A DNA stretch of 64,000 nucleotides from Polytrichum commune. Its lineage: Eukaryota; Streptophyta; Polytrichopsida; Polytrichales; Polytrichaceae. The stretch spans positions 24,758,527 through 24,822,526 of the forward strand of contig OX485808.1 in the NCBI GenBank assembly GCA_950295325.1. Reading direction: 5' to 3'. The number at the start of each line of letters is the position of its first letter. The first letter of the stretch is position 1. Below are positions 1 to 64,000 of the stretch, piece by piece. The position numbers and the translations under genes are program-made. A model generated the notes under the pieces. The model saw only the letters and a program-made list of their open reading frames with translations. It was not told the DNA's origin and made no database searches.

Positions 1-2992
1 AGAGACAAGAGAAGACTCAATCAGCACATTAAGCTTGTATTGGATGTCACATATGACAATTGAAGTAAAACTGAGATATTGATTTGTGTCACGTCGTATA
101 GGGTGGGCAGATTTTGTTATTATTTGGGCCATATTAGAAAAATTTGAAATTAGGGCGGGCTCGAGTTTCTAATTGGGCGGGGGGAATGAAGATTCGAAAT
201 GACGGTCGGATGGGAAGACCTGAAGGGGCGGCCTCTCGATACACTTTAGGGTGTTGGGTCCAGTTTCTGGCTCAATAGTATTTGGCACCATATTCGAAGT
301 TTCTGAAATCAAGTGTAGACTTGCAATCTGGTGGGAATAGGAATCATAATTAAAATTTCTGAAATCAGGTGTAGACTAGGAATCAGGTGGGAAGAGTTCG
401 GTACCATATTCGAACTTTCGGAGAACAGGTGTAGACTCGGAATCTGGTGTGGAGTGTTGGGGACCATATTCGAAGTTTCTGAAAACAGGTGTAGACTCGG
501 ATTCTGGTGGGAAGTGTTCGGGAGCATATTTGAAGTTTCTGGAATCAGGTGTAGACAAGGAATCTGGTGGGAAGCAAAACCCAAAACCATATTTGAAGTT
601 TCAAAAATCAGGTGTTGACTTGGAATCAGGTGATATTTCAGATTTCATGTGTAGATTTGGGTTTGATATTAATGTGAAATGGGGCACCCTCTCGGAACCG
701 AGAGGGTGGGCTAGATGGCCATTATGTGAGATTTCATATTTCAGGTTTAGATTTGGGTTTGATATATATCTGAAATGGGCACCCTCTCGGAACCGAGAGG
801 GTGGGCTAGGTGGCCATTTTTAACAAATATGAAATTAGTTGTGGGCTCGAGTTTCTGAATTGAAAGTGTTTTGAACATATTTGATTTCAGATTTCAGGTT
901 TAGCTTTGGGTTTGATATATATCTGAAATGGGGCACCCTCTCGGAACCGAGAGGGTAGGCTAGGTGGCCAAATAGTGTAGTTTCTGAAATCAGGTGTAGG
1001 CGATTGTGTGGATTTTGGTTTGACATTAGTGTGAAATGGGCACCCTCTCGGAACCGAGAGGGTGGCCAGGGTGGCCAATTATGATAAATCTGAAATCAGG
1101 TGTGGGCTCGAGTTTTTGAATTCAAAGTATTTTGAACATATTTGATTATCTGAAATGAGGTTTAGGGTCGGTATTTGGTTATATATGTGGGACCATATTT
1201 GATGATTTAAACATTTAGTGTGGTTATGAATTTCAATATGCTTGAGTGTGGCACCCTCTCGGTTCCGAGAGGGTGGGCACGGTGGCCAGATTTTGAAGTT
1301 TCTGAAATCAAGTTGAGAGTGATATTTCAGGTTTCACAATGTTCCGGGCCATATTTCTCAATTTCTGAAATCATGTGTAAGGGTACTATTCAGCTTAGAA
1401 GATTTCGGGGCCATAATTTAAGTTTCTGAAATCAAGTGTAGGCGATGAAGTGTGCATTCGATTTTGATTTTAGTGTGAAATTGGGCACCCTCTCTGCAAT
1501 CAAGCGTAGGTTCGAATGTGAGTTTTGTATCAAAATGGGGCACCCTCTCGGAACCGAGAGGGTGGGGTGGGTGGCCAATTTGTCAGGATTCGGAATTCAG
1601 ATGTAGATTGTGGTTTGATAAATATCTGAAATGGGGCACCTTCTCGGAACCGAGAGGGTGGGCTAGGTGGCCAATTATGATAAATCTGAAATCAGGTGCA
1701 GTCGACTTAGTGTGGATTCTTGTTTGACATTAGTGTGAAATGGGCACCCTCTCGGAACCGAGAGGGTGGGCTAGGTGGCCATTATTTGAGATTTGAGATT
1801 TCAGGTTTAGATTTTGGTTTGATATATATCTGAAATGGGGCACCCTCTCGGAACCGAGAGGGTAGGCTAGGTGGCCAAATAGTGTAGTTTCTGAAATCAG
1901 GTGTAGGCGATTGTGTGGATTTTGGTTTGACATTAGTGTGAAATGGGGCACCCTCTCGGAACCGAGAGGGTGGGCTAGGTGGCCAAGTAGTGTAGTTTCT
2001 GAAATCAGGTGTAGATTTTGGTTTGATATATATCTGAAATGGGGCACCCTCTTGGAACCGAGAGGGTAGGCTAGGTGGCCAAATAGTGTAGTTTCTGAAA
2101 TAAGGTGTAGGCGATTGTGTGGATTTTGGTTTGACATTAGTGTGAAATGGGCACCCTCTCGAAACCGAGAGGGTGGGCTAGGTGGCCATTATTTGAGATT
2201 TCAAATTTCAAGTGTCGAGTTTGGTTTGATATATATCTGAAATGGGCACCCTCTCGGAACCGAGAGGGTGGGCAGGTTGGCCAATTATGATAAATCTGAA
2301 ATCAGGTGTGGGCTCGAGTTTCTGAATTGAAAGTGTTTTGAACATATTTGATTGTCTGAAATGAGGTTTAGGGTCAGTATTTGGTTATATATGTGGGGCT
2401 ATATTTGAGGATTTAAACATTTATTGTACTTATGAATTTCAATATGTTTGAGTGTGGGACCCTCTGGGTTCCGAGAGGGCGGGCACGGTGGCCAATTGTG
2501 ATAAATCTGAAATCAGGTGTAGGCGATTTAGTGTGGAGTCTTGTTTGACATTAGTGTGAAATGGGCACCCTCTCGGAACCGAGAGGGTGGGCTAGGTGGC
2601 CAAATAGTGTAGTTTCTGAAATCAGGTGTAGGCGATTGTGTGGATTTTGGTTTGACATTAGTGTGAAATGAGCACCCTCTCGGAACCGAGAGGGTGGGCA
2701 GGGTGGCCATTTATGATAATTGAGATCTCAGGTGTAGTTTCGAATTTCAGTTTTGTATCAAAATGGGGTACCCTCTGGTACCCGAGAGGGTGGGCTATGT
2801 GGGCATAATTTGAGACTTCACATCAGGTGTACATTCGGGTTTTACATAAATTTGAAATGGGGCACCCTCTCGGTTCCGAGAGGGTGGACAGGGTGGCCAT
2901 TTTCTGGATTGAGGTGATTCGTTGTGTTAAGATGTGTTGTATGTATGCAGGCATGACAATCACTAGATCTCACTGCATCTCGGAGGGACTCA
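1..2992. repeat. Irregular short-repeat array with palindromic core
   Basis: The stretch upstream of the ParB/methyltransferase gene is built from variants of two motifs. One is TTTCTGAAATCAGGTGTAG, spaced roughly 60-100 bp apart. The other is a core with 10-bp arms ACCCTCTCGG and CCGAGAGGGT separated by AA (sometimes TT), usually followed by GGGCTAGGTGGCCA. Clear core copies begin near 686, 781, 935, 1042, 1253, 1542, 1638, 1746, 1842, 1950, 2046, 2153, 2248, 2567, 2674 and 2864. The same repeats fill two introns of the gene downstream. I see no coding capacity; the open frames here arise because repeat units keep frame. Confidence 0.85.
290..660. repeat. 60-bp tandem minisatellite, about six units
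   Basis: Six diverged units follow each other at a period close to 60 bp, with TTTCTGAAATCAGGTGTAG-like boxes near 300, 357, 415, 475, 535 and 599. Most units carry a GGAATCTGGTGGGAA-like box. Because 60 is a multiple of three, frames stay open on both strands and give spurious 20-residue repeats. Confidence 0.8.
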
Positions 2993-5900
2993 ATGGAGGA
3001 CCAGGAAGTTCAATTGGTGCCTCCTGTGGTGATTGCTGCGGCTCTTGATGATCTCTCACAGGAAGAGGTGATTCATTCTTGTAACTTTTGTTGTTAATGT
3101 TTTGATTGTTTGGTTGGTTCTGGGGTTAACTTCTTATTCTTGGATTGACTTGTTCTCTAGGTTGATGTACCGGTTGTTTCAGACTGCCTACGTCCACTAG
3201 CAGAGTCAAATCCAGAGGAGACTGAGCTCTTGATTCGAAGATCACAGAAGGAAGACTCGAACTCCGTGATTCACCGGGTTCGATTCAAACCTATTGTGAA
3301 GTCACGATTTTCTATTCCATTGTGTCGCCTGCGATCTCTTCCTCTTGTTCGTCCCATCAACGACGTTGATGTCGCACGTTTAGAAAACGAATTTGTTATG
3401 GGATATCGTGATGGTGATCGAGCTATGTACGTCTCCGTATACAACAATCTCGATGAAGTCCTTCACGTCTCCGATGACATCAAGGCCACTTGGAGTCCAT
3501 TATGGGTGGAGGCCAATTCAGAATTTGATGCCATCCTCGAAAGAGACTCAGACCTTGCTCATTTTGTGGGCAAAATGTTCTTCGTGTGGGAGGGGAACCA
3601 TCGTTTGACAGCTTGGTGGAGGCACATCAACAAGCATCACCCGTTGGACAAAGAATGGCATATCTCTGCTGACTGTATTGTCGTGGATCCAAGAAACTGC
3701 ACCGCCGTTTTTCTGAATGCTATGAATGACATAAACTGGTGAGTTTGGCATTTTATATTCATGTGTTTGTATTTATTTCGTTAGTGTTTTCCTCGTACAT
3801 TTTTTTCGTTGTAGGTCCACGGAGCATGACCATGTTAAGGACAACCTCCTAGCAAAGTTACTTCGCATTCGGACGTTTGGAAAGATGAAGCTGGAAGAAT
3901 TTAAAGACCTCCTCTCCATCGCAGACTACAAGATGTGCGAGTCCAAGATGGAAAAGACTCCTACTTGGTATCCCCTTACGATAAACGTCTTCGTCAAATT
4001 CTTATACAAGGTATTTTTCTCTTTATTCCCCTCAAATGTTCATGTCTTCTGGTCATGCCGGTTCCTAATTTTTTTATGTTTATTTTAGAGGGAGATATCC
4101 AACGCTGCGGATAACGCGGCAAGGTTGTACCGTGAGGCCACTCCAGAGGCTCTTATAACTTCTCCAGAAATATGGGAAACTATGACAAAGGCCCAGGATA
4201 GGTTGATCAAAAGCATTCGCACCAGGAATTTTGAGAAATTCATTTCCGTCGCCCACAAGGACAACGGTGATGATTTCTTCCATGAGGTGAACATTTCTCT
4301 CTTCGCCATGATTTTGGCCATATTTGATTTTTCATTTAATATGTACTCGGAACCGAGAGGGTGGGCTACATGGCCTAGCGAGAGCATTTGGGTTTGATAT
4401 ATATCTGAAATGGGCACCCTCTCGGAACCGAGAGGGTGGGCTAGGTGGCCATTTTTAACAAATCTGAAATCATGTGTGGGCACGACTTTCTGAATTGACA
4501 GTATTTGGAACATATTTGATTGTCTGAAATGAGGTGTAGGGTCGGTATTTGGTTATATATGTGGGGCCATATTTGAGGATTTAAGCATGTAGTGTGATTA
4601 TGAATTTCAATATGTTTGAGTGTGGCACCCTCTCGGAGTGTTCGGGGCCATAATTTGAGATCTTGAAATCAGGTGTAGGCGAATTAGTGTGGATTTTGGT
4701 TTGATATATATCTGAAATGGGGCACCCTCTCGGAACCGAGAGGGTAGGCTAGGTGGCCAAATAGTGTAGTTTTTGAAATCAGGTGTAGGCGATTGTGTGG
4801 ATTTTGGTTTGACATTAGTGTGAAATGGGGCACCCGAGAGGGTGGGCTAGGTGGCCAAATAGTGTAGTTTCTGAAATCAGGTGTAGGCGAGTGTGTGGAT
4901 TTTGGTTTGACATTAGTGTGAAATGGGCACCGTCTCGGAACCGAGAGGGTGGGCTAGGTGCCCATTATTTGAGATTTCAAATTTCAGGTTTAGATTTTGG
5001 TTTGATATATATTTGAAATGGGGCACCCTCTCGGAACCGAGAGGGGAGGCTAGGTGGCCAAATAGTGTAGTTTCTGAAATCAGGTGTAGGCGATTGTGTG
5101 GATTTTGGTTTGACATTAGTGTGAAATGGGGCACCCGAGAGGGTGGGCTAGGTGGCCAAATAGTGTAGTTTCTGAAATCAGGTGTAGGCGAGTGTGTGGA
5201 TTTTGGTTTGACATTAGTGTGAAATGGGCACCGTCTCGGAACCGAGAGGGTGGGCTAGGTGCCCATTATTTGAGATTTCAAATTTCAAGTTTAGATTTTG
5301 GTTTGATATATATTTGAAATGGGGCACCCTCTCGGAACCGAGAGGGGAGGCTAGGTGGCCAAATAGTGTAGTTTCTGAAATCAGGTGTAGGCGATTGTGT
5401 GGATTTTGGTTTGACATTAGTGTGAAATGGGCACCCTCTCGGTGCCGAGAGGGTGGGCTAGGTGGCCATTTTTGACAAATCTGAAATCATGTGTGGGCTC
5501 GAGTTTCTGAATTGAAAGTATTTGGAACATATTAGATTGTCTAAAATGAGGTGTAGGGTCGGTATTTGGTTATATATGTGGGGCCATATTGGAGGATTTA
5601 AACATTTAGTGTGGTTATGAATTTCAATATGTTTGAGTGTGGCACCGTCTCGGTTCCGAGAGGGTGGGCACGGTGGCCAGATTTTGAAGTTTCTGAAATC
5701 AAGTTTTGAGTGGTGTTTCTGTTTTTACAGTGTTCGGGGCCATATTTGACATTTTCTTGAATCAACTCTAGAGTCTAATTTCAATTTATAAATATTTGGG
5801 GCCCTAATTTTGAGTTTCTCAAATCGGGTGTAGGTGATTAAGTGTGGTTTCGAGTTTGACATTACTGTGAAATGGGGCACCCTCTCGGAACTGAGAGGGT

Positions 5901-8900
5901 GGGCTACATGGCCATTATGTGAGATTTCAGATTTCAGGTCTAGATTTGGGTTTGATATATATATGAAATGGGCACCCTCTCGGAACCGAGAGGGTGGGCT
6001 GGGCTAGGTGGCCGTTTTTGACAAATCTGAAATCATGTGTGGGCTCGAGTTTCTGAATTGAAAGTAATTTGTACATATTTGATTTTCTGAAATGAAGTGT
6101 AGGGTCGGGTTTCTCGTTTTCATGTTGTCTGGGCCATGTTCTGAGTTTCTGAAATGAAGTGTTGGGACGGTGTTTGGTTATAAATGTGAGGCCATATTTG
6201 ATGAGCTTAGAATGTAGTCTAGTTTTGAGTTTCAATATGTATCAAGGGGGGCACCCTCTCAGTTCCAAGAGGGGGGGCATTGTGGCCATATTTTGAAATT
6301 TTTGAAATTAGGTTTCGAGTGTGTTTCTGGTTTTACAGTGTTCGGGCCTATATTTGATATTTTCTGAAATCAAGTGTAGAGTCTGTTTTGGGGCCATGTT
6401 TTGAGTTTCTGAAATCGGGTATAGGGTCGGTGTTTGGTTATAAGTGTAGGGGCCATATTTGTATGCAAGTGTTCGGGGCTAGATTAGGAGATTTCTGAAA
6501 TAAGGTGTAAGTCGGTAACATGGTTGACTTAATTCTTCTTAACAAATCACTCTTATATGTTGCAGATTGACCGTCATTTTTCCACCTTCCTCGTCACAGA
6601 TATGACAATAGAGAAACTCCAGAAGGTGGCCATCACACATGTGGATGCTCATTATAAGGCCAAGTGGCTTCGGTGGTGGAATTCCACTCCCGACATCAAA
6701 GAGAATAACAAATTTCCCTCGTCTCTCCCTCTTCGGGAGAAAGTCCTCGAAAACTGGCTCAACAAAGCTTCTTTTTGGGCTCAAGTGCATCTACAACTTT
6801 TTTCCATCTATTTGTTCATTTCTCTACTTTACATTTCTAACCATTTTTCTTTCTTGTTATAGTTGGAGAAGGGGGTTGAGGTTGAAATTGCTTCATTTGA
6901 GAATGAGTGTTCCGCTGAAATTGACTGGGGTTCCACGGAGGATATTTTGCAACCGGCGAATTATGTTGAGCATTGGAGGCTGATTTTGTGGGACAAGGCA
7001 TTTCTGGTTTATTTTGACGACAAGGGAGACCTCAAATTTGTCAAAGGCCTTGATCTCATGGAATTTGATGAAGGCCCCATATCAATCAAACGCGTCGCTT
7101 ATCGGTAATATTTTGAGTTTTCATTTAGTCCGTTTTGTTCTCATTTCATTTCCTTTCCGCCACCTTTTTAGTTTCTGATTTTCTTTATTTTCCAGGTTCA
7201 TTCACCGTGAGCTCGTTGTGAAGAATGCCCTGCCTTCTTCCTGCTTGCCAACTTTCCTTGTAGATTGGGTGGATGTCAACTCCATTCTTTGTGTGTATAC
7301 GGCCATTCAAGTTGCAAAGTTTCCGGAGTCTCACTTGCAGGCTGGGGGATGGTACTTGGATTGTTCTGGAGGATTTGTGCCTGCGGAAGAGAAGAGTCTT
7401 TTTGCTAGCATTGTGAGTACTGCTCCCGAGCTGAGCATTATTCCCTTTGAGGAGCCCGACATCGTTGAGAATCCTCCTCCTCCGCCCAAGGCACCAAAAA
7501 GAAAGGGCAGACCAAAGAATACCGCCACTCAAGTAACTTCACAACTTGTCACTCGGTCTGCTTCAAAGACCCCCATTCAGCCATCCACCTTCATACGGAG
7601 TCCATCTATGACTCCTTCTGTTGTTCCATCAGCTGCCCCCTCTGGCACTCCCTCAGCCTTTCGTCCACAAACTGTTGCTACTCCTTTTCACAGTGACACT
7701 TCTCTTCTCTCCTTGCCTCGCAAAAGGAAGGCCGCCCTTTTGGATACGAGTGCCACCTCTTCGGGTTCCCCTAACACTCTTTCTCTCATCGAAAATGTGG
7801 ACATGGTGCAACTCATGCTGGATTCAGAGGTTGCAGGAGGTCCCCTCCCAGCATATACCCGCATCCAGGAGTTCATTGCCAAGGTTTGTATATTTCCTTT
7901 CGTCATTTTTCAAACTCCTCTTTTGGTTTGGTTCTTATTTTCTTTCGTCTTATTCTCTCATGAGATTTTAATTGCAGGTTGGGGTAGGTCGTTCCCGTGT
8001 GAACACCTCGACTACAACTCACAAGGGCCTCGATTTGCTCTTCGCAGACGTTCCCGAGAATTTGCCGGTGCCCAACATCTCCACCGATGTTCCTGCTTGG
8101 AACAAGCTCCATGAATCATACTATGAGTGTCTTTTTGCATTTGCGAAATCTAACCTCTATGATCATGGTGTCTTTGTGCTAGTGCCTCTGTTTCCATAAC
8201 TGTTTTTGATTGGGCATACACTTACGATTTCTACATCGCTGAAGATTGGTTTGGGATGAATGATTTGGACCTTCAATCCCCTGTGGTCCCCTCTGGAATG
8301 GTAAGCAACTCCAAAAACTACAATATTTGGACCATATTTGTAATTCTTAATTCAGGTGTAGTGTTGTCTTCTTAGTTTACAATTTATCGGGGCCATATTA
8401 GAGGATTCTGAAATCAGGTGTAGATTCGGCTTTCAAGTTTATAGGTGTTTTTCAAGTTCATAAATTTCGAGGGGCCATACTAGAGGATTCTAAAATCACG
8501 TGTGCATTCGGCTTTCAAGTACATGAATTTCGAGGGGCCATATTTGAAGTTTTCTGAAATCAGGTGTAGTGTCGGCTTTCTAGTTTACAAGTGTTCGGGG
8601 CCATATTTGATTTTTTCTGAAATCAAGTGTAGAGTCTGGTTTCTGTTTCGGGTGTACGGTCGGTGTTTGGTTATACGTGGGGGGGCCATATTTGAAGATT
8701 CTATAATCTAGTATAGTATTGAGTTTCGTCTCGGAACCGAGAGGTTGGGCACTGTGGCCAAACTTTGAAGTTTCTGAAATCAAGTTTAGAGTGATGTTTC
8801 TGGTTTTACATTGTTCGGTGCCATATTAAAAAAAATTGAAATCAGGTGTACTGTCGGCTTTGTAGTTTACAAGTGGTCGGGGCCATATTTTAATTTTCTG

Positions 8901-11591
8901 AAATCAGGTATAGACTAGGCTTTGAAGTTCATAAATGTTTTTCAAATTTCATAAATTTTCAAGGGCCTTATTACGGGATTCTGAAATCAGGTGTAGATTC
9001 GGATTATTAGTTTACAAGTGTTCGGGGCCATATTAGATGATTCTGAAATCAGGTGTACATTAGGCTTAGAAGTTCATAAGGTTTTTTCAAATTTCATAAA
9101 TTGTTAGGGGCCTTATTTCAAGTGTTCGGGGCCATATTGGATATTTTCTGAAATCAAGTGTAGAGTCTGGTTTTTGGTTATACGTGGGAGGGCCATATTT
9201 GGAGATTCCAAAATGTTGTGTATATTTGAGTTTCAATATGTATATTAGTGTGAAATGGGCACCCTCTCGGAACCGAGAGGGTGGGCTAGATGGCCAATTA
9301 TGATAAATCTGAAATCAGGTGTGGGCTCGAGTTTCTGAATTGAAAGTATTTTGAACAGATTTGATTGTCTGAAATGAGGTGTAGGGTTGGTATTTGGTTA
9401 TATATGTGGGGCCATATTTGAAGATTTAAACATTTAGTGTGGTTATGAATTTCAATATGTTTGAGTGTGGCACCCTTTCGGAACCGAGAGGGTGGGCACG
9501 GTGGCCAGATTTTGAAGTTTCTGAAATCAAGTTTAGAGTGATGTTTCTGGTTTTACAATGTTCGGGGCCATATTAAAATTTTCTGAAATCAGGTGGTGTC
9601 GGCTTTGTAGCTTACAAGTGTTCGGGGCCATATTTTAATTTTCTGAAATCAAGTATAGACTAGGCTTTGAAGTTCATAAATGTTTTTCAAATTTCATAAA
9701 TTTTTAGGGGCCTTATTACGGGATTCTGAAATCAGGTGTGGATTCGGATTTTTTTGTTTAAAAGTGTTCGGGGCCATATTAGATGATTCTGAAATCAAGT
9801 GTATACTAGGATTTGAAGTTTTTCCAAATTTCATAAATTTTTAGGGGCCATATTAGGGTGGGTTAGGTGGCCAATTTGTGAGGTTTCAGATTTGAGGTGT
9901 AGATTTGGGTTTGATATATATCTGAAATGGTGCACCCTCTCGGAACCAAGATTTCACAGTGGGCACAGTGGCCATATAGTGAAGTTTCTGAAATAAGGCT
10001 GAGTAGTGTAGAGTCGGATTTATAGTTTACAAGTGTTTGGGGCCATATTAGATGATTATGAAATCAAGTGTAGATTTGAAGTTCATAAATGTTTTTCATA
10101 ATTTCATAAATTGTTAGGGGCCATATTAGAGGATTCTGGAATCAGGTGTAGACTATGCTTTGAAGTTCATAAAGTTTTTTCAAATTTCATAAATTGTTAG
10201 GGGCCTTATTAGGGGATTCTGAAATCAAGTGTAGATTCGGATTTTTAGTTTACAAGTGTTCGGGGCCATAATAGATGATTATGAAATCAGGTATAGACTA
10301 GGCTTTTAAGTTCATAAATATTTTTCAAATTGCATAAATTTTCAGGGGCCATATTAGAGGATTCTGAAATCAGGTATACATTCGGCTTTCAAGTACATGA
10401 ATTTCCAGGGGCCATAATCGAGGTTTTCTGAAATCAGGTGTAGCATCGGCTTTTTAGTTTACAAGTTCTCGGGCCCATATTTGAAGTTTCTGAAATCAGG
10501 TGTGAGGGGGTCACCCTCTCGGTTGGGTCTAACATCAGGTGTAGGGTCTACGAGGCCATTTTTGAGACATCTGAAATCAGGTGTACATTCGAGTTTCTGA
10601 TTTGAAAGTATCATTTAACATATTTGATTATCTGAAATGAAGTGTACAGTGTGTTTTTCAGTTTATATGGTTTCGGGGCCATGTTTTGAATTTCTGAAAT
10701 AAGGTGTAGGGTCTTCTGAAATTGTTTTGAGTTTTTCAGACTCGGAAATTCAACATCAAGGTTCTTGTTCGTGCTAACTCCATTTTCAAAGTGCGTGAGG
10801 AGGCTATGCAAGAGTATGGTTACAACCTCCAGCGTGATGGATGGTTGAATGCTTTCACTGATGAGAAGAGCCAGGCGATGTGCAGTGATGGGGTACCTTG
10901 GCGAGGTGCTCGAGAAAAGCATCATGTTTTCTTCTCTATCCTCCTCGCTACTCTCACCGACAAGAATGATGTTATTATGGACTGGCAGTGTGGTGTAGGT
11001 ACGCATTATCTTTCAGCATCATCCTTACTTTGAATTTTCCGTTATTTTTTCTTCATTACTTTCATACTAACATTTTCCTTTTTTTTTTAGGTGGTTCGAT
11101 TACAGCATGTCGCTCATTTGAGCGGCATATTGTGGTGCTTGAGAGTGACCCCGTTATTTTCAATGCAATCCTTCTCCCCATGCGCGATTCCCAACCTTCG
11201 CGTACTCCCCGCTCAGTTGCCCCACCGTCTACCTCTATTTTTGATCCGCCTCAGAATTTGACCAAACGGGCATTTGGTTTTCTTTGTGCGTAAGTTTGCT
11301 TTATATGTTTTGTCATGTTTACCTTCATGTCATTTTCCCATCTTCATGTGTCTTCTCGTTTCTAATCTACTTGCTTGGGGGTTCAGAGTGCCAGGGGAGA
11401 ACGCAGTCCTTCGTCAAGGCATGTGTTCGAGTCCTTCCAAGACGTTCGAGCTCCCTCCGTATGCTGCTGAGCTTGCCAATGTTTTAGCGAAAGCTCTGTC
11501 TCCACCTCCTAGTTGCATCCGACCATTCAACAAGCTAGTATTGGATTTCCTAGATATAGAGGCCGAGGAGGGCGAAGATAGTGATAGATGA
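2993..11591 (+). CDS. ParB-like domain / beta-class DNA methyltransferase fusion, 11 exons, one frameshift
   Basis: Reconstructed exons are 2993-3067, 3161-3738, 3815-4010, 4089-4286, 6566-6784, 6863-7104, 7196-7883, 7978-8300, 10740-10998, 11091-11289 and 11387-11591. All junctions are GT-AG and phases agree, giving about 1,060 residues. Residues ~75-215 resemble a ParB/Srx-type domain: PLVRPIND is followed by the signature WEGNHRLTAWW (~168-178). An AT-hook-like KRKGRPKN lies near 604. The C-terminal half has beta-class methyltransferase motifs in permuted order: a motif IV-like LLFADVPEN (~752), DHGVFVL, then PWRGAREKHH, and motif I DWQCGVGGSITAC with a downstream ESD. Beta-class enzymes transfer a methyl group from SAM to N6-adenine or N4-cytosine in DNA. 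Motif IV reads DVPE instead of DPPY, so activity is doubtful. A one-base loss near 8160-8196 breaks exon 8; the coding total is one base short of a multiple of three. The family assignment is inference from motifs. Confidence 0.72.
4287..6565. repeat. Intron 4 of the ParB/methyltransferase gene, filled with the palindromic repeat
   Basis: This 2.28-kb intron opens GTGAAC and ends TTGCAG. From about 4340 it is almost wholly made of the short repeats that form the upstream array. Palindromic cores begin near 4416, 4724, 4929, 5025, 5433 and 5974, with degenerate copies near 4346, 5646, 5879 and 6252. Two cores (near 4831 and 5131) have lost their left half and read CACCCGAGAGGGT. No gene is seen inside. 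Confidence 0.85.
4785..5386. repeat. Recent 301-bp tandem duplication inside intron 4
   Basis: The block beginning GTGTAGGCGATTGTGTGG near 4785 is repeated 301 bp later, near 5086, almost without change. One difference is ATTTCAGGTTT against ATTTCAAGTTT. A third partial start follows near 5387. The copies are far more alike than other units of the array, so this is a recent duplication of a multi-unit block. Confidence 0.85.
8301..10739. repeat. Intron 8 of the ParB/methyltransferase gene, filled with short repeats
   Basis: This 2.44-kb intron (GTAAGC to TTTCAG) consists mainly of the ATTCTGAAATCAGGTGTAG unit with GGGGCCATATTAGA and GTTCATAAATTTT spacers, at periods of roughly 60-110 bp. Palindromic cores are rarer than in intron 4; clear ones lie near 9260 and 9471, with degenerate ones near 8730, 9932 and 10510. 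The same family thus exists with and without the palindrome. No coding sequence is seen. Confidence 0.85.
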
Positions 11592-12003
11592 TAGTTTGGA
11601 AACTCTATTTTATATGTATTGGTTTTTTTTATATATTTCCTAGGTTCATTTGTTGAATTTCCATGTGCATTTTGCAAATTCCCATTCATCTCCTTCTATA
11701 TGTTTTATTGATGTTTGATTTCAATTGGTGACGTCAGCCCTAATTTAATATGAAAGTATTTGAAACCTATACTATAAGATGTTTGATAATAATTGCAATC
11801 TTCCACGCCTATAGGATCCGTTGGTTTCTCGAACACTTTTAGGTTATTATGTCCATGGGAATGGGATGCCTTTCCAACAAATTGTATTCAAACTATCTCT
11901 AATTCCACGGAAATAGGCACTGTTTTTTCTAAAATTACCCAACAAATTCTAAATTTTCTGCTCCCCAATCTCCGCTATCCGCTCTCTGCTCTCCGTTCTA
12001 CGC

Positions 12004-12477
12004 TCACACTACTAAGTTTCCCGATCCATCTTCCCTTGTATGGTCAACATGGTAGTAGGTAACTTCAACTATATCTGAAAACAAAAGAAGTTGTTTGATG
12101 GAAAACTTAGCAATGCATCCACATTTTTTTGAGTGAGGATGTTGAGGATCTCCCGTGTGATCTTTCGGTTCAAATGCACATTGATAGTGAACATGCTCAA
12201 TGTATGAATCAATTTGAGGTCTTCCCACTGGTATTCCACGAACCCTGGCAGCAACAATCCATTCAACAGTAGAGCCATCTGCACATGTCTGGCCAGCTAT
12301 GAAGTCTTCAATTCTATCCAAAGGAAGATATGCCGCCATGATGGTTAACGTCTTGCCAAATCTTTTCCTTGTCTTTGCTGTCCATTGAATATCTTGAAAA
12401 GATATTGGCCCTAGTTTGGGTTGTTGTGCAGTGATAGAAGGTTTCGGCTTCCTTGGCATATTGGCCCCTACATACAA
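12004..12477 (-). CDS. Unrecognised ORF fragment with possible zinc-binding Cys/His pattern
   Basis: A 157-codon frame starts at MYVGANMPRKPKPS. The region just before MPRK looks like a splice acceptor (TTGTATGTAG), so the true exon may begin near 12467. I do not recognise the family. The C-terminal half carries YQCAFEPKDHTGDPQHPHSKKCGC followed by YYHVDH. That spacing of cysteines and histidines recalls WRKY/GCM/FLYWCH-type zinc-binding folds found in transposon-derived proteins, but this is only a resemblance. It lies alone in repeat-rich DNA, so a mobile-element origin is likely. Codon content is protein-like, unlike the surrounding AT-rich sequence. Confidence 0.4.
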   Translation of the reverse strand: MYVGANMPRKPKPSITAQQPKLGPISFQDIQWTAKTRKRFGKTLTIMAAYLPLDRIEDFIAGQTCADGSTVEWIVAARVRGIPVGRPQIDSYIEHVHYQCAFEPKDHTGDPQHPHSKKCGCIAKFSIKQLLLFSDIVEVTYYHVDHTREDGSGNLVV

Positions 12478-12639
12478 TAAAATAATTACGTAAGCCTAAA
12501 CCCATCACGCATGAATATACAAATAAAGATATATCTTGTGTAAGTAAAGAATGAAAATCCCGCAAAATAATAAAATGACAAGTTTAAGACCCATCCCTAC
12601 GTAATTTTGAATTCATAATGGATTGAATTGTATGAAGTG

Positions 12640-13075
12640 GGAATTGTATCACTGTTTGGTATGCGATGGGTATTGTATATTTGATTTATTTTCTCAAATT
12701 AGATTCAATACCCATCACGCACCGAAATGATACATCATAAATTTTGGTTGGTGCAATATCCATCACGAACCAGGGAGGATTTGGAATTGTATCACTGTCA
12801 AACCAAAGAAAAAAATGGAATTGTATCACTGTTTGGTATGTGATGGGTATTGTATATTTGATTTATTTTCTCAAATTAGATTCAATACCCATCACGCACC
12901 GAAATGATACATCATAAATTTTGGTTGGTGCAATATCCATCACGAACCAAGGAAGAATTGGAATTGTATCACTGTTAAACCAAGGAAAAAATGGAATTGT
13001 ATCACTGTTTGGTTTGCGATGGGTATTGCTATCTGACTTATTTTCTCGAATTAGTTGCAATACCCATCACGCACC
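12640..13075. repeat. About 2.5 tandem copies of a ~175-bp unit with an internal inverted repeat
   Basis: GGAATTGTATCACTGTTTGG recurs near 12642, 12820 and 12992. Each unit contains GCGATGGGTATTG (with variants) followed about 30 bp later by its complement CAATACCCATCACGC, so each can fold into a hairpin. A further ACCCATCACGC lies near 12503. The copies are diverged, so the array is not recent. Confidence 0.75.
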
Positions 13076-13079
13076 TACA

Positions 13080-14600
13080 AATACATCACAAACTACATGT
13101 TAATACAAATGAAGAAATAATTAGAATTTTAAAGTTGTAATTAGTGAAGCATACCTTGTGAAAAGCTTGAATGAAGCTACAATTGACAATCCCATTTGCA
13201 ATTGAAATGTAGAGCTTCTCATTCTTATATGTACCCCTAAACTCTAAGGATTTAGAATCTAGGATCCCCACACTATAAAAGATGAGCACATTAACATATC
13301 TTCAATTAGAGGCATGGACACCACCCATTTTGAAATTCCAAACCCTAATCCATTTAAGTTTTTTTCAATATAGACTAATTTTAGTTGTCATGTGGCATTC
13401 CTTCCTACTTATAAGCTATAATAATAAAAGTCGGCATCATGGCAAGTGGAGCCAAAAAAATATGCTCCAATATAGTTATTTTAACACATGCCAAAAAAAG
13501 CTAGAGTGTTTTATCTACTCCAACTCTTAACCATGGTTAAGTCCACTTAGGTTGGGAAGTGGATGAGAATTGGACGGCACCATCCACTGCAATCATCCAA
13601 TAAGGTACCAGTGTACTTGTTGGTTCGCCCTCCCCCACCATCACCCAAGTGTTCATCACGAAAGCAACCACAATGTATATTGGCAAAGTTATTTATGTCT
13701 AGGCAGTTTGTGGGTTGTGTCTCTAATGCCATTGTGAAACTATGATGGGTCCCTTTTGATAAATAGTGTAATTTTGGGACAACAATGTGCCCAAGGTAAA
13801 CCTTTGGGAGCTATGGGTCTCCATGTTAAGTAGTGAATGAGTGACGTAGTTTAGGGGTTATGTTCCGTCTATGTGAACCACCACCCATCTATCATAAAGA
13901 AAACACAATACATGTTGGCATGTCTCAACAATTTGTGGGCCGTGGCTTTGACAAGTGGGCAAGGTGGGGGTTGTGGAAAGGAGTTATTTGGAGTTTGACC
14001 ATTTTTTCTTATTATTCGATCAATAAATTTTATTTTTTATTTTTACCCACTTGGTTTTTACATTTTATTATTCTAGTTAGAAATTAGCTTGAAGTTCCAT
14101 GTGAAAACTTTAGTATTGAGTTGTTTTTGTCCATCTCATGGTTCACTTTCAAGTAAAAAAAAAATCTCACGAAGGGTACTAAGAACTTAAAACATGTAGG
14201 AAAAGAGCCTCTCACAATTGGAGACGGGTGATGTTCATAGTGACTATCAATGGGGGGTGAATTGGGGGAGAGGAAGGATGAAAGTGATGAATGTTGTTAT
14301 TATAGAGCTAGGGTATACTATTTAAAGCCAACCAATCCCTAAATTGGGTTCAGAAATCCCAATTTCGTCTAAGAGCTTAAATTGAGATGGATCAATAACC
14401 AACCTATAGGGAACAAATTTCTATTATTTGTTACCTCTCAGTAGGTGTTTGGAAACCAAGCTCATCAGAGATATTCATTGTGGGATTAGTACCTTGAAGC
14501 AAAATGAACCTTTTGGTGGAAGGGAGTGATTGATACAAGTGATGAAACGAAATAGGTTTCAAAGTCCGGAAAACCACAACAACTTAACAAAGTATAAGAA
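13080..14600. other. Intergenic stretch without a recognisable gene
   Basis: AT-rich sequence with short, unrelated open frames and no family motifs. I see no convincing exon, RNA gene or complete element. Confidence 0.55.
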
Positions 14601-14954
14601 GGAGATGAGTATAGTAAATATGCCAATTAGTGAGGGTGGGAATTTAGTGAAGGTGATACTAAATTCCTTTACGCTATGAATTAGTACCACCAAAAGATAT
14701 AGGAAGCATTGTTCATCTTAGCACTTGGCAATATTCACTTAAAGCACCGGTACTTGGCATAGAACTAGTGGAACTTGGCATGAAAGTACCATCACTTAGC
14801 ACCAAACTACTAAAACTATCAACACTTGGCACTCTTCACTAACAAGCATGTGACACGCACTAAACACAATCACACACCAATTTTCTTAAAATGTATGGTA
14901 AATGAGCATAGAATCAACCATAGCCATCAATTTAATGTCACTCATTAGCAACTA

Positions 14955-16080
14955 CAGTCTAACCTCGTTAATACGACACCCTCGATATTACAACACATTG
15001 TTGCGAGACCAAAAATTTTAGTTCAAAACTCCCTCTTTTATACGACTATGACACTTGATAATGCAACATTTAGAATCTTTGTTTTTTCATATTAAAGAGG
15101 TAGTTACTGCATGTATTATTGTTGTCTATGTTATGTACATTTAAAATACATCCATTTTCACTTGGGAACTACTTGGGAACTTCACTTATAATTGGGAATT
15201 TAATGAGAATTAGGGTTACCAGTGTAGAATGGACATGGTTAGGGTTAGAGTGGCCTCCTACCTAATATGTTGCCTTGTACTCGTGGTGATATAGTATCAC
15301 GAGTATTGAGCATGCTATCATGTGGAGTTATGAAATACGGAGTGATTTAGATGCACAAATAATCAAGAATTGCTAGAGGATGGTGCATATATTACCTGCA
15401 ACATGGAATGTTGATTTTGCCTTGGTTGATGAAAGGGAAAAGAATAAAATGCAAAAAGAATCAAATGAATTTGGTGCTCATATTTCAAAGCTGCAATTGG
15501 GTGATGATGAGATGTTAATCAAGACTTACATTCAGATGGAATGGGAAGAATATACTAGGCTAGAATTGAGTACTGATGAGTTGGTGGACGTTGCTTTGGG
15601 AACCAATTATGCACAAGACTTTGATCTTAATGTTGATATAGATTCAGTAGATGTGGATGATGTTGCTCCACCTACAATAGAGCTTGGTGATGCTAAACGT
15701 TCATGCATCATTGTTGTCTAGTTTCTTAACAGAGGACTCTTTATATTTTGGTGTTAATGAAATGATTAGTTTTCAAAAGTTAGTAGGGAATTTAGATAAG
15801 ATGACAATTGCTAACTTGGGTAGGCAACACCAAAGATCTTTGGACACTTATTTCAAGTGTTCTTGAGAATATCTGTATTTGTTTGGAGTTACAAGTTATT
15901 ATTTCATACCATCTATACTGCTTAAACTCGTTGTGTATATTTCAAAGCGCAAATTACTTATGTTTTCGTATTTCCTCAATAATACAACTATTTTTCGCCA
16001 TTTGTCATATTAATGAGAAGACAACACCTCGATAACAAGGATTATTGTGTTTCCCAAACGTGTCATACTAAAGAGGGAGA
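14955..16080 (+). mobile_element. Decayed Tigger/pogo-type (Tc1/mariner superfamily) element
   Basis: The left end follows a TA dinucleotide at 14953-14954 and starts CAGTCTAACCTCGTTAATAC, close in form to the CAGT...ACCTCG termini of Tigger elements. A subterminal CCCTCTTTTATACGAC is mirrored by the complement of AGTATGAC/CCCTCTTT-like sequence near 16055-16080, which marks the right side. The exact right terminus is eroded. The inside holds only the C-terminal part of a transposase. Confidence 0.6.
15290..15866 (+). pseudogene. C-terminal remnant of a Tigger/pogo-like DDE transposase
   Basis: The frame reads IEHAIMWSYEIRSDLDAQ then IIKNC, a stop, and RMVHILPATWN. This matches the region of Tigger transposases where a tryptophan normally follows the NC pair, so the TAG at 15374-15376 looks like a Trp-to-stop change. 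The acidic tail continues to 15721. After a frameshift near 15690 the typical end FLTEDSLYFGVNEM ... GRQHQRSLDTYFK appears, resembling the KQxxLDxFF tail of this family. The DNA-binding domain and the catalytic DDD region are absent. This is a dead copy. Confidence 0.6.
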
Positions 16081-16249
16081 ACAATATAGCCCCTGGTAAC
16101 TTTGAGATTGGCTAGATTGTGTGTGTGTCTTGAATTAGTGCCACCCTCACTAATTGGTATATTTAGTGGTGATTAGGGGGTAGTTAAGAGGGGAAATTTG
16201 TGTGAGCCAAAACCCTACCTGATCTCCCACTGTGAGGTAGATGTGCCTT

Positions 16250-16580
16250 AATTGAATAGTGGACTTTTATTTAGGCACCTAGATTTAAATGTTGTGTGGT
16301 TGGGTGTGGATCTAAGAATGAACATCAAAAAGACATGTGCTTAGAATAGATTAGCCCATGTGTTCAAATATGCTAACCATTCTAAGCTCAATAATCAACA
16401 TAAATTGGGAGGACCTATATGACCGTTTAATAAACACGAGACTCCTCACTTTGAAAATAAATAAAATGTTCATACGAGCTCTGAAAATTATGAGGTAAAA
16501 TGGCTATGGGCTTGATTTGAATTTGCTAATCATCTCACACTAATCGCGTGTTTCAAAATGTATGAGGACTGGATGCAGAG
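16250..16580. repeat. Interspersed repeat family R4, copy 1
   Basis: The run GTGTGGATCTAAGAATG ... TGTTCATACGAGCTCTGAAA ... ATGGCTATGGGCTTGATTTG recurs in similar order near 23085, 35935 and 46510. No coding content or clear termini are visible. Confidence 0.6.
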
Positions 16581-16657
16581 AGAAAAAGTGTCCACAAGTC
16601 ACACCTTAATTAGCTTTGCTCAACAACTCTAAATTAATCTAGTGAGACTTTCAGTAT

Positions 16658-17046
16658 GGGCTAGTTCACATGGGGTCCCAAGTCCTAAGTCACTCAAGGT
16701 TAATCCTTGCAATCTCAGTCGTTGAGAGCATGGAATTTGGGACTTACCACTTCACACGGGTCCTCAAATCTTAAGTCCCAAGTATGACATGGATGCCTAC
16801 ATGGCTACACTTTTTGGAGACGAGGCTTGGGACTTATGTTGAGAGTTGGGTAGAGCAAAATGCTGGACCCAACTCTCAACACAAGTCCTAAGAATAATTC
16901 TGCATAAAAAAATAACATCCGCTTTAATGTTAATTAAATTTTATTTTAATGGTTTGATGAGGCTCAAAAATTGAGACTTGGCCTCCATGTTGGGACTTGC
17001 TAGCATGAGTGGGACTTGGGACTTGGGACCCCATGTGAACCAACCC
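16658..17046. mobile_element. 389-bp MITE (family A) upstream of SPB1
   Basis: The ends are inverted: GGGCTAGTTCACATGGGG at the left, and the complement of CCCCATGTGAACCAACCC at the right, each followed by TCCCAAGTCC. Flanks are TAT and TAA, so a TWA-type target duplication of a Harbinger-like MITE is possible. A second, reverse-oriented copy lies at 52425-52763. It ends about 340 bp before the SPB1 start codon and may form part of the upstream region. Confidence 0.75.
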
Positions 17047-17150
17047 TAAGGGAACTCTCAGAGAACCGTATAGAACGCAAGGCATAATTCATCCATCCAG
17101 CCCCCAAATTATCATCCAGAAAACCCTAGAACTCATCACCTCCCTCCTCT

Positions 17151-17167
17151 CCCTAAACCCTAAACCC
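17151..17167 (+). promoter_or_regulatory. Telo-box in the SPB1 promoter/leader
   Basis: The sequence CCCTAAACCCTAAACCCC contains AAACCCTAA at 17155-17163, and a variant AAACCCTAG lies at 17121-17129. In plants telo-boxes are known to be frequent near the transcription starts of ribosomal-protein and ribosome-biogenesis genes, which fits the SPB1 gene 220 bp downstream. Confidence 0.65.
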
Positions 17168-17217
17168 CTCAATCCTCTACCCCCCTCTGTTGCAGAGAGG
17201 CACAGAGGACGACGACG

Positions 17218-17357
17218 ATGCCTTGAATTTTGCCTTGCGCATGAATTTTGCAGCGTCGTAACTTACATTGGATCTCTCTCTCGAGCTTTCTCTCCTGCTT
17301 TCAATACTCTCGCTTGAGAGTTTTTCCTTGCGTTCCATGGTAGCCTACAGGCTTTGA
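17218..17357 (+). promoter_or_regulatory. Three minimal upstream ORFs in the SPB1 leader
   Basis: Three very short ATG-to-stop frames precede the SPB1 start: 17218-17226 (two codons), 17241-17261 (six codons) and 17337-17357 (six codons). If the transcript starts near the telo-box, all three would lie in the 5' leader and could lower or regulate translation. Transcript start is inferred. Confidence 0.45.
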
Positions 17358-17385
17358 GAGCGCTTCATTTTGCGAAGCATTCACC

Positions 17386-20300
17386 ATGGGGAAGAGCAAG
17401 ACCACAGGAAAGGGAAGGCTCGACCGCTTCTACTACCTCGCGAAGGAGCAGGGGTTTCGGTCTCGAGCAGCATTCAAGTTGGTGCAGCTTGACCGGAAAT
17501 TCCAGTTTCTAAACTCGGCTAGGTCGGTTCTGGATCTTTGTGCAGCTCCAGGAGGATGGATGCAAGTGGCTGCGAAGAACATGCCCGTGGGGAGTCTGAT
17601 CATCGGTATTGACTTGGTGCCTATCCGGCCAATTCGAGGAGCAGTAACATTGCAAGAGGATATTACAACTCCACAGTGCAGGGCAGCCATTAAGAAGGTG
17701 TTGAAGGAACGGCACCATGATATGGTCCAAGTTGTGCTCCATGATGGGTCACCGAATGTTGGAGGAGCGTGGGCTTCGGAGTCATCTGCACAGACTGCGT
17801 TGGTTTTGGATTCCCTCAGGCTGGCTACTGATGTCTTGGCACCTGGAGGCACATTTGTTACTAAGGTGCCAATTTTGAATGCATTTTATCTATCAATTCA
17901 CCATCTGCATAGTAGTTGTTCAATTTTTTTTGAGCACCATTCTTTTGTCAGAGACTGGTTATGAAAAAACATGGGCTGGGAATCGATCTTCGTGTAAGAG
18001 GATGCTTGAGAGTCGGGGTTGGGGTTTAGGGTTATGTGGGGAATTAAGGGAGCAGTAGGGGGCATTGGGAGTATTTGATTTTGTTGGTGAATGTGTGAAT
18101 ATGTATTCTTTTTGTTCAGGTTTTCAGGTCACAGGATTACAATGCTCTCCTCTTTGCCTTCAAGCAGGTATTACCCTACTCATTGACATGCCTCCCATCT
18201 TGCTTATGGATGTAAGAATTCAATAGATTTAGACTATGAGCATTGGTGTAAGGTTTTGTGTGATTCATGATTGTGATCCTTTAATAGGTGCTGAGATTCT
18301 GAAACACCAAATTTCACTGCGTGTGGAGCTATCACGTCTGTAGTGTTCCAGATGTGTATATATTTTTGGTTTAAATTCTGAGTGTAATTTGTATCTATCC
18401 CTTCTTTTTTTTGAAATTTGAAGTACTACATGAGGTGTGTAAAACACTATAGTTGACAACTGAGCCTGCTGGCTGGTCCTTTGTTGTGGACTTGTTGAGC
18501 AGATTTTTTTGTTTTAAGGCTTATACTGGAGAGGCTTCAATTGAAGTAAGTTAATTTGTTTGTCTGGCAGCTGTTTGAGAAAGTGGAGGTCACCAAGCCT
18601 GTTGCTAGTCGAGCAACATCAGCAGAAATCTACGTAATATGTCTTAAATACCGAGCACCAGCCAAAATTGACCCACGGCTTCTTGATGCTAAACATTTAT
18701 TCAAAGCTCCTGAAGAGGCCGCAAAGGTGTGCATCCAATCTTTGTCATAGCTTGATACAGGCTTAAAAAACTGATGTACTGGGATTGAGGATTGACATGA
18801 TTGAGTCCCACCTAATTGCTGGTGATTATAAATTGCAGCTTGTTGTCCAAGTCCTTAGCTCTTGATTCATAGTTGTTTTTTGTAGGTCATAGGGTAGGTA
18901 TGTACCACTTTGTTAGGGAGGCATTGTGACCTTGTTACTGTTCTTGCTATACTAGCTTAAATAAGTATTGCTCGGAAAATGTGTAATTGGATAAAGTACA
19001 GGTATCTGAACATCTAGTTGGAGGTTTTAAAATCTAGTTCATCTGTCCTCGATGTAGGTAATTGATGTCCTCAAGGCAAGCAAGCAAAAGCGACACCGTG
19101 AAGGGTAAGTCTTCTCAGAATCTACTACTTAACTAGTAAATGATCATCCTTCCATGTTGCTGTGGCACATTACTCATTTCTGGAATTAGTTTGAGTTTGT
19201 CACTCATTGGAGCCTAACTGGAGAAGCATGCACATTTTCAGTTGTCAGCATTTGAATGGGGAATCCTGAGCATTTCTTACCTAGAACATGCTAATCTCCT
19301 ATTTGAATTTGACTGTGAATAAGTAGGGTTGGTAGTTTAACAGTATGAAGTGTTGATTACAGATATGACGAGGGTACCACAGTTTTGCGCAAGGAGGTCA
19401 AAGCGTCAGAGTTTGTGTGGTCTGAGAAACCTCTGGATATGCTGGGCTCCATCACTTCAATTAGTTTCAAGGACCCTGATAGTAAGGAGATCAAAGACCA
19501 TGTTTTGACGACAGAAGAGGTAGAGCTTTCTCAATACCATAGGCTATACAAATTAACAGACATGTTCTTAGACTTTTTTTCACTTCTAAATTTCATAAAT
19601 GTTTTTAGTTTGTGGTATATTAACATGGCAGACATAGGTAATGAGTTCTAATATGTGAAGAGAATAGAGAACTAAGAAGCTAAGATCATATGTGAGTATA
19701 TCAAGTATTGCAGTTCTGATCTCTTTATCTGTGGAGCAGATTAAAATTCTGGGCGAGGATCTTCGGGTGTTAGGGAAGACTGAGTTCAAGCAGCTGCTCA
19801 AGTAGCTTGTTGCACCTACACCTGAGTTTTTTTATGCATCATTGTGGATATCCATCAAATTGATGTTTGTGTTTCTAATTACTTCATTCTTGTTATAGGC
19901 ATGGGTTAGAATATGTCATTTTTTTTTGTTGATTTGGTTTTGTTGGGGTTGGAAGCTTCAGCAAGTTCTAATACTTCTAGCTGGGTATAGGTGGCGCTTG
20001 CAAGTGCGCAAGGCCTTGGAGTCTGCTACAGAGAAGACAAAAGAAGAGGATGTTGTTGATAAGAAAGGTAAAAATGATGATGACGAGGAGGAAGAGTTGG
20101 CCACACTGGAAGAGCTTAAGGAATATGCAGAAGAAAAAAGACAGAAGGAGCGGAAAAAGAAGGCAAAAGCACGAGAGAAGGTGATGTTTTGGTCTAGTTT
20201 TTGGCCTTACCAGTTAAATTAAAGAATATTGTCAAATCTCTACGGATGGAGGAATTGAGGTGTATTACAAAACTCAATGAGTACAGGATATCATCCACGT

Positions 20301-22555
20301 CCTCATCTTTTTCAGCATAATTTCATCAAATTAACTCTTCTGTTTGCAACTGCAGGAAAAATCTAGAACATCAACAGGGATGCAGGTTGATGTTATGGAG
20401 GATGGTGTTGCTGATGCGGACCTGTTTTCTTTGAAAGCTATCAAGGTTGGAGATGACAAGCACATGCCTGCTAAGCAATGGATTTCTTTAGTCATTTTGT
20501 TCAAACGATTTTTTGACCTTCTCTGATTGTGTAGACATTATTTGTTGTGTCTATGAAACAATAAAACTGATAATTTTTGCACTTCATTTGTGCTATGCCA
20601 TGTATCTTTGTGATCAGGCTAAGAAGGATTTGGCCAGGATTGAGGACGACGACGATGAAGTTGACTATGACAGTGTCGATGAAATGCTGAATGGTGGTCG
20701 CCAGCCTGCAGCAGATGATAGTGATGAGGAGGATCCAGAAGTGGACCGTAAAAGGTGATTATGTATTCTATATGTTTCTTGTTTTCGTTTATAAGCTGGA
20801 ACCATGATCTGAAAATAGCTATTTTAGATAGTTGCATTTCACACTAGGAATGAACCATAGAGAACTTGCAGTCTTACAGTGCCATGACACCTAGAATTTT
20901 CTGTCCCAGGTATGACATGCAGCTGGATGAGTATTTTGAACGTGCATACAGCAAGTATTGTTCAACAACAGATGGGAGCACAAAGCGGCGCAAACGTGCA
21001 AAGTTGGCTGGTGTGGAGGAAGATGGGGAACTTTGGGAGGTGAGGGGGATGTTGGATTAACTGTGGATTTGAGGCTAAGTTTTTCATATTTGTGATGCTC
21101 TCTATTGCCAGCACTCTCCTCTTTGCCCAACAAATACAGTTGCAAGATGTAAGTGTCTCTTTCTAATTATGTTTCTTCACGTGCAGGATGAAGATGTTAG
21201 AGGGGACGATGAGGACATGAGTGACAAGTCGGAGGAGGATGTTGAGGCAAACCCATTGGTCGTGCCATTGGCTGAGGCATCTAAAGCATCCAAAGAACAC
21301 CTAGCAAAGGAATGGTTCAGCCAAGACATTTTTGAGGGAGTGAATGATGCAGAGGAACTTAGTGATGACGAGGAAGTAATTGCAAAAATTAAGAAATCAA
21401 AGAAAGCTTCTGAAAGGGTGGATGATGAAGATGAGGACGAGGACGAGGATATGGGGGTTGGTGTGTCCACAAAAGGCAATGGATATTCCAATGGGACTAC
21501 TCATTCAGTGCCAGAGAAAGAAAATGCAGACTTTGAGGTTGTCCCTCAGGAAAGCAGTGGCTCTAGTGATAGTGATAGCTCCAGTGAAGATGACAATGGC
21601 AAGGCTGAGACATTGGCATATGCCAAGAAGATGTTGAGGAAAAGGAGTCGTGAGTCTATTCTTGATGATGCATATAACAGGTACACATTCAATGATGTGG
21701 GCTTGCCACGGTGGTTCAACGACGATGAGAGGAAGCATAACAGGCCAGAGAAACCTATCACCAAAGAAGAGGTGGAAGCAATGAAGGTATGGAAATCACA
21801 ACCGTGCTCTTCCTTACACTCAACATGGAATGTGAAGCTTTTTGTATGGGCATGAATTAGACTCGCTCATTACCTCATGACACTTTTTCAAATCCTCCCA
21901 TGGTTTTTCTCATTTTTTCCTGTCATTATGTCGTCAGTGTGTCGGTCATACCATTGTGAACAACACAAAAGTTTCTAGTCATATACCTACATATGAGTGA
22001 TTTTGGGATTGAAAATTGTCCATTATCCAATATCTCTGCTCGGAGATATTCTCTTGTTGCTGTACTGTAGTCAGATTGCCAGGGACCTTATTTCTCTTCC
22101 CTGTCAACCTGCAGGCTCAGTTCAAGGAGATCAATGCACGCCCTGTGAAGAAGGTTGCGGAAGCAAAAGCTCGCAAAAAGAGACGGGCATTGAAAAAGAT
22201 GGAGCAAGTGCGACAAAAGGCCACTATTATTGCGGACCAGGAGGACATCTCAAATAAGTCAAAGCAGAAGTCGATGGAGAGGCTGTACAACAAGGCATTG
22301 GCAGCACCTAAAAAGGGAAAGTTAGACGTGGTTGTGGCCAAGAAGAATGTGGGTGCAAGGGGAGGCAAAGGCAGAATTGTGGTGGACAGGAGATTGAGAA
22401 AGGATTCGAGGGCGAAGAACACAGGGAAGCCTGGCAGGGGATTCAAGGGTAGAGGTGGTGGTGCAAAAGCAAAGGGGGCCAAGGCTGCAAAGGGTGGCAA
22501 ACGCCCTGCTGCGAAGGGTAGAAAAGGGCCTGCTGCCAAGGGTGGCAGGAAGTAA
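17386..22555 (+). CDS. SPB1-type rRNA 2'-O-ribose methyltransferase, 12 exons, complete
   Basis: Exons are 17386-17865, 18120-18167, 18571-18726, 19058-19104, 19363-19519, 19740-19801, 19991-20180, 20356-20445, 20618-20754, 20910-21039, 21187-21786 and 22115-22555. Together they encode 845 residues, close to yeast Spb1 (841). The protein has an N-terminal FtsJ/RrmJ domain with the SAM loop [10 protein letters not shown] (49-58) and the tetrad K31-D120-K160-E195. A middle Spb1 domain (~235-400) and acidic, Lys-rich linkers follow, then the Spb1 C-terminal domain from about 600 and a GRGGGAK-rich basic tail. Spb1 acts in the nucleolus on 60S precursors and methylates the A-loop of large-subunit rRNA. 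No frameshifts or stops are seen. The end of exon 8 (donor GTTGGA) is the least certain junction. Confidence 0.93.
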
Positions 22556-24071
22556 GTAGGTACTTATTATCAGTTTTATAGGAGGATTTTATACGGAGAT
22601 GGAGGGATCAACTTGGCATCAAGAAGCTGGTGCCTGATTATGAGTGTAACTGATATGATTTTTTTTCTTCTCAGAATGTATCTTAGGACTCAGGAGTAAG
22701 TCTTAGTGAAACGTAAATTGATATTAAAGAAAAGTAATTTTGCCTCAGTTTTCGTTCTAGTTGTGGGTAGGAATTGTTTTTTGCCTTCTGTTGTGCTGAG
22801 GAGTATGAAGGAGCTTCTTGACATAAGGTATGGATGCCTATTGTGGGCACTCTTAACTCCACAGACTAAATCCGGTTGTTGGTTCAGTTAGCTGAAAAAC
22901 TTAATCTGCTTGCGTTTGTGAATAATGAAGAATGATAATGAGAAATTTGCGATTGGAGTTGCAATTGCTTTTGGGATCTCCAGTGAAAGTGCAAATTCCA
23001 TTATTCATAAAGTGGCCATTTCGAGGTTCACTTTTGCTTAGAATGGCATTTATGTATGTCTGCTCAGGTGGTAAGTGGGCCTAATTCATTCACTTAATTC
23101 TTAAACGAACACCTGTAGTTGAGTGGTGTGTGGTTAGGAGTAGATCTAAGAACAGACAAAAAAGACCTGTTTTTAATAACATTGGACCATGTGCTCATTA
23201 GAAATTAACCTTACTAGGCTCCATCGTGATCATTGTTATGGGGACTTTTATGATCATTCAATAATGTCACTTAACAATGAACAAGATGTTCATATGAGCT
23301 TCAAAAATAGTGAGTGAAATGGCTACAGGCATGATTTGGATTTGTTAATTGTCTCGGGCTAATTGTATATTTCATATTTTATGAGAAGTGAATGCAGAGC
23401 TGAATGTGTCTGTTCAAGGTTTGCTTACCTTAGATGGTGTGGAAAAGAACGTTTTGGCATCAAGTTCCATGACTGAAAGTGGATGTTTGCTCCGAGGTTG
23501 TGGAACTATACCTAGAATGACTTTATCACTTTCAACATATACAAGAGCGTAATATCACCAACTTATCTTTGCTTCAAATTGAAAGCTCAAATTAGCTAGC
23601 CACATAAGACAATTATCGATGTAAGGCATCTGTACCTTACTCCTAGATTGTTGTATCCTTCTTGTTTGCCCAATTGGTGTGTAAGGATTGTTATTTCATT
23701 CTTGCTTGGCAACCATTTGGGATCCATTATCACATATGAGCATACCTCTCATTCATCCAATATAAAAGCCCTGAAATAGTATGTAGCCTGGAGGCGACCT
23801 TTTTAAAGTTGATTTGACATTAGAATTGGCTTTAAAGACCCTAAAATAGTATACTTGAGGTTACATTGAGAGGGGTCAGCAACAAACCAATAGGTGGTCA
23901 AGTTTTTATGTTGGGTGGAAGAGAGGTATACAATAATTCCCTCTCTCCTTTGTGTTGAAGGCACAAAGTTTGAAGTTCCTTGTATAGTTGCGGTGGCCAG
24001 TATATGTAGGGAGATATAATCGAGGTTTTGGTTCTTGTGCGCATGTAGTCCTAGCTAGGCCAAGTCCCTAA
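22556..24071. other. SPB1 downstream region and intergenic DNA
   Basis: The first few hundred bases are probably the SPB1 3' untranslated region. 23085-23400 is a copy of repeat family R4. The remainder is AT-rich with no supportable gene. Confidence 0.5.
23085..23400. repeat. Interspersed repeat family R4, copy 2
   Basis: It shares the order GTAGATCTAAGAACAG ... TGTTCATATGAGCTTCAAAA ... ATGGCTACAGGCATGATTTG with copies near 16250, 35935 and 46510. It is diverged and non-coding. Confidence 0.6.
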
Positions 24072-24568
24072 GGGCCACTTCACACATGAGCCAAGAGCCA
24101 TGACCATAAAATTGTGAGAGCCCTAAAGAAAGTATCCAAAGGCCGTTCCAAGACTCTTCCAAAATCATATAGTGTGGGACCAAAGTGTAGTGTGAAGTCA
24201 TATGTGACCGGGCCCTTGACCAAATGCTATTTCAGTGAATTTCTATTCATGCGGGGTCCTCACACATGATAAAATATATAATAATTAATCAACACTTGTG
24301 AGATTTTGAAGTGGCATGGTCTCTTGGATTTGTATGAGGCCTGCCTCCAAGAGGTGGTTTTTGAAAATAGTCCAAGTGACCAGGAAACACGATCCATTTA
24401 ACACCATGTAGGAATCCATGTGGACTTTACATCCATCTTGTATTCACTTACTCTGTTGGTCCCTCAAGCGTAGTGTGGAGTGAACTTGAACCGGCCCCGC
24501 CTTTTCCACCAATGAGAATGCTTGAAGTGTAATGGTCACGGGCTCACAGTCTCGAGTGTGAAGTGGCC
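24072..24568. mobile_element. 497-bp MITE (family B), copy 1
   Basis: The left end GGGCCACTTCACACATGAGC and the right end GTGTGAAGTGGCC form inverted termini. TAA flanks both sides (24069-24071 and 24569-24571), a typical three-base Harbinger/Tourist-like target duplication. Related copies are at 35347-35850 and 46706-46956. No coding capacity. Confidence 0.8.
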
Positions 24569-24572
24569 TAAG

Positions 24573-24915
24573 TACACTAAATATGATATTTAGTGTCACT
24601 ATGATAACTGTTTGGATGACACTTCTTATGAATAAGTGGACAAATATTGTCATGGATGATGGACGAGTTCATCCATTGTCCAAAACCCTACCTTCTTTAG
24701 TCAACAACTTGTGATGAAATATTGTCATGGATGATTGAAATTCATATAGTCAGCAACACTGTGATTCTATAACCCCCCACAAAATTGACAAGGAGTGACC
24801 AATAATGTTGGGTTAACATTTAGTGTTGGTTTAGTTCCTACACAGGCGGTTTACAATTAGTTTTGAGCAAGACAAATGCTATTGGTGATACTAAACACAA
24901 TATATAGTGCAGTGT
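24573..24915. mobile_element. MITE family C, copy 1, abutting family B
   Basis: It begins TACACTAAATATGATATTTAG and ends with a diverged complement (GATACTAAACACAATATATAG). Internal text AACATTTAGTGTTGGT and TTTTGAGCAAGACAAATG is shared with 29522-29918 and 48514-48878. It starts only four bases after the end of the family B MITE. Confidence 0.65.
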
Positions 24916-24954
24916 CCCTAGTTCAAAATCAAGATCTTGGCTCCAAGAAACTTG

Positions 24955-25510
24955 AGGCCTAAGATGGGCTTTATTTTGAACTCAAGATTAGATCTAAGCT
25001 TGAAAAATGGTTTCTCAAATTGGGAGGAGAATGTTCTTGACTTGAGACCAAACAAGATTTCGGTGGCAACATGATGTCACATTGGCAACACTTCGAATTC
25101 TGTTCATATTGTGGGTTCGAACCCTAGTGTATACTCCTTGGATCCAAAATCTGGCTCTCAACCAATAAGATTGTGAGATTTTGAAGTTTCTTTGGTCTTG
25201 GACCATATTGTTAAACCCACCCTCACATTGGGACCCTTATGGTGGATTTACATTCTAAGGGTCCAAGTCCAAGAAATTGGGGTCTAAAACACCACTTAAT
25301 GAACATTACATTTGAACCTAAGATTGGACTCAAGCTTGAAGATTGGTTCCTCAAACTAGGAAGAGTACTAATTTCTTGAACGGAGATTGCCGAGATTTGA
25401 CAGAAAAATGATGCCACATTAACACCCCTTCATGTTCCCAGACCTTGATCCCAATCCAAGTGTAAACTCCTCCGGTCCAAACTTTTGCTCTCGACCAATG
25501 GGATTGCTCG
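24955..25510. repeat. ~360-bp direct repeat pair upstream of pICln, with a B-box-like motif
   Basis: AAGATTAGATCTAAGCTTGA ... CTCAAATTGGGAGGAG near 24982 recurs as AAGATTGGACTCAAGCTTGA ... CTCAAACTAGGAAGAG near 25321, with matching downstream text (CTCAACCAATAAGATTG and CTCGACCAATGGGATTG). The first copy contains GGGTTCGAACCC at 25113-25124, a perfect tRNA B-box type sequence. A weak A-box-like TGGCAACATGATG lies near 25064, so a tRNA-derived origin is possible but weakly supported. Confidence 0.5.
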
Positions 25511-25789
25511 AAGGATGTCCATATCCGGCGCAATCCATACCCGGATCTCCCTAAACCCTTGGGGACTGTCTTTCCTATTCGAGACCTGTGGTTTCTGTTA
25601 GGGTTTTTGGTCTACGTAGAGACTACCCCAAACGTTTCATTTCGCAACAAGATTCCACACATTTTATTGCGCCACTTCCTCACTGCTTTGCGCTTCTTTC
25701 CAGAAATTGTTGCAGTATTTAGTGTTTTTAAAAAAAATTTAAGCACTCGGTGGATCATCGGTTTGCACCAATTTGGTGGTGCGTGCACA

Positions 25790-28567
25790 ATGGCATCCGG
25801 CATGGTCGCAGTGACGGAGCGGAGCGAAGAAGGTGGACCTTGCTTGGACACAGAGAACGATGAAAGAGTTGCGCACATACAGCCGGCTGTTGGAATCGTG
25901 CTAGGCGAGTCACCGATTGAGGAGCCGGGCACTCTGTATGTCACAACAAAGTATGTAACTACACGACTCTCTTTGATTTGATGTTCGATGTGTGTCTCGA
26001 TGTGCATTCTACAGTAACTTCCCTCATTGAATCATGCCACCTCCTTGTGCATTCGTATTCTGTATTTTCTCCTCTCTATGAAGTTTTTTCTCAAACATGG
26101 CAAAGTCTCATGAATCTGGAATCTAGGTTTTATTTCGTTGTGACGAGGTGTATTCTCCATTTGCAATTAGGTCATTAGTCATCGTGTATTGATCTTCATT
26201 TCACAGTAACTTTCTTAGTTATATGGTGGCACCTCCTTGCGCATTCATATTGTACAGGAGTGTGCATTTTCTCCCCTATTTGGGAAAATTTCAAACAGGG
26301 AAAATTCTTAGCAGATATGGGATATTACGGCTGTAGAGATGTAATGAATCAGGAAATTCATTATTTGTTGTTTGCACTGGTGCGGCTGTCAGCACCACCA
26401 ATTGTTACGAACCCTGACAATTTTGCACATCCAGAATTACAACACGACCACAAATGTCTTAAACCGTGTATAGAGGTGCTTGTTTGGTATTTACCGAAGT
26501 CTGATCCCACACATTCATATGTTCCAACATATCTTCTGTCACTTCCTCTTTAACATTTTCCTATTTACTTCACATGAGCAGCGGCATTGTCCTTGGGCAC
26601 GAATTCATTCATCCGGCATTTGCACCCTCCTTTTCTCACCACCGTCTGTCTCCTTGTTCTGGTTGGAGGTGTCAGAAGATTCGTGCTTATCAATAGCGTT
26701 TTTGGTATTGGCTTAGGTTTCATTCTCATGCTCTTCCCTACTAGTACATTTTGTTCAAGGAACTTAAAATTCTTGCTTGTATACAAGCTGATTGTGGCAA
26801 ACCTCCCTATCAACTTCGACCATGAGGTAAGTTTGTCAAATGGCTCATTAGTAAAGCATAAATTCTGCAACATTGATTCTATATTTTACTTGTTTAAGGA
26901 CTCATTCTGGTGTTTCTGGCCATTTACAGACGCTTGGTGTGGCTGAGTGACGAGGATGTGCACAAGGGCTATGCTGTCGACTTTTATTCACTGTCAATGC
27001 ATGCCATTTCTAGGGACGTCGAAGCATATCCACAGCCCTGCATTTATACACAGGTCAGTTCATTATTCCTGTGTATGTGTATCTTTGCAGCGAAAACCAA
27101 AGTGTGATGCAGTCTTGTCAACGGTTCCAGACAAAGATTGCTCCAGAAGATATTTTGGCATTTCTGAGTTTGTGAATTTCCTAGTTACAAGTGTGGTCTT
27201 CTTGCGCAGATTGAAAACGGCAATGAGACTGAGGAAGAGTTTGAAGAGGATGAAGATGCTCAAGAGCCTTTAGAGCCCGAAATCAATGGCACTCCTAGTG
27301 ATTTGTCTCATGTTACAGAGATGCGTCTTGTCCCTAAAGATTCAAGTGTCCGTATCCTTTATTTACTTATGTACATATGTTGTCCATCAGTTCGTGTGAA
27401 CAGTTCTCTAGTCATATTATTGATGCTTTGAAACCACTTCATTTTAATTGCAGAGGTTTGAGAAAGAGGAGGCATAGTTGAAATTTAAAACACAGGATGC
27501 CTTTCCTTCATAGTGACACCACACTTTTTTTTAGGTAATGTTCATGAATGGCACAGTTGTTAAATTATTGGGCTCCCTGCATAATATTGTTTTGCAAGTA
27601 GTTGCTAGACATTCCTGGATGTTGAGAATCACCTTGACCAGATTGTTCTGAAACCAACAGTGGACCACTTGTTCCAAGTACTGTGTGATTGTGCAGTTTT
27701 GAACCCAGATCCTGAAGTTGGTATGTCGTTTGTCCTTGCAAATTACCTGCAGAACTAACTTTCTTTGCTTTATGTTCTGAATCACATTATGGTTATAGTA
27801 TGTTTGAGATTTTTATGCTTTTGTTTCCTGCATAAGGCAACAATAACTTTATGCGATGGACTAATCAGGATCTTAATTATCAAGACTTCTGTATAACTTT
27901 CCTGTTGCACATAAGGATTTGATGAAGGTCATGGAATCTTGCATGTGATTTGTTTCTGTAAAGGTTCGTGCAGAAGCACTAGATGGCTTTTGTTCACAGG
28001 AGTATTGGTATGCAAGTATGTCAATGAATATGTTAAAACATTTTGTGCATTCATTTGGTTTTAGCCAGTTGACAGTAGTTTGTTTTTTGGGGAGGTCTTG
28101 TCCTTTCTTTGCTGTCCTTCTCTTCACCTCTGAATGAGTGCCGGTCAATTTTTTGAGTGCAGAACAAGAGGGCGAGGGGGAGTGGTTCTTTAACAAGGAT
28201 GAAGTTATGGCCAATGTCATAGGAGCCAATGGAACTAACGATCATGGTGATCTTGCCGAGGTAAATTCTATACCATGAGTGGCCTTCTAAGTTTGTGGCT
28301 TCTAAGTCTGACACCCTCTTAAATCCATGCTCAAGGATTCATGCCATCTATTGACAACTGTGTTTATGGAAATACACCAACTTCAAGTCTCATATTATTG
28401 GCCTCTTCTCTATAGAAAAACCAGCTAGACTTCTTTGTACTGTTTTGATATATTCAACTTTGATGGCTGAATACAATCAACATTTCCTGATTAATTTTTG
28501 AATGTGTCTGCATCAGCTGCTGCATCATGACCCCAGATTTGAGGATGCTGAAGAAGAAGACGAGTAG
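25790..28567 (+). CDS. pICln (methylosome subunit, Sm-protein chaperone), 6 exons, complete
   Basis: Exons are 25790-25950, 26930-27053, 27210-27345, 27661-27720, 28163-28260 and 28517-28567, giving 209 residues, somewhat shorter than human pICln (237). A PH-like fold is indicated by GTLYVTTKRLVWLSDED, then GYAVDFYSLSMHAISRD and CIYTQ. An acidic segment follows, then TEMRLVPKDS, LFQVLCDCAVLNPDP, GEWFFNKDEV and an acidic end. pICln delivers Sm proteins to the PRMT5 complex during snRNP assembly in the cytoplasm. The start at 25790 is chosen because the family begins shortly before the PH-like domain; the frame is open further upstream to 25559 but that part is not family-like. The exon 3 donor (A|GTGTCC) is weak and was fixed by phase. 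Confidence 0.9.
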
Positions 28568-30142
28568 GACACTAGCATACAGCAATGAAGATCAAAGTTA
28601 TTTGTAGGTCCTCTCACAGCTCATTTTTGAAAGTCTTGAGAATAGAGTGCTGCTATTGTGGGTAGTTTGTAAAAAAAAGTGTTGACCCTTGCTGTCCTAC
28701 ATCAGTGCACAGAATGTGAGAGAAAGAGTCTTAAAGAGAGACTTCAGATGAGTACAGTGCTTTGGTATGCTAACTCCAGTTTTCATACCTTTTCGTATCA
28801 TGTCTTATCCAAACACCTACTTTTGGGTGCAGAATGGTAGCGTTCTCTTTCAATGAACACTTTTAGTAATATTGTTCTTAGGATTGATACAATGATCATT
28901 GGTTGCGATAGTCAAAAAGTCAATGCTCAACACATGCTCAACATTAATCATTTCAGGCACATGTGTATAATCTTGGTTTAGTTATTTTTACTTAGTTTAC
29001 TACACTGTTTATGGTATTTAGAGCCGCTATTTTGAGGCATATGCTAGGTTACAGAAATGATCAACAACTTCACCATTAGTGTCACCTCATGACACTTGGT
29101 GTTCAACTGTCCTTACTAATATCTTGGCTTGAGTACGTTCCATAGTTTTATGAAGTGTATGCCTATATTACACAATGGTCTACAAGTAGATAAAAATTGT
29201 ACACAAATGACACTTGGCATTAGTATGCTCACGAATATCTTCCTTTGGAGTACTAAAATGTGAACTCATGACACTTGCCAATAGTACGCTCAACAATATC
29301 TTGCCCTTACATACTAAAATACAGAACGATCATCTCAAGTATTCCAATATGTTATCCTAAATGTCATAATATAAATAAAGCCACTTCAAAAAGTTACTTA
29401 TGTTAATGAATAGTATCATATTGGCAATCACAGGACTGACATTTTGAGACCTCTAGGCCACTAGTTTAGGCCTTTCATAAAAAGTCTATGTCACACTAAC
29501 TATCATAAACCACGTAGTACGACACTAAATTTTGTGTTTATTCTTATATGGTATTTTATGTCACTGCAGTAACTTTTTTAATCACACTTTCTATGAATAA
29601 CTTTACAGATAGTGTCATCCCAACTTACTTTCAGTTTAGCCAAATGCTAATTATTGAAACAAAGTTTAGTGTAATTTGCATCCTAACATTTGTGTCATGA
29701 AATATCGTTATTGATGATTGAAATTTGGATGAAAAATCCATTAGTGACAGTAATTGTAACACTGTAATCTATAATCCTCCCAAAAATTACAAGGAATGAC
29801 AAATAATGTTAGGTTAACATTTAGTGTTGGTGACACTACACCGGGGTTTACAATTAGTATTGAACAAGACAATTATTAGAATTGGTGACAATAAATACAA
29901 TATTTAGTGTAGTTTAGTAAAGGGTTAAGTAAATAGTTATTTGTTCATAATAGATGACATCAGAAGCTTCCAGTAGTAGGTCCCTACCATCAACAAAGTT
30001 TATAAAGAGCAGTTTGGTGCCCATTTGGTTGTATTGCATTTTGCAATATATTTATGAGTCATAAATCAAGAACATTTGCATACATTTGTGATTTTTTATA
30101 ATAATGTGATGAAGTGATTGTGTTACATGTTATGATAGGGTA
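28568..30142. other. pICln downstream region grading into MITE-derived DNA
   Basis: The first part is likely the pICln 3' untranslated region. From about 29080 the sequence (CACTTGGCATTAGTATGCTC and similar) matches, in reverse, parts of 48903-50190, so it belongs to a longer family C element. No gene is seen. Confidence 0.55.
29522..29918. mobile_element. MITE family C, copy 2
   Basis: The ends are GACACTAAATTTTGTGTTTA and the complement of AAATACAATATTTAGTGTAG. Internal ATTTAGTGTTGGTGACACTAC and AATTAGTATTGAACAAGAC are shared with other copies. Homology continues leftward to about 29080, so this may be one end of a ~0.85-kb element. Confidence 0.65.
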
Positions 30143-30443
30143 GGGTAGAGGGTGCTAAAACCCTCACATTTAAGTGTTGAGCAAATATATTATTATAAGA
30201 TTGAAAGAAGCTAAAGTGTCCCTTGTTAGCAATTGAATAGGGATTTCAACGCACTAAAATATGCCTTCTTTGGAATTCGTATGCAATAGCTATCAAAGTT
30301 CAAAGTTTCATTGGTAGATTATCCAAAACTATGAAGAGGACCTCATGTTCACATATGGAACATTCTCACGATCAATATGTACTTATTGTGCAAGATTTTA
30401 CATTGTTCGTTCTAGGTGGGGTGTTGTTTTAGCACCCTCTATC
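30143..30443. mobile_element. ~300-bp MITE (family D), copy 1
   Basis: The left end GTAGAGGGTGCTAAAACC is mirrored by GTTTTAGCACCCTCTAT at the right. The same termini bound the 713-bp element inside the LINE at 37729-38441, so this is a shorter relative. Several short frames inside are not gene-like. Confidence 0.65.
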
Positions 30444-30649
30444 TTAGACATTGTCTTATTCAGTAGTAAGTTGTGAAACAAAAGACAATCACTTGAGAAG
30501 ATCACATACAATACATACTCTTTGAAAAATCCATCACAAGTTTGAGGTTTAGTCATCTTATTCTTATAACCAAAATTCAAGTAAACATGGACAAAGGACT
30601 TGTCCAAAAATGATGATGCATTTGCAGGTAATTCTTTGCATTGCCGAGA

Positions 30650-31590
30650 CATAATTATTGCAAAAGAAATACTTTGTTGGAAAAAAAAAACCTAAAGATA
30701 TATGACAAATACCCAACTCAAACATATTTTCATAACCTAGATAACCACACTAGATGTGTGGACATTGTGCATGCAAATAAAGCGTGGTACAACAAAGGAT
30801 GCAATCTACATCTAAGACTAGTAAGTATCACTTTTTACTCATAGAGTGCGTATGTAGAAGTGCACATATACATTTTCACTATGTCCAAAATTCATGCATA
30901 TTAAGTCTACATGTACTTAAAACCAACTTTTATTCTTATTATGGCATCAGATTTGTACAAGATATACATATTGAATGAATTTATGTTGGATTTCTTAATC
31001 ATCAAAAGAGGCTAAACCTCTTGGCACTAACCATAATGGGCTCGTCTATCTTATGCATTCCAAGACTCACTTGCAATGAGCTAAGGGATTCAATTGAGGG
31101 AAAAAAATCGATTCCGTGCCTTGCTCATTTGTTCAACATCACACAATTATATCCTTGAGATATTAAGTCCCCAAGGGCTGGACTCTTCATAGCACGTATG
31201 AACTCACTTGAGTGTAGGAAGGGGTATTATTTGAGATATTAGTGCATACATGAGGGAGAGGTGTTTTTTTCTCTCAAGTGTGCGCATTCAAAAAGGCTAT
31301 TAAGAATTATGCAGTAAATGTAGATGTACAAAAGGGGACCCTAAGGTAAAGAGAAAAAATTGACAATGGACGTGCTAGTTTCATCTAATTTACCTTATTT
31401 CATCTAAATGACATGTGTTTTAGGGTCAAATTATTATGAGTTATATCCTATGGATGAGAAAAACGGTCAATGACTTCCTAACTGGAAAGTGATAGTGAAT
31501 TATACATGTAAATAAAGGGCTATTTATTTCATGATTTCTTTTGTATATGTAGTTGGGGCATATTTAATTGTAGAACTTTGTATGAATACA
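30650..31590. other. Intergenic, no gene seen
   Basis: AT-rich sequence with scattered short frames. I find no family motif, RNA gene or clear element termini. Confidence 0.5.
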
Positions 31591-31593
31591 TAA

Positions 31594-31849
31594 ATAACTA
31601 ACGTTGGGCAATCCGATGTGAAATTAATTGAGCCCGTTGATCCTACCTTGCTCAAGAATTCTCTTGATGCAGGGTGGGATTTACTGCCTACCTTGTAGTG
31701 GGTGGGATCTTGGCTTCTTACCTACCTAGCTAGTTTTTTTTCCGTCAAGTAGAGAAGATTTCGCAGTGGAAATCAAACTGCCAACCACTCCATTCAAAAA
31801 TGGGTACCTCTTCACTATCACCATGTAGTTTAGGGTCATCTCAGACCTA
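31594..31849 (-). mobile_element. tRNA-derived SINE with a perfect 14-bp target duplication
   Basis: GTATGAATACATAA occurs exactly at 31580-31593 and 31850-31863 and brackets 256 bp. Read on the minus strand, the 5' part carries an A-box-like TGGTGATAGTGAAGAGG (plus-strand 31807-31823) and a B-box-like AGTTTGATTTCC (31768-31779), 27 bases apart as in tRNA promoters. This combination is the hallmark of a SINE. Both boxes are diverged, so it is probably no longer transcribed. Confidence 0.75.
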
Positions 31850-31863
31850 GTATGAATACATAA

Positions 31864-32887
31864 GTCCATTGTCTAGCCCACATTAATACATATACATCTG
31901 TTTCTCTCAATAAATTTCTCATATATAAGGGTTTTAATTCCCCCCCCCCTTTTGTTGGGATTAGTTCTATACATCATTACCATATTACTTAGGGCCCATT
32001 TAAAATCCGAGCCCCCAACACTTTTATGCATTGTCTTTTTGATAAAAGTTTGATTCAAGACTTTAAGACGGTTTGAAATGAATTGGCTTTACACATGAGC
32101 AGTTCTTCTATACCCTCAACCTTGCTATATGAAGATTTCATAAAGCATAATTGCATCCACCAAGTCAAAGAATGCAACATTTGTACGGTTGGACTTTCTA
32201 TATAAGGTCATGAGCCTCGTGTAAGCATTTTCAAAGCCAAAAACGGAGAATTTTTTCATACAATGAAGATGACATTAGCTTGTTTGAATATTTTGTAGAA
32301 GTGTTCATCTTATGAAGACTTATGACATGGTTAAAATGTGCATGGAATAATATGCTCGTATGTATAAGAGCATGAACAACATTTGTTATGAAATTGAAAT
32401 TTATATGTCATTCGGTTCATCAAAGATTATATTTGTATCCAACATACGTGATCATCTTGGTGATATACAAATCAATTTTGAAACAATAATGATACAATTT
32501 TCATTAATATGCATAATTTATTGAAAGTCCAAGGCTTTGAGAAATAGTGTTTAGATAGTTTCAGCTTTTTATCATTTATCATCTTTGTAACATGCATAGA
32601 GAAAGATTCCCAACAACTCTCTCTTTTGGAGATAAACATCATTTGAGGTTGAAAGTCAATAATTTCATGAAGTGATTCCGTTTGGAAAACCACTCACCAG
32701 TTAAAAACCAATTACGAAATAAAGCTTGCACATGAGTCCTGTAAAAAGTCTTTAGTCTGAAAGACCTCCAACTAATGCTAAGGGATTGGAGGAATGATGT
32801 GGCAGCCACAATGTGGTCTCTAAGGGTTTAAAATAATATGTGTCCAGTTCATAAAGTGTGTAACAAACACCAAAAATATGATGTAAG
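31864..32887. other. Intergenic, no gene seen
   Basis: It contains a poly-C run near 31940 and short frames on both strands. Nothing is recognisable. Confidence 0.5.
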
Positions 32888-33340
32888 GTAGAGGGTGCTT
32901 AAACTAACACTTTAAGCTATTGCACATGCATATGGCTATGTTTTTTTAATTAAAAAAACAATATTCTCATTTGGGCTAAACATAGGTATAAAGAAAACAA
33001 TAGCCTCAATTTGAATATCTGATGAATATTCAAAGTCGAAACCACTATAGTAGCTTCCTTGAACCAATTCCTAGGCCTTGTATATGACAACCTTGCATAT
33101 GATGATAATCCCCCCCCCCCCTTCATTGCCTAGAACAACACAAGATTGCCTAGAACCAACACACCATAGTTGGGGACTAGACCCAAACTAAATCAAAGCC
33201 CAACATGACCACCTCCATGATCCCACCCAATTTAGTTATAGAACCGTCCCCTCGCATCTTGGGTACTGACCCCCTCGGTTTTGTGGGCTTCAACCACCCC
33301 CTACGTGAATAGAATGGCAAGAATAGGCATTGACAAGCGA
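32888..33340 (-). mobile_element. Truncated family D element, reverse orientation
   Basis: It starts GTAGAGGGTGCTTAAACTAAC. Its content (CATGACCACCTCCATGATCC, poly-C run, AATTTAGTTATAGAACCG and GAATAGAATGGCAAGAATAG) is the reverse complement of sequence in the full element at 37729-38441. The far end is missing. Confidence 0.65.
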
Positions 33341-35346
33341 TTCTAAACACGCCTTGAATTTACTTCAGATAGAGTTTGTCATCTACCACCTTAGTGTTGA
33401 TATGTCATGTTAATTAGAAAGGTTGTTCATGACTTATCTTGCATTGAGCATCTTATGTTAATCTCTCTAATTGACATCCAATGTGGGTTGATGATGAATA
33501 GTGTGAGCTAGACTAACCCAAATGTGCAGTTCGGGAAGTTTACTTGACCATAATAGGTTGGAAACTACAAAATTTTATGGAGGAGTTCCATTAGGGGTCT
33601 CCTATTGCTCAACATAGTATATTGGTTAATAACAATTCCATACGGTGGTGTGCTAGGGAGTTGATTGGTTATAAGATAGACATACCCATTTCCGATAACC
33701 TCTGAAGTTTTGCATAAGTGTGGTACATGTGTGATGATGGAGTGGTTTTTTTTACAGGCCTAGAAATTGATATCACGATGTTTAATAAAAGAAACCACAA
33801 TTTATTTTGAAGTAATGAAATTACTATAAATTTACAAAGGCAATATTTTCTTCCTAACCCATATTCACGAGATAGGCCAACCTAATTCTAATAAGTGGTA
33901 GTCAAAAAATTGAGCACAACCAATGCCCTTGTCAAGGAACCCAAATCCAAGCCCTTGTAACTTACTTTTCCATCATGTTGAACTCCTCAACAATTATATT
34001 CCTCTCTCATATGCTCACTACACAAAATATGATATTTAGTGTTTGATTATATTTAGTGTTGTTACCACCCTACCATGCTCAACACTAATTTTGAATTCTT
34101 TGACAATTAGTGTTAGACATAAATGTGCCGCTACCTTCCCTGCTGCCACCTCCCTTATTATATCCTTTTTTTTCATATCCTTACTAACAAAATATTCAAA
34201 CATGTATTACCATAGTTGATATTTAGTATTTGAGTTTACATTTAATGCTACTTACTTTCATAGGGTTGTTGATATTTAGTGTATGCGTTCGTGTTTAGTG
34301 TATCAAACACTAAGTATCATATTTTTTGTACCTATTTATGGCTTTCCAAATTTGAAGAATGACAACTACATGTGTGGAGCTTCACGGCTTTAGGGGGCTC
34401 TATGTACTAAGATTGGGGTGGTTATCTGGAATGGACCAATCTATCACAGAGTCCACTAGCTTTTTGTGTTGTGGAAGCTCAAAGGGTGGAGTATGGATAT
34501 TGTGTCCTAGTTGTTTCCCCATGAGCACCCAATTTTTGGCTTCTTGTCCCCTTGGTGGTTCTATATTATTCCTTTGCATTTGAAGTTCCTATAGTTTATA
34601 AGAATAAGAATAAGAATAAGAATATTGTGTTAGGTCCTTGTAAAATCTCTACATAGAAATTGCATTCAATATTAAGCATGTGTCATTCAAACATATCCGT
34701 TAGTGTGGGCCACACTATTCATCATTGATCCACATAAATCATCTTGCCATCACTGGGTGGCAACTAGAGAAGGTGTCATGTGACATTTGGTGCTACATAA
34801 CAAGTCACCGAGACCAGGCCACTTTAAGCTACACAGTGCACCAATTATTAATGCCACACTAAATCATATCTACAGTGAAGCTTTCACAAGGCCAACACCA
34901 CACACCACTTCAAAGCCAATGAACAATTGACATGTAATCATATGCCACCAACTCCTATTTAAGTAAAGGTCAATGAGATTTTAAAATTTTCACTTATTGC
35001 CATTACCTTAATTCTATGAGCGGGTATGTTGATACACTTCCAAAATTGATAGAATTTCATGGGAGATATTTGAATCCTCATTGATTATTCACATGTAAAA
35101 TTTGACATTAATGTTATGTAAAGAGTCCATGATACAATTAAAAGATGTTGTGTGGCTTCAACCGTGGTCCAGTAACTTCATGATTCAATTCACGTTATAA
35201 TGCTTCATTCGTTTTGTATTGGTGTTGTCTGTATTGCAAAATGCAATGGTTACTGGGATTCTAGTAGAGGTCTCAACCAATGGAATGACGACACGTGGCA
35301 CAGATAATTAATAATTAAGAAATTCCGAGTAGTACCCAACAAGAAA
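33341..35346. other. Gene-poor DNA with MITE pieces
   Basis: 34017-34330 has family C-like ends (CACTACACAAAATATGATAT and the complement of TGTTTAGTGTATCAAACACT). An (AGAATA)n microsatellite lies near 34600. No gene is supportable. Confidence 0.5.
34017..34330. mobile_element. MITE family C-like element, copy 3
   Basis: It is bounded by CACAAAATATGATATTTAGTG at the left and CACTAAGTATCATATTTTTTG at the right, which are inverted. Internal TTTAGTGTTG strings are shared with other copies. It is diverged. Confidence 0.5.
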
Positions 35347-35850
35347 GGGCCACTTCACACACGAGCCAAGAACCGTGACCATGAGATTGTGAGAGCCCAA
35401 AAGAAAGTGTCCAAAGGCCGTCCCAAAACACCTCCAAAATCATGTAGTGTGGTCGCGGACCCGAAAGTGTAGTGTGAAGTCATATGTGACCGGGCCCTCA
35501 ACCAAATGCTAATTCAATGAACTTCTATTCATGCGAGTCCTCATGCATGATAAATTAAAATAAATCAACGGTTGTGAGTGTTTGGAGTGCCATGGTCTCC
35601 TGGTTTTGTGTTAGGCCTACCTCCAGAAAATGGTTTTTGAAAATAGTCCAAGTGACCATGAAACATGGTCCATTTGATGCCATGTATGAGTCCATGTAGA
35701 CTTTACATCCATCTTCTTGCATTCACATACTCTATTGGTCCCTCAAGCGTAGTGTGAAGCGAACGTGGACCGGCTCCGCCTTTTCCACCAATGAGAGTGC
35801 TTTAAGTGGAACCATGGTCACGGGCTCTCAGTCCCGTGTGTGAAGTGTCC
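35347..35850. mobile_element. 504-bp MITE (family B), copy 2
   Basis: It aligns along its length with 24072-24568: GGGCCACTTCACACACGAGC at the left, AAAGTGTAGTGTGAAGTCAT inside, GTGTGAAGTGTCC at the right, then TAA. Confidence 0.75.
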
Positions 35851-35934
35851 TTAAGGCTCTGTGGTCAAGCATAACTTGTTTTTAAGCACTTGTTATGTAC
35901 ACTTCAACTTGGATGGAATATACTCCAACATAAA

Positions 35935-36210
35935 GCGGGCCTAATTCAATTACCTATCTAAACCATAGATTTAGATTTAAGTGTGGATCTAAGAATGGAC
36001 ACCAAGATTTATTCTAAGGGAATTAGATTATGTGCTCAATATAAGTGGGGTGGGGGGGGGGGGAGGGGGAATGTGACATATAATAAGGGACACATTTATT
36101 GCTTTGATAATGAATAAGATATTTATTTAAACTTCAAAAAATCATGAGGAAGATGTATATGGGCATGATTTTAATAGTTCATAATATTATTGAATCGTGT
36201 GGTTGAGTTC
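35935..36210. repeat. Interspersed repeat family R4, copy 3
   Basis: It shares GTGTGGATCTAAGAATGGAC and the later AAACTTCAAAAAATCATGAG ... GGGCATGATTTTAAT order with copies near 16250, 23085 and 46510. A G-rich run near 36048-36068 interrupts it. Confidence 0.5.
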
Positions 36211-36559
36211 AACTTCGATGTTTAGTATCTAATAGGGGCCTCCATCTTCTTATTTCCATGGGAAGAAATTCAGAGAGAAAGAAGAAATTGACTCCAATAT
36301 GAATAGTAAGAATATTGTGAATAATGCTAGTATTTTTAGTGAATAGGAGTGGGATGATTAGTGCTTCCTATGAATAGTGTTGGTAATATAACTCCACCCA
36401 AATTTCCAAGTGCCAGCTCGTGCATATGAACAATTACCGAATATTATTACTTTGTTGAGGAGGCCCACATAATATAATTGATATTTCCGATGTTAGTGAT
36501 TTGACCCAAATGGATGCGCAATGTTGTGTTTACTTATTATCATGTTATGTTTGGGAAGA

Positions 36560-39290
36560 GCTTTGATGGAAAAGACAATTGGATTATCCAATTGACGCCA
36601 TTAGAAGTAGTAGATTATTGCACAAAATCATTCACCTCATGACAAAGTATCATGGAGTGTTTTGTTTTGAGCACTCAACTTCCACATGTTTTTATAGAAA
36701 GGGAAATATGGGTCAATGGGAAAGATTTAGCAAATCCCAAGACACGAAACTTTCAAGGGTTAAAACATGAGTTTCTAAAATGGGTTGTAGATGATCTACA
36801 TGAGCTAATCACAAAGCTATTCAATTTAATGGCTAAAGAGGGTCTCATGGCTTTATGGACTACCAACATTATGTGATTGATCTTCAAATCTGGTGAAAGA
36901 AACTTCTTAAGAAATTTAAGGACCATAATGTTAGGCACAATCTTTGGCAAGCTCTACATGGCTCATATTATATATATAATTGGTTGATGGGTAGAACTGA
37001 AAGGGGTCATAGCGAGAGGACAAACATGTTTTAAGGAAGATATATATACTTTGGACCACATCCTTTACATTACGTACTTTAATTCAACAAGAAGTATTTG
37101 CAGGTCTTGTTTGTTTTATCTCAAAAAAAACTTTCGACACAGTTCCACGTGACAAGCTTTTGGAACACCTCCAATGATTAGTCATGCCATATCATTTTCA
37201 ACAAGCTATAAAGGCAATGTATACCACAATCTAATCAACAATACAAATTAACAATGACACACATGGTAAAGTATTGATCAACGTCGGTTTAAACAAAGAG
37301 ATCCCCTTTTCCCCACATAATTCGGTTTGTAAATTGATGAGCTTGGAACATATTTGGACGAGATTGACGTAGATTCTATGTTTTATTCAACATGGTGGTT
37401 GCCATTATTTTTTATGTTGATGATGTTGTTCTACTCTATATCAAGAACGGGCTTCCAAAAACTTTTGAATAAACTATATGAGTTTTGCACTTCTTCTAGC
37501 CTTAAAGTCAATTCATCCAAGACCCAAATCATGATCTACGGCCAAAAAATTAAATAATACCCAAGAGGTGTTTCACGTAGACAAGGACCAAATTTAGATA
37601 ACCCATGATCATATTTAGTACCTTGGGATTGATTTATATTCACATGGTTACTTTGAACCGATGAGTAAAAGGCAGAGAATTGCATGTATGAAAGCCTTGA
37701 TGGGCACCTTCATGAAATAAGTAATAACGTAGTGGGTGCTAAAACCAACACCCCACCCAAAAGCAACACCTATAAACGCCTCCCAATTGCCAACACTCTA
37801 TTACCTTGAATTGTTCCCCATGGAAAAGGAGTGCATGGGCCCACATAGTGACGAGGTTTGAGTGCCATTAGTGGCGCCATCTCATACCAACCTCCACTAC
37901 CTCCATATGGGGTTGGTAATAGGCTTCACTCTATCTCATGTTGGTTCAAGGTGGGTTTAGGGTGGCATGTCGGTGCCTATTCTAGCATTCTATTCACAAA
38001 GTCAAGGAGGTAGGCCCACAAAGCACAAAAGGGGTTGGTACCTGGGATGCAAGGGATAGTTTTGCAACCGATCTGGGTGGGATCATGGAGGTGGCCATGT
38101 GGCTTTGTGCACAATTACTAGTTGAGCTTTGATCTAGCTTGGGTCTAGTACCCAATTATGTTGTGTTGGCTCTAGGCCATGAAGGTGGGGGTCCTCATCA
38201 TATCCAAGGCCGTCATACACATGGCCTAGGGATTGGTTAAGGAAGCTAGTGGTTTTAACTTTGAATATTCATCAAATATTCAATTGAGGTTTTTTCTTTC
38301 TTGTATACCTATGTTTTGCCCAAAGGCTAATATGTTTTTAAAATAATAATAATAATAGTAATTTGATTTATAATAATATCAACGACATAGCCATATGTAC
38401 TATGTGCATTAGCTTAAAGTGTTGGTTTAAGCACCCTCTACCTTACTTGAAGTCACATGTTGGGAACTCAAATCATGTCTATTCAAGGCCTTGGTGCTTC
38501 CAACTTTCACACATGGCATTGAAATTGGGGGAGGCGACTTGGAAAACTATCATTGGAAGGTTTTTGAGAAGAGCATGAAGATACAAGATGATGTTTCCCA
38601 TCAAAGTGCATTCTTGACGACCTATCAAATTTTGTTGGATGAATTTTGAGAAGTTCCCATTTAATTAAATGCTCTTAAGCTAACCATGGTTTTCCAACAA
38701 TGGCTTGCCCACCTACCCTCTTCTTGGTGAGTTAGTCAAGCAACCTCACTTTCCCAACACCTTGCCGAACAAAGATTTGACGCCTTGCGCAAATCAACAA
38801 CCATGTGGAAGGCATTATGGGTCTATCTCATTGGGAAACCCATAACAACCCAACGGCATCAAAAATCTCATTTGGTGACATCAAGGAAGCTTTTCTTGCC
38901 ATATCTCTTTCCACCTCTCAAGGAAGAAACTAGGGAAGAAAGTAGACTACCTCCACCTCAAAGACTTTCTCGAATACAAATGTGAATCATGCTCGAAGCA
39001 ACCATTGACACCACCACAACACAAGACTATTGTTGTTTACTACACCTCAATTCATAGACTTGCATTTGAGCTTGGACGGTGGTTGACAATAATCCCCACT
39101 TTTAGAGATAATGGATTATGCCACTCTTACTCTTATAATGTAGTTGAGAACAAGGCACACTTTGTGCTCGAGTGTCCCCTATACAACCCCACTAGAGATA
39201 AGTCTCGATTGTTATAAAAGAAAATTATACTAGGGAATCTGAAGTACGTCTTTCAATTGGCCCATCAGGTCGACATCAACCTCTTCCTAA
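36560..39290 (+). pseudogene. Degraded LINE reverse transcriptase and C-terminal region
   Basis: Pieces of a non-LTR reverse transcriptase appear in order across broken frames. They are: GLKHEFLKWVVDDLHEL (~36765-36815); IFKSGERNFLRN ... RTIMLGTIFGKLYM (~36880-36960); KKTFDTVPRDKLLEHLQ (~37125-37175); the active-site YVDDVVLL (~37407-37435); VNSSKTQIMIYG (~37508); YLGIDLYSHGYFEPM (~37619-37665). After an inserted element it resumes with KALVLPTFTHGIEI (~38484) and ends with the typical tail HRLAFELGRW ... ENKAHFVLECPLYNPTRDK (~39050-39205). Stops and frameshifts make it non-functional. No clear 5' end or target duplication was found. Confidence 0.8.
37729..38441 (+). mobile_element. 713-bp family D element inserted in the LINE
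   Basis: It starts GTAGTGGGTGCTAAAACCAAC and ends with the complement of the related GTAGAGGGTGCTTAAACC. LINE coding sequence (ALMGTFMK) stops just before it and resumes (ALVLPTFTHG) shortly after, so it was inserted after the LINE. It has no transposase, so it is non-autonomous. Confidence 0.75.
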
Positions 39291-40460
39291 CGAAGGCTAC
39301 CACACCCTGCCACTCCAAAAAGTTAGTTGGTTTGACACCCATCCCGATGTACTTCTACTCCCCATAGCCTTTTGGCTTCCCGGACTTTAAAACCGATTTC
39401 ATTTCATTTTCGTTGCGGCAAAATTTCTTTAACAAAGGCCTCAAACGATGCCCATTGTGGAATCACACCTCGGTCACAAAACAATTCCCCATAATGATAA
39501 CCGCACTCGGATCACTCACAAGTTGCGATGCTTAAAATTAGAGCTCCCTAGGATCATGCGATGCCATGCCAAATCCCTCCGATCTTTGGGCCCCAAATGT
39601 GGGACTACCCAATGCACTTTTCTATATACATTGTCATGCGAGCAAAAAAACTAAGTGACCCTTTGTCGAGCATCTAGAGGGCTTACTATGTTAAGTTCCG
39701 ATGGAGGCCGGGACTCGGGGCATTTAATACCGGAATAAAATTGGAAACACTACTAGGGGCTCGTCCTATTGATGAGATTAGCAAGTAGGTTGGTAAGGGA
39801 CACACGTGTTTTTGGGGGGAGGCCTTACTATATATCCTCGGCTTAACCTAGAGCATGGATTCGATGTTCTAAATTCATCCCCGTAACAATTAATAGCGAT
39901 GGATTCCTTCCGGTCACTACTCCGAGAGTCCTATATTAATAAGCTTATGATGGTCTCAATGCCTCAAGCTTTTAACATAAGCAAGTGAATGTATCGAATG
40001 TGGGCACTTTAAAATAGGTTCTCGGATTTGGAAGATTTGGCTCACAGAGCTGAAAATAGGAAGTGTGATGCGTTTGTGCTTATAAATTGCTACCCTTAGA
40101 TGTACAATGAGGTTGCCAATTAGGTTGCCTTTTTATCCATGCAAATAAGCTCGGATCGAAACCCGTATGTAGTACTTTGTTAATCGATTCCGTGTAGCAA
40201 ACACAGTAGAAAAATGTTGAATGTGATTTGCTATTGTGGGTAAACAAGTACTCAAAATAGTGTGGAATGTTGGTAATTGGATGTATCGGTGTCCATGGTG
40301 AGGAGCTAATTCAATACCACAACAATTGCAACGATATGGAGTCGTGATCTGGCTACAAATTATACTTAAAAAACATTCTTCAAAAGGAATTTAGATCTAC
40401 TGCCAACTAACTCGAGATGTCGATATCTAAGTTAGAGATCTTTAGAGAGTGGGAGGTTTA
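39291..40460. other. LINE 3' region and unclassified DNA
   Basis: Sequence near 39365 (AGCCTTTTGGCTTCCCGGAC) recurs right after the Harbinger insertion at 44147. This suggests that this area and the 44.2-kb area derive from related LINE ends. The rest is unrecognised and holds no gene. Confidence 0.45.
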
Positions 40461-40696
40461 GGGCATCTCCACCCGTTCGCACCAATGGGCACGCCAACGG
40501 GGTGGTTGCCGGTGCCAAAACGGGCTACCGGTTGCGGGTCCCGGCAAGACCCCCACCCACTGCGCCCATTCTACGCCATTAAACCCTAAAACCGGCCATG
40601 GCCGGCCAGCTGTGACCCCACCTTCGGGATGAGAACCCTGGGAGCTGCACATTTGATTGGCACTCCTACACTGGGAGCTCTTTTTTGGTTTTGGTC

Positions 40697-41994
40697 ATGG
40701 AAGAATGGAGGGCTAGGTTGGCGGGTGCCCAGGTAATGTTCAGGGAAGATGAAGAAGACAATAAGTTGGAGATGTAGATGGCTCTTGATCAGCTGCAGTC
40801 CTTCATTGATTTGGAACCGGCACCGAAGAGACAGGCCGGTGGTTCGATTTCAGGGAAGTCTCCCAACATTGAGAGGGCTAGGATAGCTATGGATAACCAG
40901 ATGTATCTTGATTATTTCGCTGATCCGCCTATATGGGGACCTAGTTTTTTCCGACGCCGGTATCGTATGAGGAGAAGCTTGTTTAATACGATTTTGGAGA
41001 AGGTGTGTGCCCGCGGTAGTTACTTCGTACAAGGGAGGGATGCTTGTGGTTTGATAGGCTTGAGTTCCCGGCAGAAAATCACGGCCGCCCTTCGCATGCT
41101 CTCGCTCGGTGTATGCGCATATGCCATGGATGACTACTGTCGGACTAGCGAGTCCACTGCAATGGAGTGCATGAAGCGGTTTTATGTTGTGGTCCGGGCA
41201 GAGTTTGGAGACCATCACATGAGACAGCCTACGCGGGCCGACTTTGAGCAGCAGCTATCGATTAATGCACAACGCGGATTCCCTGGTATGTTTGCATCGT
41301 TGGATTGTATGCATTATCAGTGGAAAAATTGTCCAGTGGCATGGCAAGGCAATTTTGGAGATAGGGACGGCAAGAGCTCCATCATTCTAGAAGCCATTGC
41401 AGATCAAAGCTTACACATATGACATTTTTTTTTGGAATCCCCGGCTCGAATAATGATGTCAATGTACTTGATCGGTCGCCATTGATTCACAATATGCTAA
41501 CTAGTGAGGCATCCGACATGACTTTTGAGGTGAATGGGCAGGAATACAAACGGTATTATTTATTGGCAGATGGTATTTATCTACAATGGAGTTGCTTTGT
41601 TCAAAGTATTCACATGCCCGAAGATGAGAAGAGGAAGCATTTTGCATCACGACAAGAAGCTTGCCGCAATGACGTAGAGCGGTGCTTCGGAGTGTTACAA
41701 GCCCGCTTTGCAATCATCCGCAACCCGTGCCGGCAATGGAGTATGGAAACAATTGCGGACATCATGTTTGCTTGTTGTATTCTCCATAACATGATTTTAG
41801 TTGATGAGCATAACGTCCCGGGGTTAGAGAACATTCTTGCAGGTGAATTTGGTGGCAATGTACCATTGCGTAGAGGCTTGTCTTTTCAGGAGTTAGTAAC
41901 ACATACAATTGAGATTGAGAACAAAGACACACACTACGGTCTGAGTGGTGATTTCATTGAACACTTATGGGCATTGAAAGGCACTAGGGCCTGA
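40697..41994 (+). pseudogene. PIF/Harbinger DDE transposase, broken by a stop and a frameshift
   Basis: One long frame (40778-41422) and a second (41419-41994) together make a nearly complete Harbinger transposase (DDE_Tnp_4 type). Visible features are FFRRRYRMRRSLF, LSSRQKITAALRML, the first Asp in FASLDCMHYQWKNCP, then FFFGIPGSNNDVNVLDRSPL, YYLLADGIYL with the second Asp, and ARRDVERCFGVLQ-like RNDVERCFGVLQARF with the Glu. A loss of one base near 41419 separates the halves. The likely start ATG at 40697 is cut off by TAG at 40775. Both lesions would have to be real to call it dead; a sequencing error could explain one. The catalytic residues themselves remain. Confidence 0.88.
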
Positions 41995-42004
41995 TTTTAT
42001 TTAT

Positions 42005-42672
42005 AAATGATACTGCCCATAGAGGCTTAATCCTAAATGTACATGTTGTTCACTACCTATTGCATTTTCTTGGTATCCAGGGGAGATGTTCTAGGTATCG
42101 ATCGCTCTTGAGAAATTCTAAAAGAGAGGGCGCTCTGCTACTATCTCAAGCCTCTCTTCTCTTTCGTTGCAGATGTAGCATGGATTCTAATGAGTTTGCA
42201 CCAGTGTTCGCAAAGATTTTTGGGTATAACCGGTAGAGATCCTAGTGTTTGCAATTCCAACCAGTTACATGATCAGTACTTTACCTGCAGTCTTGAACTT
42301 CAAACGGTTAGTTCTCAAATTCAAGGTCTGATACATTCCGAGATTGAGCTTGAGCAGATCCTAGGTGTAGAGAGATCCTAGTTTCTGATCCTCTCTCCCT
42401 CGGAAGAATTCTACAAGATTTTCAACCAACAAATATGCTGTGCAATAGATTGAATTCCGCATGATGAGAACAACACTTAAATCATGAGTCCACTCTAGTG
42501 TGCATACACATGATGAAGAAGGTAAAAGTCTGCCTGTGGCATTTTTCGGATATCAGATTCGAGTCAGGTTGTACCTGTCGACTACATTTATTTATCAATG
42601 ATATTGCCCATGGAGGCTTAATCCAAAGTGTACATTTTGTTCACTGCCTACTACATTTTCTTGGTATCCATT
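42005..42672. repeat. ~75-bp direct repeat inside the Harbinger element
   Basis: The segment at 42005-42080 (GATACTGCCCATAGAGGC ... CATTTTCTTGGTATCCA) recurs at 42597-42672 with about ten differences. It lies between the two genes and is probably an internal duplication. Confidence 0.7.
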
Positions 42673-42878
42673 TAGTTCAATTGGCTGCGAGTTGCTATTA
42701 GATTGCCTACGCAACTGCTGATCACCCAAGCTCCTAAACTGAGTTGGCTGGTGGGGGTCTACGTGCTCCATATCCAACCAATTTGCACCACGACCACGCC
42801 TAGCATGCACTCCATCCATCTTCAATACCCAAGCTGCTCTCCACTGATCAGCAGCCATGGCCCCCTCTCCAAAATCAA

Positions 42879-43943
42879 CTACACCTCGCCCGAATTCCCT
42901 CTGAGAACTTGTCCTTCAGGGTGATGGTGTTCATCACCCACCTGGTCTTCGGCATCTCCATCGCGCTGGGAGTGCAGCCCATCCCCTTCGGCGCCAGGTG
43001 ACCAGGCTCCAGGCGAGCTCGTAGCAGCAACAACAACATTGGCAGCAGCGGCTTTCGCATCGCAGTCCTCTTCCTCAGCTAGAAGCTTGCGGAGCTTCCT
43101 CAACTCCATCTGTCTTTGGAGGCGCATGTATTCTTTGGCGTCCGAATCAACATCTGGCATCGACATCAGCATGAGGAGGTTTTGATCCTCCAGCAACGCA
43201 ACCTTCCGCATGTGTGCCGCAGCCATGCTCTTGGTGGCCTCGGCGTGTGCGAACAGAAGACCCTCACGGATCTTGCCTTGGTGTTGATCCTCCTTCGCGA
43301 GCTTGGCGCCTCCCGGGCGCCCCTTGAAAATCCACGTTGCCTCTGCAGCCACACTCCCTCCCTTCGCTGATCCGCCCCCTCCCTCCGAACCCACCCCTTC
43401 GCCCTGCTCCATCTCGCTCAAATCCACACAGTCGGATTCCTCTTCGCTGCTCGGCGCCTTCCTCTTTGGTGTCACAACCTTCACCTGTGTCCAGCCCTCT
43501 GCCCACTTCGCGTTGTCTTTCAGTAATACCCAGCAGTGTTCGAATGCGAAATCCGACCCCTTCTCATTCTTCTGTTTGTATAGATCATGCGCCTTCGTCA
43601 ATGTATCTGTAGCGCTCGTCCCACTTCGATTCAACCGCATCACCTGTGAGTAGACACCAATGAACTTGGAGACGTCATGTTTGATGGTGCCCCACTTGGT
43701 CTCCAATGAGCGTTGCGGCTGGGGTCCCTGTGGCTGATTCTCTTGGTAGTGAGTGGTAATCCGATCCCAAAAAACACATGCTCTTTGTTGATTACCAACA
43801 ATGCGATCTTGTGTCACATGCAACACACTTCTACAAAGCTGTTCCTCCTCATCCTTGCAAAAAATCTTGCCTTTGACACTAGGTCGCATAGGCCCTCCTT
43901 CCTCCGCCACCCTGGGCGCAGGCTTCTTCCTCCCTACCACCAT
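42879..43943 (-). CDS. Harbinger second gene: Myb/SANT-like, NAM-associated C-terminal type, intact
   Basis: An uninterrupted 354-codon frame is convergent with the transposase. Residues ~22-110 (FCKDEEEQLCRSVLHVTQD ... GTIKHDVSKFIGVYSQVMRL) match the trihelix/SANT domain of Harbinger ORF1 proteins. The rest fits the NAM-associated C-terminal type: FEHCWVLLKDNAKW, an acidic linker, and a basic coiled region MRLQRQMELRKLRKLLAEEE. Such proteins bind the transposon ends and bring the transposase into the nucleus. GC content is far higher than in the flanking DNA. The ATG at 43943 gives a natural start. Since this gene is intact while its partner is not, it could still serve other copies. Confidence 0.85.
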   Translation of the reverse strand: MVVGRKKPAPRVAEEGGPMRPSVKGKIFCKDEEEQLCRSVLHVTQDRIVGNQQRACVFWDRITTHYQENQPQGPQPQRSLETKWGTIKHDVSKFIGVYSQVMRLNRSGTSATDTLTKAHDLYKQKNEKGSDFAFEHCWVLLKDNAKWAEGWTQVKVVTPKRKAPSSEEESDCVDLSEMEQGEGVGSEGGGGSAKGGSVAAEATWIFKGRPGGAKLAKEDQHQGKIREGLLFAHAEATKSMAAAHMRKVALLEDQNLLMLMSMPDVDSDAKEYMRLQRQMELRKLRKLLAEEEDCDAKAAAANVVVAATSSPGAWSPGAEGDGLHSQRDGDAEDQVGDEHHHPEGQVLRGNSGEV

Positions 43944-44147
43944 TGGTCCAAGCAGATAGGATTCCCGGAATCTCGGGAGTTTGGAGTGAAGAAGTACTCA
44001 CTAGAAGGTAGTGGGCAAGGGGGTGAGTTTGGCGTGAACGGGTAGAGTTTGCCCATTGCCGCATCACCGGTGGTTGTCTACGCGGCCCATTCTTCCCGTT
44101 GTGGACCGTTGGCGCACCCGTTGGCGCCAACGGTGGAGATGCTCTTA

Positions 44148-45516
44148 GCCTTTTGGCTTCCTGAACTTCGAATTCAATTTCCTTTATTTTATTTCATGCG
44201 TCACTACAACAACTATGAGCCGAATCGTGAGTTTGAGGCTCCCTTTATATTTAGAGTTGAGGAAGAAGTCTCCGAGAAATTGGGTTCTCGTTTCTAGGAT
44301 CGTAAGCCAAGCAAATGAAAGTCAAGTGGTATTGTTCTCCTAAGGTGAGTGGGCTTGAAGTCCACATTTTTTTATTTCAATACATGAAAGATGCCTCAAA
44401 GACAATACGTACATCGAGTGAATGCCTAGCTGGCTTCCAACTAGTGTGGTTTAAGAGAAGAGTTGGCTAGATAGGAAAGTATAAGGGAGATAGTTGGAGT
44501 GGCTATGGATATGTGGGATGCTACATAGGGTAAAAACGATAGTTCAAAAAGCCAGCATGGGGCGACAAATGAAATAATGTTTTAGTTTGAAAGGCCTATT
44601 GAAGAGAGTAAGGATAGCAATGTGGGGAAAACACGGTGTTGCCATCTTGTTAGTTTCATGTTCCACTTTGATGCCTAATCAAAGGCTGAATGAGGCATTT
44701 GAACCCTAGCCAAAATGGCCCTGCCTTGTACAACATCACCCATACCTGCACAAACCTACACATGAACCAAACAACCTTTGAGTGAACAAACAAATCACAT
44801 ATACACAAGGCCAAAGCACATACGAAATGTGGAGGCTCCATTAGAGTGGATTTGGTGAAGCTCCACCATGCTCCAAACATCATCCTCTCTTGCTTGAACT
44901 CACCTTGTACACCAACCTATTATGAAGTCAAGTCGGACATAACTAAATGAGCAAAATAAAATAAAATCTTGGTTTGTAATATAAGAGTTGTACACTAATA
45001 ATGGTACATGGAGAGAAAATGGTGCAAACAAGTGCTCTTCACTTGGACATGAACTTGTTGAAGCGATGGAAATAGATAAATAGCTAACTCAAACTCAAGG
45101 CACCCGCCATTATCATCCCCAACATGTTAGTCGAGGTTAAGGGGCCAACTACATCCAAAAAATGCCACATAATGACAAAAATAACACAATCATGCTAAAC
45201 ACTAAGGCATGCAATAGGAGGGAAACATGCCCAAAATTTGAACCACTCCAAGCTTCTCCTCCATAGTGAATCCTCATTTGTTTTCAATCCTCTGTGGCTT
45301 CTCGGTACGGAAAGGCTTGGAGCTTGAAGAATGGTTGAAAGAACAAAAGCACACACAAGTCCAAATGGAATGTCAAGTGGTTTTTTGGTTTTGAATTCAA
45401 GAAGCTTAGGGTAGAGAAGGTCCTCTCATCATCCACACTGCCCAACACTTACACTACAACAAGCTCGCCCATTCTCACATACTCACTGCATATGTTTACA
45501 ATCACCAGATTCATGC
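44148..45516. other. Intergenic, LINE-tail-like start then no gene
   Basis: The first ~50 bases (AGCCTTTTGGCTTCCTGAAC) resemble 39365 onward. The remainder has only short frames and no recognisable element. Confidence 0.45.
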
Positions 45517-46325
45517 TCAACTTCTTAAACAACTTAGAGAGAGGGTTGTATATGAGAGGTTACTCCAATGCCAAACACTATTGTTGACCATGATAAACTT
45601 AAAGAAGCTTGCTTGAGCATCCACCTTTGTAGAATACATGATGGGTGTTGCCCATATGCCTTGAGGTCTGAACTTCCCAAGTTTCCCATAGACATTTTTG
45701 ATCGAGGTCATGTCTTGCATGAGCCCCCCCCTCCCAATCCAATACAAAGGATGACATATTCCCAAAGTTTCCGTGATGTTTTGGGAAGGAAAACGGTAGT
45801 TGAGCTCAACCGTGAAGGTCTCGGCTACCTTGGTGCATTAAGTTTTCACCTGGCCATAATATGGAGGTAATCACCTATTGTAACCTCTATCCTCTTTCAT
45901 GTGTGAATGTGCTTTGTGTGCATAAAGGGAGTGCACTGCCAATGTGGAATGACAACTCCTCCGTTTTAGTGTTCAAGTATGTCAACCATTATTGTTGGAC
46001 TAGGTCAGATGCACCAAAGTTGATGTCATTGAAAGCATCAAACTCTGGCGTCCCATATGCATGATTTATGTCCACATACATTCCATATAGATTGGTTTGA
46101 CAAAGTCCCAATGCTCAAAATGAAGTCCATAACATGGTAGTCTCTTGCTTGTGCACACTTTAACATAATGTGAACAAATTCATACAAAGGTAAGTTGCAT
46201 GACAAACCAAGGAATGTCTCCAGGTCCAACAACTTCTCCAAGTTTTCACATGTTGCTAGGATAGTCTCCTTGTCAACAACCATCTTCCCTACAAAGGGCC
46301 TATACTCGTCAAGAACCCTCTTCAA
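45517..46325 (-). pseudogene. Broken relic of an unidentified, probably transposon-derived protein
   Basis: The minus strand reads VLDEYRPFVGKMVVD ... NLEKLLDLETFLGLSCNLP then LYEFVHIMLKCAQARDYHVMDF, which is protein-like. After stops and a shift it continues to MTSIKNVYGKLGKFRPQG and further to 45517. I recall similar EYRPLVxKM ... LxxLCDLExxLGLPCILP text in plant repeat-encoded proteins, but cannot name the family. Several stop codons separate the pieces. Confidence 0.4.
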
Positions 46326-46509
46326 GGGTGAACATGCTAATCCACCTTGTCTTGATGTTTCACATTGATCATAAGGCCCATGTTGTCCAAAATGGTAGCA
46401 AGTTTATGGAACTCTACTATTTGCTTTGGATTGCGGGCAAAAAAATTGTGTAGGGAGGAGAGGAGGTCCTTGATCTTTTGGACCAAGGACTCTTTGTGTC
46501 TAAAAGAGA

Positions 46510-46700
46510 TCGAAATGTGTGCTCAAAAAATTGTTAACCCCTCTAAGCTCGACAATCAACATAATTGGGAGAACCTTTATGATCACTTAATGAGCACAAT
46601 AATCTTCAATTTGATGAATTATGAATAACATATCATGTAAACTCCAAAATCCATGAAAAAAGTGGCTACGGTCTTGATTTGTTTTTGCTAACTATCTTGT
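46510..46700. repeat. Interspersed repeat family R4, copy 4
   Basis: It shares CTCGACAATCAACATAATTGG and AAAGTGGCTACGGTCTTGATTTG with the copy near 16250. It directly precedes a family B MITE. Confidence 0.55.
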
Positions 46701-46705
46701 ACTAA

Positions 46706-46956
46706 GGGTCACTTCACACATGAGCCAAGGGTTATGATCATGTCATTGTGAGAGCCCTTGATTCTCATCCAAAGGCCGTAGCACTGACATGATATGTTGG
46801 CATTTGCACATGCCTATCTCTCAAAAGTGGGCCACACACAAATTTTAGCATATATATTTAGTGTGAAGTGAATTGAACGGTCTCCGCCTTTTCGACCAAC
46901 GAGAGTTTCTTAAATGCAATGGTCTCAGGCCTTCAGTCTTGTGTGTGAAGTGGCCC
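46706..46956. mobile_element. 251-bp MITE (family B), copy 3, internally deleted
   Basis: It begins GGGTCACTTCACACATGAGC after TAA and ends GTGTGTGAAGTGGCCC. It matches both ends of the ~500-bp copies but lacks much of the middle. Confidence 0.75.
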
Positions 46957-48510
46957 CTATCGCATGTTTCATATCTCAAATAAGTATCTATAATGCATAA
47001 GACAAGTGGGCTACCTAGTTGGGAAAAAATAATTATTTAAAGTCAATACTCATTTGCCTTAGAGTAGACATACCCATTTCCGATACCCTCCAGAATCTTT
47101 AAAACACAAAGTTTCATGAAGTCATGAAGAATCACACATATAGCCGTCTCATTCGGCATGAGAAACAAACAAGTTTAAAGCACAAATAATTTGGGTTCCT
47201 TGAAAAGAGACCTAATTGTACTGAAGTCTTCGTCTCCCAGTTATCGGTAAAAGGTTGACCTATGTTATGAATATAGGTTGTAAAAAAATCTTTCCATTGA
47301 AAATTTGCAATAATCTCGAAACTTGAAAATCAAGTGTGACTCTTTTCTTAAACATCGTGAGTTCAAATTCGATGCCTTTGGAAAATCACTCACATGTACC
47401 ATGCTTATGCGAATTCATGGAAATAGGTCTGTGTACTCTAGGGGCCAACTAATCCAAGTGAAAGCCTATTGGATGAATTAGTCATTCCAGATGCCATGTT
47501 CTAATGGGGTGGACCACAAAACACATGCCCTCTACTTTGCCACTATTTTAAGCGTACTTAGGACGAGCTTGCATGTCACAAGTGACCACAAAGGCGTCCC
47601 AAGGCAGACATGCAAGCAGGCGGGCCCCACGCTGGTCCCACGTCAATAGCATCATCACTCCATTCGATGCTAGTGATTAACCCCTAATGTTCTATGCGAC
47701 CATAATTTGGTCGGGTCCCTTTGACACCAATTTGGATGGTTTCTCGATACTTTTCAACTTCTCCTTTTGTTCATGTTCACATTTGTCATGTCCAACCACG
47801 TGGGTAATTTTAATTCAACAAAATTAATCATTTTTGGACATGGGAGTGTGCTCTTAATTGGTTTATAGTGGAACCGCTCCATGAATGTTTGCTTGACATT
47901 TGTCACCTGTGCGGTTTAGGGGCATCAAATCCTAAATATGTTTATTATTTATTATTATTTTATTTTTGGTTGATCCCTATGTACGTGCAAATGATTCCCA
48001 CTCGGTCTGAAAACTTGCGTGACACCCAAACACATCATGTCTAAACATCTACGGTTGGAATGTTTAGTGGGACATGTGGTGGTGGGTGTAAATCCACGTG
48101 GAAGCTCCATAGTTGTGGCACCACTGCCTCAAATTGCAAAGCTTCTCAAAAAATCACAAAATAATGGTATGAAGATTTGTGAGTTGATTTGAGTAGGTAC
48201 ATTGTCCCCCTTTTGAACAAGGGCAACATTTTGTCATTTGGGGATGATTTGAGTGGAGGTTCGATCAGAAAACCAACCCCAATTTAATATCTAAATTGAT
48301 GCCCCTCGAGTCCACTGTTGACATTCCTATCGTAATCTCCTATGTAATAGAACTTCAATGTCTAAAATTTGGACTATGAGTAGTCACCTCTACCATGAAA
48401 ACATCTATACGGCTAGATCTTCAACTACGGTCACAAAATTTGAGGTCACATTGTTTAGGCGAATTTGAGGGAAATTCAACATGGGAAGTTAACTCATGGT
48501 CTAGTTGAGT
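46957..48510. other. Intergenic, no gene seen
   Basis: AT-rich sequence with short random frames only; no element ends recognised. Confidence 0.5.
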
Positions 48511-48513
48511 ATT

Positions 48514-48878
48514 TACACTAAATATTGTATTCATTGTCATATGGTATTTTATGTCATTGTGGTAATTTTTCTAATGACACTTCTTACGAATCAATTTACA
48601 AAGGTTGTCATCGCAATTTAATCTTGGTCCATTCATTTACTTTTGTTATATTTGCATCCTAACATTTTTGTAATTAGATACTTGTCATGGATGATTGAAG
48701 TTTGGATGAAAAATCACTTAGTAAATGACAAGAATCATAGCATTGCAAATCTACATTGTCCAATGGCAAATAATGCTAGGTTTACATTTAGTGTACGTAA
48801 CACTACACAGACAACTTACAATTAGTATTGAGCTACACAAATGGAAATGGTGACACTCAAGGCAATTATGAATGTAGT
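48514..48878. mobile_element. MITE family C, copy 4
   Basis: It opens TACACTAAATATTGTATTCA. Internal text CATGGATGATTGAAGTTTGG and TACAATTAGTATTGAGC is shared with 24573-24915 and 29522-29918. Confidence 0.6.
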
Positions 48879-48902
48879 TAACATAATTAGCTACACCTCG
48901 TG

Positions 48903-50190
48903 AGTACACTAAATATTGTATTTAGTGTTACCAATTTGGTTTGTCTTGCTCAATAATATGGTGTTTATGGTATTTAGTGTCACATACACTATTTGCAAAG
49001 GGCCTAAACTAGATGCCTAGAGGTCTCAAAGTGTCACATTTGCTAGCTACCAATATGATGCTATCATCACATAAGTAACATTTAAAAATGAAAAATTATT
49101 TAGATAGATAGATAGAAACTCCGGTCCCTTTTTAGCAAAGGGCCAGCGTGAATAAAGTGTCCGTTCGTAATGTCAATGACCCGATGCCCACTGGACAAGG
49201 GGAAATTGGGGCAATACTACTCTCCCCTTTCGAGGATGGGCACTATAGTGACACACTATACAAGTTCCTAGCTAGCCACTAGTGCCTTGAAGATACCGGA
49301 CATGGTATCCCCCCAAAGGGCTTTGAGGTACCCATACAACAAGGTCCAAGGACCCCCCACCATAGTTGGGTGGACTAAGGTGGTGAGCACCACGCCGGCA
49401 TGGGGAATAGAACCCACAACCTCCTCATTGGGGGCCATGAGCCTTAACCACCAAGCCAAGGCCCGTGGTGCCAAAATTTATTTACATTATCACATTTAGT
49501 GCAACACATCGGGTTGCTTAAGATGATAGTTTTGTGTTTTAGTATGCAAAGGGAAAATATTTTTGAGCCTATTGATGGCAAGTGTCATGTGTTTACATTT
49601 TAGTATGCAAGAGGAAGATACTATTGAGCATACTAATGACAAGTGTCATTGGTGTACACTTTAGTCAACTTGTAGACCAACGTTTCAGTAATTGGCATGT
49701 TTTTCATCCAAACTTCAAATATCAATAATAATACTTGTACATAACTTATTCATAGTAAGTGTCTTAAGAAAATACTACGATGACAGAGTATACCATATAA
49801 CGCTAAATACACTATTTAGTGTAGTGAGGATTAGTTTACCAAAATGTTAGTAAACTGAAAACATGGTCAAATCACCTGCACCATCTAGCTAGGAAAATTG
49901 ATTGTAAACCGTCCGTGTAGTGACACCAACACTAAATGTAAATCTAACATAATTTGGTATTCCTTGCAAAAAAACAATGGGCATTGTGGGTTAACAATGT
50001 TGCATTAATATGTCACTACTAAGTGAATTTTCATATAAACTTCAAATTTCATCCAATACAATATTCCATTACATAAATGGTAGGATGCCAAGGATGCCAA
50101 GTTGGGATGACAGTACTTGTAAAGTATTCATAAAAAGTGTCATAACACTAATTATGATTTTGGTGGTCCACACTAGTTGTCTTTTATTAA
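48903..50190 (-). mobile_element. Long family C element, reverse, split by a SINE
   Basis: Starting at TACACTAAATATTGTATTTAG near 48906, the content is the reverse complement of 29918 back to about 29080: GAGGTCTCAAAGTGTCAC, TATGATGCTATC ... ACTTA, then after the SINE GACAAGTGTCAT and near 49930 GACACCAACACTAAATG. The SINE at 49103-49472 lies inside, so the element is older than the SINE. Confidence 0.55.
49103..49472 (-). mobile_element. tRNA-derived SINE (370 bp) with A and B boxes and a TATC tail
   Basis: On the minus strand the head reads GGGCCTTGGCTTGGTGGTTAAGG, holding an A box (plus-strand 49442-49458), and GGTTCTATTCC, a near-perfect B box (49404-49414), 27 bases apart. The 3' end has (TATC)n. 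Imperfect 12-bp direct repeats flank it: AAAAATTATTTA at 49091-49102 and AAAATTTATTTA at 49473-49484. This is a well-preserved SINE. The short open frames across it are not genes. Confidence 0.85.
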
Positions 50191-50199
50191 AATTAATCT

Positions 50200-51540
50200 A
50201 AAATTTCAATCTAAAATTTTTAAATAAAATAAAATAAAAGTATATGCATATTTTAACAATTTAACTTACTAATCTAATATTATTTATAGGCCTAAATATC
50301 TTGCTAATTTAGGATGGTTTGAGAAATAGTGTGGTTCACCTCATAGTGGAAGGGAGAAGAAGTGGGAAAAATGAGAAGTTGGCATTCCAAAAAAATGGCC
50401 TAAAAATCGATAGAGACTTAGTTAGCATTAGGGGTATGGATGAGTTAGAAGTTATTTTACAAAAATAAGGTCCATACAACTAGTTGACTTATTGTTTGAT
50501 AACTTTGATGTAAGCCTAACTATCAACTAGGTGGTGTGGGTGTGAGATTTATAAGCTTCCATATACGCTAGCTATCTCTTATAAAAGCTACGCAAAATAG
50601 TCCTATTAATTTGACTGTCCATACTAATATCCAATCCTACTAATTAGGGTGCATTGTAGTTTTCATGGACTTGCAGTAATAGGATTTGGCTAGTGTAGTT
50701 TCCTTAACTAGGGGCAATGTGGCACAATAAAATTGATGAAAGTGGTTACTTAGGGTATGTGTACATGATAGCCATTAGGTTGTGGCTCTCAAGAATCCTT
50801 GAATTCTCATTGGTTGAGAGTGTCACGGCCCCCCGCTTTAGGTTTACATGAGGACAAATTTGGACTACAACTAATAGTATTTTCAAAGGATGAAATATTT
50901 ATGTGTGTTCTCACATGGCAAGCATGGATAATGTTGGCCATAATTGCAAGGGCCTTTTTTGGGACAACTCTTGAAAGTAGACAAGGTGGGATACATGGTA
51001 GGCCCCATGGGACAATCTATGACAACTTATAGAAAACACATATTCTAATATTATTACTGTTTGATTTAGAACGTGATTGTTGGAGCTATTGTAGAAGGTT
51101 GTTTTTTGTGTAAGTATTGTGCAAGAAATCATTTGCAATACAATTTATAAAGCTTGAATTGCTCAAAACTTGTTGAATTACCATGTACAAAAATCAACAC
51201 ATAATCAAAGCTACAAACACTTTTATTTCTTCTCTCCTTCATGATGCATCCTCGTATCTAATTAAAATATTGTGAGGTCTTTTTCATTATCCCTCCAAAA
51301 GACTTTTGGGTATATAGTCCATGATGGACTTATTTATGTTCTTCTCCAAAAGTCAAGCACCATGGTTTTTTAAGAACCACAACCTAACGACTTTAGTGTA
51401 AACATGCCCTTAGAACAAGCCTATTCATTATGGATCTACATTTTGCATCCAAAAATGAAAAGTGGCCTTCGTCCAAGATGCAGATGCAAACCCAAGAAAA
51501 CCTGCCACTCAGCATGCATTGCAACTAGATACTTTTACTA
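50200..51540. other. Intergenic, no gene seen
   Basis: AT-rich sequence with short frames on both strands; nothing matches a known family or element. Confidence 0.5.
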
Positions 51541-51544
51541 TGAG

Positions 51545-52180
51545 AAATAACCGGTTGAGGTTTAGGGGTCTAGACAAATTCCCCATCGCAGATGAACTAG
51601 TTGAGTTTGAGAAATAACATGTTGAAGATAACGACTTCAAGAAAATTACCCATCACTTTAGAGGAATTCATGGAGGATACCTCAATTTAACGAAGAAAAA
51701 CTGAAAGATTACAACATGTAACTGGTTGGACTTGGAAATAGTAGGATTTTTACCGATAATATTCAAAATTCTCCCCAGTAATTTTCTCAAAGTCTTATTC
51801 TTTGACCGTTATTTCTCAAACTCAACTGGCTCCTCTCTGTGATGGGTAACTATCCTGAAGTCTTCAACTTCAACCGGTTATTTCTCAAACTTTGGCTATA
51901 TAATGGTGTGATTTTTGGGAATTTCAAACCCAAATTCCTTCAAAAACTCTCCGATTTGCAATTCCTACCGTATTCAAAATAATGCATCGGCTGTGCCTTA
52001 TGTATGTAAGCTATACTCAATAATTATACTTATTTAGGATTCTGAAGTAAATCTGCTTGTTATATATATGCAGTAACTTGTAATCCCCTAATCAGATAAT
52101 GAACTCAACTGGCTCATCTGCGAGGGGTAATTTTCCTGAAGTTTCGAGCTTCAACTGGTTATTTCTCAAACTCAACTGCT
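51545..52180. repeat. Foldback repeat with two left-pointing and one right-pointing arms
   Basis: GAGAAATAACCGGTTGA ... GTTGAGTTTGAGAAATAAC at 51545-51665 is the approximate complement of GTTATTTCTCAAACTCAACTG ... CAACCGGTTATTTCTCA at 51808-51892. A third copy in the latter orientation lies at 52105-52180. Confidence 0.6.
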
Positions 52181-52424
52181 CCATCTGTAACCATGTAGCT
52201 GTAACTAGCAAAAAGAAGTAGGGAAGAGGTCTAAAAACATGTTGTCTTATAATATAAAACCCTCCCAGCATATCTTTCACATATGCAAGGAGTATTGCTT
52301 CATTTGCAATAGAGATCATCCCAGATGGCATTTGCAAGCCAGACGGTTAACTTCACTGTCATGTAATTGCATTGTGGATGAAAAAATGCAAATGCAGATG
52401 TGGGATGAGAGTGGGCTTGCCCTT

Positions 52425-52763
52425 TGGATGAGTTTTACATATGGTCCCAAGTCCCACTCATGTTAGCAAGTCCCAATTTTGAGCCTCAAGATATTATGGT
52501 TTATATTCATCAAAGTCGAATCTTGATTGTTTTATGCAATAAATATTCGCGAGTTGGGTCTAGCTTCGCTAGATCCAACTGTCGATAGAAGTCACAAACC
52601 TCACCTTCAAAAAGTGTTGCCATGTAGACATCCATGTCATACTTGGGACTTAGGACTTGGGACCTAGTATGACGTAGTAAGTCCCAACTTCACTGCTGCT
52701 CTTAATGACTAAGATCGCACATATTGACCTCATGTGACTTGGGACCCGCGTGAACGGGGGCCC
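52425..52763. mobile_element. MITE family A, reverse copy
   Basis: Left text TACATATGGTCCCAAGTCCC and right text GACTTGGGACCCGCGTGAAC match, in reverse, the ends of 16658-17046. Internal CATGTCATACTTGGGACTTA also matches. It is slightly shorter and more diverged. Confidence 0.7.
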
Positions 52764-53399
52764 TTTGTGTAAACATGCCCTCACTCATGCCCCGATCACA
52801 CCAACTTTCCATCAACTTTCAGATGTGAAGTAATTGGGGATGCCACCACAGACGGATGTCAGGTTGTTCACACCAACATCTCAGCTTGCTCAATTTCTTT
52901 GCTATGATGTACAACAGCTGCTTGCATGGCTACCCTATCGGCTAAAAACAACTCCGGGGTAACAAAAGCTGCACCATGTGGACAAACCACAAGTTTTGGA
53001 TGGTGGGTTCCACACGTCCAAACTTGAACATCAAAGTGCAGGTTATGATCATCTCTAACGCCGTCACATAAATTGGAGGATGAATAGCCCAACACAAAAG
53101 TCACTGTGAGAGACTAAGTTTAATTCACCTACAAAAATTGCTCTTTCAGTTTGGTGTGATCAGGGCATCACTTCACTGCCAAAGCCTTCGCCGGGAAGTG
53201 CGGGTGGAGCCGCAGCAAGCAAGAGTGGGATAGCATCGCAGCCCAATCACTCGATCTCCATCATCATCAGGGGGCACCAACATTCGCAGATCGCCTGAAA
53301 CTGGGTCACTGATGAGCTACTGCAACTTGCCTCTCGCTCGACTCGGCAACAAGAATCTTTACGTTAAAATTAACTTAGAGTCGTCTCAGGGGCAGACTT

Positions 53400-53700
53400 A
53401 CTCACTCACTCACTTACTTACTTACACTTACCCAAGCAAGTAACGTCGAGCTGAGCGAATTCCAGCAGAGATTCTCGTGGTGTGGGATTCCAAGTAGTGG
53501 TCATATTACTGGCAGACAGACAGCAGGTGGGCGTTTCTGTTCCTGTTGTGAGGTTGCGTCATCTGTGGTTTCTTCTTCTTCTTCTTCTTCGTCGTCGTCG
53601 TGGTTGATTTGATTCCGTTTTGCGAAGTTGTTGGAGGGAAGGGTCGAGAATCGAGATTCCCGTCGCTCCGAGAGGATTGAGCGGGAAGAAGGAAACAGCG

Positions 53701-53733
<33 letters not shown>

Positions 53734-54110
53734 GGCCAGGCATAGACCGGGAGAACCGGTGGTGTCGGAGAAGACACGATTCAAGGTGGTTCGGTTCGGT
53801 GATTTCTTCTTGGGGTTTGGAGTGACTAGCAGGATTTGTGGAGGAATAAGCGAAAGTGGAGGGGGAAGGGAGGGATTGAAGCAGCGACGAGGAAAGGAAA
53901 GTCGGAGAGGGAAAGGATTTGGTGGCTGTCGATGCATGCTTGCCCATGAGGGATTCTTCGTCTGCTCATGCGCGTCGTGGTCGTGCAGGGATTGGCAGGA
54001 TTTGGTGTCGCTCCTTCTTCCCTCCGGAAGCTTAGAAAGAAGAGAGAGGGAGAGTGGGGGTTAGGCTAGTTTTAGTTAGTTAGTTAGTTAGCGAGTGGTG
54101 GATCCGTTTC
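53400..54110 (+). promoter_or_regulatory. Probable promoter/5' leader zone of the histidine kinase gene
   Basis: GC content rises here and simple repeats cluster: (ACTC/ACTT)n near 53400, (CTT)n(CGT)n at 53570-53602 and (GA)n at 53703-53731, then (TTAG)n near 54070. Pyrimidine/purine tracts and GAGA runs are common around plant promoters and leaders. No coding exon can be supported, although frames of 110-148 codons exist because of the simple repeats. The link to the gene 2 kb downstream is inference. Confidence 0.35.
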
Positions 54111-54394
54111 AGATGGGGTTGTTTCGGTGGCTGCCTAGGAGAGGGAGCTGAGGATCGAAGACTAGTAGCGGTGTTCAATTCCGTGGTGTTTCCAGTGATC
54201 GAAGAGGTTAGAGCGATGGAACCGCGAGAACGAAGGGAACAGCTATAGCAACGACGGTAGTGGGACCTGGAGAGCAGGAGCAGGAGCAGGAGGAGGAGGA
54301 TCATCACCGTGATGACGGGATTGCGGGGTTTCATCTCCGACTGAGGACGACGACCCAGCAATGTGGGAATAAGGAGCTGGATGAGCTGGAGTCA

Positions 54395-55210
54395 CACTTC
54401 AATCGGAGTAGGTTCTCAAACATGACGATTCATAACTGTGCAAGAAGAAATGATGAGTCATGTCTTCAGAAATTTCCCTTTAGAACTTCCTCCCTTCGTC
54501 CCTCCTTCTATTGCCTCCGACTTGAGTCAACTTGAGTCGACTCGACCTGACCTATACTGGATTCTCCAGAGTTAACCTTTCTTCACTGTGTAGATGTTGA
54601 GGAAACTGGTAATTATAGTCGACTCTACAGACTGCGCAAACGAAAGTATCAGTGTAGCTTGAATCTGCATTGCACCTACATCGTCAAACGGAGGGGTTCT
54701 CAAGCCTGGTTATTCATAACTGTGCAGGAAGGCATGATGATATCTTTAGAGATTTTCTTTAGAACTTTTTCCGCCCCTCTTATTATCTCCGACTTTGACT
54801 CGACCTGACGTATCCCGGATTCTCCAAGGTTAACCTTTCCTCACCTTGTAGATGTTGAGGAAATTGGTGGAATTATGGTGGACTCTACAGGCTGCTCAAA
54901 CTAATTCATCATTGCCTCTTGAATGTGCATTGAACCTAGATCTTCAAAAGGAGTAGGTTCTCAAACCTGGTTATTTATAATTGTGCAGGAAGGAATGACG
55001 ATGTCTTTAGAGATTCTCTATGGAACCTGATCTATCCCTCCTTTTATTATCTCCGACTTGACTTTACTCAACCTATCCTGGATTCTTCAGGGTTAACCTT
55101 TCTTCACCGTGTAGATGTTAAGGAAAGTGGTGAATCGATGGTCGACTCTACAGACTGCTCAAACGAATGCATCAGTGCAGCTTGAATCTGCATTGAACCT
55201 AGATCGGCAT
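54395..55210. repeat. Three diverged tandem copies of a ~260-285-bp unit
   Basis: GGTTCTCAAAC...CATAACTGTGCA-GAAGG-like starts lie at 54411, 54695 and 54956. Each unit continues with TTATCTCCGACTT, TCCGGATTCTCCAGGGTTAACC-like text, GTGTAGATGTTGAGGAAA and CTCTACAGACTGC. It probably sits in the histidine kinase leader or first intron. Confidence 0.8.
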
Positions 55211-56150
55211 TGTTTGCTTTGTTTCCTTGATGTATTCATTACAAGTGCTTGAAACTTCATCCTTTTGGTGTGAGGATTTTATCTTTCCGTTATGCCGGTG
55301 TCAAGGTTTTGGACTAAGGATTGGGTTCGCAGCTACCCTTTCTTGAATATTGACTTGCAAGATGAGTGCTTATCAGCTCTCACAGGAATCATGAACGCTT
55401 GCCAGCTTCTTTGGAGGAAACTCCAGGAAGGGTTTAAGCAGGTCCACGTTGGAGTATTTTCTGGAACATGTTTTACACTCACTAATGCAAGGATCAGCAG
55501 GATGGAGCTGAAGCAGTTCCACTGATTTGGCACTTTCAACGATCCAAAATTAGTGCAGTGCCCGATGATCCTAGGCAGCTAAGTTCTGCTTGTGACGATT
55601 GTGAATCATGGAGTATTTAAACCTTCATATATTTCTAAGGTGGTCGTGCGTCTATGTTGTAGCCGGATTCACTGGAGTCATCAATCGACTCTCTTAATGT
55701 GAGGTCAATTTGCATTTTGCAAGAGGAATCATGATTTCTACAGAATCTTGAACTGCTGGATGATCAACTACGAATGGAATGGCTAGAAGTCCGGTGTTGA
55801 AGTTTCTGTGTTCTTTTATTGTTCAACTTCCGGGAAATCTGGATTGGAGATTCTTAGATTCAAAGATTATTAGCACTTTCATATCTACTGTCAGCTCCAA
55901 CTGTGACCCAGGGTTGTTACAATAGATGTGAAGTGCCATATTTTACGTTGCGTCACAAGTGACTTCGTAGTGACCAACATTTGAGATCAGCCCGATGAAC
56001 TCAAGGACTTGATTATTGGGCTGGACAGACAAGGTGGATGCATTCCGATGTCATAGTTTTTTTGAATTACCACCATTTTTCAACGGTTTGACTGAATTTT
56101 GTGTCTGGTCTGACAGGAGAACTGCGATCAGTGGCAAGACCTGGTAAAGG

Positions 56151-59100
56151 ATGAATCCTGGTGGACTTGGCCAACGCGCGGTGTTCGTTTGCAACCATGA
56201 GGCGAAGAACATTTACACCAATGCAGCTTACCAGAGCATGACTGGGACTACCCCAGAGGAGCTTCTTGGCCTCGGATGGATCTCCTTTGTCCACCCAGAT
56301 GACTTGCCCGTAAGTCCAAGAGATTCAAGTGTTCTTCATGGTCGCAATTCTGTCCATGTGCGCATTCAGAGAATCACAGACTCGCTCTAAGTATCCCTAA
56401 CATTTCAAAGGTGTGAAACCCTGGGGGATCGTAAATCCTTCACAATCTCTTCACAGTGGCCCTAAGGTCAATCACCATCTCTGACCCAATATTTAGGATT
56501 AGTGGTAGATGCACCACTCTCACCAGTGGTACTATCTACATTAGTTCCAGATACTGGACAGAGGTGAAGACCTTCAGGGCCATTGTAATATTGTTCCTGT
56601 GCAGATCCAGAGAACTACAGACTCGCTCTAAATACTCCTTAGAATCTTGAAAGTGAGAAACCCTGGGGATCGGAGGTCCTTCACAATTTCACCACAGGGG
56701 CTTAAGGTCAATCACCACCTCTGTCCCAATATGTAGGCTCCTAGTAGATGTACCAACGCCATCACTGGTGCCATCTAAACCTGTGCTAGGTACTGGACAG
56801 TGGTGATGAACCTCAGGGACGTCGTATCTATACAACCTGTTGTAGATATCACGGAATTGCATGGGGAGTTTGATTAGTTTGTATTCTGGGGGCGGTGCAG
56901 AGCGTGTGGGCACTTGCTTTCGGGCATTTTTCATCTGCCGGTGATGCCGAGAGGCAGATTCAATGCGAGTACCGCCTGCTGAACAAGAAAAAGAAGGGGT
57001 CTTACACGTGGGTCAATGTCCAGTCTGTGGACATGTCTGGTTGCCCTGGAATTGGAAGGTAACTTGGCTGCCACCAACATCCCCACCCTCCCCAATAATC
57101 TCAATGTCGAATTGGATATTTGTAATTGATTTTCACATATATAATTGGCATATATCTGAAACTAATTTTGGGGAAATCGAAATTTTCTTCCAGTTTTGTG
57201 GGTATATTGGAAGACATATCCTGGCGCAAACAAGCGGAGGACTCATTACAGCGCAGCGAGGAGCGGTATGTTCTAGCTGTGAAGGGCTCCAACGATGGGC
57301 TATGGGACTATGATATGACGGCCAAGAAGGTCTTCTACTCGCCTCGGTACAAGCACATGTTGAGACTGGATTTGACCGAAATTGACGATTCGTTCGATGT
57401 CTTCGAATCTCGTCTTCATCCCAGCCACAAAGGTCGGTCGATCAGATTCTTCATTGTGTCTCCCTTATCCTTTCCATTAGTATTCTGTTAACCAATATCA
57501 GTATTTGTTAACCACGAGGGCTCTGAAGTTCTATCCCCTTTCTCCAGCATCTACCCATTTCCTAAGATATTGGGGGTAGAGGCGATGAACTTTTGAGATG
57601 TGGGACTGGGATACGGTGAACAACAAGGTCTTTTTACTCGCATCGGTGCAAGCACATTGAGACTGGGATCGACTGAAATTGACCTTAGTGTAGAAAATGT
57701 CTTCGAATCTCGTGCTCATACCCAATTACTAAGCTCGTTACATCTTTGTGTCTCCTTTTTTCCTATCATTGCTATCAGGCTGACATTACTAATGCCATAT
57801 GGAACTCGACAACCACAAGGGCCCTCAAGTCCATCACCTCTGTCCAGCATCTACCTCCATCCTAGGTATTGGGGCAGAGGCAATGTGCTTTAGCGCCCCT
57901 GTGAACTCATCCGTCTTTTGCAATCCACCGTTTTTTTTGCATCTGGGTACTGTTTTTTTGTCAAGAGAGAGATGATTTGGCATGAACATATACTCTAATT
58001 CCTTAGATTTTGAAAAAGTCAGCATGTACTCTTATTCAAGATATTGGGGCATAGGCAGTGAGCTTTAGCGCCCTTGTGAGCTCATATGTCTTTTGCAATT
58101 CACCGTTTTGCATCCCATCTGGTCAATGTTTCTTGTCAAGAGAGAGACATATATTAGAATTCCTCAAATTTGAAAAACTCAGTCCGCGTGAGTGTTTGGC
58201 CGTGCAGATGGAGTACTAGAAAAATTGAGGGAGTACTTGTCTGCCCCCAGTGCTGACCCTTGCTCCCCACCCTTCGATATTGAGACGCTACTCCAGGCTG
58301 GGGATGGTGAGTATCTCTGGTTTCGGGTTCGTGGTCAAGCTCTTTGGAACAAGGAGGGCATACCCACCAGAATGGCCGGCTCCATCACTGACATCACGGA
58401 GCGCAGGAAATGGGAAGAGGAGCAATCCCGCCTCATTGCAAATCTTGACATTGCACGCGACAAAGCGGAGAAAGCCGCCAAAGCACGATCCGAGTTCCTT
58501 GCCGTGAGTATATTCATTCAGTGTTCATTCAAGTCGAGCTCCTTTCGTGTGGGTCGAGTCAATCCGATGAAGGCCCCTTGGAAGTTCCACATCACCTCTG
58601 TCCCCATATCTAGAGAAAATGGTAGATGTGCCCCCTTTCACTTAGTGGTACCATCTACACCCTTCATAGATACCGGACAGAGGTGACGGGCTTTGGGCTT
58701 GTAATTCCACAACGTGGCTGTTAAATTAGTACCCAATTGTGTGTCCGAACGAATGATTAGGGGGCCCAAGAGTTGTAGATTTGATAAGACATTGAAGCAC
58801 AAGGCCAGGCTCAACTTCATCCACCTTTCTCCAGTATCTAGGAAAAAGGTAATTTATACCACCGGTGAAAGTGATGCATATACTACACTGATTCATCCCA
58901 ATTAGTGTGGGTTACTATTTGGAGTTACGCAGTGCTATAACTATTTGACGAGAATGTAACGTTTTACATTTTACCAAGCAAAGTTATTTCTGTTTTATGA
59001 TTCTAGCCAAGTTGTCACTTTCTTACACTTTGAGAGTGGTCCACCTCCTCGAGCTTGTTATTAGTCATAACCGGTTTAAAGCTCGTGGCCAAAATTTGAT

Positions 59101-62100
59101 ATTTATGGATGATATTACGCCTTTCATGGACGAAACATTGTGATAACCCTTGTGCTCTTGGATGAGCGGTCGGGTTGATTGACTGTAGCCTCGTCTCTTT
59201 CTTATTCTAATTTGATAGTAGCCCACAGTTCTATAATTTCTCCTCTCCATGGGCGGCCAGGTGATGAGCCATGAGATTCGAACCCCCTTGAATGGGGTCA
59301 TCGGCATGGCTTCGGTGCTGCTCGACACCGATCCCACCCCGGAGCAGCAGGAGTGCCTTGAAACGATTCGCACGTCGGGGGAATGCCTGCTCTCCATCAT
59401 CAACGACATTCTGGACTTCTCCAAGATCGATGCCGGGAAGCTGACCATCAGTCCCGTCTCGTGCAACTTGCGGAATGTCGTGGAAGATGTGGGGAGCATG
59501 CTGGCGCTGAAGGTGGAGCCCCGGGGGGTGGAGATGGTTGTTCGCTACCGACCGTCCCTTTCGGCCGTTTTTGTGGACGCTGTTCGATTACGCCAGGTTC
59601 GTGTTTCATTTCAAATCAGCTTCACAGTAAGGCTGTCACAATGTGAGATGGGCGGAGGTTTTTAAACGGGGGCAATTAGAAATGGAGAAAACAATCTCCG
59701 ATTGGTGGTCGATTTCATGTAACCATGTGGAGAATCATGGGGGGAGGAGTGTTACTACCAAGTGAGCTTGAACTGATATGTGGATGGTTGTCCGTAGCGA
59801 GTAGGAAAAGCGACTTCCAAGTAAGTTAGTCGGTGTAACAGTTAGATGCTTTAAAAATGGAAGGTGTATGACAAGTAGGTTATCACTGCAACACATAGAT
59901 GTTTGAAAAATGGAAGGCAATTTTGTCACAATGTAATAATGAGGTTTTCAAATGGGAGCAAAAGAAGTGGAGAGAATTGGTGAAGAAAACAGTCTTCTAT
60001 TGGTTGTCAATTCATGTAACCGTGTGATCAACCATGGGAGGTAGCGCCACTAGCAGGTGAATTTGAACCAATATGTAGATTGTTGTTAGTAGCGAGTAGG
60101 AAAAGCGCCTTCAAAGTAAGTTAGTCAACGCCATACTTAGATGCTTCATAAATGGAAGGTGGTAATCAATGCAACACATAGATACTCAAGGAAAGGAAGG
60201 CAATTGTGTCCACATGTATAATAGAGCAACCTTCTTTGAGTGGACTGAATCTCCTTTGCACTTGTGCCAAGTAAGCGGGGAACACTTCACTTTTGTGGTG
60301 ACGTGGATCCCTTATCACTTAGCACAACGCTTAGATGCTTCATGAATGAGAGGCGGCTACCAAGTAGGTTAGTCACTGCAACACTTAGATGCTTTGAGAA
60401 ATTGATTGCAATTGTGTCCACATATTTTAGCGAGCAACCTTCTTCAGGAGGATTGAATCTCCTTTGCACTAATGGCGCTTGAGCCATGTGGGTGGGCATA
60501 CTTCCACTGTTGTCGTGACGTGGGAGAGGGATACTAGTGCTAACAAATCAATTCTCCTGTTTGTGACTCAACAAACAGTGGGGAATTGCAGCCGACGCTT
60601 AACACAACGTATTGCTTGCGATGGAGGTGGTTGTTTGTGGTAAGTAAGGTTTCTGAATTGGAAGGTGGGATTTTTCAGGTCCTCATTAATCTGGTAGGCA
60701 ATGCATGCAAGTTCACTCATGAGGGATACATCACAGTGGACGTATCCATAGTGTGCGACAAGTGCCACCAGGGGCTAAACACTGGAGAAAGGCAATGCTC
60801 GCAATGTATCTCAAGCCTTACTTCGGAGATGGCCCTGAATGGCCTTGGTTCATCAGGTGATTTGACAGGAAAGGATCAGCATGCCTTGTCACAAAACGGA
60901 TCATACAGGGAGCCTGAATCCCCCGAGGCCGTTTACGTCCCCAAGGCGGCCAGCAGTAGTCAACGGAGGCCATTTCGTGCAGTTGAGAATATAAGGGCCC
61001 ACATGACATTGTGCGAGACTTATAATGGCCTTGCGATTGATAAGGTCAGTAGTGCTGCGACTAATAACATACATTTAGAAAGCAAATATGGCGTCAATCA
61101 TCAACTGATTGAGGTGCAATATGATCCTATTGCAAAGGACTCGCAATTAAAACCACCCTATTTTGCAAACAGTAATAAGAGGAAAAGAGAGTGCCACGAA
61201 CGATTGGAGGGTGAAAATGGTGATATGTCTACTGAAGCAGATCAAATGCTTACGCAGAATTCATTTGATGGCGATCATACAATGGAGAGGAAAGAGACAA
61301 GTTATTCCGCCAAAGACGAATTTGCCACCACGTATGTCGACGACCATGCTGACGATGACGATGAGATGATCATGGAAAGGCCCCGAATGGTCCGGTGGTT
61401 TAAATTCTGCGTTATCGACACGGGCATTGGGTAAGTTACTTGTAGGTGTTTTTGTAGGTACTCAGAGCTTTGACGGTGTGATTCCAAAGTTTGATGAGGT
61501 TAGATGCCTTTAAGAATCTCGTCTGAAGCGCATGGTTTTTCTGAAGGCACAAGTGTCTACGTTCTGGAAAATGACGTTGATTGGGGTGACAGAATCAAGG
61601 CGTCGAAGCTGGGATTGCTGTTCGAGAAGTTTGAACAATGCAGCACATCGACAACAAGCACGTATGGTGGAACAGGACTTGGCTTGGCAGTGTCGAAAAA
61701 GCTGGTAAGCTCCCATCGAAAGACAGTTTTTGGAGTCTTGAAACCCGACGTCTGCTTCTTGACCAAATAAAGCGCTTTGCGTTCGATTCTATGCACCCAG
61801 AGAGAACACGATGCATTTTCCATCCTCGGCCATCACTTCGATAAAACGTGTTCTCTTCTCTAAAGTCTTTCATTCGCAAAGCAAAGAAATCGGGCCATCT
61901 GGATTTCTTTTGGAAATCTCGTAGCTCGCCGATTGTAACGCGCCTCAGTTGTCGCTGTTTTACTCATTTATTAGAATGTGATCTGCTGCAAAACTAACCA
62001 AAGTTTTGGAGATAGTCTTTAGAGCCTAAGTCCGCTTCTTGAACTCTAGAAACGAGTTCCATCTCTTTCTGCTCGAAATCGAGTCATAGCTCGCCAAAAG

Positions 62101-63480
62101 TAACCATCCGCTCGCATATTATACGTAGTATCTGTAGCAGGCTTTGGTTGTTGCTGTCTCGGTTATTTCTAGATTACGATCTTCGGCGAAAACTAACTAG
62201 GATTTTTGGATGGAAACAGGTGGAACTTATGGGGGGCACCATAGGTGTTGAGAGCGAAGAATTCAAAGGCTCCAAGTTCACTTTCACAATCCCTCTGGAA
62301 ATGGATGCGTCTGCGGAGGAAGGCGACAAGCCTCCCGTGATGTGCAATAGCGAACTTGCAACCCAGGGCGATAGTGGCGCCATGTCAGACACCTCGGACG
62401 ACAACATGACATCCTCTGTTTCACCAACGGAGGCCAAAAGGAGGCGCGTCTTGGTGGTTGACCGCCACGAAATGACCAAACAAGTGCTGTGTGATCAGAT
62501 ACGTGCCTGGAGAATGGATTCTTTGCCCTGCAGCAGTGGGAGAGATGCCATCGGAATTCTCAGAAACTCGTTTCTGACGGGTGCTCCATTCCATGGTATG
62601 CTGGAATTTAATCACAATTTAAGATACGATTCTCAAATCAAACCAGCTTCTCCCAACTCCTATGTATAGTCACTAGGTATGGGTCTGTGTCGTTCTGACC
62701 CATTGCACCTGTGCATATGAATTAATGCCTTGAAAAATTAGTGTCTATCCCGCACTGTCTGCTCAACATGCCGCCCCCCGACAGCTGAACGGGGGCGGTT
62801 GCGACGGCTGACCGTTCCCGGGACGGGGAGCGATTGTGGGAATGGGCCGAAGGGCGAGGGTCTACTTCCGACCACATGCTCTGTTGAGGTTGTATATGAG
62901 ATTCTTTCCTCGAGAACACGCGGCCTGATGCATTGTTGGTGATGTTTTGTTTGTGTGATTATGCAGTCGCAATTATCGATCGCTCAGTAGTCGAAGATTT
63001 TGTACCGAAAATGCGAGAAATTTCGAACGAGATTCCCGAGTTCAAAGCACCACAACTGGTGATGCTGAGCCTTGTGGGGGAGAGTCAACCATCTCCCATC
63101 CGCCTCGCCGAACTAGGTTGTTGCTCCTGCATTGGTCGCCCGCCTCGCCAAGCCTACTTGCGTGACGCCTTGTCGGTGGCTCTCTCTGGTGGGGCCAAAT
63201 CGATTCGCATGAAGACAGACTTCAATTTCGACACAGGTTAGGATCAAGATCTCCAACCCATTGTTGACGAGCACGAACTCTACTTTGTAACAATTGTGTG
63301 TCGATTCAGTCTTGCGCTCTCGCAGGCTGCAATCTATATCCAGTTTCCTTCCACTATATCACAGGGCCCTAGAGTGCATCAACTCTTATGCCTCACACAC
63401 GAAGGCGTCCTACACCTTCACTTTCGCCTCTCACCGCAGACACCGGAACTGGTGAACCTGGCGAAAGTGGCGATGCAGGC
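56151..63480 (+). CDS. PAS-PAS hybrid histidine kinase (PHK-like), 10 exons, 3' end beyond window
   Basis: Exons are 56151-56309, 56901-57058, 57194-57432, 58208-58503, 59261-59596, 60679-61430, 61593-61704, 62220-62595, 62967-63236 and 63440-63480. They give 913 residues so far, with all phases consistent. PAS1 spans ~8-120 ([22 protein letters not shown]) and PAS2 ~125-265 ([20 protein letters not shown]). The kinase core has the H box [11 protein letters not shown] (His288), N box [10 protein letters not shown] (Asn404), G1 DTGIG, F box LFEKFEQ and G2 GGTGLGLA. A receiver-like domain begins VLVVDRHE (~761); it keeps Asp814 but has Asp-Arg for the acidic pair and GRP for the conserved Lys-Pro. 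About 230 extra residues lie between N and G1. Such kinases autophosphorylate His and pass phosphate to response regulators. There is no CHASE domain in view. An upstream stop at 56145 sets the start unless an earlier exon exists. Confidence 0.85.
56473..56566. repeat. ~94-bp foldback element, copy 1 (histidine kinase intron 1)
   Basis: CACCATCTCTGACCCAATAT ... GTGGTAGATGCACCA is followed by the inverted AGTGGTACTATCTAC ... AGATACTGGACAGAGGTG. The two halves can pair along nearly the whole length. Confidence 0.75.
56713..56805. repeat. ~93-bp foldback element, copy 2 (intron 1)
   Basis: It has the same design as copy 1: CACCACCTCTGTCCCAATAT at the left and TAGGTACTGGACAGTGGTG at the right, with AGTAGATGTACCA and TGGTGCCATCT in the middle. 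It lies 240 bp from copy 1 in direct orientation. Confidence 0.75.
58593..58685. repeat. ~93-bp foldback element, copy 3 (intron 4)
   Basis: CACCTCTGTCCCCATATCTAG at the left and TAGATACCGGACAGAGGTG at the right, with GGTAGATGTGCC and GTGGTACCATCTACACC near the centre. This is the best-preserved copy. Confidence 0.8.
59680..60420. repeat. Diverged ~300-bp direct repeats in histidine kinase intron 5
   Basis: TTTCATGTAACCATGTGGAG ... GCGAGTAGGAAAAGCGACTT ... AAGTTAGTC near 59712-59830 recurs as TTCATGTAACCGTGTGATC ... GCGAGTAGGAAAAGCGCCTT ... AAGTTAGTC near 60012-60130. AGGTTAGTCACTGCAACACTTAGATGC follows near 60365. Three partial units expand the intron. Confidence 0.7.
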
Positions 63481-63589
63481 GTAAAAATCAAAATTTTCTC
63501 TTTGTCACCACTGCCGTATGTTCGCCTTCGCTACGCCGTCCACCGTCCAGTGGCGAACGTCTTGGCGAAGCGTATCATTTGCGCAGGGC

Positions 63590-63679
63590 TTTTGTCCCCA
63601 ATATCTAGAATAATGGTAGATTCACCACTTCCACCAGTGGGATCATCTACATCCTTCCTAGATACTGGATGGTGGCAGG
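63590..63679. repeat. Foldback element, copy 4 (downstream of exon 10)
   Basis: TTTGTCCCCAATATCTAGAA ... GGTAGATTCACCA then CAGTGGGATCATCTAC ... CTAGATACTGGATGG. It matches the other three copies and lies in what should be the next intron. Confidence 0.65.
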
Positions 63680-63680
63680 T

Positions 63681-64000
63681 GATAAACTCTGATGATCTTG
63701 TGTTTAAGGTACTTGCCAACACTTTGGCGAGTTTGGGTATTTCGAGTGACCCAATTTTTTATGCCAATTATGTCGTTGAATGTAAGCCTCTCAAAGTGGA
63801 TCCAGAATCCATGCGACACCAAATACTCGAATCATACTTCAATTTTTTTGATAAGTCAGAAAATTCAAATGTAAAATTTGTGTTAAATGTTTGTGATACC
63901 CATCTAACTGTCATGCCGGGCTTTTTGCATGGGATAAGGTTTCTTTAATATCCTATAATGATGTTGCTTAAATTCTCATCATTGTGAGAATGTGGGACCA
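63681..64000. other. End of window, probable intron of the histidine kinase gene
   Basis: A frame is open here to 63948 but does not resemble a receiver domain or any family I know, and AT content is intron-like. The gene's remaining exons should lie beyond 64000. Confidence 0.4.

Follow-up and report, generated by a model that had tools for sequence, protein, structure and literature searches.

A spliced gene with a predicted ParB-type fold and a methyltransferase-like domain in a 17.4-kb mobile element of Polytrichum commune: a candidate self-recognition protein

Introduction

The locus described here raises the question of what a protein combining a ParB-like and a methyltransferase-like domain is doing in an intron-rich moss gene: whether it belongs to the host, was acquired from phages or bacteria, or is carried by a mobile element, and on which DNA it would act. 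The analyzed stretch, referred to below as the window, comprises 64,000 nucleotides of Polytrichum commune (contig OX485808.1, positions 24,758,527 to 24,822,526, forward strand); negative coordinates lie to the left of its first letter. A preliminary description of positions 2993-11591 had proposed a single protein of ~1,060 residues with a ParB-like domain and a beta-class DNA methyltransferase, an old transfer from phages or bacteria, and a possibly domesticated or mobile gene family that modifies DNA. Fusions of ParB to N6_N4 methyltransferases have been reported from phages and prophages (PMC12704722); in the main text of that study the words plant, alga, moss and transpos- do not occur. 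A full-text literature search, which most subscription journals lie outside, yielded, among the papers listed, nothing apt on a ParB-like, methyltransferase-bearing eukaryotic transposon.

Results

Gene structure and lesions of the window copy

The gene was found to start upstream of the window, in an open frame running from -358, of which the 3' end of the first exon (1-28; this and all following exons are on the + strand), K/R-rich and then acidic, lies within the window. An upstream intron (287-2899) contains degenerate tandem arrays, detected by TRF, with the palindrome ACCCTCTCGGWWCCGAGAGGGT. The second exon was placed at 2951-3067; both earlier models, that of the preliminary description and our first, 12-exon one, began at ATG 2993 inside it. 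The ParB-like half includes exon e2 (3161-3738), encoding the ParB-CTPase-fold domain with GNHR, a GxxR P-motif, and exons e3 (3815-4010), e4 (4089-4286) and e5 (6566-6784), each with GT-AG borders and paralogue matches, and has its 3' limit at e6 (6863-7104). The intron between e4 and e5 (4287-6565) carries palindrome arrays with 11 core sites. Exon e7 (7196-7883) encodes a linker, P/S/T-rich and with KRKGRPK, in which constraint is weaker. The methyltransferase-like half is encoded by e8 (7978-8300), with the motif IV-like LDLLFADVPEN and the segment after it, by e9 (10740-10998), with VPWRGxREK (motif X-like) and the start of motif I, DWQCGV, by e10 (11091-11289), with GGSITACR and beyond (motif I-III region), and by the last exon, which includes the stop codon (11387-11591); related repeats with 4 core palindromes occupy the intron 8301-10739. 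GT-AG borders were present on the exons of the preliminary description, and the matches in paralogues mostly spanned them from border to border, the first and last exons being matched only in part. Both WEGNHRLTAWW and DWQCGVGGSITAC, the motifs named in the preliminary description, were confirmed in the exons.

Comparison with other copies revealed a 13-nt deletion in exon 8 of the window copy relative to 13 distinct copies (an alignment of 15 rows, two of them duplicates). This deletion refutes the 12-exon model, whose 56-nt "intron" at 8127-8182 is an artefact. A protein of 1,041 aa built from that model, in which some of exon 8 and the actual 5' coding sequence are consequently missing, had served as the query in the first Pfam, homology and assembly searches. 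Two further lesions affect the 5' part of the window copy: the first-exon donor at position 28 is TT instead of the GT found in copy C2, and a TGA is present at 2954-2956. The paralogue search showed that in relatives the ParB-like and methyltransferase-like exons form one collinear unit. The window copy itself does not encode one intact protein. As to coordinates, the gene starts upstream of the window, and the mobile unit runs from -5406 to 12022.

The gene lies within a mobile unit

The unit measures 17,429 bp and is flanked by a 10-bp target-site duplication, GATCCATCTT, present at -5416 to -5407 on the left and at 12023-12032 on the right; the left end was located by matching the duplicated target. 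Deletion of the unit together with one duplicate restores a frame of 175 aa, i.e., the empty site. Alignment with two other copies placed a right end common to all three at about 12023-12025. The 3' end segment (11592-12022) carries AGCGGA-like hexamers and terminates in ...AAGTTTCCC. Similarity between the ends is loose, being degenerate, gapped and made up of AGCGGA-like hexamers; its score of 70 was the best among the upstream positions scanned, the next being 57. No exact short terminal repeat was found at the element ends, and the exact terminal repeats CGGGAAAC near the element were absent from copies A and B. Mutator-like (MULE) elements generate target-site duplications of 9-11 bp, a length that the duplication observed here fits. 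The upstream part of the element holds a long open region on the minus strand, part of which recurs in copies C2 and C3 (78-79% identical at the DNA level), and in which CxxH and a SWIM-like CxC..CxH were recognized by eye. Three translated pieces of this region matched no Pfam transposase family, so that the element is called Mutator-like here on the basis of the length of its target site and of these motifs.

The joined-protein query gave at least 196 exon matches in the 408-Mb assembly (seven contigs of 42-78 Mb), this being a lower bound because 44 of the 3,723 first-look candidates were scored; the matches listed are on C1-C7.

Several other features were recorded around the element. The element has inserted into a coding frame (12004-12495, minus strand) that continues to the left of -5416 and ends in ...DHTREDGSPAHGLEDKLSIGRKSAY; this frame is perhaps another mobile-element gene, in which case the insertion would be nested. 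A 177-bp tandem repeat (2.5 copies, 93% matches) lies just outside the element at 12640-13075. A transposase (Plant_tran, DDE_Tnp_4), which we take to be of the PIF/Harbinger-type superfamily, stands beside a minus-strand NAM-associated ORF (40778-41994 and 42879-43997), and at 58192-62669 there are parts of a histidine kinase gene with introns, recognized by PAS, HisKA and a weak HATPase_c. To the left of copy B, an ORF (L029 and L030, oriented position 765-1622) is presumably DUF4218/CACTA-transposase-like.

Selection on the protein

Nei-Gojobori dN/dS between subfamilies was calculated for e2, e4-e7 and e9. The values were 0.07-0.26 in e2, 0.08-0.13 in e4, 0.05-0.16 in e5 and 0.10-0.22 in e9, with weaker constraint in e6 (0.13-0.50) and in the linker e7 (0.25-0.59). 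These ranges leave out copy B in exon 5 (dN 0.42-0.45, frame break), L020 in exon 6 (dS saturated) and L022 in exon 9 (dN 0.15-0.25, misframed). Near-identical pairs mostly gave 0.4-1.2, several being at or close to 0 or undefined because of few changes. One copy, L007, has a stop in exon 9; copy B, though without a stop by count, is not intact, given its frame break in exon 5. Among the F-like copies, C3_36.43 and C5_34.99 have e2-e5 open, and three G-type copies, C5_43.36, C3_40.83 and S3, are free of stop codons in nine exons, as judged by stops and not by small indels. Judged by these substitution ratios, the protein has evolved under constraint between subfamilies, and the overall pattern is that expected if a transposon gene is functional at the time of movement and degenerates once the element has inserted.

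The ParB-like half

The N-terminal domain has, according to structure prediction, a ParB-CTPase fold. The predicted model reached a pLDDT of 83.1, and the 14 best rows of the structure comparison were all ParB, Noc, KorB or PadC; a first prediction, from 8 rows, had a pLDDT of 39 and was discarded. Among 65 members, the residues of GNHR were conserved in 64 (G), 64 (N), 65 (H) and 59 (R); the GxxR P-motif is used here as PMC12704722 defines it. Sequence profiles did not recover the relationship: the ParB family was absent from both the Pfam (E up to 1) and the NCBIfam matches of the 65 members, one of which matched DUF6551 at E 0.19 in Pfam, and the ParB half had no PDB profile match. The ParB-like domain of the preliminary description is thereby upheld by fold and GxxR motif, but not by profiles.

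An origin by transfer from phages or bacteria was not borne out, as pattern-based scans of viral and prokaryotic contigs (viral only for the methyltransferase profile) revealed no relative. The exon-2 profile had 442 matches in contigs, the best 120 of which were listed. When the full-length 1,041-aa protein, from the flawed model, was used as the query, none of the 7,998 candidates scored reached E 0.001, and a profile-profile comparison of 25 ParB-methyltransferases with the family of the element was not significant for either half. ParB matches elsewhere in the assembly were rejected as nuclear: contigs C12 (L001) and C23 (L002, L003) resemble bacterial or phage DNA in being densely packed with open frames. 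L001 encodes a ParB-N6_N4 methyltransferase with DPPY intact; in profile comparisons, the relatives of this protein did not match the nuclear family significantly.

The methyltransferase-like half

Weak but consistent profile hits indicate that the C-terminal domain resembles beta-type N6/N4 methyltransferases. PF01555 matched four of seven members (best E 0.019, no cut-off being stated). DpnA, a solved adenine methyltransferase, was matched at E 0.79 with one sequence and at 0.031 and 0.0032 with profiles, and the DNA cytosine-N4 methyltransferase 8s9m at 0.69 with a profile. The beta-type catalytic motif is (D/N/S)(P/I)P(Y/F/W), for example DPPY. In all 12 rows compared, including the L014 query, motif IV reads [DN]-[IVM]-P-[EK] and this catalytic pattern is absent, the aromatic residue of DPPY being missing; motif I and its surroundings are conserved. 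Following the order of the motifs, the motif IV-like segment, which the preliminary description had recognized, was placed at LDLLFAD[VI]PEN and not at the DWAY/DWAH of the same exon. The catalytic tetrad is degenerate, and the modification of DNA suggested in the preliminary description is hypothetical; instead of being catalytic, this half may serve to bind SAM or DNA. Elsewhere in the window, an FtsJ-like methyltransferase exon was recognized at 17344-17964 (E 2.3e-37).

Palindromes in introns and upstream region

The introns and upstream region of the element contain tandem arrays with a 22-nt palindrome, ACCCTCTCGG-WW-CCGAGAGGGT, amounting to 26 cores (CTCGGNNCCGAG) and 18 full sites. Cores were absent from 83,234 bases of non-element DNA, taken from both sides of the window element and from the left side of C2, C3 and B, as well as from 3,219 bases of exons. 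The termini carry different repeats, the hexamers described above. In a screen of 20 copies (a set that did not include L007, L013-L017, L019, L020 and L023), 19 had at least 3 core sites, the number varying from 3 to 54 in the stretches read. Nine copies were of this F type, among them S2 with only 3, degenerate, sites; ten carried a second (G) type, GAGGCCTCGG-AT-CCGAGGCCTC, the left arm of which is mostly GAGCC in S1. Copy C7_13.56 has an F-like ParB half, yet no array in 3.5 kb upstream.

Within each type the palindrome, 20-22 nt long, persists across classes of repeat unit, five array classes in the F type and several unit classes in the G type. Spacer similarity between F-type classes was 0.41-0.50, compared with about 0.40 for shuffled sequences (60 random pairs each); two pairs of classes are still slightly alike (0.50). 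At the level of sequence, these comparisons show that subfamily-specific palindromes outlive their spacers. A further palindrome, C(C/T)CACGGGNNAACNCCCGTG(A/G)G, occurs 1-4 times per G-type copy (L039-L042 and L044-L047, among the top 8 palindromes listed), in two of these copies within a 70-bp repeat.

Mosaic copies

Exon-by-exon identities, measured to the window copy and for e8 to L014, reveal a switch in the character of the family at the e6/e7 junction. Two mosaics, S2 and C4_44.82, combine an F-like ParB half (74-81%) with a distant methyltransferase half (48-60%, e7-e9), and C4_44.82 has F-type palindromes in 5 of 5 sites. Ten copies have the reverse arrangement, a distant ParB half (48-71%) and an F-like methyltransferase half (72-89%), and G-type palindromes. 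From these copies, the palindrome type follows the ParB half; the informative mosaics are two, of which S2 has only its few degenerate sites. Since the sites lie mostly on the ParB side of the e6/e7 breakpoint, linkage by itself may be enough to keep palindrome type and ParB half together. On the methyltransferase side there is only the intron 8301-10739, and 3 of its 4 cores in the window copy have ACCCT. Unrooted trees of both halves require one change of palindrome label each and so do not separate the hypotheses; in these trees C7_13.56 was labelled F-type despite its array-less upstream region, and A was absent from the ParB tree.

Discussion

Palindromic intron sites together with a ParB-like protein suggest a self-recognition system. 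In the explanation that we favor, the spliced gene joining a bacterial-type ParB fold and a methyltransferase-like domain is carried by a DNA transposon of 17.4 kb as an accessory gene; the probability of roughly 0.4 that we give to this explanation also covers palindrome binding, self-marking and an effect on silencing. The ParB-like half would bind the palindromes of its own element, as ParB binds the palindromic parS; such binding would mark the element's own copies; and the protein at marked copies could counter host silencing, or recruit or block methylation. A more specific form, possible but on balance unlikely, is a parS/ParB-like system of the element's own, in which the ParB-fold protein would load at subfamily-specific intron palindromes, perhaps with nucleotide, and spread over the element, the degenerate methyltransferase-like domain acting as the effector through which DNA methylation by the host is blocked or redirected; palindromes and protein would co-evolve and be swapped as modules.

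The palindromes may, however, be unrelated to the protein and serve transposition, replication or splicing, or amplify themselves. Their freely varying number, the instability to which palindromes can be subject and the linkage to the ParB half all agree with this alternative, which we hold to be doubtful, as the palindrome is kept while spacers diverge almost to shuffled similarity and the sites occupy introns and the 5' region while other hexamers mark the termini. It is improbable that the protein is an active writer, its ParB half loading at the palindromes and its methyltransferase half depositing 6mA or 4mC on the element: the missing aromatic residue of motif IV in 12 rows argues against it, in spite of the conserved motif I and surroundings and the profile matches to DpnA (E 0.0032) and 8s9m. 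A precedent for such a captured amino-methyltransferase is the bdelloid N4CMT, a bacterial-type N6_N4 enzyme in a eukaryotic gene, the mark of which sits, according to PMC8885841, at transposons and certain tandem repeats; N4CMT is a host gene fused to a chromodomain, whereas the present gene is carried by a transposon and has a ParB fold as its fusion partner. That the locus is a plain host gene or a domesticated copy is very improbable. Spliceosomal introns and constraint between subfamilies would agree with it, but the target-site duplication, the restored empty site, the high copy number and the lesions already contradict it for the window copy. Of the two fates initially suggested for the gene family, domestication thereby loses its support, and mobility is strongly supported by the duplication, the empty site and the dispersed family.

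The transposon-borne self-recognition that we favor would follow the logic of VANC of Arabidopsis VANDAL transposons, by way of a different protein. DUF1985, presumably the VANC domain, had no Pfam match up to E 10 in the whole protein, in a scan that used the flawed model and also missed the ParB fold. The layout is closely similar to that of VANDAL21, where VANC21, as described in PMC5735166 and PMC10398659, binds arrays of a short motif in introns and upstream regions and induces loss of silencing marks. In both systems a transposon encodes an accessory protein, its introns and upstream regions contain tandem arrays of short motifs that are specific to the subfamily, and these arrays evolve fast and together. 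They differ in that the VANC21 motif is a 9-nt non-palindrome, YAGTATTAY, whereas the window element has palindromes; in that VANC21 binding has been demonstrated, whereas the sites reported here are putative; and in the protein, here a ParB fold with a methyltransferase-like domain. With the CTP-dependent clamps ParB, Noc and KorB the protein shares the ParB-CTPase fold, the GxxR motif and palindromic, here putative, DNA sites; unlike theirs, its sequence profiles do not match, and no HTH (outside e3-e6) or dimerisation domain was assigned. As in the phage fusions (PMC12704722) and in proteins combining ParB with PF01555, the ParB-CTPase fold is N-terminal to an N6/N4 methyltransferase-type domain. 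The present protein differs from phage-type ParB-methyltransferases in its size (~1,040 aa), its intron-rich gene, its location in a eukaryotic transposon and its degenerate DPPY, and its family has no significant profile-profile match to them.

If the ParB half does read the palindromes, a eukaryotic transposon would have arrived independently at sequence-specific targeting of itself, by means of a fold that serves chromosome partitioning in bacteria. A ParB-CTPase fold would also be placed, together with a methyltransferase-like domain, in a mobile element of a eukaryote. Polytrichum commune would then offer a clean test system, its genome containing palindromes of two types, ParB halves of two types and mosaics that arose naturally.
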